From Lachnospiraceae bacterium (GTDB lineage Bacteria > Bacillota > Clostridia > Lachnospirales > Lachnospiraceae): a DNA stretch of 46,182 nt. Below are positions 1-46,182 of the stretch, one piece after another. The position numbers were made by a program, and so were the translations under genes. Location: NCBI GenBank assembly GCA_024691425.1, contig JAILNQ010000124.1, forward strand, positions 1 through 46,182, read 5' to 3'. How positions within the stretch are numbered: position 1 is the first letter of the stretch; each line of letters starts with the position of its first letter. The notes beneath the pieces were generated by a model. It did no database searches. It was not told where the DNA came from and worked only from the letters and a program-made list of their open reading frames with translations.

Positions 1-172
1 TGATCTCGCATAGCTTCTTTTCGAGCTCGTCAACCTTGGGGCCGCAGGTTATGAGGGGACTTCTGAGCGTTTCGGCAACGCTTTTTATATCATCTTCCTC
101 AACACACTGCCTGCCGTAATATATCGTTTCTTTTCTTACCGGCACACCGCCGGCTATTGCAGGTTTTCCCAT
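1..172 (-). CDS. DegT/DnrJ/EryC1-family sugar aminotransferase, PseC-like N-terminus (partial)
   Basis: Only the first 57 codons are inside the window; the gene runs off the left edge. It starts at the ATG at 172-170, one base after the TGA of the methyltransferase gene at 174-893. The visible N-terminus carries AIAGGVPVR, then YYGRQCVEEDDIKSV and LITCGPKVDELE. This is the start typical of PLP-dependent fold-I sugar aminotransferases, and the YGRQ...DI...T.GP pattern resembles PseC, which aminates a 4-keto-6-deoxy-HexNAc on the way to pseudaminic acid. The PLP lysine lies outside the window, so activity cannot be judged. It could equally be another nucleotide-sugar 4-aminotransferase. The family is fairly certain and the substrate is not. 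Confidence 0.75.
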   Translation of the reverse strand, partial: MGKPAIAGGVPVRKETIYYGRQCVEEDDIKSVAETLRSPLITCGPKVDELEKKLCEI

Positions 173-173
173 T

Positions 174-893
174 TCAGTCTTTTCCATTCTTTATAACGTA
201 GCCGGTCGAATGCCTGTTGAAAGGCATCTGAAGCACTTTGTTATTGCCTATGTATTTTTCGGTCAAGTCACTTTCCGTAGGAGATGAGGATACTCCATAA
301 TGATCCATGATAAGCACGCCTCCCTGTACGAGTCTTGGCCATAAGAGGCGGAGCGATGCATCAATGACATTTTCCATTCCGCAGTCAACGAATAAAAGCT
401 TGAATCTTAAATACGGACGTTCCTCAAGATAGCCTTCGAGATCTTTAGTAACATCCATCTTGTTCAGAACGCTTACATCATCAAGATCCTGAAGCGTAAT
501 GAGCTTTTTCAGCGTTTCGTAATCCGCTTTGTAATCGCCCTTGCGGTCCATGTCATCGTTATTGCCGGGATCCATTCCCTCGAACCAGTCAAAGCCGAAA
601 ACCCTAGTCGTATTGTAAGGCTCAAAAAGCTTTATGAGCTTTGCCCATAAAAGGAATGACGCACCCTTATACGTTCCTATTTCGGCTATGTTTCCGGTAA
701 GAGGAATTACCCTTTTGTAAAGCTCATAAAAGAAAAGGCTGCGTGCAAGATTGACCTGGCCCACAAAAACCGGGAAGTTGTAGATCAGCTCTTTTGTTGG
801 AGGATTCATTTTTTCGAGTTCTTCGATGTAGCGGTAATACTTATCATCCGCCGCCTTCATTTTTGTCATTTCATTATCGATGTCATTAAGCAT
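174..893 (-). CDS. TylF/MycF-like class I SAM-dependent O-methyltransferase
   Basis: A 239-residue soluble methyltransferase of the macrocin O-methyltransferase (TylF) type, probably acting on a sugar hydroxyl. It shows the SAM-binding motif AEIGTYKGASFLLWA, the strand FGFDWFEGM and the late motif GGVLIMDHYG, whose Asp-His is typical of the metal-dependent TylF family. The frame can be opened upstream at a TTG (920), but the ATG at 893 has an AGGAGAGG ribosome site seven bases before it, so I use that start. It follows another methyltransferase by 23 bp and precedes a sugar aminotransferase by one base, which fits late methylation of a deoxyamino sugar. The acceptor is unknown. Confidence 0.8.
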   Translation of the reverse strand: MLNDIDNEMTKMKAADDKYYRYIEELEKMNPPTKELIYNFPVFVGQVNLARSLFFYELYKRVIPLTGNIAEIGTYKGASFLLWAKLIKLFEPYNTTRVFGFDWFEGMDPGNNDDMDRKGDYKADYETLKKLITLQDLDDVSVLNKMDVTKDLEGYLEERPYLRFKLLFVDCGMENVIDASLRLLWPRLVQGGVLIMDHYGVSSSPTESDLTEKYIGNNKVLQMPFNRHSTGYVIKNGKD

Positions 894-916
894 TTTCTGT
901 CCTCTCCTGTATCGTT

Positions 917-2122
917 TCAATCAGTATCTGTCTTTATTATATCCCACCTTTGAGAGATATAACAGATATCCGCTTTCTGAAGCTTTCTTTCCTTTATCGT
1001 TCTGCAAACGCTTTCAACCCTGAGCCTGATATCCGAGAATATATAAATATCGGTTATTCCCTCAAGCATTTTGGCATTTTCCGCATCTGCAGACGTATGC
1101 GCCTTGTAGCTTCGGTAATAATCCGCTTTTCTCTTATCCTCATCGATTATGAGCCCGGAAAATGTTCCGAACCGCTTCTCATATGCATCAAGGAATTCTC
1201 GCATCATGTCATTTGCGCACCATAGCAGCACTTTTCTGCCGGGTTGCTTCATCTGAGAATCGACCCTCTCAGCAAACTCGTTGAGCTTCAGCATCTGCTC
1301 ATCAACGGCTGCAAGTCCGTCTGTAAGCCTGAATCCATCAAGCACTGCTGCCAACTTCAAACGGTCGGCCGCAGGATTTTCAGACCTGGCCCCGGTTTTT
1401 CTGAATACCGAAACAAAACCGAACGTTCTTGAGCAGTCAAACCTCGAGAATCCGACAGTCTCATATCCATGTTTCAGCATCAGGAGAGATAGGCTTTCAG
1501 GTGTGAAATGATTCACGTGCTCTGTAAGACACAGCGGATTGGTTTCGCGGTAATACACATTCAGGTCGGGAACCTCAACAACAAATATTCCGTCATCTTT
1601 AAGATGCTCGCTCCATTTATCAATGAATTCATTGATATTTACGATATGCTCCATCACGAAATAGCAGCATAGCACATCAACAACCGGGATGTCTTCCTCA
1701 TCCGAATTATTGTTCGCAGTCTGATTCACATCGAAAGAATAATACTTTCTGCAGCGCGACATGAGCGCCTCTTTGAATTCTCCCTGAGCATTTCCGCCTA
1801 TCTCTGCGATAAGTTTCGTATCATCGATGTAATCGGAGAGCACTTTGAGCCTTTTCGGAACTGAATACGATTCGTGCGCTTCGAACGTAGGAAGAGTATC
1901 GTTGTAATACGAATTGAATTCATCTTCCGCAAGCGTCGGTGCCGCAAAAATGAAACCGCAGTCATTGCATATCGAAATGTGCTCTATTATCGTATGGTCA
2001 TTATCGATTCCAAGGTAGCTGCCTTCGATAGTTCTGACCATGCGGCTATTTGCCGAGCCGCATATCGGGCAGACACGCGCGCAGTTTCCGTCATGAACAA
2101 CGTGATTTCTCTCTTTCGTCAT
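917..2122 (-). CDS. Zinc-ribbon SAM-dependent methyltransferase with C-terminal C-methyltransferase-type domain
   Basis: This 401-residue protein starts with a zinc-ribbon (CPICGS near residue 18 and CNDCG near residue 52). It continues with a class I methyltransferase core: IAEIGGNAQGEF, the FVMEHI loop and FVVEVPDLNVYY. It ends with an alpha/beta domain like that at the C-terminus of sugar C-methyltransferases such as the NovU/TylC3 type. Those enzymes methylate the carbon of a keto-deoxysugar; here the domain order supports sugar methylation, but C- versus O-transfer cannot be told. GGAGAG precedes the ATG. The TGA overlaps the TTG of the unused longer form of the next gene. It lies 20 bp after the acyltransferase gene. 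Confidence 0.8.
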   Translation of the reverse strand: MTKERNHVVHDGNCARVCPICGSANSRMVRTIEGSYLGIDNDHTIIEHISICNDCGFIFAAPTLAEDEFNSYYNDTLPTFEAHESYSVPKRLKVLSDYIDDTKLIAEIGGNAQGEFKEALMSRCRKYYSFDVNQTANNNSDEEDIPVVDVLCCYFVMEHIVNINEFIDKWSEHLKDDGIFVVEVPDLNVYYRETNPLCLTEHVNHFTPESLSLLMLKHGYETVGFSRFDCSRTFGFVSVFRKTGARSENPAADRLKLAAVLDGFRLTDGLAAVDEQMLKLNEFAERVDSQMKQPGRKVLLWCANDMMREFLDAYEKRFGTFSGLIIDEDKRKADYYRSYKAHTSADAENAKMLEGITDIYIFSDIRLRVESVCRTIKERKLQKADICYISQRWDIIKTDTD

Positions 2123-2142
2123 CTTCTCTCCATCTATCTGCT

Positions 2143-2907
2143 TCAGCCGCTTACCGTCAGGAATCTCGGTGATTCTTTAAGACAGCTGCTTATAAGGTCA
2201 TAATAATCCTTAAGTTTCATCGCGGACATTGTACCTTTTCCTAGATCCGCCGAAGTCAGTATATTTGTTTCCCGTGTTTTCTTATCAAGCCTGTCAAGAT
2301 AAGGATAATCCGCTTCACCTTCGAACACGAAATGCACGGCATAATCATTGTACACATTCCCTTCAGGAAACTCTATCTTTCCGTTGAATGCCTTGTTATA
2401 CCTGTACGGAACGGCATTCGACTTTTCGACGAAATGGACGAATGTCGATCCGGTATGATTCATGCACACAAGCTTACCGTCACTTGCAAGTATTTTTGAC
2501 CAGAACGATCCTTCCCCGAACGATTCATGCGAAAGGTTCGTAGTGAACTCTTCAGCAAGCCGTCCCCATGCGACGACCGAAAAATTCGGATCGAGAGAGC
2601 GGAACGTATCGCTCTGTTTCAGTGCATATTCAGATAGCATTCCGCAGTCGCTTCCTGTTGTTGCCGGGTTATATACTTCTTTCTTGAAAAAAGAATATGA
2701 GAATGCCGGCAGAACAATGGTTCCGGAAGGTGTTACGACATTCTTCAGCGCATCATATACCTCCCTGCACAGATCCTCGGCCGATCTGACGTTCTCCATT
2801 CTGCCATAATATCCGATGTTCGTATGGAGGAAAAGGCTGTCGCCCTCGGTCACACCTATGGACCTTAAGCAGTCTTCCATTTCTTTTCTTGTGTAATCAG
2901 ATTTCAT
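2143..2907 (-). CDS. AAC(3)-family N-acyltransferase
   Basis: A 254-residue member of the aminoglycoside 3-N-acetyltransferase fold family. The family signatures are in order: LFLHTNIGYYG (about 25-35), GTIVLPAFSYSF, then NPATTGSDCGMLSEYA and the RSLDPNFSVVAWG segment. In glycan loci these proteins usually acylate an amino group on a nucleotide sugar rather than an antibiotic. It overlaps the acyl carrier protein gene by ATGA and follows an AMP-forming ligase. I therefore infer that it takes its acyl group from the carrier protein rather than from acetyl-CoA. There is no sign of mobilisation or a resistance context. Confidence 0.8.
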   Translation of the reverse strand: MKSDYTRKEMEDCLRSIGVTEGDSLFLHTNIGYYGRMENVRSAEDLCREVYDALKNVVTPSGTIVLPAFSYSFFKKEVYNPATTGSDCGMLSEYALKQSDTFRSLDPNFSVVAWGRLAEEFTTNLSHESFGEGSFWSKILASDGKLVCMNHTGSTFVHFVEKSNAVPYRYNKAFNGKIEFPEGNVYNDYAVHFVFEGEADYPYLDRLDKKTRETNILTSADLGKGTMSAMKLKDYYDLISSCLKESPRFLTVSG

Positions 2908-3152
2908 TTCATCAGGTCCTCTATTATTTCAGCCATTCCGTTAACAGTGGAAAAACTGATGTCCTCGAACTGATCGTTCGCGAACTGCACTCCGAATTCA
3001 TCCTCAATATCACCTATGAAAGTAATGAACTCGAATGAATCGATGTATCCTTCCTCAAAGAAGTTCTCGTCCAGATGCTGCCTGATGTCCGCCTCATCCG
3101 CATTCGAGTTTTCTACAAACCAGTTGATTATCCACTCCTTAATATTATCCAT
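2904..3152 (-). CDS. Acyl carrier protein
   Basis: An 82-residue acidic four-helix carrier protein. The phosphopantetheine attachment serine is Ser39 in GYIDSFEFI. The frame is open further upstream, but AAGGAGGAG sits directly before the ATG at 3152, which gives the normal carrier-protein length. It is the only carrier protein in the window and sits between the ligase (13 bp upstream) and the AAC(3)-type acyltransferase (ATGA overlap downstream). This points to a dedicated tether for one acyl group rather than to fatty acid synthesis. A phosphopantetheinyl transferase encoded elsewhere would be needed. Confidence 0.9.
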   Translation of the reverse strand: MDNIKEWIINWFVENSNADEADIRQHLDENFFEEGYIDSFEFITFIGDIEDEFGVQFANDQFEDISFSTVNGMAEIIEDLMK

Positions 3153-3165
3153 GATCACTCCTCCT

Positions 3166-4572
3166 TCAGCTGATCCTGTCTTTATATTCAGCAACAAGTG
3201 CCTTCTTATCCGGCTTCCCGTTGATGTTCTTCGGTACCGATGAGACTTTTTCGAATCTGTCTATGCAGCAGTGCTTTCCGAGCTCTTTTCCGATGACAGT
3301 GTTCATTGCATTTTCATCTTTTTCATCGGAGCTCACATACCAGCAGACAATCCTCTCCTCATCATCTATCGTCACTCCGGAAACAGCGCACTCATCAATG
3401 CCGCAGTGCTTCAGAATGCAGTCTTCTATCTGCTTCGGGCTTATGTTCATGCCTCCCTTTATTATAAGGTCCTTTATACGGCCTGTAATGGAAAGGATAC
3501 CGTCGTCCGACCGTCCCATATCTCCGGTCAGGTAATAGCTGCCGTTAAAATATGCATCCGTGTCATCATTCGTATAACCCTTGAACATCCACGGCACATC
3601 TATCATTATCTCTCCCTCAGTGCTGAGCTTCATATCCACTTCCGGCAGAAGAAAGCCTACGGCGGATGCAGGGCTTTCTCTTCCCGGCATTTCCGTGGAC
3701 AGAAACAGCGTTTCAGACAGGCCATAGCTCTGCAGGAGCTTCACCTCATACAGGCTCTCGAACCTGTTCCGGAGCGTTTCAAAAAGCGGCGCCGTCCCGA
3801 TGAAGAACAGCGGATCTATTGAGGACAGATATTTCTTTCCGTCACCCCTGCGGTCAACGGTCATCAGAATGTTCAGCATCGTCGGCGAAAGCCAGAATGA
3901 ATCGACGCCGTACTTCTCAGCTGTCTTCCAGAACCTGATCGCAGACATCACATCGAACCTCGGCATAATGACAGTCCTGCATCCGCGTATGAGCGGCATG
4001 AGGATCGTGTTAAGTATTCCCGCCATGTAAGTCATCGGCATCACATGGCACATCGTGCGCTTCTCATCAAGCCCGACAGCGTTACCGAATGACTCAGCGG
4101 TAAGAAGAAGGCTTCTAAGCTTATGACGTACGCCCTTCGGAAATCCCGTGCTGCCGGATGTATAGGTAACGATGTAATCCCTGTCGTAATCTATGTCAGT
4201 TACTGCCCGTGCAATATCTTCCGATGAAACTTCCCGTGTATCTTCCGGAATATCCTCCGGTTTCCGGATAACCGGTCTGCCGGCATTTTCCTTCAGTATG
4301 CTATCAATCTCACTTTCGGATTTGTGCGGATCGATCGGCACCATTGTCATGTTCGCAAGCATCGCCGCATGATAGAGAATGAACAGTTCGGCACTGTTCT
4401 CAAGCACAACGGCAAATCCGTCGCTTCCCGATTTTTTTAGTCCTTCGGCAAAAGCATACGCACTTTTCCAGACATCATCATATGTGTACGTTCTCCCGGC
4501 CAAAGAATCATACATGTATTCCCTGTCGCCGGAAAGCTTCAGCAGTTTTTCAGTAAATGCTGCATTGTCCAT
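3166..4572 (-). CDS. AMP-forming acyl-activating ligase (ANL superfamily)
   Basis: A 468-residue adenylate-forming enzyme that should activate a carboxylic acid with ATP and load it on the downstream carrier protein. Core motifs are present: YTSGSTGFPKG (137-147), SYGLSET (282-288), TGD (349-351), the hinge GRIKDLIIKGGMNISP (364-379) and the catalytic lysine in NINGK (about 453). The longer GTG start at 4590 overlaps the previous gene; AGGAG placed eight bases before the ATG at 4572 supports the shorter form. The substrate cannot be read from the sequence. The neighbours (carrier protein, N-acyltransferase) argue for sugar N-acylation rather than lipid metabolism. Confidence 0.88.
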   Translation of the reverse strand: MDNAAFTEKLLKLSGDREYMYDSLAGRTYTYDDVWKSAYAFAEGLKKSGSDGFAVVLENSAELFILYHAAMLANMTMVPIDPHKSESEIDSILKENAGRPVIRKPEDIPEDTREVSSEDIARAVTDIDYDRDYIVTYTSGSTGFPKGVRHKLRSLLLTAESFGNAVGLDEKRTMCHVMPMTYMAGILNTILMPLIRGCRTVIMPRFDVMSAIRFWKTAEKYGVDSFWLSPTMLNILMTVDRRGDGKKYLSSIDPLFFIGTAPLFETLRNRFESLYEVKLLQSYGLSETLFLSTEMPGRESPASAVGFLLPEVDMKLSTEGEIMIDVPWMFKGYTNDDTDAYFNGSYYLTGDMGRSDDGILSITGRIKDLIIKGGMNISPKQIEDCILKHCGIDECAVSGVTIDDEERIVCWYVSSDEKDENAMNTVIGKELGKHCCIDRFEKVSSVPKNINGKPDKKALVAEYKDRIS

Positions 4573-4582
4573 GCTGACACTC

Positions 4583-5884
4583 CTATTCACACTTTACGAT
4601 AAGATCGTTAGCAGACAGCTGTTCAATCACCGGGAGCATCTCATACGGAGGAATACCCGTTATCTCGCTTATGTCGAAAAGATCGTTGGTTCCGTCGGAG
4701 TAAGCAATGACATCCCTCATCACCATTATCCCGTCATAATTCGTCTTCTGAGCTACCGTAGGATACAATCCGCGCTTTCCGAGCTGTGGCTCACCGAGAA
4801 CCGTCATTTTGTACTTTGCATTCGCTTCCATGCAGTCTATCCACTGAACCATCGTTTCGTATGCGCCGAACAGCCCTTCCGGAGAGATCATATCCATGTT
4901 GTCTGCGGAAGTATGGTACTCGGGAAACATGTCATGCTTCGTTCTGCAGTAGCTTACGACCGGGAGATCGATTCCCGGCGCATTATACTGGCGCTCATCC
5001 GATCCGCGTTCAAGGTAGGAGTATTCAGTATGAGCCTGCTTTCCCTTTATAATGCTCGTAAGCGACCTGTCTGCGATCGTATTTCCATATCTTGAATGAA
5101 TTATCGTATGATCCCTGTCATCACCGACACAGGAAAAAACAACCCCGGCAACGAGTTTTTTCTTGAGGTGTTCCATGTTCCGGCTCAGATACGTGATCGA
5201 ACCGATAGTCTCGGGATTGAGCAGAAATCGGTATGTATACCTATGCTTTTTCAGTGATTTTACATATTTTATCAGCGCAGAGATCACAACAGGTCCGGAG
5301 CACTCATCATTTGCCATTGAAGGATGGCATGTGTAGCTCGTCATCATGAGCTCCTCGTCCGTTTCTCCGGGGATGACGACCTCTCCGTACGTAAGACTTC
5401 CATCAAAGAGGCTGCTGTCGATGAACAGATGGTATTCACCTTCCTCAAGGCTATCAAGCATTTCCTGGCTCATGCAGAATCCGTAGCGTTCCTTATAGTA
5501 TGACGTTACGTAAGGAATGACAGATGGCTGATCAGGCTGAGTATAAACACACTGCTTCAGTTCATCAAGGCTCACCCACTTGTCAACGGGAAGCGAATAC
5601 CCGAGCACATGAAGATTATTGTCCTTCATGTCGATGATCTTCCTTCCCTGACGGTCCTCTATATATGCTTCTCTTATTGCCCATTCCTTAGGGACCGTCC
5701 AGTCAAGCACCGGTGTGCCCGAAGGAACTTCTGTAATGTCAAACCTGACACCATCTTCTGCTATGTATTCATCCAGTATCCTGAATGTTTCACGAACACC
5801 GTCACCCGTTATACTGCGGCATATCGGAAAAATCCTGCCGGCAAGTTCGTACATTTCCCGTCCTATTGACTCATTTACTGCCAT
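4583..5884 (-). CDS. DUF4910 (M28-like zinc peptidase fold) protein
   Basis: This 433-residue protein belongs to the DUF4910 family found in many polysaccharide and nonulosonate loci. The centre has an M28-aminopeptidase-like metal site: His187 and Asp193 in TCHPSMANDECSGP, Glu225 in NPETIGS, and His324 in PEYHTSADN. The C-terminal 80 residues look like a winged-helix domain (ISEITGIPPYEMLPVIEQL). The family role is not established; a deacylase or amidase acting on a decorated sugar would fit. It ends 10 bp before the ligase gene and follows the paralogue gene by 11 bp. GGAG precedes the ATG. The family call is good and the function is unknown. Confidence 0.8.
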   Translation of the reverse strand: MAVNESIGREMYELAGRIFPICRSITGDGVRETFRILDEYIAEDGVRFDITEVPSGTPVLDWTVPKEWAIREAYIEDRQGRKIIDMKDNNLHVLGYSLPVDKWVSLDELKQCVYTQPDQPSVIPYVTSYYKERYGFCMSQEMLDSLEEGEYHLFIDSSLFDGSLTYGEVVIPGETDEELMMTSYTCHPSMANDECSGPVVISALIKYVKSLKKHRYTYRFLLNPETIGSITYLSRNMEHLKKKLVAGVVFSCVGDDRDHTIIHSRYGNTIADRSLTSIIKGKQAHTEYSYLERGSDERQYNAPGIDLPVVSYCRTKHDMFPEYHTSADNMDMISPEGLFGAYETMVQWIDCMEANAKYKMTVLGEPQLGKRGLYPTVAQKTNYDGIMVMRDVIAYSDGTNDLFDISEITGIPPYEMLPVIEQLSANDLIVKCE

Positions 5885-5895
5885 CTTCCGTCTCC

Positions 5896-7164
5896 TTAAC
5901 AGCTCTGTATAGCATTATACAGCACTTCGCCGAATTCTCCGCTTATCGCGCCCTTTTCATAGTGGTATTCCTCGAGATATCTCTCCCTGACTTCAGGCCT
6001 TATTTTCGTCGTGTAATTCCACGGTTCGTTTATCATCTCTTCACGATCTAGATTCAGACCGTTAAGTTCAAGCGCTTTCATCAGAGGTACATATCCTGCG
6101 CCGAATGATGTTGACGTATTCTGTATGCAGTCATTGTAGAAGAACAGTATCTCCTTATTGTAAATTACGGGATACGCTATCGCACTCGTTATCGCCGTAA
6201 CGAAAAGCCTGCATTTCTTCGTCAGCTCGCATGTTTTCCCGTTGATTATCTTTCTTCCTCCGAAATCGTAGCCTCGCAGGTCACACCTGGGATGGTTCGC
6301 GATGATAACGGGCATGCCGTAGTGTTCTTCGAGCCTGTCAAGCATTGTTACGATCTGCTTTAAGTACTTCTCGTTCTCATCAGGCTGATATATAGGCTCT
6401 ACAGTATAGTACTTGTACACTCCGACCCCATAAAACCCGACGCCGCTGTTGGCGCAGAGAATGAAGTCCTCCGCGATGTCTTCACCCTTTGCCTCTTCCA
6501 CAAGATAATCATTATATGCCCTGCTGTTCGCGTAGACAAAGCTGCATTTATCCATCACGCTGCCGCCGGAAGCTTTCATCGCATCTTCTGAAGCTTTATT
6601 GCTCACGAATACTGCCCTCGGAAGATGCTCCTCAACCAGGCTTTTGGTATGCTCTGCCCTGTATTTCCTGTTCTCTCTGTCTATATACATCTTCTTTGCC
6701 TTGATGAAAGGGAATTTCAACATCCTTCCCTTATATCTGGCATACCATTCACCGATCTTCTCGGCAACGGTCTCCTTCACATTCCTGTCATAGACAAAGC
6801 TCGGATCTATAGGAATCCTTACGCGGTTCCCTATCACATAATAATCACAGCCATACGAGCATATCGGATAAAGCAGCGCCTTATCAGTAAGCGTCGGAAG
6901 TATGAATACACTGTCGCGGCTGCGCTCAGAAATCATTTTTTCATACCTGCTGTACGTTCCGATACGGCACACCTCGCAGAGATCGCAGTCCTTATCATAT
7001 ACATCCCATGATGTTTTCTTGTCATATCCGCCGACGATCCATACCATGACGTTATATCCGTGCGTCTGCACGTATTCGAGACCGCTCTCACGGAATGCCA
7101 TATTCTGAAAAGCCGATGTTGTTATATATATTACATTTTCTTTTTTCTTATTCTGTTCTTCCAT
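5896..7164 (-). CDS. Unknown surface-glycan protein, paralogue of 19856-21091; possible GT-B glycosyltransferase
   Basis: A 422-residue soluble protein with no catalytic motif I can name. Residues 275-340 are clearly homologous to 258-325 of the protein at 19856-21091. Both have LEEHYG[ML]PV, then an F.GRK...N.TCELT block followed by a hydrophobic strand with T..T[ST]A. The N-terminus starts with a Rossmann-like strand (NVIYITTSAF) and another follows (NVMVWIVGG), so a two-domain GT-B fold is plausible. The two paralogues flank the nonulosonate genes exactly, which makes them candidates for transferring the activated sugar. The ribosome site before the ATG is weak, so translation may depend on the upstream gene. 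Confidence 0.55.
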   Translation of the reverse strand: MEEQNKKKENVIYITTSAFQNMAFRESGLEYVQTHGYNVMVWIVGGYDKKTSWDVYDKDCDLCEVCRIGTYSRYEKMISERSRDSVFILPTLTDKALLYPICSYGCDYYVIGNRVRIPIDPSFVYDRNVKETVAEKIGEWYARYKGRMLKFPFIKAKKMYIDRENRKYRAEHTKSLVEEHLPRAVFVSNKASEDAMKASGGSVMDKCSFVYANSRAYNDYLVEEAKGEDIAEDFILCANSGVGFYGVGVYKYYTVEPIYQPDENEKYLKQIVTMLDRLEEHYGMPVIIANHPRCDLRGYDFGGRKIINGKTCELTKKCRLFVTAITSAIAYPVIYNKEILFFYNDCIQNTSTSFGAGYVPLMKALELNGLNLDREEMINEPWNYTTKIRPEVRERYLEEYHYEKGAISGEFGEVLYNAIQSC

Positions 7165-7185
7165 ACTTATCTATCTTCCAATACT

Positions 7186-8331
7186 TCATCCCAGAATTTC
7201 ATTTATGGCCCGGGCAACAGTTTCAAGCTCTTCTTCGCTGATCCCGCTGCTGCACGGCAGCGCTATGATCCTCTGCCACAGGCTCTCAGCTATAACAAGG
7301 TCTTCATGCGGAGAATCCTCATAAGGCAGCTGCAGATGGACGGGCTTCCAGAACGTACGCGCTTCTATATCTCTTTCCTTAAGAGCGCTGCATACTTTTT
7401 TTGAATCATCAAGTGTTTTTCCTTCGGGAAGAACTATGCCGCTGAACCAGCAGCTGCTTCCTTCTGTTTCAGGAAAGAATGATATTCCTGAGTTCTTAAG
7501 GCCTGAAAGTTCTTTTTCGTAAAACCGTCTTATGCGCCTTTTTGTCTCGACAAACGTCATTGCCCTTTCCATCTGGGCACATCCGACCGCCGCCTGGATA
7601 TTGGTCATCCTGTAGTTGAATCCCGCTTCGTCAAAATCATAATCAGGCCAGACGCGCGCTGTCGTCGTAAGATGCCTTACATGATCGAGAAGTTCACGGT
7701 TCCTGCCGACAACTGCACCTCCGCCACCGCAGGTCACCGTCTTATTCCCGTTGAAGCTGAGGACGCTGAGGTCAGCAAGCTCGCCGAACGGCTTGCCGTG
7801 ATATGCAGCACCTATAGAGCATGCGGCATCTGCGATCAGAACCAGGCTATATTCTTTAGCGATAGCGTTGAATTTATCCATATCAGGCATGTTGCCGAGC
7901 GTATGGACGGGCATGATCGCCGATACGCGTCTTCCGGTCTTTTTATGTATAAGACCGTCGCCGGATAATTCACACTCACTCTCAATTCCATGCTTTACCG
8001 CATCAGGATCAAGGCACCAGTCATTGTGCCTGATGTCGAAAAGCCACGGGTCGGCGCCGCAATGGCGTACCGAATTGGCTGTTGCTATGAAAGTAAAGGC
8101 AGGGATTATGACAAGATCGTCACGTCCGACTCCGGCAGCAGTAAGCGCCGCATGCAGTCCCGTTGTCCCGGAACTCGTTGCAACCGCGCTGCTGCTTCCT
8201 GTCGCCTTAGCGACAAGCTCCTCAAAGCGGTTAACGTACTCACCTACAGATGATACGAATGTCGAATCTATGCAGTCGATCAGATACTTTTTTTCATTAC
8301 CCGTTAAATTTGGTACTGATAACGGTATCAT
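7186..8331 (-). CDS. legC: LegC-family nucleotide-sugar 4-aminotransferase
   Basis: This 381-residue PLP enzyme should transfer an amino group from glutamate to C4 of an NDP-4-keto-6-deoxy-GlcNAc, an early step towards legionaminic acid. The start MIPLSVPNLTGNEKKYL and the segment DSTFVSSVGEYVNRFE are typical of the LegC family. The PLP-phosphate loop SSGTTGLHAAL, Asp168 (DAACSIGAAYHGK) and the Schiff-base lysine Lys197 in SFNGNKTVTCGGGG are all intact. It follows the 4,6-dehydratase gene by 9 bp, matching the order of the reactions. AGGAATTG precedes the ATG. Family certain; NDP is GDP or UDP. Confidence 0.9.
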   Translation of the reverse strand: MIPLSVPNLTGNEKKYLIDCIDSTFVSSVGEYVNRFEELVAKATGSSSAVATSSGTTGLHAALTAAGVGRDDLVIIPAFTFIATANSVRHCGADPWLFDIRHNDWCLDPDAVKHGIESECELSGDGLIHKKTGRRVSAIMPVHTLGNMPDMDKFNAIAKEYSLVLIADAACSIGAAYHGKPFGELADLSVLSFNGNKTVTCGGGGAVVGRNRELLDHVRHLTTTARVWPDYDFDEAGFNYRMTNIQAAVGCAQMERAMTFVETKRRIRRFYEKELSGLKNSGISFFPETEGSSCWFSGIVLPEGKTLDDSKKVCSALKERDIEARTFWKPVHLQLPYEDSPHEDLVIAESLWQRIIALPCSSGISEEELETVARAINEILG

Positions 8332-8340
8332 ATCAATTCC

Positions 8341-9570
8341 TCACATTTTTCCGTCCAGGCTCTTGCCTGTCTCAATATGTTCAAAGCTCGGGAGATAATC
8401 CTCAATGAGCTTTACTATATCGCCTTTAGAGCATTCCGGCTCAGAAAATGCCGCATTCAGCCTGTCAATAAGCCGAACGGCTTCCTTTCTGTCAGGTGCC
8501 TTTTTTCCGGTGATCACTCCGAGGCTTGCAAAGCGCTCAAAATCTACGGCCTCGCCTTCTATATAGAATTCCTCATAAGGCTTCTCACCGCTCGTGTCCG
8601 AAGGGGCAAAATGAACGGGATAAGGTTTTCCTTCAGTCCATTCGGCGGCTTTTTCTATCGCCTCGGCATCACTTTCACACCTGTAAATGTCATACCCCAT
8701 GGATTTTAAAAGGTCTTCGGCTATTCTGTCAAAAGACGTCATCGAAGCTTCGGCAAGTTTCGGGAAGAATATATTCCTGTTATCCCCGAGCATTGCAGAG
8801 AGCATGCATATCTGCCCCGATTCCTCCGGGCTTACGAAATACCTCTTCACATCCGAGGGAGCCGAAAGAGGCTGGCGCTTTGCGATCCTTTCAAGAAAAC
8901 CGGCCGGCAGCGAGCCGTTGCTGAAGGCAACGTTTGCAAACCTGGCAGTCTTTACCGGAAATGAATCAGAATAAGAGAAAATCAGGTCCTCCATGATCCT
9001 CTTGCTCGCACCCATGATATTCACTGGATTTGCGGCCTTGTCAGTGGATACGCAGAAATAAAGCTCGGGAGGATATTCCTCGAGCAGGTCAAGAAGCGAT
9101 TTCGCATTTATGACGTTGTTACGAAGAAGCGCCTCAACACTGAAAATGTCCTTCTCAGATCTGACATGCTTGTGAGCCGAGAAATTGGCAACGATATCGA
9201 ATCCGCCTCTTTTATCGCCACGTGCATGGCATCTGAACATCCTTGCAAAAGTTACCGATGAATAATCCATCGGATACGGAAGATAAACAGGCGGAACGTG
9301 CGCCGAAAGATCCGTTTCCGAGCGGAGATATCTCGTCAGTTCAGTGAGCGCGTTCTCGTTCGTATCAACTATCACAAGCTCAGACGGATCGAACGGAAGT
9401 ATTGCGCGGATGAACGCGGAGCCTATTGAACCTGCACCGCCTATGACAAGAACGCTCTTATTTTCTATCCTTTCGCGAAGCTTGCCTTCATGATCATTCA
9501 CATCATCGATGAACATGCTTCTTTCGCGCTTTATCACGTATTCATTTATGAAACTGTCCAGATTGAACAT
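8341..9570 (-). CDS. FlaA1/PglF-like NDP-GlcNAc 4,6-dehydratase
   Basis: A 409-residue soluble SDR of the polysaccharide biosynthesis CapD/FlaA1 group, lacking the membrane part of PglF. It has GGAGSIGS (44-51) for NAD binding. The active site reads STDK (175-178) and Met186 in NIMGASK, so the position that is Tyr in FlaA1/PseB is Met, as in PglF. From that I infer simple 4,6-dehydration without C5 epimerisation, which gives the D-sugar needed by LegC. It fills the LegB role in this cluster, although LegB of Campylobacter is from a different SDR branch. GGAGG precedes the ATG. The C-terminal 120 residues are extra to the SDR core. Confidence 0.85.
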   Translation of the reverse strand: MFNLDSFINEYVIKRERSMFIDDVNDHEGKLRERIENKSVLVIGGAGSIGSAFIRAILPFDPSELVIVDTNENALTELTRYLRSETDLSAHVPPVYLPYPMDYSSVTFARMFRCHARGDKRGGFDIVANFSAHKHVRSEKDIFSVEALLRNNVINAKSLLDLLEEYPPELYFCVSTDKAANPVNIMGASKRIMEDLIFSYSDSFPVKTARFANVAFSNGSLPAGFLERIAKRQPLSAPSDVKRYFVSPEESGQICMLSAMLGDNRNIFFPKLAEASMTSFDRIAEDLLKSMGYDIYRCESDAEAIEKAAEWTEGKPYPVHFAPSDTSGEKPYEEFYIEGEAVDFERFASLGVITGKKAPDRKEAVRLIDRLNAAFSEPECSKGDIVKLIEDYLPSFEHIETGKSLDGKM

Positions 9571-9585
9571 TTCTCCTCCGGCTGC

Positions 9586-10263
9586 CTATCTTATAAGAAT
9601 ATTGTCTTTGCTGCTGCTTTTGCTATAGTGATTTTCGGCAAAAGTCAGGTTAGGGGACTGGCCGAACACTATGACATTGTCGGGAACATCCTCATCCTTT
9701 ATGTAGGTGTTCGCCGAGATTATCACATTATTTCCTATGTTCGCGCCGCCGAGTATCTTCGAGTTCGAGAGCATTTTAACATGCGACCCGATCTTCGGAT
9801 AAACAGAGCTGCCGTCTTTGCGGATGTTGCCGCCCACGGTGCACCCCTGGTAAAAGAAAAAGTACTCTCCGTACTCGGCCTTTCCCATGACGCTTCCGAG
9901 CGGATGCTCGCAGAACCATATTTCGGGAAGCTTCACTTCATAAAAAAGCTCCGCGCAGTTGAGCGATTTATTAAGATAATATGCGGCTGACGCCAGATCG
10001 CTTTTTCCATCAAGAAACGAATACCTGCTGATCCAATAGAGGAAAACGCAGTATTCAAGTGAATGCATCGGTCTTACAGCGATCTCTGACTCCCCTGCTC
10101 CGTCACTCTTATTCAGGCGGAATGCGTCGATGCAGCGCTGCGTGTTTCCGATCGCCTTTGCAAATATTGAATCTGACAGCTCCGCGTCCGCGCCGGGTCC
10201 GAAAAAAGTATTCAGCTGATGTCTCAGCATCTGTTCAAGCTTTTTTTCCCATTCAGTGTTCAT
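9586..10263 (-). CDS. Serine-acetyltransferase-like left-handed beta-helix acyltransferase
   Basis: The 225-residue protein has a helical N-terminal half and a hexapeptide-repeat C-terminal half (HPLGSVMGKAEYG, YQGCTVGGN, ILGGANIGNNVIISANTYI) like serine O-acetyltransferase. The His of HPLG is the expected catalytic base. No other cysteine-pathway gene is near. It lies between the 4,6-dehydratase and the amidase and overlaps the latter by ATGA. The best guess is N- or O-acetylation of the 4-amino sugar intermediate (the LegH/PglD step) or of the finished nonulosonate, but LegH is usually PglD-like, so this is an analogue at most. Confidence 0.75.
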   Translation of the reverse strand: MNTEWEKKLEQMLRHQLNTFFGPGADAELSDSIFAKAIGNTQRCIDAFRLNKSDGAGESEIAVRPMHSLEYCVFLYWISRYSFLDGKSDLASAAYYLNKSLNCAELFYEVKLPEIWFCEHPLGSVMGKAEYGEYFFFYQGCTVGGNIRKDGSSVYPKIGSHVKMLSNSKILGGANIGNNVIISANTYIKDEDVPDNVIVFGQSPNLTFAENHYSKSSSKDNILIR

Positions 10264-11021
10264 GACAAGCGAAAATCCTCTGTGAAATCATCAAGGACCG
10301 GAAATTTTCTTCGGTATTTTTCCGTATCATCCGCAAAATCAAACTCTATCGTACCTTCTGTATCGGAGAGCGACTTCAGTATATCCCCGTTCGGGCTTAT
10401 CACGCATGAATCGCCGGAATAGTACTGTCCTCCTACATTTCCCTGGCAGTTTATGGCAAACACATATATCTGATCCTCGATCGCGCGTGCCTTAAGGAGC
10501 GCCTTCCAGTGCTCGCTTCTTGAAGCAGGCCAGCATGCCGGTACAATAACGGCATGGACAGATTCTGCAACAGCGCGGAACACCTCGGGAAACCTTAAGT
10601 CATAGCATATGAACGTCGAAAAAGGAATCCCGCAAAGCGTATAGATATCTATCTTCCGTCCGCTCGAAAACTTCTTATCTTCACCGGAAAACGAAAAGGG
10701 GTGTATCTTCGTATACTCTGAAACAACGGCCCCTGCGGCATCAACTATGGAATAGACATTTTCTGCCTTATCACCTGCGCGCCTTGCCCAGCCAAAACCT
10801 ATTCCCGTACCTTCATTCTTCGCTATATCCATAATACGTCCGAGAGTTTCTTCGCCGTCTTCTGCGGTCACATCCGTATTCATGGAAAAACCGGTGAAGC
10901 TCATTTCAGGGAAAAAGCAGTAATCGCATCCTTTTAAGCTTCTGATGATCTTCTCAGCATTTTCGATATTCTTTTCTTTATCTTCCCATGCCATGCATGT
11001 CTGGGCTAATGCTATTCTCAT
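10260..11021 (-). CDS. Nitrilase-superfamily amidohydrolase (carbon-nitrogen hydrolase)
   Basis: This 253-residue protein has the complete Glu-Lys-Cys triad of the nitrilase superfamily: Glu39 in FPEMSFTGF, Lys105 in YTKIHPFSFSGED and Cys139 in ICYDLRFPE. It resembles small omega-amidase-type enzymes that hydrolyse a carboxamide to acid and ammonia. The known legionaminic pathway has no such step. Its position between the acetyltransferase (ATGA overlap) and the CMP-transferase (7 bp) suggests it works on an amide in the sugar or its precursor, or recycles the keto-acid amide left by the class III aminotransferase reaction. Substrate unknown. Confidence 0.85.
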   Translation of the reverse strand: MRIALAQTCMAWEDKEKNIENAEKIIRSLKGCDYCFFPEMSFTGFSMNTDVTAEDGEETLGRIMDIAKNEGTGIGFGWARRAGDKAENVYSIVDAAGAVVSEYTKIHPFSFSGEDKKFSSGRKIDIYTLCGIPFSTFICYDLRFPEVFRAVAESVHAVIVPACWPASRSEHWKALLKARAIEDQIYVFAINCQGNVGGQYYSGDSCVISPNGDILKSLSDTEGTIEFDFADDTEKYRRKFPVLDDFTEDFRLS

Positions 11022-11028
11022 CGGCTTA

Positions 11029-11757
11029 TTATCCTTCTGATTTCCACTCGCTGAGATCGATCAGTTTATTCGCGACAATGAACCTTGCGAATTCAAGATC
11101 GATCATACTGTCTATCTCTATCGATTTTTCAGCAGGCATAATATACGGAACTGACTTTTCGGAATGGAACAGATGGTTCTTCTTCAGATAGTCCCATTTT
11201 GCCGCATAAATGCAGCCGTTCATGGTATACTCGCTTTCTATATCCTGCCGTCTTGTTGCCGACATTTCCTTTATCTCATGATAAAACTGTGACAGTCCGC
11301 CATTGTCATCAAGCGTGTGGATGAAATGTCTGCTGACCTCAACCTCTTTCATTCCGAGCATCGTATCGGAATCTGTTCTGATCATAAGATCAAGCGCATT
11401 GTTCAGATCGGTTGCGCTAAGGAACGGCGATGAAGGCTCAAGCAGACAGAGAATGTCATACTCCGACTCATCATTTGCCTCTATCCATTCCATCGCATGG
11501 TCGATGACGTCCATGCTCGATGCAGTATCCGTTGCCAGATGGGCAGGCCGCATGAACGGCACTTCGGCGCCGTAGCTTCTGGCAACTTCGGCTATCTTCT
11601 CATCATCGGTAGATACGATAAGCCTATAGTCGTATCTGCATTTCATTGTCGGTATGATCTTGTACGCTATGAGAGGAAGGGCTCCTAGCTGAATGATGTT
11701 TTTTCCGGGAACTCCCTTTGAACCGCCCCTGGCAGTTATCACAAACAGGATCTTCAT
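11029..11757 (-). CDS. legF: CMP-nonulosonate synthetase (LegF/NeuA type)
   Basis: A 242-residue cytidylyltransferase with the signature ITARGGSKGVPGKNI at residues 7-21, followed by STDDEKIAEVARSYGAEVPF and LEPSSPFLSATDL. It should activate an 8- or 9-carbon ulosonic acid with CTP, the last soluble step before transfer. The second cytidylyltransferase at 31033-31794 is much more divergent, so this one is the better partner for the synthase at 17746. It starts 6 bp after the aminotransferase gene with no clear ribosome site, so coupled translation is likely. The exact sugar is not decidable from the sequence. Confidence 0.88.
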   Translation of the reverse strand: MKILFVITARGGSKGVPGKNIIQLGALPLIAYKIIPTMKCRYDYRLIVSTDDEKIAEVARSYGAEVPFMRPAHLATDTASSMDVIDHAMEWIEANDESEYDILCLLEPSSPFLSATDLNNALDLMIRTDSDTMLGMKEVEVSRHFIHTLDDNGGLSQFYHEIKEMSATRRQDIESEYTMNGCIYAAKWDYLKKNHLFHSEKSVPYIMPAEKSIEIDSMIDLEFARFIVANKLIDLSEWKSEG

Positions 11758-11763
11758 GTTATA

Positions 11764-13065
11764 TCAGTTAAACTTTCTGAAAACAGGCTTTATGACATTG
11801 CCTGTTATAAAATCTTCAACATTTCCGTTAAGTGCATCGGTCATTACTTTTGCAGCCGACCTTACGGCATCCAATGTATAGTCTATTTCAGCATCCTTAT
11901 GCTCATAGGCGATAGCTATGCAGGGCATGAGAACTCCTTTATTGAGAAGCTCCTGCAAGAACACGGTCCTGTACTCCATCGAAGGCTTCTTGTCCTTTCC
12001 GCATATCACGAGGTTCGGCGAACACTCTGCCCCTGTCGTGTATATATAGTCGGAAAGGCCGGATTCCTTTGCTATCTCAGCTATTCCGCTGCAAAGCTTC
12101 TTACCCATTTTCCATATCTGGTCCGTAACGCCGAGTTCCTTATACACCTTGACGGTCTCGATGAAAGCTCCGAGTCCGCTCATTTCCGCACCGTGAGTCG
12201 TAGATATGAGGAACACGCGCTCCTTGCCGGGTGTGAGTCCGCCGAGATCCATGATCTCTCTCTTTCCGCCGAGGGCCGTTACTGAAAATCCGTTTGCCAT
12301 TCCTTTGCCATAGGTGACAAGATCGGGCTCGACTCCATAGTACTTGCAGGCTCCCTGAATATCCCACCGAAAACCTGTGATCATTTCATCGAGAATATAT
12401 ACAGTTCCGTTCTCCTTGCAAAGTTTACCGACTTCCTGCAGGAAATTGTTCTCGGGCTCTTCCGACTCCGAAGGCTCCATTATAAGGCAAGCGATCTCGC
12501 CTTTATGCTCCTCGAACATCTTCTTTACTGACTCAATATCGTTATAGTGAAAATCGATCGTCAGGTTCCTGATCTCCTGCGGGATTCCGCAGTTCATCAC
12601 GGTATCGCCGATGAACCAGTCATCATATGAGAAGAAAGAATGCTCTAAGCACCTTGCTATGTATTTCCTTCCGGTATAAGCCCTTGCAAGCTTTGTTGCC
12701 GCAGTCGTGACTGTTGAGCCGTTCTTTGCGAACTTGACCATATCTATCCAGGGAATGAGATCAACTAATGTCTCGGCCGCATCAACTTCTACCTTTGAAG
12801 CTTTTGTTGCGGTATTTCCGTTTCTTATCTGTGCAATGGCCGCATCAGATATACGCTCAAATCCGTATCCTACCGTGACTGAGCGGCAGGCCATGCCGTA
12901 ATCAAGAAATTTATTGCCGTCAACATCCCATGCATAAACGCCTTTAGTATGATCGATCACCCTAGGGGCGTTTCCCGGGAACGTCTCATCAGTCCTGCTG
13001 TACGTATGTGCGCCTGCAGGGATAAGATCATGTGCTTTCTTTCCGTAAATCTCATTCTGTGTCAT
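11764..13065 (-). CDS. Class III aminotransferase, glutamate-1-semialdehyde-aminomutase-like
   Basis: A 433-residue fold-I PLP enzyme resembling HemL. Visible features are DVDGNKFLDYGMA, the phosphate loop KNGSTVTTAATKLARAYTGR, Asp226 in ILDEMITGFR and Lys254 in TYGKGMANGF. No other haem gene is nearby and the position inside the nonulosonate block speaks against a haem role. Homologues of this type occur in several sugar clusters; here it may aminate a keto or aldehyde carbon in the side chain of the nonulosonate. GAGGAG precedes the ATG. An aminomutase reaction is also possible. Confidence 0.85.
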   Translation of the reverse strand: MTQNEIYGKKAHDLIPAGAHTYSRTDETFPGNAPRVIDHTKGVYAWDVDGNKFLDYGMACRSVTVGYGFERISDAAIAQIRNGNTATKASKVEVDAAETLVDLIPWIDMVKFAKNGSTVTTAATKLARAYTGRKYIARCLEHSFFSYDDWFIGDTVMNCGIPQEIRNLTIDFHYNDIESVKKMFEEHKGEIACLIMEPSESEEPENNFLQEVGKLCKENGTVYILDEMITGFRWDIQGACKYYGVEPDLVTYGKGMANGFSVTALGGKREIMDLGGLTPGKERVFLISTTHGAEMSGLGAFIETVKVYKELGVTDQIWKMGKKLCSGIAEIAKESGLSDYIYTTGAECSPNLVICGKDKKPSMEYRTVFLQELLNKGVLMPCIAIAYEHKDAEIDYTLDAVRSAAKVMTDALNGNVEDFITGNVIKPVFRKFN

Positions 13066-13089
13066 TTTTTCTCCTCATCCTTTCTTCCA

Positions 13090-14073
13090 TCAGGAATTCT
13101 GATGCTCTATCGCATCTATTATCGATAATATCTTTCTGTCGGCTTCAAATGTATGCCTTGCCTTAGTTTCCCCATTTATCACGGACATGAACTCTGTGAT
13201 CTCCGACAGGTATGCATCCTCTATGATCGATGCGCTGTAACCGGAAAGCTTGTCAACGCTTTCATACAGCTCAATTTTCACATCCTCTTTCTTATCCGGA
13301 TCGTATTCGCACAGTCCGTAAGGCGTTCCGTCCCATGAAATGTACAGATCTTCCGACATGCACTCAAAGTTTCTTACGGCCTTTCTCGAAACAACATCAA
13401 ACTGGATAAGTCCCATGGTACCGCCCTCATGCGATATCATTATCTGAAAGCTGTCCGGGTATCCGATTTCGAGAGACGTTGTTTTCTTCTTCTGAACTTC
13501 CCAGTGTTCGGGAAGACCGAAAACATCGAAAATCCACGGGAATTCAATGGCCATAATTTCCCTGCATCCGTTCGTCCTCGCATCACCTACGAAAAAGTTT
13601 CTGTAGTTCTCCCAGGGATGCCAGTCGGGAAGATACTGCCCTACATGGTAAACGTAGCTGATCCCTGCCTTGCTTTTTGTTACAGCCTTTTTAATGTACT
13701 CTATCTCCTTACGGTACATCGGCGTCGATGACAGGAAGAGGACAAGACCTTTTTCTTTCGCCAGAGCGATGTTTTCATCATATCCGTTTTCAACGAGGTT
13801 TATCTCAGTAAAAACATGAAGCCCTTTTTTCAGGCACTCATTTATTATAGCAGAGTGCGACAAGGGCGATGTGGAAACAAACGCCGCATCAGGACAGACA
13901 GAGCATGCCCCGTCGATATCTTCAAATGTCTCTATTCCGAACTCATCCTTTGCCTGCTTCTGCCGCTCTGGCATTTTGTCGACTCCGACAAGCTCTATGC
14001 TTTCATCATATGCGCGAAGCAGCCTCAGCCTTCTGCGTCCCATGGAGCCGAGTCCGACCACCATTACTTTCAT
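13090..14073 (-). CDS. Gfo/Idh/MocA-family oxidoreductase
   Basis: This 327-residue protein has an N-terminal Rossmann domain (MVVGLGSMGRRRLRLLR) and the C-terminal beta-sheet domain of the Gfo/Idh/MocA group. The usual EKP substrate loop reads EINL (about residues 93-96), so the common catalytic lysine is replaced by Asn. The fold still suggests NAD(P)-dependent oxidation or reduction of a sugar carbon, but the altered loop may mean an unusual substrate or a non-redox role. The start overlaps the LegG stop by ATGA; AGGAG is five to six bases before the ATG. It could supply the keto group used by the adjacent class III aminotransferase. Confidence 0.82.
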   Translation of the reverse strand: MKVMVVGLGSMGRRRLRLLRAYDESIELVGVDKMPERQKQAKDEFGIETFEDIDGACSVCPDAAFVSTSPLSHSAIINECLKKGLHVFTEINLVENGYDENIALAKEKGLVLFLSSTPMYRKEIEYIKKAVTKSKAGISYVYHVGQYLPDWHPWENYRNFFVGDARTNGCREIMAIEFPWIFDVFGLPEHWEVQKKKTTSLEIGYPDSFQIMISHEGGTMGLIQFDVVSRKAVRNFECMSEDLYISWDGTPYGLCEYDPDKKEDVKIELYESVDKLSGYSASIIEDAYLSEITEFMSVINGETKARHTFEADRKILSIIDAIEHQNS

Positions 14074-15221
14074 CTGCTCTCCTTTATGTCGTAAAAACCC
14101 TTTTTCAGCGAAATGCCGTCTGAGAGCGACTGCTTGATGATCTTTACGATAGCTTCTGCCGCATGTCCGTCACCGTAAATATCTGACTGTCTATGCTCCG
14201 TAGCAAGTGCCTTCGCCATAGCCTGTCCGATCGCTTCACGCCCAGACTCGCAGCTTATCACGGTTTCAGCCATGATACGTCCCTTCTGCCTGTCGCCTAT
14301 ATTGACTGAAGGAGTTCCGAGAACCGGTGCTTCAAGTATCCCGCTCGAGCTGTTGCCGAGCACAAAAGCTGCATGCCTTACAGAGCTCAAATACCTTTTC
14401 ATCCCGAGATTGTGAATGAACACAGCATTTTCACACCCATCGGCAAAGCCTGTAAGCATCTGATTTGCCGTATTTCCTCCTGCATCGGCATTCGCGCCCG
14501 TGATGACAAAGAAAATATCATCTCTTAGTTTCATGGCAGCGCACAGTTCATCTATCTGATCACTGACAGTATCGTCTTCCATAGTGACCGGATGGAATGT
14601 TACGACCGCATATTTTCCCCCTGATGGTATTCCGATATCCGCTCTTACCTCATCACCACTCATAAGCTCCTGCGTTCTTATATTATCAACGCTGAGCGCA
14701 CCGACAGAAAATACGCGGTCCGGTGACTCGCCGAGCTGGATCACCCTTTTTCTGTAGGCAGACGTCGAAGTAAAATGGAGAATGCTCATCTTCGTAATGG
14801 CATGCCTTATGCAGTCATCCACTGCCCCGAAAGTCACTTCACCGCCATGGATATGGGCTATCGGTATCCTCTCATTAAGTGCGGCTGCCGCAACGGAAAG
14901 CATCTCTGTGCGGTCTCCGAGTATCACTGCGATATCCGGTCTGTCCTCTGAAAAGCATTTTGCGAATCCCTTCATGGCATTTGCCATTGTTGCAGAGATT
15001 CCATAAGGTCCGTTGTCTTCGTCAAGGATCGGAACTGTATGTGCTATCTCATATCCGTCGGCTCTTATCGCATCAAGAGTATGCCCGTGTTTTTCTGAAA
15101 GGTGCGTGCCTGTGACTATCAGATCAAGATCAAGCTCTTCATCATCTGCCACCGTTCTGATAAGAGGGAACAGCTGCCCGTATTCCGCACGTGTTGCCGT
15201 GATAATGGCTATTCTCTTCAT
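14070..15221 (-). CDS. legG: Hydrolysing NDP-sugar 2-epimerase (LegG/NeuC type)
   Basis: A 383-residue GT-B-fold enzyme that hydrolyses NDP and inverts C2 to give a free ManNAc-type sugar for the synthase. Family marks are the N-terminal IITATRAEYGQLFPLI, the LILGDR-like segment IAVILGDRTEML, HIHGGEVTFGAVDD, and near the end LGNSSSGILEAP, GTPSVNIGDRQKGR. The family includes both the sialic-acid (NeuC) and legionaminic (LegG) enzymes; the presence of LegC and the 4,6-dehydratase argues for the LegG role. It overlaps both neighbours by ATGA. Confidence 0.9.
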   Translation of the reverse strand: MKRIAIITATRAEYGQLFPLIRTVADDEELDLDLIVTGTHLSEKHGHTLDAIRADGYEIAHTVPILDEDNGPYGISATMANAMKGFAKCFSEDRPDIAVILGDRTEMLSVAAAALNERIPIAHIHGGEVTFGAVDDCIRHAITKMSILHFTSTSAYRKRVIQLGESPDRVFSVGALSVDNIRTQELMSGDEVRADIGIPSGGKYAVVTFHPVTMEDDTVSDQIDELCAAMKLRDDIFFVITGANADAGGNTANQMLTGFADGCENAVFIHNLGMKRYLSSVRHAAFVLGNSSSGILEAPVLGTPSVNIGDRQKGRIMAETVISCESGREAIGQAMAKALATEHRQSDIYGDGHAAEAIVKIIKQSLSDGISLKKGFYDIKESR

Positions 15222-16066
15222 GATTCTTTCCGTTTCTTAAGATAACGGTCCCATTTACCTGTATCAAGAAAGAACTGTGACCTTTTTCCGCTGCTGATCT
15301 TGACGATCTTTGTATTGCCATCGCCGTACCGCTTGCATATCTCCTCGGCCAGCTGCAGATAGCTCATGTTCTTGTCACCAACATTATAAATACCAGAAAG
15401 GGAAGTGTCTACAAGCGCGAAAACGGCTGCTTCGCAAGCCTTTTCCACGGGAATGAAGCAGCTTATACGCTCACCGTCCCCATATACTTCTATCTTGTTG
15501 TCCCTTCTGACAGACTCTATCATCATCGGAATGATCCTGTCAGTCCTCATTCCATCGCCGTACACCTGCGCCATCCTGAGATGGACTATCCTGACCGTTT
15601 CCGAAAGCGCATTGTCTATCATGTTCTCTGAGGCGAACTTGGAAAGTCCATAGAAGAATTCGGCATTTCCTGACATTCTTATTTCGGATGTTTCATCATA
15701 AGTTCCGTCTTCATTCGGATACACCGCTATCGACGAAAAATTGACTATTGTTCCGACGCCGAGCTCTTTGGCGATCCTTATGACGTTCCTTGTCATCCTG
15801 ATGTTGTCTTCAAAAACCGAAAACTGCTCATCATATGACATCCCGGCCGAAACAAGTCTTGCCGCGGCATGAACTATAGCATCGATTCCATCATCTTTAT
15901 GCGCATCAAGAAATTCATCTACGGACCGATCGCTGATAAGATCAAGCGATTCTGCAATGCCGTCGCCGATGTGCCTTGATGTTGCCAGGACCGAATGATC
16001 CTTTTCAAGAAATTTTTTAAGATGGGTACCGACGAAACCTCCCGCCCCGGTGATCAGAACTCTCAT
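15218..16066 (-). CDS. NAD-dependent epimerase/dehydratase (extended SDR)
   Basis: The 282-residue protein has GAGGFVG (7-13) for nucleotide binding, SSIAVY (111-116), and the catalytic pair Tyr139 and Lys143 in YGLSK. It is a complete extended SDR like GalE or RmlD relatives. It is not one of the core legionaminic steps. Its place between LegG and the ATP-grasp ligase, with ATGA overlaps on both sides, suggests epimerisation or reduction of the nonulosonate precursor or of the moiety that is added. It is not a close match to the other SDRs in the window, so it is not a recent duplicate. Confidence 0.8.
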   Translation of the reverse strand: MRVLITGAGGFVGTHLKKFLEKDHSVLATSRHIGDGIAESLDLISDRSVDEFLDAHKDDGIDAIVHAAARLVSAGMSYDEQFSVFEDNIRMTRNVIRIAKELGVGTIVNFSSIAVYPNEDGTYDETSEIRMSGNAEFFYGLSKFASENMIDNALSETVRIVHLRMAQVYGDGMRTDRIIPMMIESVRRDNKIEVYGDGERISCFIPVEKACEAAVFALVDTSLSGIYNVGDKNMSYLQLAEEICKRYGDGNTKIVKISSGKRSQFFLDTGKWDRYLKKRKES

Positions 16067-17046
16067 GATTCCACCAGCCTCTCATCATAGAAACGGTAGA
16101 TCCTGCCGGGCTTCGGCGCAAGGTCTGGCACATCCCATCCGAGTGCGCGGCTTATCACGTATTCAACTTCGTTATATCCGAAAAGAGCTCTCATGTAGGT
16201 CGTGCCGGAAAACCTCGGATTTATCTCGAAAAGATAAGGATCTCCTTCAGAATCGCATCTCAGCTGCAGATTGCAGCTTCCGAAAGGTGTGAGCGCGTCT
16301 CCTATCTTTCTTATATAGCTTACTATTTTCTCCTCGGTATTGCCGCAAAACTCTGCAAAAGCCGTATTTCCTTCTTTCAGCGTCCTTCTTAAGATTATGC
16401 TGTCAGCGTACTTGCCATTCCAGTAGAGAATTCCGCAGGTATATTCTGATTTCATCGTTCCGATGGCCTTCTGTATGATGAATCCCTGCCCCGAAAGCGC
16501 ATCTTTCCTGTTCCTCAGAGTATCTGTATCTTTTATCAGCTCAACGCCCCTGCTTCTTGCGCCGTTTCTCGGCTTGATAATGCATGGCAGGAAAATCTCT
16601 TCTTTGTTCCATTCATCGAGCAGTATCGTATCGGGAGCATTGATCCCGTTTTCTTTAAGAAACTGATATGTCAGATACTTGTCGTTTCCTGTCTCAATGA
16701 CCTTCCGGTCAGAAACGATCACCATGCATCCGAACCGTTCGTACAGATCCTCTTTTATATCTGCGAAGTAAAGAAGCTCGAAATCCACGCCGATGAAAAC
16801 AACCTTAATGTTCTCCTTCTCGACGATCTCGTATATTTTAGCTTTCCAGTTTTCTTCCTCTTCGGCCTTTAAAAGATCCGGCAGAAGGTGATTGCTCTCG
16901 CACCAGAAAGAGCCGACAGTATCCGGAAAATAGTCGCATCCGATAAGTCTTACCCGGTCGGCTATTCCGCTTTTATTTATTGATTTTATGACCGCCTGAC
17001 CGATGAGCGATCCGGTCCCGGTTATGAGAATATTCGTCTTATCCAA
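16063..17046 (-). CDS. ATP-grasp ligase (carbamoyl-phosphate-synthase large-subunit-like)
   Basis: A 327-residue ATP-grasp enzyme that should form an amide or thioester from a carboxylate and ATP. The N-terminal Rossmann-like preATP domain starts TNILITGTGSLIGQAVI; Lys158 lies in PCIIKPRNGARSRG; and the metal-binding pair Glu274 and Asn276 is in YLFEINPRFSGT. There is no ATG near the domain start. I assign a TTG at 17046 because AGGAG sits eight bases before it. The gene overlaps the PHP gene by 8 nt. It may join an amino acid or acyl group to the sugar, or activate a carboxylate of the precursor. Confidence 0.82.
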   Translation of the reverse strand: MDKTNILITGTGSLIGQAVIKSINKSGIADRVRLIGCDYFPDTVGSFWCESNHLLPDLLKAEEEENWKAKIYEIVEKENIKVVFIGVDFELLYFADIKEDLYERFGCMVIVSDRKVIETGNDKYLTYQFLKENGINAPDTILLDEWNKEEIFLPCIIKPRNGARSRGVELIKDTDTLRNRKDALSGQGFIIQKAIGTMKSEYTCGILYWNGKYADSIILRRTLKEGNTAFAEFCGNTEEKIVSYIRKIGDALTPFGSCNLQLRCDSEGDPYLFEINPRFSGTTYMRALFGYNEVEYVISRALGWDVPDLAPKPGRIYRFYDERLVES

Positions 17047-17749
17047 TTATGAAACTCCTGTCGCAGATTTCTTCTGTATCGTGAGCATCAGATCCGGCAG
17101 AAACGTAAGGGTCATATTTTTCCAGCAGCTCCTTGATCTGTCTCTCATACTTTCCGTGGTATTTGTAGTTGTATTCGAATGCCACACCGCAAGCGCTGCA
17201 CTGCCTGATGACCGCTTCAAAATAATCTTCGGGAAACTTCCCGTAAGCGCTTATCGTCATTCCGCCGCAGTGACCGAGCACATTTACCGTTCCATCATCG
17301 GCACTCCTTCTTATTGCGGCAAGGGCAAGATCGCGCTCTGTAGCGGCAAGCAGATCATAATCCAGCTCACGGGGCTTAACGAAAGTACCGTTCATCGGGA
17401 TCCTGTGGACGCTTGCTATTACTATATCCGCCGAGCGGGCCGCATCTTCAGGAATATCGATTTCGCCATCCATATTCATGATCTTCGCTTCAAAGCCTGA
17501 AAAGACTGCAATCCCTGCAGTTTCACGCCAAGCGCTGATCTCCTTCAGATACTCCGGGTAATAATCTGATTCCTTCCGGATGTGATCCGTAACGGCTATC
17601 GCTAAAAGGCCGTTTTCTTCAGCGGTACTTATCATCTCAGATACGCATCTTGCACCGTCAGTCCACGTTGTATGCATATGCATATCCATGCGTGAATTAT
17701 CCGGTGTAAGCTCTGACATTCTTAAGAATATATCCGATGCTTTCCTCAT
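17039..17749 (-). CDS. PHP-domain metal-dependent hydrolase
   Basis: A 236-residue single-domain PHP protein with the complete metal-binding series: D22-H24-H26 in DMHMHTTWTDG, VTDHI, SGFEAKI, ASVHR, LGHCGG and AGSDAHD. Such proteins bind up to three metal ions and usually hydrolyse phosphate esters, as in histidinol phosphatase. In this position it may remove the 9-phosphate or a related phosphate from a nonulosonate intermediate, or act on an activated group made by the ATP-grasp ligase. The start overlaps the synthase stop by ATGA. Fold certain, substrate unknown. Confidence 0.85.
   Translation of the reverse strand: MRKASDIFLRMSELTPDNSRMDMHMHTTWTDGARCVSEMISTAEENGLLAIAVTDHIRKESDYYPEYLKEISAWRETAGIAVFSGFEAKIMNMDGEIDIPEDAARSADIVIASVHRIPMNGTFVKPRELDYDLLAATERDLALAAIRRSADDGTVNVLGHCGGMTISAYGKFPEDYFEAVIRQCSACGVAFEYNYKYHGKYERQIKELLEKYDPYVSAGSDAHDTEEICDRSFIIG
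17054..17059 (-). promoter_or_regulatory. Ribosome binding site fixing the TTG start of the ATP-grasp gene
   Basis: On the minus strand AGGAGT lies eight bases before the TTG at 17046 and inside the 3' end of the PHP gene. No ATG is available between this site and the conserved Rossmann start of the ATP-grasp protein, so the site supports a rare TTG start with 8-nt gene overlap. Confidence 0.6.
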
Positions 17750-18738
17750 AGCTCGATCAACTCATCCTCGCAAAAATCCCTTGCCGCCCTTTTCCCGATC
17801 ACCTCGTTCCATCTCATCGGGCTTATCCCGTATCCCGGGCGTTTTGTCGTAATATTATCTTCCGAAAACTCCTCCCCCGCTTTTATAGGACGTGCGGCAA
17901 CGATGCTCTTTCTTGCAGCTGCGCGGTTTCCGATCTCGGATTCTGACGGCGCCTTTATTCCGTTTCCGAGCGCGAGCTCAATGTTCCTGATCGATCTCAC
18001 CATTGCTGCAAGTTCATGCGGCTCGAGGCTTGCTTTATGGTCCGGACCTTCCATTGTCCTGTCAAGAGTGAAATGCTTCTCAATGATCTGTGCTCCCATA
18101 GCAACAGCCGCGATATCAACCTCGATTCCCGGTGTATGGTCAGAATAGCCGACTCTGACTTTGAATTTTTCCCTCAGAGTATTCATGGCCTTCAGATTGA
18201 CGTCACTGTACGGTGTCGGATACTGCGTGTTGCAGTGAAGAAGACTGATATCCGGGCATCCGTTCTGCCGCAGAAGATCAATAGCCGCACCGATTTCATC
18301 CATATCGCACATGCCCGTGGACATCACGACAGGTTTTGCTGTCTTCGCGATTTTTACCAGATATGGGTAGTTCGTGACCTCTCCTGACGGAATCTTCCAG
18401 AAAGGTGTTCCGAGCCCGTCAAGGAATTCAACGGATTCTAAGTCGAACGGGGTGGAAAGGAATCCTATCCCGCAGGAATCGCAGTATTTTTTTATTGCAA
18501 CGAAATCATCAAAATCCAGAAGCAGCTTTCTTACCATATCAAGCTGGCTCTCATCGGAACCGGTGGTTTCCTTCTGATACTGGGCTTTCTCTGCAAATCT
18601 CGAAATAACCTTTTCCGCGCGTGCCGTCTGGAATTTGACTATGTCAGCTCCTGCGGCCTTTGCGGCATCTACCATTTTTATAGCAGTATCATAATCACCG
18701 TTATGATTGACTCCTGCTTCAGCTATTATCAGCGTCAT
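17746..18738 (-). CDS. legI: Nonulosonate synthase (LegI/NeuB type)
   Basis: The 330-residue enzyme condenses phosphoenolpyruvate with a free six-carbon amino sugar to give a nine-carbon ulosonic acid. Signatures: IIAEAGVNHNGD at the start, IVKFQTAR, FLSTPFDLESVEFL, KIPSGEVTNYPYL, LLHCNTQYPTP, VGYSDHTPG, EKHFTLDRTMEGPDH, and a C-terminal SAF domain ending KRPGYGISPM. An upstream TTG would add seven residues, but the ATG at 18738 starts at the conserved N-terminus and has GAGG upstream. It is the only synthase in the window, so it defines the sugar class. Legionaminic versus N-acetylneuraminic acid rests on the neighbouring LegC and dehydratase. Confidence 0.92.
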   Translation of the reverse strand: MTLIIAEAGVNHNGDYDTAIKMVDAAKAAGADIVKFQTARAEKVISRFAEKAQYQKETTGSDESQLDMVRKLLLDFDDFVAIKKYCDSCGIGFLSTPFDLESVEFLDGLGTPFWKIPSGEVTNYPYLVKIAKTAKPVVMSTGMCDMDEIGAAIDLLRQNGCPDISLLHCNTQYPTPYSDVNLKAMNTLREKFKVRVGYSDHTPGIEVDIAAVAMGAQIIEKHFTLDRTMEGPDHKASLEPHELAAMVRSIRNIELALGNGIKAPSESEIGNRAAARKSIVAARPIKAGEEFSEDNITTKRPGYGISPMRWNEVIGKRAARDFCEDELIEL

Positions 18739-18751
18739 CTTCCATCTAACC

Positions 18752-19855
18752 TCATTCAACGAATCCGGCGTTTATTCTCTCTTCCATCCGCTTCATTTCC
18801 GCGAATTCTCCCATATCAAGGAAGGCATTCTCACCGATCGGATACATTCCCACACGCCTTCCTTCGCTCATCATGAGCTCGGCAAGCTCGGTCATGTGGA
18901 ATATTTTTCCCTTAGGTATAAGCTTTATGAACTCAGGATTCAGTACATACATTCCCGTATTGATGAAATGGGAAAGCTCCGGCTTTTCTTCCATGGATGT
19001 TATTATGCCGTTTTCTTTTGCATAAAGAACACCGTAAGGGATCACAGTATTTTTCAGCGAAGATACTATCGTGAGGTCGTTCCCGGATTCAATATGGTAC
19101 TTCAGAACATCTTCATAATCTGCTTCAATGAGGATATCGCAGTTGGTAATGATGACCGGTCTGTCGAATTTCTCCTTTATGAGTCTTATGCTGCCGGCCG
19201 TACCGAGCGGCTTATCCTCTTCAACGAATTCTATCGTATATCCGTGGGGAGCTTCAGAAAAGTATGATTTTATCATTTCCTTGCGGTAATTGACCGTCAT
19301 GTAGAATCTGTCGGCTCCGTACCTCGCAAAACGGTTGAGAATCCGTTCAACTATCGGAATATCCCCGACCGGTATGAGCGGCTTAGGCAGGATTTTCGTA
19401 TACGGATAAAGCCTGGTTCCCTTTCCGCCCGCCATTACTATTACCGGCGTATCCTTCAGCGAACTGCTTCTTACACCTTTCGTTTCAGCGTTTGAAAAGA
19501 CAACGTCCGTGATATGCATTTTAGAATCAACCACAGCGACGGACTCGATCTTGCGCTCAGCCATGACGGCCGCAGCTTCAGTCCTCGCCGGTTCCGCAAC
19601 ATATACCGGATCAGTGTTCATCGCCTTCTTTACGTTCGCGTTGATCCTTCCGCCGTTTATGATCCATCTGCGGATATCTCCGTCCGTAACGCAGCCGACC
19701 AGCATATCCTCGTCATTTACGACATATACGAGTCCGCGGGCGTTCGCGCCGATCTTCTTCATCGCATCAAGTATTGTTGCGCTGCTGCTGCACTTGAAAG
19801 CATCTGTTCTGTTTTTATTCTTGTCAGAAATCAATCCGTTTCCCTCTGGCTTCAT
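18752..19855 (-). CDS. ptmE: CBS-domain sugar-1-phosphate nucleotidyltransferase (PtmE-like)
   Basis: A 367-residue fusion: two CBS motifs (about 20-125) precede a nucleotidyltransferase domain starting VIVMAGGKGTRLYPYTKILPKPLIP (GGKGTR at 143-148). This architecture is that of Campylobacter PtmE, the glucosamine-1-P guanylyltransferase that commits sugar to the GDP-linked legionaminic pathway. CBS pairs often bind adenine nucleotides, so allosteric control of pathway entry is plausible. The ATG immediately follows the TAA of the upstream gene and has no clear ribosome site, which suggests reinitiation. GDP versus UDP specificity cannot be proved from sequence. Confidence 0.85.
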   Translation of the reverse strand: MKPEGNGLISDKNKNRTDAFKCSSSATILDAMKKIGANARGLVYVVNDEDMLVGCVTDGDIRRWIINGGRINANVKKAMNTDPVYVAEPARTEAAAVMAERKIESVAVVDSKMHITDVVFSNAETKGVRSSSLKDTPVIVMAGGKGTRLYPYTKILPKPLIPVGDIPIVERILNRFARYGADRFYMTVNYRKEMIKSYFSEAPHGYTIEFVEEDKPLGTAGSIRLIKEKFDRPVIITNCDILIEADYEDVLKYHIESGNDLTIVSSLKNTVIPYGVLYAKENGIITSMEEKPELSHFINTGMYVLNPEFIKLIPKGKIFHMTELAELMMSEGRRVGMYPIGENAFLDMGEFAEMKRMEERINAGFVE

Positions 19856-21091
19856 TTAAGCCCGTCCGCAAAGGTATGCTTCCACGCACTCCATCACGGT
19901 CTTATCTTCTGTATCATTGTCAATGAGGTATTCCTCTATGAATTTATCCCTCTTCTTCCGGTCCATAGGCTTAACATACTCCCATGGATGGGACATGGCA
20001 TCTTCATCATCGAGATCGAGAAATCCGCAGCCGAAGATCTGATCCGCCTCATCCTTGATGTACGCGTAAGTATCTGCATACTTTCCGAGCGGAGTTGTCT
20101 TTAAGCTGCTGTTCGCGATCTTTAAAACCGGCACATCATACAGCGCAGGAAAGTTCATCGCCGTCGTAGTAGTTACGATGAAAAGTGCCGCATTCCTAGT
20201 CAGCTCGCAAGTCTGGTTGAAATACAGCTTCCTGCCGCAGAAGCTGTCACCGTCGTATTTCAGATGCGGAGACCCGGCTATCACGACCGGAAGTCCGTAA
20301 TGCTCTTCAAGCCTTTCAAACAGCTTCTCAAGCTGTGAGTAATACTCCTTTGCGCGTTTATATGCGTCCCCTTCGATTCCTAGTATGACCGCATCATATC
20401 CTTTTACGAACATCTGACCGTCGCAGTACACTATATGCCTGGCGGTCCTGTCGCTGTCCGCCCTGTTTGCCTCTATGAACCTGTCATAATCAAGCGCATG
20501 CGTATACAGCACGTTTCCTGACAGTTCTTTATCGGTCAGGTACTGTTTCGCCGCACAGTGCGTTGATGAGACAACAAGAGCCGGCGGTGTCTTTTCCGTC
20601 AGATTCTCTCTCTTTTTCCGTGTCAGCCGGCTATGTATATATGATTTTATATACCCGGTTATTCCGCTAGAGCAAAGCCTCTGCAGTCTTGACTCGATCC
20701 CGCCTTCCGCGGGGATGTTCAGCACGCTCCTGTCCTCGGGATCAGGAACCGGAACAGCGCACATGCCGTTCATTATGACATATCTGCATCCCATTTTCGC
20801 GGCCGGATATATCGGATCGGGTTTTCCCTGAAAAATAAAAAAAGCTTTATCCCTTGTGCTTTTCAGCTCATTTATGTATTCATTCTGCGATAGCTCGCGA
20901 TAGCCTTTTCCCTCATACATACCGGCAGAAAAATCCATCGAGACGCTTTTTGAGTCCATTATACGCCAGATTTCGACGTTATATCCCTGCTCCATCAGAT
21001 AAGCGGCTCCGAACCGTTTATGATCGCGGAGCGCATAAGGATGAACGACCACGAATATTATCTTGTCTTCTGCTTTGTTTATCTTATCCAT
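19856..21091 (-). CDS. Unknown surface-glycan protein, paralogue of 5896-7164; possible GT-B glycosyltransferase
   Basis: A 411-residue soluble protein that aligns with the 422-residue protein at 5896-7164, best at residues 258-325: RLEEHYGLPVVIAGSPH, FCGRKLYFNQTCELTR, and LFIVTTTTAMNFPALYD. The N-terminus (IIFVVVHPYALRD) looks like the first strand of a Rossmann-type domain. I recognise no named family. It starts 8 nt inside the aldo/keto reductase gene and ends against the PtmE start. The paired location at the edges of the nonulosonate block is the main functional clue: the two may transfer the same or two related CMP-sugars. Confidence 0.55.
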   Translation of the reverse strand: MDKINKAEDKIIFVVVHPYALRDHKRFGAAYLMEQGYNVEIWRIMDSKSVSMDFSAGMYEGKGYRELSQNEYINELKSTRDKAFFIFQGKPDPIYPAAKMGCRYVIMNGMCAVPVPDPEDRSVLNIPAEGGIESRLQRLCSSGITGYIKSYIHSRLTRKKRENLTEKTPPALVVSSTHCAAKQYLTDKELSGNVLYTHALDYDRFIEANRADSDRTARHIVYCDGQMFVKGYDAVILGIEGDAYKRAKEYYSQLEKLFERLEEHYGLPVVIAGSPHLKYDGDSFCGRKLYFNQTCELTRNAALFIVTTTTAMNFPALYDVPVLKIANSSLKTTPLGKYADTYAYIKDEADQIFGCGFLDLDDEDAMSHPWEYVKPMDRKKRDKFIEEYLIDNDTEDKTVMECVEAYLCGRA

Positions 21092-22034
21092 TCAGTCTTT
21101 CTAACTCTTCAGACGTAAGAGCCAGTTCGATAGCATCGATGTTTTCCTGCATCCTCTTTTCCGATGATATCGTTGCAACAGGAAATACATCAAAATCATG
21201 CGACCAAAGCCAGGAAAGTGCAACCTGTGCGACCGTGCACCCGCGCTTCTTTGCAATATCCTCGGCAGCTTTCAATCTCTTGATGTTTTCCCTGCACAAA
21301 TATCCGTATCTTGCTGCACGATCAAGGCTCCGTCTCAGCTTCAACGGATGATTCGTGTCAACCTTTCCGGAAAACAATCCCCTGCCGAGACACGAGTACG
21401 CGAAAACAGGTACTTCCGGATGATTTCTGTACCATCTTCCTGCCTCTTTGTCCCACGAAATCGATACACATCCTCCGCCCCACGGATCTCTGACAAGCTT
21501 TGCTATGCTCATCTGCGGACTTGAAGCGGAAAATCCCGGAAGACCGGAAGATACGGCAAGAGAATTTGCCTCATCGATCCTCTGATGAGTCCAGTTGGAT
21601 GCTCCGATCCTGCGGATCACTCCATTTTTCACATAATCACCCAGCGTTTCAAGAACCGGTCCGATATCGGCATTCCTGTCGTCTCTATGGAGCATGTATA
21701 TGTCTATATGGTCAGTCTTCAGTCTGTCGAGCGAAGACTCTATATCTTCTTTGAGTGCATCAGCGTTAAGCCTTGATGCCAGATCCGGATGACATCCTTT
21801 TGTTATGATGACGGATTCCTTCCTCGTACCTGCACTGCTCAGCCATCTGCCGAGCACTTCTTCGCTTCTGCCGTATACCTTTGCGGTATCAAACGTATTG
21901 AACCCTTTTGCAAACGCCGCATCGAGCAGAGCCTCCGCTCCCTTTTCATCGTTTATCAGTATGGGGTTGCAGCATCCGAACACTATGGATGAGGCAGGAA
22001 CTTCGATCCCGTCAAGCTTTCTGTATTTCATCAT
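21084..22034 (-). CDS. Aldo/keto reductase
   Basis: This 316-residue protein has the complete catalytic tetrad of the aldo/keto reductase family: Asp49 and Tyr54 in FDTAKVYG, Lys79 in ITKG, His116 in YMLHRDD. NADPH-site features (GRGLFSG near 219, then the C-terminal segment with S...R..EN) are typical. It should reduce a carbonyl of a sugar or sugar acid. It directly abuts the GT2 stop and overlaps the paralogue by 8 nt. As the last reductase of the second cytidylyltransferase module it could act on a keto intermediate of that pathway. Confidence 0.85.
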   Translation of the reverse strand: MMKYRKLDGIEVPASSIVFGCCNPILINDEKGAEALLDAAFAKGFNTFDTAKVYGRSEEVLGRWLSSAGTRKESVIITKGCHPDLASRLNADALKEDIESSLDRLKTDHIDIYMLHRDDRNADIGPVLETLGDYVKNGVIRRIGASNWTHQRIDEANSLAVSSGLPGFSASSPQMSIAKLVRDPWGGGCVSISWDKEAGRWYRNHPEVPVFAYSCLGRGLFSGKVDTNHPLKLRRSLDRAARYGYLCRENIKRLKAAEDIAKKRGCTVAQVALSWLWSHDFDVFPVATISSEKRMQENIDAIELALTSEELERLNG

Positions 22035-23051
22035 CTATCCGATATCAACCTCTGTCAGAAGATAATCCGTGTTTTTTCTTATGATGCATTTGATTATGAA
22101 CTTTACGCCTTTTGCTGAAAAAAGCCAGCCGATATTTCTGCTTCCTGAACATGCAAAAAGAAGGGACGGGCAGCACAGCTGCGTGAGCATGCAGTTCTCA
22201 TAAAGAAAGCGCATGCAGTCTCTGTCCTTTTTCTCATCAACTCCGCACTGACGGGCATATTCCAAAAGCGCGGCGGAAAACGCACGGACATCATCCTTCG
22301 TTTTAAGCTTCCTCAGTACTCCTTTTTTCAGCGCCTTCTTTTTCTCATCATCAAGATCGAGCGTATTGATGTACCAGTCCCTTGCCCTGTCTATTTCACC
22401 GAGCTTCATCTGAAGCGACCTTACCTGTGTCGACTGAGCGGGATGGATCCTGTACACTACGAGAGGCTCCTGTACCCTTGCGATCTTCCCGAACCTGCTC
22501 AGGCTTGAGATCATATGATAATCCGGAACCTGCTTGAACATCTCGTATTCTATCCCGTTTTCGGTAAGGACATCCTTGCGCATCATGAAGCTCGAATGCG
22601 CAAACGCATAGTTGCCGAACACAAGAGAATACTTTATCTGTTCAGGGGTCCTTACAGGTGTTTCTAAAAGCCGTTTGATATCATCACCTGTCTGCTCGTC
22701 ATCGAGCGTGCCGACGAGCACCGTGTCAGGATGAGACTCAAGGTACTCAACCTGTTTTTCGAGCCTTTCAGGATAGCTCCAGTCATCATCATCAAGCCGT
22801 GCGATGTATTTCCCCCTCGACTTTTTGATGCACTCATTGAGCGTGTATATGAATCCGTGATTTTCCCTGTCGATGAAAATAAGACGCTCATCTTCTATCG
22901 CACGGACAACATCTGCGCATCCGTCTTTAGAGCCGTCATTTATCGCGATGATCTCTATATCTTTGTATGTCTGGCCGAGCAGGCTCTCGATCGCCTGCTT
23001 CACGTATTTGACCGAATTGTACATCGGCATTATCACGGATACGGTCGGCAT
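22035..23051 (-). CDS. Family 2 glycosyltransferase
   Basis: A 338-residue GT-A fold transferase. The N-terminus VSVIMPMYNSVKYVKQAI, the nucleotide loop NDGSKD (38-43) and the metal-binding LDDDD (86-90) are intact, and HSSFMMRK plus the VPDYHM segment match the acceptor side. The C-terminal 100 residues are mostly helical and end in a short hydrophobic stretch, but I see no convincing membrane span. It is the only clear GT2 in the long left operon, so it may add a neutral sugar beside the ulosonic acid. AGGAG precedes the ATG. Confidence 0.88.
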   Translation of the reverse strand: MPTVSVIMPMYNSVKYVKQAIESLLGQTYKDIEIIAINDGSKDGCADVVRAIEDERLIFIDRENHGFIYTLNECIKKSRGKYIARLDDDDWSYPERLEKQVEYLESHPDTVLVGTLDDEQTGDDIKRLLETPVRTPEQIKYSLVFGNYAFAHSSFMMRKDVLTENGIEYEMFKQVPDYHMISSLSRFGKIARVQEPLVVYRIHPAQSTQVRSLQMKLGEIDRARDWYINTLDLDDEKKKALKKGVLRKLKTKDDVRAFSAALLEYARQCGVDEKKDRDCMRFLYENCMLTQLCCPSLLFACSGSRNIGWLFSAKGVKFIIKCIIRKNTDYLLTEVDIG

Positions 23052-23060
23052 TTTTTCTCC

Positions 23061-23705
23061 TCAGTCTATTTTCTTAAGCGCGCATCTGACCGGACATCCG
23101 TCCAGTCCTTTTATTGCAAGCGGCATGCAGAAGAACTCATATTCCCCTTCATCCGCATCTTTCAGCGCAAGCCCCTCAACGATCAGAACCCCGTTTTTAA
23201 GAAGGCTTAAATGCACTGATTTTCCAGGTGTTCTCCTGCTCCGCGGACGCTCAATGGTCAGGTAGTCGATCCCGGCCATTTTGATCCCTTTTTCGGCAAG
23301 ATAATCCGCTGCGTCATACGTCAGCGTCACATGATCATCAAGTATCCTGTCACAGTTCCATGAAAGTGAATTATCCGTGCGGAAAAGTACTATGTCACCT
23401 TTCCCGATCGGCAGTTTCTCAAGCATTTCCCTGCTTATCTCACTATGTCCCGTAACATCCGCAACTATTGCTCTTCCGTTCATCCGGTCGAGAGGCAGCT
23501 GATCTATGCTTTCTCCTCCGGATATGAAATGAAGCGGAGCGTCCATATGAGTCCCGGTATGCGAGCCCATAGTAATGCAGGAAACATTTGCCTTCCCGCC
23601 TTTTTCAATGTCAGAGGTACGTATAGCCGTAAATCCGGGGTTCCCGGGATATATGGCCATCTCCGGCGTCATCTGATAGCTTATATCGATAAATCTGTCA
23701 TGCAT
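23061..23705 (-). CDS. Cyclase-family (kynurenine-formamidase-like) metal hydrolase
   Basis: This 214-residue protein has the family signature HTGTHMDAPLHF at residues 49-60, the metal site of the cyclase/kynurenine formamidase family, and D..H..I in the remaining part. These enzymes hydrolyse amides, formamides or lactones. Two starts are possible: ATG at 23726 and ATG at 23705. The later one begins right before the conserved first strand, has GGAG nine bases upstream and overlaps the epimerase gene by 8 nt, so I prefer it. In this module it might open a sugar lactone or remove a formyl group. Confidence 0.82.
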   Translation of the reverse strand: MHDRFIDISYQMTPEMAIYPGNPGFTAIRTSDIEKGGKANVSCITMGSHTGTHMDAPLHFISGGESIDQLPLDRMNGRAIVADVTGHSEISREMLEKLPIGKGDIVLFRTDNSLSWNCDRILDDHVTLTYDAADYLAEKGIKMAGIDYLTIERPRSRRTPGKSVHLSLLKNGVLIVEGLALKDADEGEYEFFCMPLAIKGLDGCPVRCALKKID

Positions 23706-24582
23706 TCTGCCAGGCTCCGCTCTCATCTATCTCTTCAAGGCATTCAATGAGTCCCTGTCCGAGGTCATGGTAAAAATCATTAACAAGCTTGTAATTCGAT
23801 CTCGGCTTGTACGTATAGGGCGTGACATCATAGTGAAGCTCAGACGAAATGTTGCTGTATTCAACCTTGAGCTCTTTGTTGAGAATTTCGCTCATTACAC
23901 GGATAATGTCCTTAACCTTATATGCATCATGTCCGGTCAGGACTATATGCTTGTTCCTGTAATCTTCCTCAAGTATCTGGACGCTGAGCCTTGCCGCATC
24001 CTTTACATGTATGTATTCTCTTGTCTCTTCGCCCGAGCCCTGATACTGAACCGTGCCGGTTTCAAGCGCCTGTCCGAGCATCTTCCGTATGCCGTTATTG
24101 CTGTCGCTCCTCGGTCCGTATAAAGAACCGTATCGAAGTATCGTATAGTCCAAGCCGTATTTCCTGCTGTACTCTTCTATGTATATCTCTGCGGCCTGCT
24201 TGCTGCAGCGGTAGAATCCGCCTTTATCGCTGTTGGCATAGAACGAGCTGGCATATACGAACCTCTTTACCTTATGGGATACGCAGGCATCCATTATGTT
24301 GCACGTTCCGACGACGTTCAGCATTACGGTGTCTACCGGTCTTGTCGAAGCGCTGTCGAGATCCGCAAGCCCCGCAAAATCATATACTGCATCACACCCT
24401 TTTACCGCGGCCATGATCGAATCGGCATCAAGAATATCGCCGACGATCATCTCCTGTTTACCCTCTATAAGGTATTTTGAAGGCTTGATGTCGTATATCG
24501 AAACTTCATATCCTTTTTCAGTGAGCGTCTCCGCCACATGGCTTCCTAAAAATCCTGATCCGCCGAATACTATAGCTTTCAT
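23698..24582 (-). CDS. NAD-dependent epimerase/dehydratase (extended SDR)
   Basis: A 294-residue extended SDR with GGSGFLG (7-13), the ASS segment (111-113) and the catalytic Tyr124-Lys128 in YRCSK. A typical RYGSLYGPRSD substrate loop follows. It should act on a nucleotide sugar: epimerisation, dehydration or reduction. It overlaps the HAD gene by ATGA. It differs from the SDRs at 15218 and 29120 in sequence, so the window has at least three distinct extended SDRs besides the dehydratases. Confidence 0.82.
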   Translation of the reverse strand: MKAIVFGGSGFLGSHVAETLTEKGYEVSIYDIKPSKYLIEGKQEMIVGDILDADSIMAAVKGCDAVYDFAGLADLDSASTRPVDTVMLNVVGTCNIMDACVSHKVKRFVYASSFYANSDKGGFYRCSKQAAEIYIEEYSRKYGLDYTILRYGSLYGPRSDSNNGIRKMLGQALETGTVQYQGSGEETREYIHVKDAARLSVQILEEDYRNKHIVLTGHDAYKVKDIIRVMSEILNKELKVEYSNISSELHYDVTPYTYKPRSNYKLVNDFYHDLGQGLIECLEEIDESGAWQNA

Positions 24583-25229
24583 GTCTTTTCTATTTCTCCT
24601 ACTATGCTTTCTATCTGCATCAGATCGTCGATCCTGTATTTTACTTCAGAAAATACTTCCGAATTCTCTTCTGTGTTCCTGCCGATGAACTCAAGTCCTG
24701 TTGCAGCCGCTGCCTTAAGATCCGTTCCTGCATCACCGACAAAGACCGCTTCCGACCGGTCATAACCGTAATCTTGAAGAATCTTATCGATGATCTCCGG
24801 CTTTTTCGCAGGAGTACCGTATACTCCTTTAAAATACTTTCTGAGCCCTCTGCCGTCGACGATCCGGTTCATCTCTTCATCAGGTGTCCCGGATGCAATG
24901 AAGAAATCGTATCTGTCATAATACTTCTCAAGAAATTCCTTTGCACCCGGCACGAAGCTGCAGGTCATTACTCTGTCAAAAACTATGCGCTCAAAATCAT
25001 CGGCCAGTTTCTTTTCTTTTTCGTCGGTGTATTGTTCCTTCAGTATCTCCTCGATGAAATACTTGAATTTCACATGCCTCGAGATTCCCATATGCGTCAT
25101 ATGGTATGCAACGAATTCTTCCGCTTCCTTTTTCGGATAGTCTTTAACTACCTCACCGAAAGCCTCCGTCTTTATCACAGCCGACTCTAAGATCACGCCG
25201 TCAAAATCAAAAATCACTGCCCTGATCAT
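24579..25229 (-). CDS. HAD-superfamily phosphatase
   Basis: The 216-residue protein has all four HAD motifs: DFDGV (8-12, nucleophile Asp8 and acid Asp10), ASGTPDEE, a conserved lysine in AKKPEIIDKIL, and GDAGTDLKAAAATG. The helical cap inserted after motif I is of the C1 (phosphoglycolate phosphatase) type. It probably removes phosphate from a sugar or hydroxy-acid phosphate in the second module. It overlaps both neighbours by ATGA, coupling it to the 2-hydroxyacid dehydrogenase. Confidence 0.87.
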   Translation of the reverse strand: MIRAVIFDFDGVILESAVIKTEAFGEVVKDYPKKEAEEFVAYHMTHMGISRHVKFKYFIEEILKEQYTDEKEKKLADDFERIVFDRVMTCSFVPGAKEFLEKYYDRYDFFIASGTPDEEMNRIVDGRGLRKYFKGVYGTPAKKPEIIDKILQDYGYDRSEAVFVGDAGTDLKAAAATGLEFIGRNTEENSEVFSEVKYRIDDLMQIESIVGEIEKT

Positions 25230-26131
25230 TCGGAGATCCCCAGCCCTTTGAAAAGATTCAAAACCGCTTCCATCTCCATGACCGCGCGGCCTTCCTTTGC
25301 GCTTGAAGCAACGTGAGGAGTCAGTATCACGTTATCAAGTTCTGCAAGCTTCCCCTCATAAGGTTCTTTTGCAAAAACGTCAAGAGCCGCACCTGCAAGC
25401 CTTCCGTCCGAAAGAGCGGCATAGACTGCATCCTCATCAATGAAGCGGCCTCTTGAAGTGTTCACAAGATAAGAACCTTTCATGAGCTCAAGTTCCTTCT
25501 GTCCTATGATGAACTTTCCCTCTTCACAGAACGACGAATGGATCGTTACGATATCAGCCCATTTAAGAAGCTCTTCCTTTTCCATGAAAGGATACGGGCA
25601 GTCCTTCTTCTCAATATCCGTATAAGCTATCTCGGGCGCGAACGCCGAGAGGATAGAGGCCACCCTCTGTCCTATGCGGCCGAATCCGATGATGCCGACT
25701 TTCTTTTTCTCCATCATAAGACCGGTCATCTTGTTCCATTTGCCCGCCTTTATCGATGCATTCATATTGGATACGTTCTTTATGAGATCAAGCATAACGG
25801 TTACAGTCAGTTCGGCAACTGATGCGACCGGAGCTTCGGGCGTGTTATACAGCTTGATCCCGAATTCCCTGCATGCATCGGCATCCACGCTGTCCATGCC
25901 GACTCCGCACCTTGAGATGACCTTGAGGTTTCTCCTTATGTCGAGAGCTTCCCTTGTTATAGGCTCCACCCCGGCAATGACTCCGTCCATGCCCTCGGTA
26001 AGCTCAATGAATTCTTCCGTAGTAAGCTTTCTGCCGTACGGGTTAAGAACGGCTTCGCACTTTTTTGTAAGCGCGTCAAGCGGCGCCCGATCGGCTTTTC
26101 CGAATGAACTTGTAGTAACCAGTACTTTCAT
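25226..26131 (-). CDS. D-2-hydroxyacid dehydrogenase, phosphoglycerate-dehydrogenase-like
   Basis: A 301-residue NAD-dependent dehydrogenase with the Rossmann motif GIIGFGRIGQR and the catalytic Arg227 (NTSRGRF), Glu256 (AKEP) and His273 (TPHVAS). It lacks the C-terminal ACT domain of many SerA enzymes. No serine-pathway gene is nearby, so serine synthesis is unlikely. It may interconvert a 2-keto and 2-hydroxy acid that becomes part of the sugar or its substituent. AGAGGAG in the 3' end of the previous gene serves as ribosome site. Confidence 0.85.
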   Translation of the reverse strand: MKVLVTTSSFGKADRAPLDALTKKCEAVLNPYGRKLTTEEFIELTEGMDGVIAGVEPITREALDIRRNLKVISRCGVGMDSVDADACREFGIKLYNTPEAPVASVAELTVTVMLDLIKNVSNMNASIKAGKWNKMTGLMMEKKKVGIIGFGRIGQRVASILSAFAPEIAYTDIEKKDCPYPFMEKEELLKWADIVTIHSSFCEEGKFIIGQKELELMKGSYLVNTSRGRFIDEDAVYAALSDGRLAGAALDVFAKEPYEGKLAELDNVILTPHVASSAKEGRAVMEMEAVLNLFKGLGISE

Positions 26132-26134
26132 TTA

Positions 26135-26929
26135 TCATCTGTCTCCTCTTATGGTTATTTCCCCTGTCCTATTGTCTATGACAACTTTTTCCGATGAGAA
26201 TTTCGCATATTTCCCGCTCGATATTCTTTCGCCGAGTTCATCGATGCTTCGCTCTGCATCTGAAATATCTATCCCGTGCATTATATCCGGGCCGTATTCC
26301 CACCATTTCAGTTCTTCGAGCTTCTCTATCGTTGCGTCATCGAACCTTTTCCTTATCGTCTTTGCCGGATTGCCGCCTACTATGCTGTAAGGTTCCACAT
26401 CCTTTGAAACAACGGCGCCAGCTGCAATTATTGCCCCGTCTCCGATATTAACGTCATTGAGTATCGTCGCGCCGTATCCTATCCACACATCATTTCCGAT
26501 AACAGAAAGAGGCTTTCTTATCGCACCAAGATATTTCTCGCGCATCGCCTTTTCGCTCTCATCGCCTTCGATCCTCATATAGTCATGAAGAAAGTCCGAT
26601 CTGTCATCATACCGGAACACAAAACTGCTCGTGAGAAAATCTGCCGGATGAGCCGGAAACCCGACGTGAACATTGTGGGCGATCATGCAGAATCTTCCGA
26701 TGCTCTGGCATTCGATCGCACAGCTTGTGGTCACATGATGTACGGCATGCAGGTTGATTACGGTAAACGCTCCGATGAAGCCTGTTTCGATCTGGCTTCT
26801 TCCGATGAAAACCGGAGCTTCTGCGACCGTCTCGTCATACATTCCCCATGTGGATATCTGCGGGCACTCTTCTACGGTAAGAAGCCTCTTTCCGTCCTTT
26901 GAAACTATGCTGTCCTTAAGCTCCGTCAT
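26135..26929 (-). CDS. CatB/VatD-like left-handed beta-helix acyltransferase
   Basis: A 264-residue hexapeptide-repeat acyltransferase: [38 protein letters not shown], then the extended loop with HPADFLTSS and the final coil [31 protein letters not shown] ending with [12 protein letters not shown]. The fold is that of the xenobiotic/streptogramin acetyltransferases; the His-rich loop is the likely acceptor base. In a glycan locus it more likely O- or N-acetylates a sugar. It abuts the SDR stop directly. Confidence 0.82.
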
Positions 26930-27682
26930 TTATATCCAGTCCCCGCCTTTGACATTGATCACTTCTCCGGTCACGAATGATGCTCCTTCAGACAAAAGAT
27001 AGAAGTATGCTTCCGCAACCTCTCTGTATGTTCCCGATCTTTTGAGCGGAACGAAATCCGCCCTTTTCTTTATTTCTTCATCGCTCCGTTTCATTGTCTG
27101 TGTCTGGAACTTGGACTTTATGAAACCGGGGCAGACCATGTTGACGAGTACCTGTGATGACGCGCAGTCCTTCGCCATGCGTTTCATGATGCACTCGAGC
27201 GCAAGCTTTGCAGCGCCGTACGAAAGTGAATTGCTCCCTCCCGCATTCTGCGCAGATGCCGTCCCGGTGAACACTATCCTTCCGCATCCCCTCTCCGACA
27301 TTTTCGCCGCCGCCTTCTGGGCGATCTCGAAAGGGATCACGGTATTGATGTAATAGTCATCCAGCATGTTTTTTTCAGAAAGCTGTCTCCAGTTGACAGG
27401 ACATAAGCAGTTCCCGGTCATTATGATCAGAAAATCAATGCCGCCCGCTTTTTCAGCAAAATCATCAACGATCTTCGAGCAGTCCTTGTCTGCAAAGAAG
27501 TCCTGCTGATAAACGATCACATTGTCCCTGTCCGCATACTGCATAAGAGGCTCTTTATTCGTGTTGTAATGCAGTCCGAGCCATCCCATATGCTCAGCAA
27601 AAACAGGCAGCATTTCCGAACACAGATCGGAACTTGCGCCTATTATAAGTATGTTCTTATCATTCCAGAATTCTTCTCTCAT
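26930..27682 (-). CDS. Short-chain dehydrogenase/reductase (classical SDR)
   Basis: A 250-residue classical SDR with the catalytic Ser143 (TASAQ), Tyr155 and Lys159 (SYGAAK) and the VCPGFIKSKF loop. The nucleotide motif reads GASSDLCSEM instead of TGxxxGxG, a variation also seen in some sugar-locus SDRs. It probably reduces a keto group using NAD(P)H. It ends with GEVINVKGGDW as usual for FabG-like members. AGGTGAG precedes the ATG. Confidence 0.84.
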   Translation of the reverse strand: MREEFWNDKNILIIGASSDLCSEMLPVFAEHMGWLGLHYNTNKEPLMQYADRDNVIVYQQDFFADKDCSKIVDDFAEKAGGIDFLIIMTGNCLCPVNWRQLSEKNMLDDYYINTVIPFEIAQKAAAKMSERGCGRIVFTGTASAQNAGGSNSLSYGAAKLALECIMKRMAKDCASSQVLVNMVCPGFIKSKFQTQTMKRSDEEIKKRADFVPLKRSGTYREVAEAYFYLLSEGASFVTGEVINVKGGDWI

Positions 27683-27686
27683 AATC

Positions 27687-28268
27687 TCACCTGAACAGGT
27701 CTATATCTTCTCTGCCGTCAAAGTTTTCGTATTTTCTCCTATCGGACACGACCTTTGCGGGATTGCCTATAACTATGGAATACTCAGGTATTTTCTCCTT
27801 CACGACAGAACCTGCGCCGATCACAGACCCTTTTCCTATGTATGCTCCCGAAAGTATCGAGGCCCCTCTGCCGATCCAGACGTTGTCCTCGATCACGATG
27901 GAATACAGTTCACCGTCTTTTTCTACCCTCTTCGCGCAGTGGCCTCTTTTCTGAAAGGGCTCTTCGGAAAAGGTGTAATCATGATTTCCTGCTCTTATAT
28001 AAACATCAGGTGCTAAAAGCAGGTTATTGCCGATATAGATCCCGTGGCTGTCGCATGCATTAATGACGCAGTTTTCATTCATGCTGAGCCCGGACCCTAT
28101 CGTAAGATGGTCTCCGGGATATATGCGGCTCGTTGCTGTGATCTTAAGGCCTTCTTCCGAAAAATGCGCTCCGGAGGCATTCAGTTTTTCGATGAGATTT
28201 CTTCTGTACCGTATTGACCGGTTGCGGGCAAGTACCGCCGAAATCCGCTCTGACAGTCTTTTTATCAT
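27687..28268 (-). CDS. Left-handed beta-helix O-acetyltransferase (maltose/galactoside-acetyltransferase-like)
   Basis: A 193-residue hexapeptide transferase: LTIGSGLSMNENCVINA, IYIGNNLLLAPDVYIRAGNHDY (the His of GNHDY is the catalytic position), VWIGRGASILSGAYIGKGSVIGAGSVV and the closing IGNPAKVV. This pattern is that of WcaF/NodL/Maa-type sugar O-acetyltransferases. It begins one base after the methyltransferase stop. The exact acceptor is unknown. With the gene at 26135 the module has two separate acyl additions. Confidence 0.85.
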   Translation of the reverse strand: MIKRLSERISAVLARNRSIRYRRNLIEKLNASGAHFSEEGLKITATSRIYPGDHLTIGSGLSMNENCVINACDSHGIYIGNNLLLAPDVYIRAGNHDYTFSEEPFQKRGHCAKRVEKDGELYSIVIEDNVWIGRGASILSGAYIGKGSVIGAGSVVKEKIPEYSIVIGNPAKVVSDRRKYENFDGREDIDLFR

Positions 28269-28269
28269 G

Positions 28270-29106
28270 CTATTCTTTTACAAGCGCAATGCTCTGGTTG
28301 TCTCCGATAGGCAGCTTTATTATTTCCTTCCCGAATTCTTTCTCAAAATCCGAAACCGCATCCTTCACACCGAGAAGTCCGGCATGATAATAGTCATGCA
28401 CGAGAATGACTGAACCGCGTACCATCTTCGGATAGAAGAACCTCAAGCCCTCGAGTATCGGATGATATAGGTCAAAATCAAGATTGACGAAACAGAACGT
28501 ATCATCAACGCCCGCTGCAGTTTCAGGGAAATATCCCTTATGTATCTCTATCTTCTCCGGATGCTGCATCTTCGACATCACGAGTTCAACAGATGTGTTC
28601 GAAAAATTCCCGGGTTCGGGATTCGAGTAATTGTTCTCTTTCTCTACTTCGATATCGCGCGAATCAAATCCCTCAAACGTATCGAAAAGATAGAGCTTCG
28701 AATCCGGAAAGCATCTGTTTATCTTCGAAGCGAACTCACCTCTGAAAACGCCTCCTTCAGCTGCTGCAAGAGTCGTTCCAGCAAAAAGCTTCGCATAGCA
28801 CTCAAGGAATGTGTTCCTTACAGGTGAATCAACATCCTCAGGAATATCAACGACCATTCTGTCCTCGTCAACTCCCGCTTCCATAAGCGCCTTCTTGATC
28901 TCCTTCCAGAAAGTCGAAGCGATGTATATCCTGTCATAATCAACGCCGGAAAGCGCTTCAACACCGCCGAGTATTTTTATGCCGTTTACAAGGCGGCCTT
29001 TTTTCTCCGCATTGCTGTCAAGGAATCCGACAACTTCGTGCTCATCTTTGATGTTGCGATAAATCTGTTCGCCGACCATTCCGGCTCCGTAAATAAGTAC
29101 TTTCAT
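28270..29106 (-). CDS. Two-domain protein: Rossmann (PglD-N-like) domain fused to TylF-type methyltransferase
   Basis: Residues 1-88 form a Rossmann-like domain with GAGMVGEQIYRNI and VVGFLDSNAEKKGRLVNGIKI, as seen at the N-terminus of PglD-type and sugar-epimerase-like proteins. Residues 100-278 are a TylF-family methyltransferase: LAAAEGGVFRGEFASKI, YLFDTFEGFDSRD, CFVNLDFDLYHP and ILVHDYYHAGLLGVK. The probable job is sugar O-methylation, with the first domain sensing or binding a nucleotide. The methyltransferase at 174-893 is of the same family but lacks the extra domain. Confidence 0.8.
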   Translation of the reverse strand: MKVLIYGAGMVGEQIYRNIKDEHEVVGFLDSNAEKKGRLVNGIKILGGVEALSGVDYDRIYIASTFWKEIKKALMEAGVDEDRMVVDIPEDVDSPVRNTFLECYAKLFAGTTLAAAEGGVFRGEFASKINRCFPDSKLYLFDTFEGFDSRDIEVEKENNYSNPEPGNFSNTSVELVMSKMQHPEKIEIHKGYFPETAAGVDDTFCFVNLDFDLYHPILEGLRFFYPKMVRGSVILVHDYYHAGLLGVKDAVSDFEKEFGKEIIKLPIGDNQSIALVKE

Positions 29107-29119
29107 TTTCCACGTCCTA

Positions 29120-30037
29120 TCATCTTTTTTCTGCCCAGGCGATCATGCGTCTCATGCCTGTTTCAAAATCAATCTCCGGCTTCCATCCCAGTTCTTTTGC
29201 GATCTTGCTGTAATCACCGTAGATCCCGAACTGGTCACCCGGAGTTCCTTCCGTGTATTTCACATCTATGTCATATGGGAGAGCGTCCTTTATGATGTCT
29301 ATTATATGCTCGACAGTCGTTGCCTTTCCCGTGCAGACGTTGAACACATCATATCCGCTCTCGCGCGAAAGCGCCTTTATGAAAGCATCTGCCGCCTCAT
29401 CGATATAAACGAAATCTCTGAACCTGTCCTTGCTTCCCTTAACATTGATCTTATGATCGGACAGCGCCATGGCAAGATAAATGCTGGCCATGCCCTGTTT
29501 GAGATTATCCATGTTCTGGCCGATGCCGTATATATTGAAAAGCCTGAGAGCGGTACAGGCAATGCCGAACTGGTCAGAGTAGATCCTCATGTAATGCTCG
29601 CTTGCAGTTTTGCCGACCGCATAGAAACTCTTCGGAACGAGGTCAGTATCCTCGCTGCAGCACGGAGGGTTGTGGTCTCCGTACACAGACATCGTGCTCG
29701 CATATATGAATTTTCTGCACCCGCACCTTCTTGCGAGGTCGAGAAGAAGAACTGTCGACTGATAGTTTGTCTGAAGGTCATAAACGGGATCCTCGAAACT
29801 GATCTCCCCCGAGCTCTGACCGGCAATATGGATTATTGCATCGAACTTCCTGTCAGAAAGGCTGTGTATCAGCCCAGGATCCGCTACGGAACCCTTGATG
29901 AATTCCACTCCTTCAGGGACGTTCTCCTCTTTTCCGGTCGAAAGGTTATCAATGGTAACGACCTCATTTTCTCCTGCAAGCCTCTTAGCTACGGCAGCTC
30001 CGATGAAACCGGCCGCACCGGTGACAAGATATCTCAT
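29120..30037 (-). CDS. NAD-dependent sugar epimerase (GalE/WbpP-like extended SDR)
   Basis: A 305-residue extended SDR starting MRYLVTGAAGFIGAAV, with IDNLSTGKEENVP, ASTMSVYG and the catalytic Tyr139-Lys143 in YAVGK. NLKQGMASIYL and FRDFVYIDEAADAF match UDP-sugar 4-epimerases. It likely epimerises an NDP-hexose or NDP-HexNAc. The frame is open to 30085, but the ATG at 30037 has AAGGGAG before it and starts at the conserved strand. It lies 11 bp after the radical SAM gene. Confidence 0.86.
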   Translation of the reverse strand: MRYLVTGAAGFIGAAVAKRLAGENEVVTIDNLSTGKEENVPEGVEFIKGSVADPGLIHSLSDRKFDAIIHIAGQSSGEISFEDPVYDLQTNYQSTVLLLDLARRCGCRKFIYASTMSVYGDHNPPCCSEDTDLVPKSFYAVGKTASEHYMRIYSDQFGIACTALRLFNIYGIGQNMDNLKQGMASIYLAMALSDHKINVKGSKDRFRDFVYIDEAADAFIKALSRESGYDVFNVCTGKATTVEHIIDIIKDALPYDIDVKYTEGTPGDQFGIYGDYSKIAKELGWKPEIDFETGMRRMIAWAEKR

Positions 30038-30048
30038 GATTTTCTCCC

Positions 30049-31026
30049 TTACAGTCCGCTTTTTCTGATCTGCGCCGTTCTCCACGGGCAGCCGTCACAC
30101 GCTTTAACCTCGCACGATCTGCCCTGCTCATGAAGTTTACGTACTTTCATCAGCCTTTCATCATGCCAGCAGTCACGGATGCTTCTCTCCTTCGCATTTC
30201 CGAGATAGAGTCCGCGGAGGCTGTCATTATTGCAGGCGAAAACAGATCCGTCCCACTCGATCGTGAGTCTCTGCCATAGCTGCGGGCATGCCCACTTGAC
30301 GTCGATTCCGGTTTCGCGCTTGGTTTCATCAGTGTATTCAAGCATCGCGACTTCGTCAGCATAAGGCTGCCATTTGTTTATATACGCGTCCTTATCGGTA
30401 TCAGGAAGCTTGACCGTCTGTATCCTGATCTTAGGTATCGGTGAGTTCATCTCCTCCCTCATCCTTCTTAAAGTCTCGATGTTCTTTACTACTGTGTCGA
30501 AGTTCGCACCTATCCTGACCGCTTCATAAGCTTCCTTCTCAGTGCCATCCAGCGAGATCGATATCCGATCAAGCCCTGCCTCTATGATCTGCCTGCATTT
30601 GTCCTCGGTAAGCAGCATCGCGTTCGTATTGAAATATATATCCAGAACTCCTCTGCTTTTTGCATACCTTATCATCTCAGGAATTCCGTCATGAAGCAGC
30701 GGTTCACCGCGGTAGCTGAACTTAACACCCCATAGCCTGTTGTTCTCATCGAACTGATCGAGTATATGCCGGAACAGTTCCATATCCATCTTTCCGAGCA
30801 TACCCTTGTCAACGAGTATCTGCCTGTCGCAGAACGTGCATCTGAGGTTACAGTAGCTCGTAGCCTCGATATCAAGGTGAAGAGGCATGTCTCTTAAGAT
30901 GAAGTTCTTCGGATTCTCATCCCAGCAGCGTCTGTAAAGCCTGTATTCGTCTGACGCATTGTCAGGAACGACGCTTCCGCCGATCGATATGAAATTTGAA
31001 TTAGGTACAACATTGATATCGCTCAT
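30049..31026 (-). CDS. Radical SAM protein with SPASM/twitch-type C-terminal cysteines
   Basis: The 325-residue protein carries CNLRCTFC (Cys59, Cys63, Cys66), the CX3CX2C site for the [4Fe-4S] cluster that cleaves SAM. The glycine-rich FSYRGEPLLHDG and ISISLDGTEKEAYE follow. The C-terminus holds a CX12GX4C pair (CPQLWQRLTIEWDGSVFAC) and CEVKACDGC, typical of an auxiliary cluster. Members with this domain oxidise, dehydrate or crosslink peptides and sugars; BtrN-type sugar dehydrogenation is one model. No small precursor peptide gene lies next to it, so a sugar substrate is more likely. Confidence 0.85.
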   Translation of the reverse strand: MSDINVVPNSNFISIGGSVVPDNASDEYRLYRRCWDENPKNFILRDMPLHLDIEATSYCNLRCTFCDRQILVDKGMLGKMDMELFRHILDQFDENNRLWGVKFSYRGEPLLHDGIPEMIRYAKSRGVLDIYFNTNAMLLTEDKCRQIIEAGLDRISISLDGTEKEAYEAVRIGANFDTVVKNIETLRRMREEMNSPIPKIRIQTVKLPDTDKDAYINKWQPYADEVAMLEYTDETKRETGIDVKWACPQLWQRLTIEWDGSVFACNNDSLRGLYLGNAKERSIRDCWHDERLMKVRKLHEQGRSCEVKACDGCPWRTAQIRKSGL

Positions 31027-31032
31027 ATGCGT

Positions 31033-31794
31033 TTATTTCCTCTTCTGTTCATAGGGCAGCTCTGTCTCGGTGAATCCGTGCTGACGGAGCCACTCAACAG
31101 CCAGAGGCATCTGCCACTCATAATCAACATCAATTCCGCCCCACTGCTTAATGGGGTATATCTTCTGTCCCATCCATCTCTGAGGCAGTATTCCGTAATT
31201 CAGATCCTCAAGGCATCTGGGCTGTACGACTGACAGGCACACGTCCGCGAACCATGTGTCTCCCTGCTCATCCCTGTCGCAGCTGATCTTCATGTCCTCG
31301 GGATAGCACTCGAACGGAATGAACGGATGAAGGAGCCCATCATCACCGATCTTGCGCGCCCTGACCGTCGAATACATGTTGTACTTAGAAACAGTGACAG
31401 CGGAATCATACTCGGGATTCTCCCGGAGTATCTTTACGCCTTCATCGATCTGTTCCGGAAGAACACAGGGACCGTTGCAGTGAAGCAATACCATCATCTC
31501 GACGTCCTCATGCAGTTCATCCCTGATGTACTTGAAACCGTGCACGAAAGCATCCTCGCCGTGAGCTTCTTTCGAACACAGATAATCAGGCCGAACTATT
31601 ACCTCCGCGCCGTTCTGTCTCGCTATGTCCATGATCTCGGGCGAATCCGTCGAAACATACACTTTATCTACGCTTTCTGAATTAAGCGCAGCCAGAAGCG
31701 GATAGGCCATAAAAGGCCGCCCCAGAACAGGTGTCGTATTCTTGCCCGGAAAGCCTACGCTTCCCGCTCTTCCTATCAACAAAGCAGCTACCAT
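31033..31794 (-). CDS. Divergent acylneuraminate-cytidylyltransferase-like enzyme
   Basis: This 253-residue member of the NeuA/KdsB fold has the nucleotide loop GRAGSVGFPGKN in place of the usual ARGGSKGVPGKN, so the Lys after Ser is Val. The rest (YVSTDSPEIMDIARQNGAEVI, then LLHCNGPCVLPEQID) fits the family. It should make a CMP-activated acidic sugar, but the changed loop and a long C-terminus suggest a substrate unlike sialic acid. A GTG at 31818 would extend it; AAGGAAGG seven bases before the ATG at 31794 supports the shorter form. It heads the long left operon directly behind a promoter. Confidence 0.82.
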   Translation of the reverse strand: MVAALLIGRAGSVGFPGKNTTPVLGRPFMAYPLLAALNSESVDKVYVSTDSPEIMDIARQNGAEVIVRPDYLCSKEAHGEDAFVHGFKYIRDELHEDVEMMVLLHCNGPCVLPEQIDEGVKILRENPEYDSAVTVSKYNMYSTVRARKIGDDGLLHPFIPFECYPEDMKISCDRDEQGDTWFADVCLSVVQPRCLEDLNYGILPQRWMGQKIYPIKQWGGIDVDYEWQMPLAVEWLRQHGFTETELPYEQKRK

Positions 31795-31828
31795 ATCTAC
31801 CTTCCTTTCTCTTTCCACATAGACATTT

Positions 31829-31858
31829 ATTATACCATTTTTACTGATTCAAAAGCAA
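31829..31858 (-). promoter_or_regulatory. Extended -10 sigma-A-like promoter for the long left operon
   Basis: On the minus strand TGGTATAAT (31837 to 31829) is a perfect extended -10 box. Eighteen bases upstream is a weak -35 TTGCTT (31858 to 31853). The predicted transcript start is near 31822, giving a leader of about 28 bases before the ATG at 31794, with a good ribosome site. The gap (31795-31861) is one of only two gaps above 40 bp. The stop of the previous gene lies right beside the -35, and no terminator is seen before it, so read-through from upstream is also likely. Confidence 0.6.
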
Positions 31859-31861
31859 ATT

Positions 31862-33505
31862 TTAAGCATCTGATTCCGGCCCGAACAGTCTGAGGACATT
31901 TTCGCGTATTTTCGGTATCAGAAAGCCTGCAAGAGACGAATTATCAACTACCTCTAAAAGGCACTCGCCGAGCTTTTCGGCAATCTCTTCAGAGCTGTAT
32001 GCTACCTTGCATAGTTCATCCCTTATTTTCTCAGGAAGACATGTATAGCCGAGCTCACCGGGGAGATACATGATCACCTGCGGAATACCTGCAAATGCGA
32101 CCTCAAGCGTTGAGATCGTCATTGAAGTCACTACCGCATCCATTCCGGGAAGACAGTCCGTGAGCTTACCTTTCACAAACTCAGCTTCCATTTTCTCGTT
32201 AAAACCGTAATCCGCAAGAGAAAATCCCTCGTTTGTCGGATGGTTTTTTACGATGATGCGGTAATCCTTCTCATTGCCCCGTATGAAACTCCATACTCCC
32301 TCAAGCAGCTGTCTTGATGCTTCGGGAAGATACGAGAGAAGAACAAGTATGGACAAGGGATTTCCCTTCGCACTCTTTGAAACCAGTACATAGTCGTTTC
32401 GAAGTATCGGCACGTATATGAGCGGAACATCGCTGCAGAACTGGTGCGCATCTTTCTCGAACCACCTGCTGCATACCGCCATGACATCTGGTGCATGTCC
32501 CGTCCTGTGCTGTTCAGCCGATATGCATCCGCCGAGTATTATTTCCGTAAGCGGATAGCCTTCATACCCTACGCATGTACTGTCAGGGAAATACTCCCTT
32601 ATCGCCGAGGAAGTGGCAACATCAAAAGACCTGCCTTCATACCACTGGATAAAATGATCGATCTTCACGTTCATATTGCTGAGACGCTGAAGCATCCTTC
32701 GCATGATGATCGCATCGAATGCAGGCGAATTATCCATTCCCTCAATAAGATTCTGCCTGACCACGGGCGAAACATCGATATCTCGATATCGGAACCCGTC
32801 ATTCATTATTCTGCCGACATACCGCCAGTATCTTATTATCTGCAGCGTATCGCTTATGCGAAGAAGCCTCCTGTCGTATATGAACCTGTAATTGCTGCAG
32901 TTCCTTATGCGGTCAAAAAGCTCTCTGTTAGGTATTTTCCTAGGATTGACAATGTACGGAAGGAACAGCGCATCATGATACTGCGTTATTCCCGTAGTAT
33001 ACCTGTCATTGAAATGATAGCCGTCAAAGTCCGTGCTGATCGCCGGTCCTATGACAACCGATGCATGTTCCGGATAGCTGAATTCCTCACGTGAAGCGTA
33101 TTTCCGATATGCGATCTGCCTTGCAAGAAAATTAAAAAAATGGCGCCATCTCTTTAAGATGCCGATCATTCTTAAAGATATGCCGCATTTTGCCGAATAT
33201 GAAACCTTTGCCCTGCCCGAAAAATGCTTCTTCAAGGTCAGATACTCACCGCGTGTGCCTGTTATCACCTCATCGGCATCGCCCAAGCTAACTGCTTCCT
33301 CAGCCAGAAGCACCCTGCATATCTGCATATAGGTTGCGTCATTATATGTGTTCCTGCTCGAAAAGGGAGTCACCCAGAAAAGCTCATCGCTGTATTTCCG
33401 GCAGCATTCGTCGACAAAAAGAGTATATTCTGCCTTTATCTCTCCGGCGATCCCGTTGAGCCTTTTCGTGTATTCGGATGACAGATGAGTTAAGTCCAGA
33501 ATCAT
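31862..33505 (-). CDS. Putative GT-B-like surface carbohydrate biosynthesis protein
   Basis: A 547-residue soluble protein I cannot place in a named family. The C-terminal third resembles capsule and Kdo-type transferases: ILVLLSYLPEASRQLLEGV, YRIIVKNHPTNEG, then DAVVTSMTISTLEVAFAGIP followed by VIMYLPGE. This pattern of a nucleotide-binding region in a GT-B C-domain suggests a glycosyl- or glycerophosphotransferase. The N-terminal half is rich in Arg/Tyr and has no membrane span. There is no good ribosome site; translation may couple to the oxidoreductase 8 bp upstream. A role in transferring the CMP-sugar made just downstream is possible. Confidence 0.6.
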   Translation of the reverse strand: MILDLTHLSSEYTKRLNGIAGEIKAEYTLFVDECCRKYSDELFWVTPFSSRNTYNDATYMQICRVLLAEEAVSLGDADEVITGTRGEYLTLKKHFSGRAKVSYSAKCGISLRMIGILKRWRHFFNFLARQIAYRKYASREEFSYPEHASVVIGPAISTDFDGYHFNDRYTTGITQYHDALFLPYIVNPRKIPNRELFDRIRNCSNYRFIYDRRLLRISDTLQIIRYWRYVGRIMNDGFRYRDIDVSPVVRQNLIEGMDNSPAFDAIIMRRMLQRLSNMNVKIDHFIQWYEGRSFDVATSSAIREYFPDSTCVGYEGYPLTEIILGGCISAEQHRTGHAPDVMAVCSRWFEKDAHQFCSDVPLIYVPILRNDYVLVSKSAKGNPLSILVLLSYLPEASRQLLEGVWSFIRGNEKDYRIIVKNHPTNEGFSLADYGFNEKMEAEFVKGKLTDCLPGMDAVVTSMTISTLEVAFAGIPQVIMYLPGELGYTCLPEKIRDELCKVAYSSEEIAEKLGECLLEVVDNSSLAGFLIPKIRENVLRLFGPESDA

Positions 33506-33513
33506 TTTGGTAT

Positions 33514-34587
33514 TTACGAAAACCGTCCCTTAAATTCCATTGTGGAGCATTTATCAAGAGGGAGCTTCACTGTCTCGCCCCTCGCAGCCGACCTGTATAT
33601 GGCAAGCACGAGCTCAAGCGCTCTTCTTCCCGCTTTGGCATCAACATAAGGTTTCCGGTCAGTCCTTATGGCATCGATCACGTCCGCGTAGAGCGGTGTA
33701 TGGCCGTACCCGTAAACATTCGGAGGATTTTCGGCGAACTGCTTCATTATCTCCTGCGGGTCGTCGAGCATATCGGAAAACCGCCATTCCTCTATCTTGT
33801 TAACGCTGGTCCCGCCTGCTTTAACAGTGCCCTTTTCGCCGAAAAGGTAAAGCGTCTCCTCAAGGTTCTTCGGATAAACATCCGTAGTGCCTTCGATAAT
33901 GCCGTACGAGCCGTTCGCGAACCTTACAAGTGCGATTCCGAGGTCCTCTGCCTCTATGTAATCATGGCGCAGCCTGTCGGTCATTCCGACGACCTCGGTG
34001 ATCTCATCCCCCATCATCCAGCGGAGCAGATCTATGTTATGGATGCACTGATTCATCAGGGCGCCGCCGTCCTGTTCCCATGTGCCTCTCCATGAAGCCC
34101 TGTCATAGTATTCGTGATCCCTGCACCATCTTATGTGGGCAGTACCGTAGAACATCTTTCCGAACCTGTTCTTTTCAAGCGCCTCGCGGATCTTCGCGAT
34201 CGACTTGTTGAATCTGTTCTGATGATTGACGCAGACCTTGACTCCTTTTTCTTCTGCTGCCTCGATAATCCTGTCGGCATCTTCAAGAGAGAGCGCTATC
34301 GGTTTTTCTATGATTATGTTGCAGTCCCTCTCTATGCAGTCAAGAGCGATCGCAGCATGCTTTCCCGATTCCGTGGCAATTGCAACAAGCTCAGGATTTT
34401 CGCTATCAAGCATTTCCTTATAATCCGTATAGAGTTTAACGGAATCAGGAAGCTCGAATTTTGCTTTCTTGTCGTTCATGTTATCAGGGGCGACATCGCA
34501 TATCGCAACAATCTCAAGATCATTGTTAAGTGCCGCCTGGATATGGTTCGGCGATATCCTGCCGCATCCTATGAGTGCGTATTTCAT
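33514..34587 (-). CDS. Gfo/Idh/MocA-family oxidoreductase
   Basis: A 357-residue dehydrogenase with MKYALIGCGRISPNHIQAAL for NAD(P) binding, the canonical EKP loop (NIIIEKPIALSLEDAD) and the central CVNHQNRFNKSI and GALMNQCIHNIDLL, whose His is the catalytic position. This is the WlbA/WbpB-like pattern: oxidation at C3 of a UDP-HexNAc(A) is a good model. Unlike the homologue at 13090-14073, the EKP lysine is present. The frame is open through the gap upstream to 34686, but AAGGAG precedes the ATG at 34587 and the first 33 codons of the longer form are hairpin DNA, so I use the shorter form. Confidence 0.87.
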   Translation of the reverse strand: MKYALIGCGRISPNHIQAALNNDLEIVAICDVAPDNMNDKKAKFELPDSVKLYTDYKEMLDSENPELVAIATESGKHAAIALDCIERDCNIIIEKPIALSLEDADRIIEAAEEKGVKVCVNHQNRFNKSIAKIREALEKNRFGKMFYGTAHIRWCRDHEYYDRASWRGTWEQDGGALMNQCIHNIDLLRWMMGDEITEVVGMTDRLRHDYIEAEDLGIALVRFANGSYGIIEGTTDVYPKNLEETLYLFGEKGTVKAGGTSVNKIEEWRFSDMLDDPQEIMKQFAENPPNVYGYGHTPLYADVIDAIRTDRKPYVDAKAGRRALELVLAIYRSAARGETVKLPLDKCSTMEFKGRFS

Positions 34588-34613
34588 TTTATTCTCCTTC
34601 TTGCGATTGAACA

Positions 34614-34649
34614 TCGGCCCATTGAAATTCGACTGCGTCGAAGGGCCGA
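34614..34649 (-). repeat. Stem-loop: two nested inverted repeats with a one-sided bulge
   Basis: TCGGCCC (34614-34620) pairs with GGGCCGA (34643-34649), and inside it TTCGAC (34628-34633) pairs with GTCGAA (34637-34642) around a three-base loop. Seven unpaired bases (34621-34627) lie on one side. It is GC-rich, sits in the 105-bp gap upstream of the oxidoreductase gene, and has no run of T after it in the direction of transcription. Confidence 0.7.
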
Positions 34650-34656
34650 CGCCGCA

Positions 34657-34683
34657 TGTCAAGTTTTCATAGAAAACTTGACA
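34657..34683 (-). repeat. Perfect 12-bp palindrome with a 3-base loop
   Basis: TGTCAAGTTTTC (34657-34668) and GAAAACTTGACA (34672-34683) are perfect inverted repeats around ATA. The second minus-strand arm holds TTGACA, the consensus -35 box, but no -10 box follows at 17 bases. No T-tract follows on the transcribed strand, so it is not a classic terminator. With the adjacent stem-loop it looks like a dispersed intergenic element, an operator or an RNA processing site. Confidence 0.75.
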
Positions 34684-34692
34684 CATACCATA

Positions 34693-35832
34693 TCAGATGC
34701 CGGATCTGATGTAAGCGATCACATCTCCCAACGTGCTGTCATAAGTGCAGTGTCCACTGGCAAATTGTCTCATGTTCCTGATGATATCCTCTTCAGGCTC
34801 ATCAGCGTATACTCTGTCAGCAAATGCAATGATCTCCTTCATATCCGGAATGCTCTCATCATTAGCGATCTTCATGACGTAGGGGCTATCCATGTCCGGA
34901 ATGATATCTATAATGCATCCCGTCACGAAAGGAATCCCGACTGCCATATACTCTCTCGACTTAAGCGATGAGCTGAGATCGAGTCCCTTCCTGAATGCCC
35001 CGAGACATTCGAGCGCGAGATCGCATCCGCTAAAAAGCCGGTAAAGATCGTCTCCAACGAGCCTTCCATGGAATACAACCCTTTCCGTAAGGCCATATTC
35101 TTTCACCATACTCTTGTATCGTGTAAGCTCCGGCCCCGGTCCATCCCCGACGACATGGAAGATGATATTGCGCACTCCGCCTGATCTATAATACTCAGCC
35201 ATGGAATTGATGAACCTGTCATATCCGTGATTCGGAAACATCGTGCTGACGCCTATTACGTCGATCCGATCCTTTTTCCGGTATCCTCCGGGCGATCTTA
35301 CCGGTATCCTAGAAACGTCGATGCCGTTCATGTAAGTGACCGTCTTCACGCCGTGGATCACCTTATACTGGCTGTCAAGAACCGCAAAGCGGTCCACGCA
35401 CTTCCTGTATTTACTTCTTGCCGCAATATCCTTCAGAAGAAGGGGCAGATAAACTATGCCCTTCAGCCAATACGTATTCGGATAGTCAGGGAATTCAATG
35501 ATGATCTTCGAATCCGGATTGTGCTTCTTAAGCTTTAAAAGAAACGCGGTATACCGGCAGTCGGCCGCTTCAAACCTGAAGTAGTAAAAATCCCTGCCGT
35601 CATATTCCGGCTTGTATTTAAACTCCGAAAAGACGTATGTGAACGGTATCGCCGCACATACGCCTTTGCCGAGATGAGTCTTCCGCAGACCTTTTGAGAC
35701 AGGCTCGGCATTGACATGATTCATCTCAAAACCGGCACGCTCGAATGCGCTTATCTCGTCAAAAACCTTCATTACGGCCCCTTGAGCCGTTTCCCCCGGT
35801 CTTACCTGAGAAAAGTATATTCCCTTAATCAA
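34693..35832 (-). CDS. Family 4-like glycosyltransferase (GT-B)
   Basis: A 379-residue retaining glycosyltransferase candidate. The C-domain has VIGVSTMFPNHGYDRFI, FHVVGDGPGPEL, VVFHGRLVGDDLYRLFSGCDLALECLG and the GLDLSSSLKSREYMAVGIPFV segment containing the E-x7-E-like nucleotide-sugar site. No ATG is near the conserved start IKGIYFSQVRPGE; I use a TTG at 35832 with AAAGGA upstream, overlapping the previous gene by 8 nt. A TTG at 35859 would add nine residues. The donor sugar is unknown. Confidence 0.82.
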   Translation of the reverse strand: MIKGIYFSQVRPGETAQGAVMKVFDEISAFERAGFEMNHVNAEPVSKGLRKTHLGKGVCAAIPFTYVFSEFKYKPEYDGRDFYYFRFEAADCRYTAFLLKLKKHNPDSKIIIEFPDYPNTYWLKGIVYLPLLLKDIAARSKYRKCVDRFAVLDSQYKVIHGVKTVTYMNGIDVSRIPVRSPGGYRKKDRIDVIGVSTMFPNHGYDRFINSMAEYYRSGGVRNIIFHVVGDGPGPELTRYKSMVKEYGLTERVVFHGRLVGDDLYRLFSGCDLALECLGAFRKGLDLSSSLKSREYMAVGIPFVTGCIIDIIPDMDSPYVMKIANDESIPDMKEIIAFADRVYADEPEEDIIRNMRQFASGHCTYDSTLGDVIAYIRSGI

Positions 35833-36766
35833 AATTGATCCTTTCTTCCTCCACGACAACGGGACGATGGATCACGCGGGTATTGATGTTCAGAACATAT
35901 TCACCGAGGAACCCTATGAAGAACAGCTGAATGGATCCGAGCAGGAACACGCCGATCGTCATCGGTGCATATCCGGCTGAGAACGAATCCCAGTGAGTAA
36001 GCTTCAGCACAAGGTAGACGATTGCAATGATAAAGCTTATCACACCTGCCGCGAACCCGATCAGAGTGGCAAGTCTTAAGCCTACCTTCGTGTAGCTTGT
36101 AAAACTCAGCATCGCGCCGTCATAAAGGCTGTAGAAATTGTTGTGAGTCTTCCCCGCGCGGCGCTCCTCCTGCTCATATGTAACTTCCGTCATATTGAAG
36201 CCCTCTCCGTATTCCGCAACTATTCCGCGAAGGAAAGGGATCGGATCATCAAGCTCCCTCAGGAGCCTTACGAATGTTTTATCATAAAGGCCGAAGCCCG
36301 TAAAATGCTCAATAAGCTTAACCGTAGACATCCTCTTGATAACCTTGTAATAGCAGCTCCGAAGGAAGAACAGTATGCCCGACTCCTTGCTGGATGTCTT
36401 AATGCCGCTTACGATCTTATGGCCTTTTTCCCACTCACGGACGAATACCGGGATCATGTTCACCGGTTCCTGAAAATCAGCCGCTATGGACACGGTGCAG
36501 TCGCCTGTCGTCTGGCAGATGCCGTAGAACGGTGAATTGAACTGCCCGAAATTCGTGACGTTGAAAATCGCCTTGATCTTGGGATTATGCGCACAGAGAT
36601 TACGGATGACATCCCTTGTGCCGTCCTTAGAACAGTTGTCGATGAACACTATCTCGTAATCGTACTCGGGAAGTGCTTCAGCAAACACATTGATTATTGA
36701 ATTGGCCATGAGTTCCGCGTTCTCAACTTCGTTGTAGCACGGGATCATTACGCTTATCTTTTTCAT
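35825..36766 (-). CDS. Polyprenyl-phosphate glycosyltransferase (GtrB/DPM1-like GT2)
   Basis: A 313-residue membrane-anchored GT2: MKKISVMIPCYNEVENAE, IDNCSKDGTRDVI, NFGQFNSPFYG and AADFQEP are the GtrB/DPM1 signatures. Two membrane spans follow near the C-terminus (LIGFAAGVISFIIAIVYLVL and GVFLLGSIQLFFIGFLGEYV). It should transfer a sugar from a nucleotide donor to undecaprenyl phosphate on the cytoplasmic face, for use by a GT-C enzyme outside. A TTG 36 bases upstream is possible, but the ATG at 36766 starts at the conserved strand. There is no ribosome site; the promoter lies so close that the mRNA may be leaderless. Confidence 0.88.
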   Translation of the reverse strand: MKKISVMIPCYNEVENAELMANSIINVFAEALPEYDYEIVFIDNCSKDGTRDVIRNLCAHNPKIKAIFNVTNFGQFNSPFYGICQTTGDCTVSIAADFQEPVNMIPVFVREWEKGHKIVSGIKTSSKESGILFFLRSCYYKVIKRMSTVKLIEHFTGFGLYDKTFVRLLRELDDPIPFLRGIVAEYGEGFNMTEVTYEQEERRAGKTHNNFYSLYDGAMLSFTSYTKVGLRLATLIGFAAGVISFIIAIVYLVLKLTHWDSFSAGYAPMTIGVFLLGSIQLFFIGFLGEYVLNINTRVIHRPVVVEEERINFD

Positions 36767-36773
36767 GACAGAT

Positions 36774-36802
36774 ATTTTATCATTTTTAAGTATTACAGTC
36801 AA
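36774..36802 (-). promoter_or_regulatory. Sigma-A-like promoter upstream of the GtrB-like gene
   Basis: On the minus strand TTGACT (36802 to 36797), a 17-base spacer and TAAAAT (36779 to 36774), with TG one base before the -10, form a good extended promoter. The stop codon TGA of the previous gene lies inside the -35 box. A transcript start seven bases after the -10 falls at or one base before the ATG at 36766, and no ribosome site is present, which points to a leaderless or nearly leaderless transcript. Confidence 0.5.
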
Positions 36803-37647
36803 AAACGGAGCCTGATAAGGGAAATGACATCAAAGAACATTCTGAAGAACGCGGCCGGAAGCGCAAGAGCCGTCGAAAGCACCCACTGCGGCTTCGTAGA
36901 CCACTTAAGCTCAAGAGCGGGATATTCCTGCTTTACGGCATAAGGAACAAAAACCTTCGAAGGCCTGTTCCATATCTCGTTCACGCAGTTCGTGCCCGAT
37001 ACTATCTCCACCCACATAGGGATTTTCGTTCTTATAACAGCCTTCCTGGCATCTGTCGCCTTATCAACATCAGTATGCTGAAAAGAATAGATATTCATGT
37101 CGTCTCCGCCCGTCTTCGACGAATATGACATGAAGTGATTGTTCACGTATGAATATCTCATGCATTTTTTCGTTCTCGTGTCGTACTGCAGTCCGCTCGC
37201 GAACGAGAGTATGCCCTGGTCCGGTGCGTCCTTCTTGATCCTTTCGACAAATGTCCTGTGTATCATGTCATCATTGTCGACACGTGCGGAAATAACGCCC
37301 GTCTCATCATATGCGGCAAGCGTCTTTTTTATTTCATCGAGGAAATTCTCCGATTCATCATCTCCTAGAAAGCAGGGTTCGAACACAGGAAGCTTTTTTT
37401 CATAGCCGCTGATGCGCTCTTTGAACCGGTCAGGCGTATCCTTGTGGAACATCACGATCCATCTGAAATCCATGTCGGTCTGTGCGGCAAACGAAGGAAA
37501 TGTGTATTTTTCGAAAATCGCGAACCTCTTTTCAAGATATTCCTCGTCAAGGAACAGGTAATACCCTTCAGGAACATCGCTATAGAGCTTGCGGTATCTG
37601 TATCTCGATGCGAGATTGAATCTGGTTATGACGACGACAGGCTTCAT
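36799..37647 (-). CDS. Putative rhamnosyltransferase-family glycosyltransferase
   Basis: A 282-residue protein of the putative rhamnosyl transferase family, common in polysaccharide loci. It shows VVVITRFNLASRYRYR, a GT-A-like FRWIVMFHKDTPDRF, and the metal-binding SARVDNDDMIH. Late segments SGTNCVNEIWN and KVFVPYAVKQEYP match the family. The C-terminus has a hydrophobic stretch (LSTALALPAAFFRMFFDVI) that may associate with the membrane. The donor could be any deoxysugar. It starts with an ATGA overlap behind the CDP-glucose dehydratase. Confidence 0.75.
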   Translation of the reverse strand: MKPVVVITRFNLASRYRYRKLYSDVPEGYYLFLDEEYLEKRFAIFEKYTFPSFAAQTDMDFRWIVMFHKDTPDRFKERISGYEKKLPVFEPCFLGDDESENFLDEIKKTLAAYDETGVISARVDNDDMIHRTFVERIKKDAPDQGILSFASGLQYDTRTKKCMRYSYVNNHFMSYSSKTGGDDMNIYSFQHTDVDKATDARKAVIRTKIPMWVEIVSGTNCVNEIWNRPSKVFVPYAVKQEYPALELKWSTKPQWVLSTALALPAAFFRMFFDVISLIRLRF

Positions 37648-38747
37648 TTCTTCCGGCTTTCCTCAATATAAGTCATGATCTGATCATGCATGACCTCACA
37701 ATGATCCCCGCCTTCTGAGTATGTCTTGTACCATCTGACGAGCTCTGACATCGCCCTGTCAATGTTCCAGACAGGATGCCATGCCAGTTCCTCCTTGATC
37801 TTCGTACAGTCAAGTTTCAGATAATTCGCCTCATGAGGACCTCCGTCCGATACATCCTTCCAGGCGGTCGTGCTATTGCTTCTTGCATTCCAGAGGTCGC
37901 AGAACTTCGTTGCGATCTGTGCGGTCGTGACCGCATCCTCATCATCGGGGCCGACATTATAGCATCCGGCTATTGACGGATCAGTATACTGCCTGGCCGC
38001 GGTCCAAAGATAACAGATGACCGGCTCGAGCACATGCTGGTAAGGCCTTGTGGACCGCGGATTTCTGACTATAATGTCCTCTCCGGCCATTGCGGCTCTG
38101 ACACAGTCCGGGATTATCCTGTCCTTCGCGAAGTCTCCTCCGCCTATCACGTTACCTGCACGCATCGTAGTAACTGCTATATTCTTATCACGCAGGAATG
38201 AATTCCTGTAACTGTCAGTCACAAGCTCAGAGCACGATTTGGAATTCGAGTAAGGATCATATCCGCAAAGCTCCTCATCTTCCCTGTAGCCTTCAGCCCT
38301 TTCTTGGTTACGGTATACCTTATCTGTCGTAACATTTATCACGCTCTTTATGCTTTCTTGCGTACGGCAGCACTCAAGAACGTTGACCGTTCCCATAACA
38401 TTCGTGCTGTATGTCCCGACAGGATCCTCATACGAGCGCCGCACAAGCGGCTGCGCAGCCATATGGATCACTATCTCCGGCCTGGCTTTATCAAAAGTTT
38501 CCCTAAGAAGCTCTAAGTCCCTTATGTCTCCATAGACATTCGTAAGCTTTCCGGGATAACCGGTCACCTTGCCATCAAAGCCGCAAAGCTCGTGCAGATT
38601 CGGTTTTTCATCAGGCCGAAGGGCATATCCGATGGCGTCGGCACCTAAAAGAAGCAGCACGGCCGTCATCCATGAGCCTTTGAATCCGGTATGGCCCGTA
38701 ATAAGCACTTTTTTTCCTTTGTAGAATTCCATTACGTCTTCAGTCAT
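37644..38747 (-). CDS. rfbG: CDP-glucose 4,6-dehydratase
   Basis: A 367-residue extended SDR that makes CDP-4-keto-6-deoxyglucose, entry point to 3,6-dideoxyhexoses. Hallmarks: KVLITGHTGFKGSW near the start, the KPNLHELCG segment, AAQPLVRRSYEDPVGTY, TTDK (140-143), and Tyr166-Lys170 in YDPYSNSK, then RAGNVIGGGDFAKDRIIPD. Several ATGs lie in frame: 38756 (ATGA overlap with the previous gene), 38747 and 38732. I use 38747 because the length fits RfbG best. The glucose-1-P cytidylyltransferase (RfbF) and the C3 dehydratase (RfbH) are not in the window. Confidence 0.88.
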   Translation of the reverse strand: MTEDVMEFYKGKKVLITGHTGFKGSWMTAVLLLLGADAIGYALRPDEKPNLHELCGFDGKVTGYPGKLTNVYGDIRDLELLRETFDKARPEIVIHMAAQPLVRRSYEDPVGTYSTNVMGTVNVLECCRTQESIKSVINVTTDKVYRNQERAEGYREDEELCGYDPYSNSKSCSELVTDSYRNSFLRDKNIAVTTMRAGNVIGGGDFAKDRIIPDCVRAAMAGEDIIVRNPRSTRPYQHVLEPVICYLWTAARQYTDPSIAGCYNVGPDDEDAVTTAQIATKFCDLWNARSNSTTAWKDVSDGGPHEANYLKLDCTKIKEELAWHPVWNIDRAMSELVRWYKTYSEGGDHCEVMHDQIMTYIEESRKK

Positions 38748-38752
38748 ATTGA

Positions 38753-40336
38753 TCATTCCCGTACATAAAAAGCAGTTTCGTATGGCATGTTGCCGAGCTG
38801 GAGGTTCAGCCGGTCTATGCATATGTATCCGTTTTCCTCGCACACCTCATCAGTCAATGTCCTGTAAAGTCCCGGTTCCTCGAACGTGATCAGCGAATAG
38901 CCGCCCTCAGCGGCCTTTTTCTGTATTTTATCATGATAGTCTATGTTTTTGACAGCAATATCGTGTGAATACGGGAATATCGCGGCTATAGTTTCTGAGC
39001 AGACGGCAAGATCCCTCGTATACGTGCTCAACGCCTCAGCATCGTGGCCGCAGACGCACTGGCCTCCTCCCCTCTCAGCATAAAGATCAGAAAGTCCTCT
39101 TGAATAGAATACGTCTCCGTCCTTCCCGTACTGCTCGACATATGAATATGCCTTCTGCCAGTCGGCGATCTCTTCCTTTGTGAGCACATGGAGCGGGAGC
39201 TTTCCGAAGCCGAAGTACGTAACGAAAAGCGCTGCTATGATATATGCCGATACGGCTACCGCTGCCGGAACCTCATCTTTTATTTTCTCTGCACTTGCGA
39301 GAGTCACTATGACGATGAACGGCATCCAGAGCTGAAGGAAGTAGGAAATGAAAGCCCCATCGTTTCTTCCGAGGAATATAAGAGGAACGAGCATCACAGG
39401 GATCGAAACAGCACAGAGCGTGAACGCATCATTCTCTTTGAATTTCACTTCGGAAAGCTTTGTCTTTTTCTTTACGAATCTTGCGAGCGCCCTGACGGCG
39501 ACAAATGCCAGTACCGCAAAAAGAGCCGCAAAGGCAGCCAGAAGATAGCTCACCTGATCAAGGAGCGTTAAGAATCCGTTGCCCATTCCGGTGATGGTGC
39601 CGAGATACATGAACATTATTGAGTATGTCCAGTAAAGCGGCCAGAAGGCCGTTACGATCACGGCAGCTGCTATGTTTATTGCCGCCGAATATACCACAAA
39701 CATCAGAGCATCACGCTTCGAATAGAGCAGCATATATATGAATATGCATAAAGCTATGAAGACGAAATACTGCTTCGTATAAAAGCACAGCGTTATGAGA
39801 ACTGCACACACTAGCGGCTTGTTCTTAACCTTAGGTGAGACTGCGGCGCACATCGACAGAAGCAGAAGAAGCAGACCTAAGTCATCGGGTGCCGCGGATA
39901 TGTATCCGAACCTCCAGTGGCAGAACATGAAAAGAAGTGCGGCAAGCACAGGCGTAACAGGCGTTGCGGCGTATTTTCTCATGAGCGAAAATCCTATGAC
40001 TGCCGACAGAAGTATGCATGAGAGCGAAATCGCAAAATGCGCAACCGGTGCTGAGCATCCGGTGATTTTCGCTATGCCGGCGGCTATGAGGCTGTTAAGG
40101 AACGGGTAATCATAATTGATCCCGGGGATTTCCCAGCCGAGCGCAGACAGGGTATAAGGGCTCTTTCCCTCGATGAAAAGCCTCGTCAGCGATACATTCG
40201 AAGGCTCCAGAAGTTCCTTTGGATAAGGAAGCGCAAGGATCCCCGCATGAACAACCCTGTATATGAACAGACATGCTGCCGCGAAAACCATAAGAGCGAT
40301 AAGCCTGTATATGAGATTGATCTTTTCAGTCTTCAT
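38753..40336 (-). CDS. GT-C-like multi-pass membrane glycosyltransferase
   Basis: A 527-residue integral membrane protein with about 11 spans and a C-terminal soluble part of roughly 130 residues. The first extracytoplasmic loop after span one has the acidic/aromatic pattern of GT39/GT-C enzymes (YPYPKELLEPSNVS, then GINYDYPFLNSL). It should use a polyprenyl-linked sugar donor, such as that made by the GtrB-like enzyme at 35825. The ATG at 40336 has GAGG nine bases before it; the frame is open to 40384. It overlaps the CotH gene by 11 nt. The family is inferred from topology, not motif. Confidence 0.65.
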   Translation of the reverse strand: MKTEKINLIYRLIALMVFAAACLFIYRVVHAGILALPYPKELLEPSNVSLTRLFIEGKSPYTLSALGWEIPGINYDYPFLNSLIAAGIAKITGCSAPVAHFAISLSCILLSAVIGFSLMRKYAATPVTPVLAALLFMFCHWRFGYISAAPDDLGLLLLLLSMCAAVSPKVKNKPLVCAVLITLCFYTKQYFVFIALCIFIYMLLYSKRDALMFVVYSAAINIAAAVIVTAFWPLYWTYSIMFMYLGTITGMGNGFLTLLDQVSYLLAAFAALFAVLAFVAVRALARFVKKKTKLSEVKFKENDAFTLCAVSIPVMLVPLIFLGRNDGAFISYFLQLWMPFIVIVTLASAEKIKDEVPAAVAVSAYIIAALFVTYFGFGKLPLHVLTKEEIADWQKAYSYVEQYGKDGDVFYSRGLSDLYAERGGGQCVCGHDAEALSTYTRDLAVCSETIAAIFPYSHDIAVKNIDYHDKIQKKAAEGGYSLITFEEPGLYRTLTDEVCEENGYICIDRLNLQLGNMPYETAFYVRE

Positions 40337-42218
40337 CAATGAGATCCTCTGCAAATCTGAGTATCTTCTCTTTTCTCGTTTCAAAAAAAGCTGCTATTAA
40401 TTCTTTTTCTGGCTCATCCCACTTTTCGTCCGAGAGCTCTTCTTTGATATGTGCATCCGAAAAAGAGGTATTCCCGAGTTCAACAAGGCGGGCCGAAAGC
40501 TTTTCTCTGAAGCTTTCATTGGTCATGAGTCCCTTGAGCAACGGACTGCCGTCAATGTAATCCTGATCCATGATAGAGATCACGTCATTGAAAATGATAT
40601 CCCCGTCATGAAGCATAAAACGGAACCTGCCGTCACCGTAGCCGCTGTCATACGGCTTTCTGACGCGCCAGCACATCGAATTGGTAAATTCATCCCAGTC
40701 ATTGTTGCCGGCCCATGTATTTATCGCAATATAGTCAATGTAGCTGTCGATATCGACCATAGTCTGAAGCTGCTCATAGTTTTCATCCAGCGACAGATCA
40801 TTTGCGGCCGCAAAATCATCGATCGCAAGGTACAGCTGTCTTGCCTCCTCATATGATGCCTCATCGTCTCCGCCGATCTCAGGAAACGTGTCGTTAAGCA
40901 CTATCAGGTTTCCGGGATCTATGCCGTAATTATCGAGAAAGAATTTCTCGTCGAACTTCTGCCTTATGTATATGCTGTTCCAGAATTCCCCGTTGATAAA
41001 AAGCGCCGCTCTGTCAGTAGTTGCATGCGTTATTATCTCTTCATCCGAAACGAGCGAGAAGAAGAAAGATTCTATGAAAGAATCATCGAGCGTGACCCTG
41101 TCGCTTAAATTTCCTGCATCAAAGAAGTCGTATCCGAATACGTCCGATCCGCTGTAATTGTCCCTTGCACGGAGCTGGAAATTCTTTACGCGCTCATCTC
41201 TAGTCGTCCTGCCGAAAAGCTTGAGTCCGCATTTTTCGCTGAGCACTTCTTTTCCGTCGCGGAAATAGTCCATGTCGGCCGGAACTTCCCATTCCCTGCC
41301 TTTCTTATTGAAGTTCACCTCCGGCGCGTCGCCCTCCTGGCCGCCGAGATACCACTCATCATATTCTTTTCCGACCGATACTATTCCGTAGTCACCGAAC
41401 AGGTCATCGCGGTCGGCAACAACAGAAATGATGTTCCTGTATTTATCGCCGGTAAAGAAGAAAACGCGCGTGGCAATATCGCTTCTGTTACCGTACTCAT
41501 CTATAGCTGCCGCCCTGACAACGAACGCCTTGTCAACGGGTTCCTCTATCGGCTTTGCTATCGGAATGCCGTCATATTCGTCCTCAAGGTAATTCTTCAC
41601 GATGTTTGCGACGCTTACGACCGTATTCGGTTCGGCAGAAATGTCGTGAACCTTTATCGGTGATGTATATTTCATCGAGTTCTCATCAGGCTCGCACCCG
41701 TCAAGCGTATAATATATCGCGTTGCCGTCCGGTGCTAAAACCGTAAGGGCGAACTCTTCATCATATATACCGCTTTCTGCCGACATTTCCGGCATCATCG
41801 GCTTCATGTCGGAAGTATACTTGAAGATTATGTTTCCCCTTGCATCAGACAGATAGACATTCTCATCGCCCGTGTTCTTCAGAGCAAAATTCCAGCTGGG
41901 GTCAAGCTTTACAAGTATGCTTTCACCGCCGAAAAGCACTATACCGTCAAGCGGAAGACGATCCCCGCCCCTTCTCGAATCCGAAAGGAACAGTCCGGAA
42001 AGATCATACTCGCTTTCATTGACATTCTTTATACGGACATAATCAGAAAACTCTATCGAACCGTCATCTTTGACGATCCTCGGACTGTCAGAGCGCACAT
42101 CATAAATGACAAGACCGCTGTCCGCCTTAGCCCTAGGGGCGAAAAGAAGCAGAAGCAGAAGAAACAGCGTGCATGCACCGACTATTATGTATTTAAAATA
42201 TTTACTCCCTAACTTCAT
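40326..42218 (-). CDS. Secreted CotH-kinase-family protein with lamin-tail domain
   Basis: A 630-residue exported protein. After a signal-like hydrophobic segment ending RAKA (about residue 33) come a lamin-tail domain (VIYDVRSDSP to about 115), a chitobiase-C-like beta domain (about 140-250, with YYTLDGCEPDENS) and a CotH domain in the C-terminal half (LKLFGRTTRDERVKNFQL, IYIRQKFDEKFF, NTWAGNNDWDEF, FMLHDGDIIFND). CotH is the atypical secretion kinase of spore coats; outside sporulation these proteins sit in envelope loci. It is 12 bp after DUF4956 and joins DUF4956 and VTC in a known gene trio. A TTG nine bases upstream is an alternative start. Confidence 0.85.
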   Translation of the reverse strand: MKLGSKYFKYIIVGACTLFLLLLLLFAPRAKADSGLVIYDVRSDSPRIVKDDGSIEFSDYVRIKNVNESEYDLSGLFLSDSRRGGDRLPLDGIVLFGGESILVKLDPSWNFALKNTGDENVYLSDARGNIIFKYTSDMKPMMPEMSAESGIYDEEFALTVLAPDGNAIYYTLDGCEPDENSMKYTSPIKVHDISAEPNTVVSVANIVKNYLEDEYDGIPIAKPIEEPVDKAFVVRAAAIDEYGNRSDIATRVFFFTGDKYRNIISVVADRDDLFGDYGIVSVGKEYDEWYLGGQEGDAPEVNFNKKGREWEVPADMDYFRDGKEVLSEKCGLKLFGRTTRDERVKNFQLRARDNYSGSDVFGYDFFDAGNLSDRVTLDDSFIESFFFSLVSDEEIITHATTDRAALFINGEFWNSIYIRQKFDEKFFLDNYGIDPGNLIVLNDTFPEIGGDDEASYEEARQLYLAIDDFAAANDLSLDENYEQLQTMVDIDSYIDYIAINTWAGNNDWDEFTNSMCWRVRKPYDSGYGDGRFRFMLHDGDIIFNDVISIMDQDYIDGSPLLKGLMTNESFREKLSARLVELGNTSFSDAHIKEELSDEKWDEPEKELIAAFFETRKEKILRFAEDLIDED

Positions 42219-42230
42219 ATCCTGCAAAAG

Positions 42231-42905
42231 TTAAAAGGCGACTTCTCCGTCATGGGAAAGAACGGATACCGAAGTTACTCCGTCAACGGATGATATCCCT
42301 TTTGAAAGAGCGGGAACATCCTTCGTCCTAAGTTCATATACAAGCTCAAGATTTCCATCGGAAAGGACACGTGATTTTTCCTCAAAATTACCCGTGTTCT
42401 TCTTGATCTCATCGAGTATCCCCTGATCTGCATTTTCACGTGCATTGACGATGAGGATCATAGGCGATTTCAGTACCGGGATTCTGTCAAGAATGAAGAT
42501 CACAACGGTTGCAACAGCCGAGAGTATTATAGCTATCTCGACAAGTCCGGCACCGCATATTATGCCGACTGAGATTGACCAGAAAAGGAATGCGAGATCC
42601 ATCGGATCCTTTATCGCCGTCCTGAAACGTACAATGGAAAGGGCACCGACCATACCGAGGGAGATAACTACGCTCGACTGAACCGTAAGGATTATCGCCG
42701 CGGTTATGACCGACATGAGGACGAGCGAAATGTTGAAGCTTTTAGAATAGAACGTCCTCTTCGTTAAGAACCTGTATACGATATAGATATACGTTCCGAG
42801 AAGCACCGCAAAAAATATGACGATCGCTATCTGCTTTGCCGAAAGCTCAACGCCCGTGTATCCTTCAAGGAATGATTTTCTGAAAATATCCGCAAATGTT
42901 GTCAT
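42231..42905 (-). CDS. DUF4956 membrane protein
   Basis: A 224-residue protein with four predicted membrane spans in residues 27-142 (AIVIFFAVLLGTYIYIVY, ISLVLMSVITAAIILTV, AFLFWSISVGIICGAGL, IAIILSAVATVVIFIL) and a cytoplasmic ACT-like C-terminus. The sequence MVGALSIVRFRTAIKDP is the hallmark of DUF4956. The family often sits beside a VTC-domain polyphosphate polymerase, as here (24 bp apart), and may channel or regulate its product. No enzymatic role is known. AGAGGAGG precedes the ATG. Confidence 0.85.
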   Translation of the reverse strand: MTTFADIFRKSFLEGYTGVELSAKQIAIVIFFAVLLGTYIYIVYRFLTKRTFYSKSFNISLVLMSVITAAIILTVQSSVVISLGMVGALSIVRFRTAIKDPMDLAFLFWSISVGIICGAGLVEIAIILSAVATVVIFILDRIPVLKSPMILIVNARENADQGILDEIKKNTGNFEEKSRVLSDGNLELVYELRTKDVPALSKGISSVDGVTSVSVLSHDGEVAF

Positions 42906-42929
42906 TTTTTCCTCCTCTGTCTTATGTCT

Positions 42930-43643
42930 TTATCTTTTTGCCAGTCCGTTATACGGAAACTTTCTGGCGAGATAGTATTTTGAGAAAGTCATCTGTCTCA
43001 TTCTTCCGTGTTCGATCGCATGAGCAATGTAATCCGGAAGAAATGCATCATATTTCACTTCCATGAGATGCTGCCCTGCAAGCATTACCGGACGGGAGCT
43101 GAGCGGTCTGTCGGAAAGCAGCGCATCCACTTCCGATGATGATCTGATGTTCCTATCGAACGTCACTCTCGTATTCCCCTGACTGCATATGAACGGCTCC
43201 CGCTCGTACTCCACGATCATCGCGGGGCTTACCGCCGACGTTCTCATGTCCTTTATGAACAGATTGAAAAGCGGCGGATTAGAAGATGATATTTCCGCAC
43301 GCCCTGCCATGACGGAATAATAATCGTCAAGGGAAATTGCGCATGACTGCTTTGAAATGAGACCTGATTTGCGCACCTTCCGCTCAAGACTGATGAAATC
43401 TGATTTTCTGTCGTAGATTCTTATGCGCCACTTCATGCGCTCATCCACGCCGTCAATGTTCTCCCTTAAGAACCTGTCATTGTAGTCATCAAAATACAGG
43501 CTTCTGATGCTGTAATAACCTCTCTCATCCGTGTGGGAATCTCTTTTCATCAGTGCCCTCATACGGCTTCTTATGGAGATCATGTTGACGTCATTTTCTA
43601 TGTATTTGTATTCATGCCGGTACTGTGAAAGCTCTTCGAACAT
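42930..43643 (-). CDS. VTC-domain protein (putative polyphosphate polymerase)
   Basis: A 237-residue protein with the tunnel-fold VTC domain. Visible active-site features are RHEYKY near the start, IRSLYFDD, KWRIRIYD, SLERKVR, RVTFDR and LMEVKYD, giving the basic residues and the two acidic metal ligands of yeast Vtc4. The predicted reaction is polyphosphate synthesis from nucleoside triphosphate. It lacks SPX and membrane domains; the DUF4956 protein next door probably serves as membrane partner. Confidence 0.86.
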   Translation of the reverse strand: MFEELSQYRHEYKYIENDVNMISIRSRMRALMKRDSHTDERGYYSIRSLYFDDYNDRFLRENIDGVDERMKWRIRIYDRKSDFISLERKVRKSGLISKQSCAISLDDYYSVMAGRAEISSSNPPLFNLFIKDMRTSAVSPAMIVEYEREPFICSQGNTRVTFDRNIRSSSEVDALLSDRPLSSRPVMLAGQHLMEVKYDAFLPDYIAHAIEHGRMRQMTFSKYYLARKFPYNGLAKR

Positions 43644-43661
43644 GATATGACCTATCCCTTT

Positions 43662-45350
43662 TCAGTAATACATTTCATATATCTTTTCATCGCTGAGAGA
43701 GCCGTTTTTGCACATCTCGTATAACTCGTCCGATTCAGCCGGTGTTATAGGAACGAACTTAATATCCTTCTCGGAATCTAGCCAGGCATTGAACACATTT
43801 CTGTTGAAGAGCTCATTCCATTTCTGCCTTATCATCGTAACGGTATCGATATCCGCATAGTCCACGAAAACTATGCCGTCTATCACTCCGTCTCCTTTTG
43901 TGTAGTCGGTCATCTTCCAGTTGTTCAGTATCCAGTCCTTGTGCTCACTATCGTTCATGATATACGGCATGTTGATCGTACCGCATATATAGAAGCAGTT
44001 TCCGGGGCCTAAAACCTCCCACGAATTACCGATCGTCTGACAGTAATTTGCGTTTATCAGAGCGCCCCTGTACATTATGAGGAACGTATCATCAGTCTGA
44101 AGGTCAGTATTTTCGGCCATCTCCCGCTGCAGCTCGAACTGCTGGTATGCACTCTCCTGCCAGTCGAGATATGTGATATTAAAATGCACAATCCCCAGAA
44201 CGGCAAGAGCTATCATGATCGGTTCTGCGATCTTACGCCTGAGTATCAGGCGAAGACCGTAGAACAGCATGATGGCCGTACCCATTCCGAGAAGCATCGT
44301 ATCGCGTCCTCTCGTGAATGTATTTCCTATCGCCGAATCCCTGTGAACCTGATACGGGAAAAACCCCAGGACATACACTATAACGCCGAGAATCAGCATC
44401 AGCAGAAGCTGCGTGGTTTTTTCTTCTGCGTCCTCCGGCGGATTCTTCTTCGCCATCCGAAAGGCTGCAAAAACATAAACCGCCATTGCTGCCGCTGTAA
44501 TTGTGACTGCTGCTGCCGATCCAGAAAAAGCATGGTAATAAGAGCTCAAAATGTTCGCCAGAGTTATGAGCGCATTTTTCGGAGCATGCAGAACGATCAG
44601 CGGAAGAGTATCCCATCCTATGTAGCTATGGCCTCCGTAAATCCCGTACCCCGGGAACAGCATTTTGTCACCGAAATACCAGACAACGGGGGCAAAAAGA
44701 AAATCCGGATAACGGATCACCGTACCCGCGATCTTCTTTACGTTTTTCTTTACTTCCCTCCAGTTCCAGCCCTCCTTCAGATCATCATGGTAAAGATAAC
44801 CGAGAATAAGGAGAGTCAGCATCATTATCGATTCCGTATCGAACGAGACCATAAGAAGTATGAGCGACAGTATCCTGAAAATGATGCGCCGCCATCCTGT
44901 ACTCTCCTTGAAGACCGTGGTCGTATAAAACGCTATGAAGAACATGAAAAGGCCGAATGAATATGCATAATTTATCCATGCCATCCTAGCATCGTTTATA
45001 GGAATTCCGACATAGAGCATCACGATCCAGAAGCATGCATCCGAAGAGAAGAGCCCGGTCTTTTTCAGAATTTTATAAAAGAGAATCGCTCCGACATAAA
45101 AGTATATGAAAGTAAGAATCCTGTAGAATCCTGCAGGGAAAAGCCATGTTCCTGCATTTATGACGGCATGCAGCGGCAGTGATGACTGCATGAACACCCC
45201 GATCATATAATCCCAGTTCCTGTCGGCATACGCCCAGTCATCCCACCATCTTCCTGTAGCAACAAGAAGAAATCCGTGAGTGGCTATATATATAGCGGTG
45301 ATCCAGAACATATGCCTGAATCCCTCGTTTTTTCTGTATTTTTCCAGCAT
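43662..45350 (-). CDS. Large multi-pass membrane protein, probable GT-C glycosyltransferase
   Basis: A 562-residue membrane protein with about 10-11 spans and a C-terminal extracytoplasmic domain (from about residue 400). Soon after the first span is an acidic pair, RWWDDWAY, of the kind used as catalytic base in GT-C enzymes. I recognise no family name. It directly follows a GtrB-like polyprenyl-phosphate glycosyltransferase (20 bp), so the two likely form a GtrB/GtrC-like pair that modifies a surface polymer. AAGGT precedes the ATG. Confidence 0.6.
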   Translation of the reverse strand: MLEKYRKNEGFRHMFWITAIYIATHGFLLVATGRWWDDWAYADRNWDYMIGVFMQSSLPLHAVINAGTWLFPAGFYRILTFIYFYVGAILFYKILKKTGLFSSDACFWIVMLYVGIPINDARMAWINYAYSFGLFMFFIAFYTTTVFKESTGWRRIIFRILSLILLMVSFDTESIMMLTLLILGYLYHDDLKEGWNWREVKKNVKKIAGTVIRYPDFLFAPVVWYFGDKMLFPGYGIYGGHSYIGWDTLPLIVLHAPKNALITLANILSSYYHAFSGSAAAVTITAAAMAVYVFAAFRMAKKNPPEDAEEKTTQLLLMLILGVIVYVLGFFPYQVHRDSAIGNTFTRGRDTMLLGMGTAIMLFYGLRLILRRKIAEPIMIALAVLGIVHFNITYLDWQESAYQQFELQREMAENTDLQTDDTFLIMYRGALINANYCQTIGNSWEVLGPGNCFYICGTINMPYIMNDSEHKDWILNNWKMTDYTKGDGVIDGIVFVDYADIDTVTMIRQKWNELFNRNVFNAWLDSEKDIKFVPITPAESDELYEMCKNGSLSDEKIYEMYY

Positions 45351-45369
45351 TTATGTACCTTAATGCATT

Positions 45370-46182
45370 TCAGCTTTTAAGCTCGACGATCTCCGAAATG
45401 ATGAAAACGGGCCTGTTCATCGACGCATCATATGCGCGCCAGAGATATTCCGCTATGACTCCCAGCGAAATGTTCGTGACGCCGAACCCGAGTGCGAGCA
45501 GGCACGCGAGTGTCGAATAACCCGATACGACGGTTGTGCTGATGAACTTATTGATGATGACCCAGATGCCATAGAGCGCACCTGCAATGAACATGATGAC
45601 ACCGACAAGGCTCACGAGACGTATAGGCATGAACGAGAATGCCACGAACGAATCTATGGCGAGCTTCACTTTCTTGCTGAGGCTCCACTTAGATCGTCCC
45701 GCCTTCCTCTCCGTAAAATCAAGATGTATGACTTCCGATCTGAAGCCTGCATTCACGATCTGCAGAAGTATCGATGAATTGGATTCCATGTTCTCATTCA
45801 GGTAATCGATGATCTTCCTGTTAAAAACGATCGTCTGATATCCGCCCGGCTCGTACTTCGGAACGGCATATTTCTGCATAAGTGTGGAATACATATGCGA
45901 GAAAAGCTTCGTGAAGAACGGCACCTCGTACGTCGACCTGCCGACATATACCGCATCAACTTCATCCTTTATGATTTTCTCATATGAAATGTCAATAAGC
46001 TCGAAAGGATCCTGCAGATCCGCCGCAACCCACGTGCATATATCGTATGATGCATTCTTTATTCCGGCACGGTATCCTGCATGCGAGCCGAAATTACGGC
46101 TGAAATTGATAAGCCTGCACTTAGCTAAATTGCTGAACTTAAAACCTCTGACGATCGACGGGGATGCATCCGTAGACCCATC
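45370..46182 (-). CDS. Polyprenyl-phosphate glycosyltransferase (GtrB/DPM1-like GT2), 5' end outside window
   Basis: The reading frame stays open to the right edge, so the gene is 5'-truncated; 270 residues are visible. The first visible residues are DGSTDASPSIV, the nucleotide-binding loop of GT2. RNFGSHAGYRAGI, AADLQDPFELI and the GRSTYEVPFF segment are GtrB-type signatures, and two membrane spans lie near the C-terminus (LVSLVGVIMFIAGALYGIWV and LACLLALGFGVTNISLGVI). An internal GTG at 45924 is not the true start. It should load a sugar on undecaprenyl phosphate for the GT-C protein downstream. Confidence 0.9.
   Translation of the reverse strand, partial: DGSTDASPSIVRGFKFSNLAKCRLINFSRNFGSHAGYRAGIKNASYDICTWVAADLQDPFELIDISYEKIIKDEVDAVYVGRSTYEVPFFTKLFSHMYSTLMQKYAVPKYEPGGYQTIVFNRKIIDYLNENMESNSSILLQIVNAGFRSEVIHLDFTERKAGRSKWSLSKKVKLAIDSFVAFSFMPIRLVSLVGVIMFIAGALYGIWVIINKFISTTVVSGYSTLACLLALGFGVTNISLGVIAEYLWRAYDASMNRPVFIISEIVELKS

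What the first reader, a model, noticed from the sequence alone, without database searches (positions are those of the whole stretch)
7186..19855. Legionaminic-type pathway carrying six extra enzymes: a candidate new nonulosonic acid
Core steps are all present (PtmE-like, 4,6-dehydratase, LegC, acetyltransferase, LegG, LegI, LegF). Interleaved are a PHP hydrolase, ATP-grasp ligase, SDR, Gfo/Idh oxidoreductase, class III aminotransferase and nitrilase, most of them joined by ATGA overlaps. The known legionaminic pathway does not need these. I infer a nonulosonate that is further oxidised, aminated and amidated.
Basis: partly seen in the sequence, partly recalled or inferred. Interest (0 to 1): 0.78.

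Follow-up and report, generated by a model that had tools for sequence, protein, structure and literature searches.

The report
Modular genes for triamino sialic-like sugar
A bacterium of the Lachnospiraceae kind carries a legionaminic-acid (sialic-acid-like sugar) gene block with two extra tailoring modules, one that probably swaps a hydroxyl for an amino group and one that probably adds an acyl group, which would give a more heavily aminated surface sugar than the usual one.

Summary
The 13-gene block is real: all genes lie on the minus strand at the stated coordinates, with a complete legionaminic-type core by homology. The six extra genes form two modules that assort independently.

Module A is a Gfo/Idh oxidoreductase, a class III aminotransferase and, usually, a nitrilase-fold amidase. 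Its aminotransferase clade shares a locus with NeuB in 13 of 13 loci. In 9 other NeuB loci the same oxidoreductase is paired with a second Gfo/Idh enzyme and never with the aminotransferase. I read this as a partner switch after one oxidation: reduction gives an epimer, transamination an amine. C8 is likeliest, giving a 5,7,8-triamino nonulosonate.

Module B (PHP, ATP-grasp, SDR) occurs with module A in three loci, and without it in a flagellin island with no acetyltransferase among its sugar genes (L184). It probably attaches an acyl group.

An 8-amino nonulosonate is known from Flexibacter maritimus (PMC3210612); I found no genes described for one. The chemistry is inferred. Against it: the oxidoreductase lacks the usual catalytic lysine, and aminotransferase relatives also occur in loci without NeuB.

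The parts
18752..19855 (-). PtmE-like CBS-nucleotidyltransferase (core)
   Evidence: Pfam NTP_transferase and CBS over cut-off
17746..18759 (-). LegI / NeuB-family nonulosonate synthase (core)
   Evidence: TIGR03569 501 bits, cut-off 399.65
17039..17749 (-). Module B: PHP-domain metal hydrolase, YcdX-like
   Evidence: Pfam PHP; nearest solved relative by sequence YcdX 1m65
16063..17046 (-). Module B: ATP-grasp ligase, PRK12767 type
   Evidence: NF009402 261 bits, cut-off 218; Pfam ATP-grasp_3
15218..16066 (-). Module B: extended SDR (NAD-dependent epimerase/reductase)
   Evidence: Pfam Epimerase 112.6 bits
14070..15221 (-). LegG / NeuC-family hydrolysing 2-epimerase (core)
   Evidence: TIGR03568 421.8 bits, cut-off 235.9
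13090..14073 (-). Module A: Gfo1, Gfo/Idh-family oxidoreductase, proposed to make the keto-nonulosonate
   Evidence: Pfam PF01408; model pLDDT 89.7, folds GenD2, GnnA and WlbA among the best 50 matches
11764..13065 (-). Module A: class III aminotransferase of the glutamate-1-semialdehyde aminomutase type (AT3), proposed to aminate the ketone
   Evidence: NF004856 609 bits, cut-off 486; the presumed PLP lysine (recalled) is kept in 22 of 22 aligned rows
11029..11757 (-). LegF, CMP-nonulosonate synthetase (core)
   Evidence: Pfam CTP_transf_3; PseF model 171.7 bits, under cut-off 205.7
10260..11021 (-). Module A: nitrilase-superfamily amidase (Nit), proposed omega-amidase
   Evidence: Pfam CN_hydrolase; best NCBIfam PRK10438 142.7 bits, under cut-off 249
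9586..10263 (-). hexapeptide N-acetyltransferase, LegH role (core)
   Evidence: Pfam Hexapep
8341..9570 (-). nucleotide-sugar 4,6-dehydratase, LegB role but not the LegB family (core)
   Evidence: Pfam Polysacc_synt_2 120.6 bits
7186..8331 (-). LegC-type aminotransferase (core)
   Evidence: TIGR04181 413.6 bits, cut-off 420; Pfam DegT
19856..21091 (-). unknown protein, paralogue of 5896-7164; possible sugar transferase, not shown
   Evidence: no Pfam or NCBIfam match; homologue in L033; model too poor to search
5896..7164 (-). unknown protein, paralogue of 19856-21091
   Evidence: no Pfam or NCBIfam match; 24% identical to 19856-21091

Best explanation
The block makes a legionaminic-type 5,7-diamino nonulosonate and then tailors it. 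Shown from sequence: the core enzymes, two separable extra modules and their linkage. Inferred: Gfo1 oxidises a free hydroxyl of legionaminate or CMP-legionaminate. Besides the anomeric one only the C4 and C8 hydroxyls are free, and both carbons become accessible only after the NeuB-type condensation. AT3 then transaminates the ketone, most likely at C8, to give a 5,7,8-triamino-3,5,7,8,9-pentadeoxy nonulosonate. Nit probably hydrolyses 2-oxoglutaramate if AT3 uses glutamine, which would make the amination irreversible. Module B (PHP, ATP-grasp, SDR) probably builds or attaches an acyl or aminoacyl group on one of the amines. In loci where Gfo3 replaces AT3, the same ketone would be re-reduced to an epimer.
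For: AT3, Gfo1/Gfo2 and Nit co-occur: Gfo1 in 10 of 12, Gfo2 in 9 of 12 and Nit in 9 of 12 near AT3 loci, against Gfo2 0 of 59 and Nit 0 of 59 AT3-less NeuB loci. In the loci examined Gfo1 occurs with AT3 (10) or Gfo3 (9), never both and never neither. Partner changes need 3 steps on the Gfo1 tree, at least 2 forced by supported branches. The AT3 clade is NeuB-linked in 13 of 13 loci. Of 17 more distant AT3 loci (L041-L057), 9 hold an SpsF-type cytidylyltransferase and 12 an SDR or AKR of the tested kinds somewhere in the fetched stretch (domains). These are the domains of EpaA and EpaB, which convert pseudaminic acid to its C8 epimer (PMC12053666, passages). The best folds for the Gfo1 model include GenD2, GnnA and WlbA. 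GenD2 oxidises a sugar hydroxyl for transamination by GenS2 (PMC4340712, passages). An 8-amino nonulosonate is published (PMC3210612, passages). An ATP-grasp gene is needed for the terminal peptidylamido-sugar of C. difficile flagellin glycan (PMC5207246, passages). L184 carries module B in a flagellin island, and no ORF between its LegB and LegF genes is an acetyltransferase.
Against: The lysine of the Gfo/Idh EKP motif is absent in 18 of 18 Gfo1 rows and in 9 of 9 readable Gfo2 rows, so their catalysis is not canonical. PmdC, a solved dehydrogenase of the fold, has EIPL there, so the lack is not fatal. AT3 relatives at about 40-46% identity sit in exopolysaccharide-type loci with no NeuB match; 14 of 38 AT3 rows have none in the fetched stretch, some of them short. 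On the Gfo1 tree the two partner labels are also more clustered than chance (3 changes, shuffled mean 6.2), so the swaps are few. Two of 12 near AT3 loci lack Gfo1, and three lack Nit, in the fetched stretch. Nit falls under the YafV-family cut-off. Position C8, the glutamine donor and the module B substrate rest on analogy. No metabolite data exist.
Confidence: 0.52

Rival explanations
1. Gfo1 and AT3 aminate C4 rather than C8 of the nonulosonate, giving a 4-amino sugar.
For: C4 is the other free hydroxyl once the core has run (pathway knowledge), and a C4 epimer of legionaminic acid exists in nature (PMC5595891, passage).
Against: The only amino nonulosonate of this kind that I found in print carries the amine at C8, and EpaA/EpaB-type partners act at C8.
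Confidence: 0.15
2. Module A makes an amino acid or hydroxy-acid substituent, or a separate amino sugar of the same glycan, rather than acting on the nonulosonate itself.
For: AT3 relatives occur in CDP-sugar exopolysaccharide-type loci without a NeuB match. The operon upstream of the block holds other sugar genes.
Against: The near AT3 clade is NeuB-linked in 13 of 13 loci. Gfo1 was always found with AT3 or Gfo3, and a CMP synthetase homologue is near in the loci examined; but all loci examined were picked by NeuB or AT3, so this is not an unbiased test.
Confidence: 0.2
3. The extra genes are passengers or make minor decorations, and the main product is plain Leg5Ac7Ac.
For: The core is complete by itself, and most of the 60 other NeuB loci fetched from the family lack these genes.
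Against: Extra and core genes are interleaved, with 4-base overlaps at 5 of 12 junctions. Both modules recur in other genera in new gene orders.
Confidence: 0.13

Closest known systems
Campylobacter legionaminic acid pathway (PtmE, LegB, LegC, LegH, LegG, LegI, LegF)
   Same: All seven steps have a counterpart in the block.
   Different: The dehydratase is not of the LegB family, the acetyltransferase is a serine-acetyltransferase-like hexapeptide protein, and six tailoring genes are interleaved.
Acinetobacter EpaA/EpaB (8-epipseudaminic acid) and Ela/Aci modules
   Same: Redox tailoring of a nonulosonate by genes added to a core set. EpaAB acts at C8 (PMC12053666, passages; PMC5595891; PMC9676051).
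   Different: EpaAB gives an epimer and uses an AKR and an SDR domain. Here the redox enzyme is Gfo/Idh and an aminotransferase follows it.
GenD2/GenS2 of gentamicin biosynthesis
   Same: A Gfo/Idh-fold sugar dehydrogenase paired with an aminotransferase turns OH into NH2 (PMC4340712, passages; fold match).
   Different: Different substrate, only 16-17% identity to GenD2, and the aminotransferase is not shown to be of the AT3 family.
8-amino nonulosonate of Flexibacter maritimus O-polysaccharide
   Same: This is the predicted product type, with nitrogen at C5, C7 and C8 (PMC3210612, passages).
   Different: A structure only. I found no biosynthetic genes for it, and the configuration may differ.
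Leg5Ac7NMeGlu flagellin glycan of proteolytic Clostridium botulinum
   Same: A legionaminic acid carrying an amino-acid amide (PMC2674064, passages), as module B might make.
   Different: The genes for the amide were not identified in the passages seen, and no third amine is reported there.

Membership tests
legionaminic acid biosynthesis | NeuB/LegI-type synthase | tested here: met
   TIGR03569 501.4 bits, cut-off 399.65
legionaminic acid biosynthesis | NeuC/LegG-type hydrolysing epimerase | tested here: met
   TIGR03568 421.8 bits, cut-off 235.9
legionaminic acid biosynthesis | LegB equivalog (TIGR04180) as 4,6-dehydratase | tested here: not met
   the 409-aa dehydratase does not match TIGR04180; the SDR of module B matches at 41.8 bits, cut-off 475. 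A dehydratase of another family is present, so I file the block as legionaminic-type, not as the Campylobacter pathway
legionaminic acid biosynthesis | LegC aminotransferase equivalog | tested here: inconclusive
   TIGR04181 413.6 bits, cut-off 420
legionaminic acid biosynthesis | product is Leg5Ac7Ac or a derivative | not testable with these tools
   needs mass spectrometry or NMR
PRK06209 class III aminotransferase | score over the curated cut-off | tested here: met
   NF004856 609.2 bits, cut-off 486
Gfo/Idh/MocA sugar dehydrogenase | NAD-binding domain and overall fold | tested here: met
   PF01408 49.1 bits, cut-off 24; fold matches from E 5.7e-18
Gfo/Idh/MocA sugar dehydrogenase | EKP catalytic lysine (motif recalled) | tested here: not met
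   EINL or ELNL in 18 of 18 Gfo1 rows; EKP present in 9 of 9 Gfo3 rows
YafV-type omega-amidase | score over the curated cut-off | tested here: not met
   PRK10438 142.7 bits, cut-off 249
YafV-type omega-amidase | nitrilase Glu-Lys-Cys residues (recalled) | tested here: met
   present at the aligned places in 10 of 10 Nit rows
EpaA/EpaB C8 epimerase | cytidylyltransferase-AKR fusion plus adh_short_C2 SDR | tested here: not met
   no such fusion or SDR inside the 13-gene block; it may work like it, but is not a member

The most novel reading that the evidence does not exclude
A switchable tailoring system for bacterial nonulosonates. One oxidoreductase makes a C8-keto (CMP-)legionaminate. A swappable neighbour then decides its fate: Gfo3 gives the 8-epimer, AT3 with an omega-amidase ratchet gives the 8-amine. 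A separately moving PHP/ATP-grasp/SDR module adds an acyl or aminoacyl cap. In this organism the product would be an N-acylated 5,7,8-triamino nonulosonic acid that my paper searches did not turn up.
Probability: 0.42. Interest if true: 0.72.

Novelty: new variant of a known kind. Interest (0 to 1): 0.6.

Why it matters
It would give a first candidate gene set for 8-amino nonulosonic acids, whose structure has been known without genes as far as my searches show. It would also show that nonulosonate diversity is built by swapping single partner enzymes after a common oxidation, so products could be predicted from genomes. An extra amine changes the charge of a sugar class that normally carries a negative charge to the cell surface. 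Named strains, not only MAGs, carry the aminotransferase loci (Eubacterium ruminantium ATCC 17233 and Roseburia sp. 1XD42-69 by record title), so the claim can be tested now.

Tried and rejected
Rejected: (1) 'All six extra genes travel together'. L184 has B without A, and nine near AT3 loci show no B in the fetched stretch; the ATP-grasp protein was also absent (E up to 1e-20) from the whole genomes behind those nine loci. My own interim view that B never occurs without AT3 (note) was overturned by L184. (2) 'Gfo1 works only with AT3'. It is paired with Gfo3 in 9 loci. (3) Amination at the nucleotide-hexose stage, as with GnnA/GnnB or WlbA. The future C8 is the ring-oxygen carbon (C5) of the hexopyranose and C4 is its anomeric carbon, so neither could be aminated there (reasoning from pathway knowledge).

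Led nowhere: the structure model of 19856-21091 (mean pLDDT 48.2) was too poor to search. A phage search with an AKR neighbour found nothing. The paper search for Kdo8N/KdnA/KdnB listed mostly kinetoplast DNA papers; the Shewanella enzymes are therefore recalled, and only the sugar is mentioned in PMC3210612. A search for a Tenacibaculum O-antigen gene paper listed none.

Limits: loci L031-L040 were fetched by AT3 similarity, so the Fisher values are descriptive, and the score limits in that table are mine. Several loci are cut by contig ends (L035, L039; among the NeuB-anchored ones L120, L131, L144, L155 and L170 are under 8 kb), so absences there are weak. L126 was left out of the Gfo1 tree because my ORF picker missed its Gfo1, although tblastn finds it. 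The L032 Gfo2 ORF is short (233 aa). L055 is placed uncertainly. Flagellin in L184 and L186 and FlaG in L184 were recognised by eye. That PF01973 covers Maf proteins is recalled. Of the papers opened I saw only abstracts and passages found by term, no whole text.
Full report
Observation. The thirteen ORFs lie at 7186-19855 on the minus strand. Domain searches give, in transcription order: PtmE-like nucleotidyltransferase, LegI, PHP, ATP-grasp, SDR, LegG, Gfo/Idh, class III aminotransferase (AT3), LegF, nitrilase-fold amidase (Nit), hexapeptide acetyltransferase, 4,6-dehydratase, LegC. Five of 12 junctions are exact 4-base overlaps, two overlap by 8 bases if the TTG starts hold, and five are gaps of 6 to 24 bases. 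The dehydratase is not the LegB equivalog. The window is contig G000:C68 of an assembly rated 83.8% complete. A genome of the same genus, G015, holds the contig of L033, whose title names a Lachnospiraceae bacterium.

Homologous blocks. A scan of one genome per species with AT3 found 139 relatives and kept 80 loci, ten of them at 75-93% identity (L031-L040), with titles naming Lachnospiraceae, Roseburia, Eubacterium, Anaerovibrio and a Spirochaetales MAG. All ten carry a LegI homologue. L033 is collinear with the window, with all 13 genes in the same order. AT3 at E up to 1e-100 is rare: 2 of 392 genomes of the order, the window's own included. The PRK06209 family cut-off is passed in 3 of 99 genomes, own included.

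Survey anchored on NeuB. A search of 299 family genomes with TIGR03569 found matches in 118. I fetched 60 of the listed places: all 38 over the cut-off other than the window's own, and 22 under it. Only one (L136, G325:C39, another genus) has AT3, and it also has Nit, PHP, ATP-grasp, SDR and a Gfo2. Of the 59 AT3-less loci, 0 have Nit, 0 PHP, 0 ATP-grasp, 0 SDR and 0 Gfo2 at my score limits, while 9 have Gfo1 and the same 9 have Gfo3. In the 12 near AT3 loci (window, L031-L040, L136) the counts are Gfo1 10, Gfo2 9, Nit 9, module B 3, Gfo3 0. The AT3 loci were picked by AT3 and some stretches are short, so these are counts, not a fair sample.

Partner switch. In all 9 AT3-less loci with Gfo1 a second Gfo/Idh protein of about 313 aa (Gfo3) is present: next to Gfo1 in 8, and one gene away (across LegF) in L114. 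Gfo1, Gfo2 and Gfo3 separate on a tree: Gfo1 and Gfo3 each fall on one side of a fully supported branch, and Gfo2 needs two changes because of one uncertain archaeal row. On the Gfo1 tree (18 Gfo1 rows; L126 left out) the partners change 3 times, at least 2 forced by supported branches; the labels are also more clustered than shuffled ones (mean 6.2). A few independent swaps are what one expects if Gfo1 performs a common step and the partner decides the outcome. All three share a YLPDW-like motif with few departures. Gfo3 keeps the EKP lysine in 9 of 9 rows, and Gfo1 lacks it in 18 of 18.

AT3. The window's AT3 sits in a supported clade of 13 (including Silvanigrella, L041), all with a NeuB homologue in the locus. 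More distant relatives split. Those in Pelagibacterales, Ignavibacteria, Gemmatimonadota and some Bacteroidota loci are NeuB-linked. Those on Agrobacterium, Sinorhizobium, Streptomyces, Tsukamurella and Qingshengfaniella plasmids show no NeuB match within 6-8 kb; four of those five records are annotated, and I read them as exopolysaccharide-type loci. In all, 24 of 38 rows are NeuB-linked. Of the 17 loci L041-L057, 9 hold an SpsF-type cytidylyltransferase and 12 an SDR of the adh_short_C2 kind or an aldo-keto reductase in the fetched stretch, next to AT3 in some and kilobases away in others. EpaA is a cytidylyltransferase-AKR fusion and EpaB an adh_short_C2 SDR, and together they convert pseudaminic acid to its C8 epimer (PMC12053666, passages).

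Why C8, and why after the synthase. Carbons 4-9 of the product come from the hexose. The future C8 is the hexose C5, whose oxygen is in the ring, and the future C4 is the anomeric carbon. Oxidation and amination there must follow condensation by LegI (pathway knowledge). Acinetobacter work proposes CMP-Leg5Ac7Ac as the precursor of the epimers (PMC5595891, passages). A nonulosonate with nitrogen at 5, 7 and 8 is published from Flexibacter maritimus (PMC3210612, passages).

Enzymology by analogy. The Gfo1 model is good (mean pLDDT 89.7), and Foldseek ranks GenD2 first, with GnnA, WlbA and PmdC among the best 50. GenD2 and GenS2, with the methyltransferase GenN, were shown in vitro to oxidise and transaminate a sugar carbon (PMC4340712, passages). 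The fold family is broad and identities are 11-19%, so this is support for type only. Solved relatives of AT3 are glutamate-1-semialdehyde aminomutases first and include C-6' aminotransferases (the aminoglycoside context is recalled). Nit has the nitrilase residues in 10 of 10 rows but is not a YafV equivalog. Its link to AT3 within the NeuB loci examined fits a glutamine transaminase / omega-amidase pair of the kind reviewed in PMC6302742 (passages).

Module B. The ATP-grasp protein (E up to 1e-60) is in 2 of 397 family genomes, own and G325, and at E up to 1e-50 in 1 of 398 genomes of the phylum sample, the own one. Of 16 genomes behind AT3 loci, 1 (that of L033) has it at E up to 1e-20. PHP (E up to 1e-22) is in 4 of 373 genomes of the order: own, G325, G531 and G602. 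G531 (L184) shows flagellin (by eye), a PF01973 protein (Maf, recalled), DUF2920, LegB, LegC, PtmE, PHP, ATP-grasp, SDR, LegI, LegG, LegF, FliD, FliS, with no AT3, Gfo1 or Nit match; every ORF of 110 aa or more between LegB and LegF is assigned and none is an acetyltransferase, while six flanking ORFs were not domain-searched. So module B works in a legionaminic flagellin island by itself and could supply the N-acyl group. In G602 (L185), PHP and ATP-grasp come one gene after a DegT aminotransferase, with no NeuB match in the stretch. A PHP / ATP-grasp / oxidoreductase run also exists on Sinorhizobium meliloti pSymB. An ATP-grasp gene is required for the terminal peptidylamido-sugar of C. difficile type B flagellin glycan (PMC5207246, passages; structure PMC5207245, passages).

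Where the sugar goes. The own genome has three flagellin N-terminal matches on other contigs. The G325 block lies on a contig with a flagellin-like ORF (L186, by eye). Flagellin is a reasonable target but is not shown for the window organism, whose contig otherwise holds mostly polysaccharide-type genes.

What is in print. Searches of the open library for legionaminic plus ATP-grasp (both papers opened for passages), for nonulosonic with 8-amino or pentadeoxy (one listed, 1 opened), for glutamate-1-semialdehyde with nonulosonate terms (30 of 177 listed) and for legionaminic plus Gfo (one listed, not opened) showed no paper that describes this gene set. One search did find Legionella pneumophila serogroup 6/12 tables listing a glutamate-1-semialdehyde aminomutase between PseG and an acylneuraminate cytidylyltransferase, without interpretation in the passages seen (PMC3694923). 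Most subscription papers are not covered.

Verdict. The block is best called a legionaminic-type pathway with two independent tailoring modules. The product is a prediction.

Noticed in passing
L184:1688-17622: Flagellin (by eye), Maf-type protein, DUF2920, then a legionaminic set with PHP/ATP-grasp/SDR and no acetyltransferase between LegB and LegF, then FliD and FliS: a compact flagellin glycosylation island with a possible ligase in place of LegH.
   Followed up: partly
L182:9261-11931: PHP, ATP-grasp and an NAD(P)-dependent oxidoreductase in a row on Sinorhizobium meliloti pSymB, next to cysD/nodQ/cysQ sulfate-activation genes and without a NeuB match in the stretch.
   Followed up: no
window 5896-7164 and 19856-21091: Two paralogous proteins without any family match flank the 13-gene block, and both have homologues in L033 in the same places; possible nonulosonate transferases.
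   Followed up: partly
window 23061-33505: A second sugar-like module upstream: another CTP_transf_3 protein (31033-31818), a radical SAM/SPASM protein, epimerases, a 2-hydroxyacid dehydrogenase, a HAD, a cyclase-family protein (PF04199) and an adh_short_C2 SDR.
   Followed up: partly
window 917-5884: Downstream of the block: DUF4910/DUF2172 protein, AMP-binding ligase, an Antibiotic_NAT-domain protein far under the AAC(3) cut-offs, and a methyltransferase. DUF4910 also accompanies distant AT3 genes in several unrelated loci.
   Followed up: no
G000:C98 (L169) and G000:C83 (L170): Two further NeuB-family genes in the same genome, below the TIGR03569 cut-off, so the organism may make more than one nonulosonate.
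   Followed up: no
L118:6322-8283 and eight other family loci: A paired Gfo1 plus Gfo3 set near a CMP-sugar synthetase in AT3-less NeuB loci; candidate two-enzyme epimerase for nonulosonates.
   Followed up: partly
L173, L174, L176: A recurring set in Agrobacterium, Streptomyces and Tsukamurella plasmids: SAM methyltransferase, glucose-1-phosphate cytidylyltransferase, PIG-L deacetylase, NAD(P)-dependent or SDR oxidoreductase, an rfbC-type epimerase and an AT3 relative (plus DUF4910 in L173 and L174), perhaps for an aminated branched CDP-sugar.
   Followed up: no
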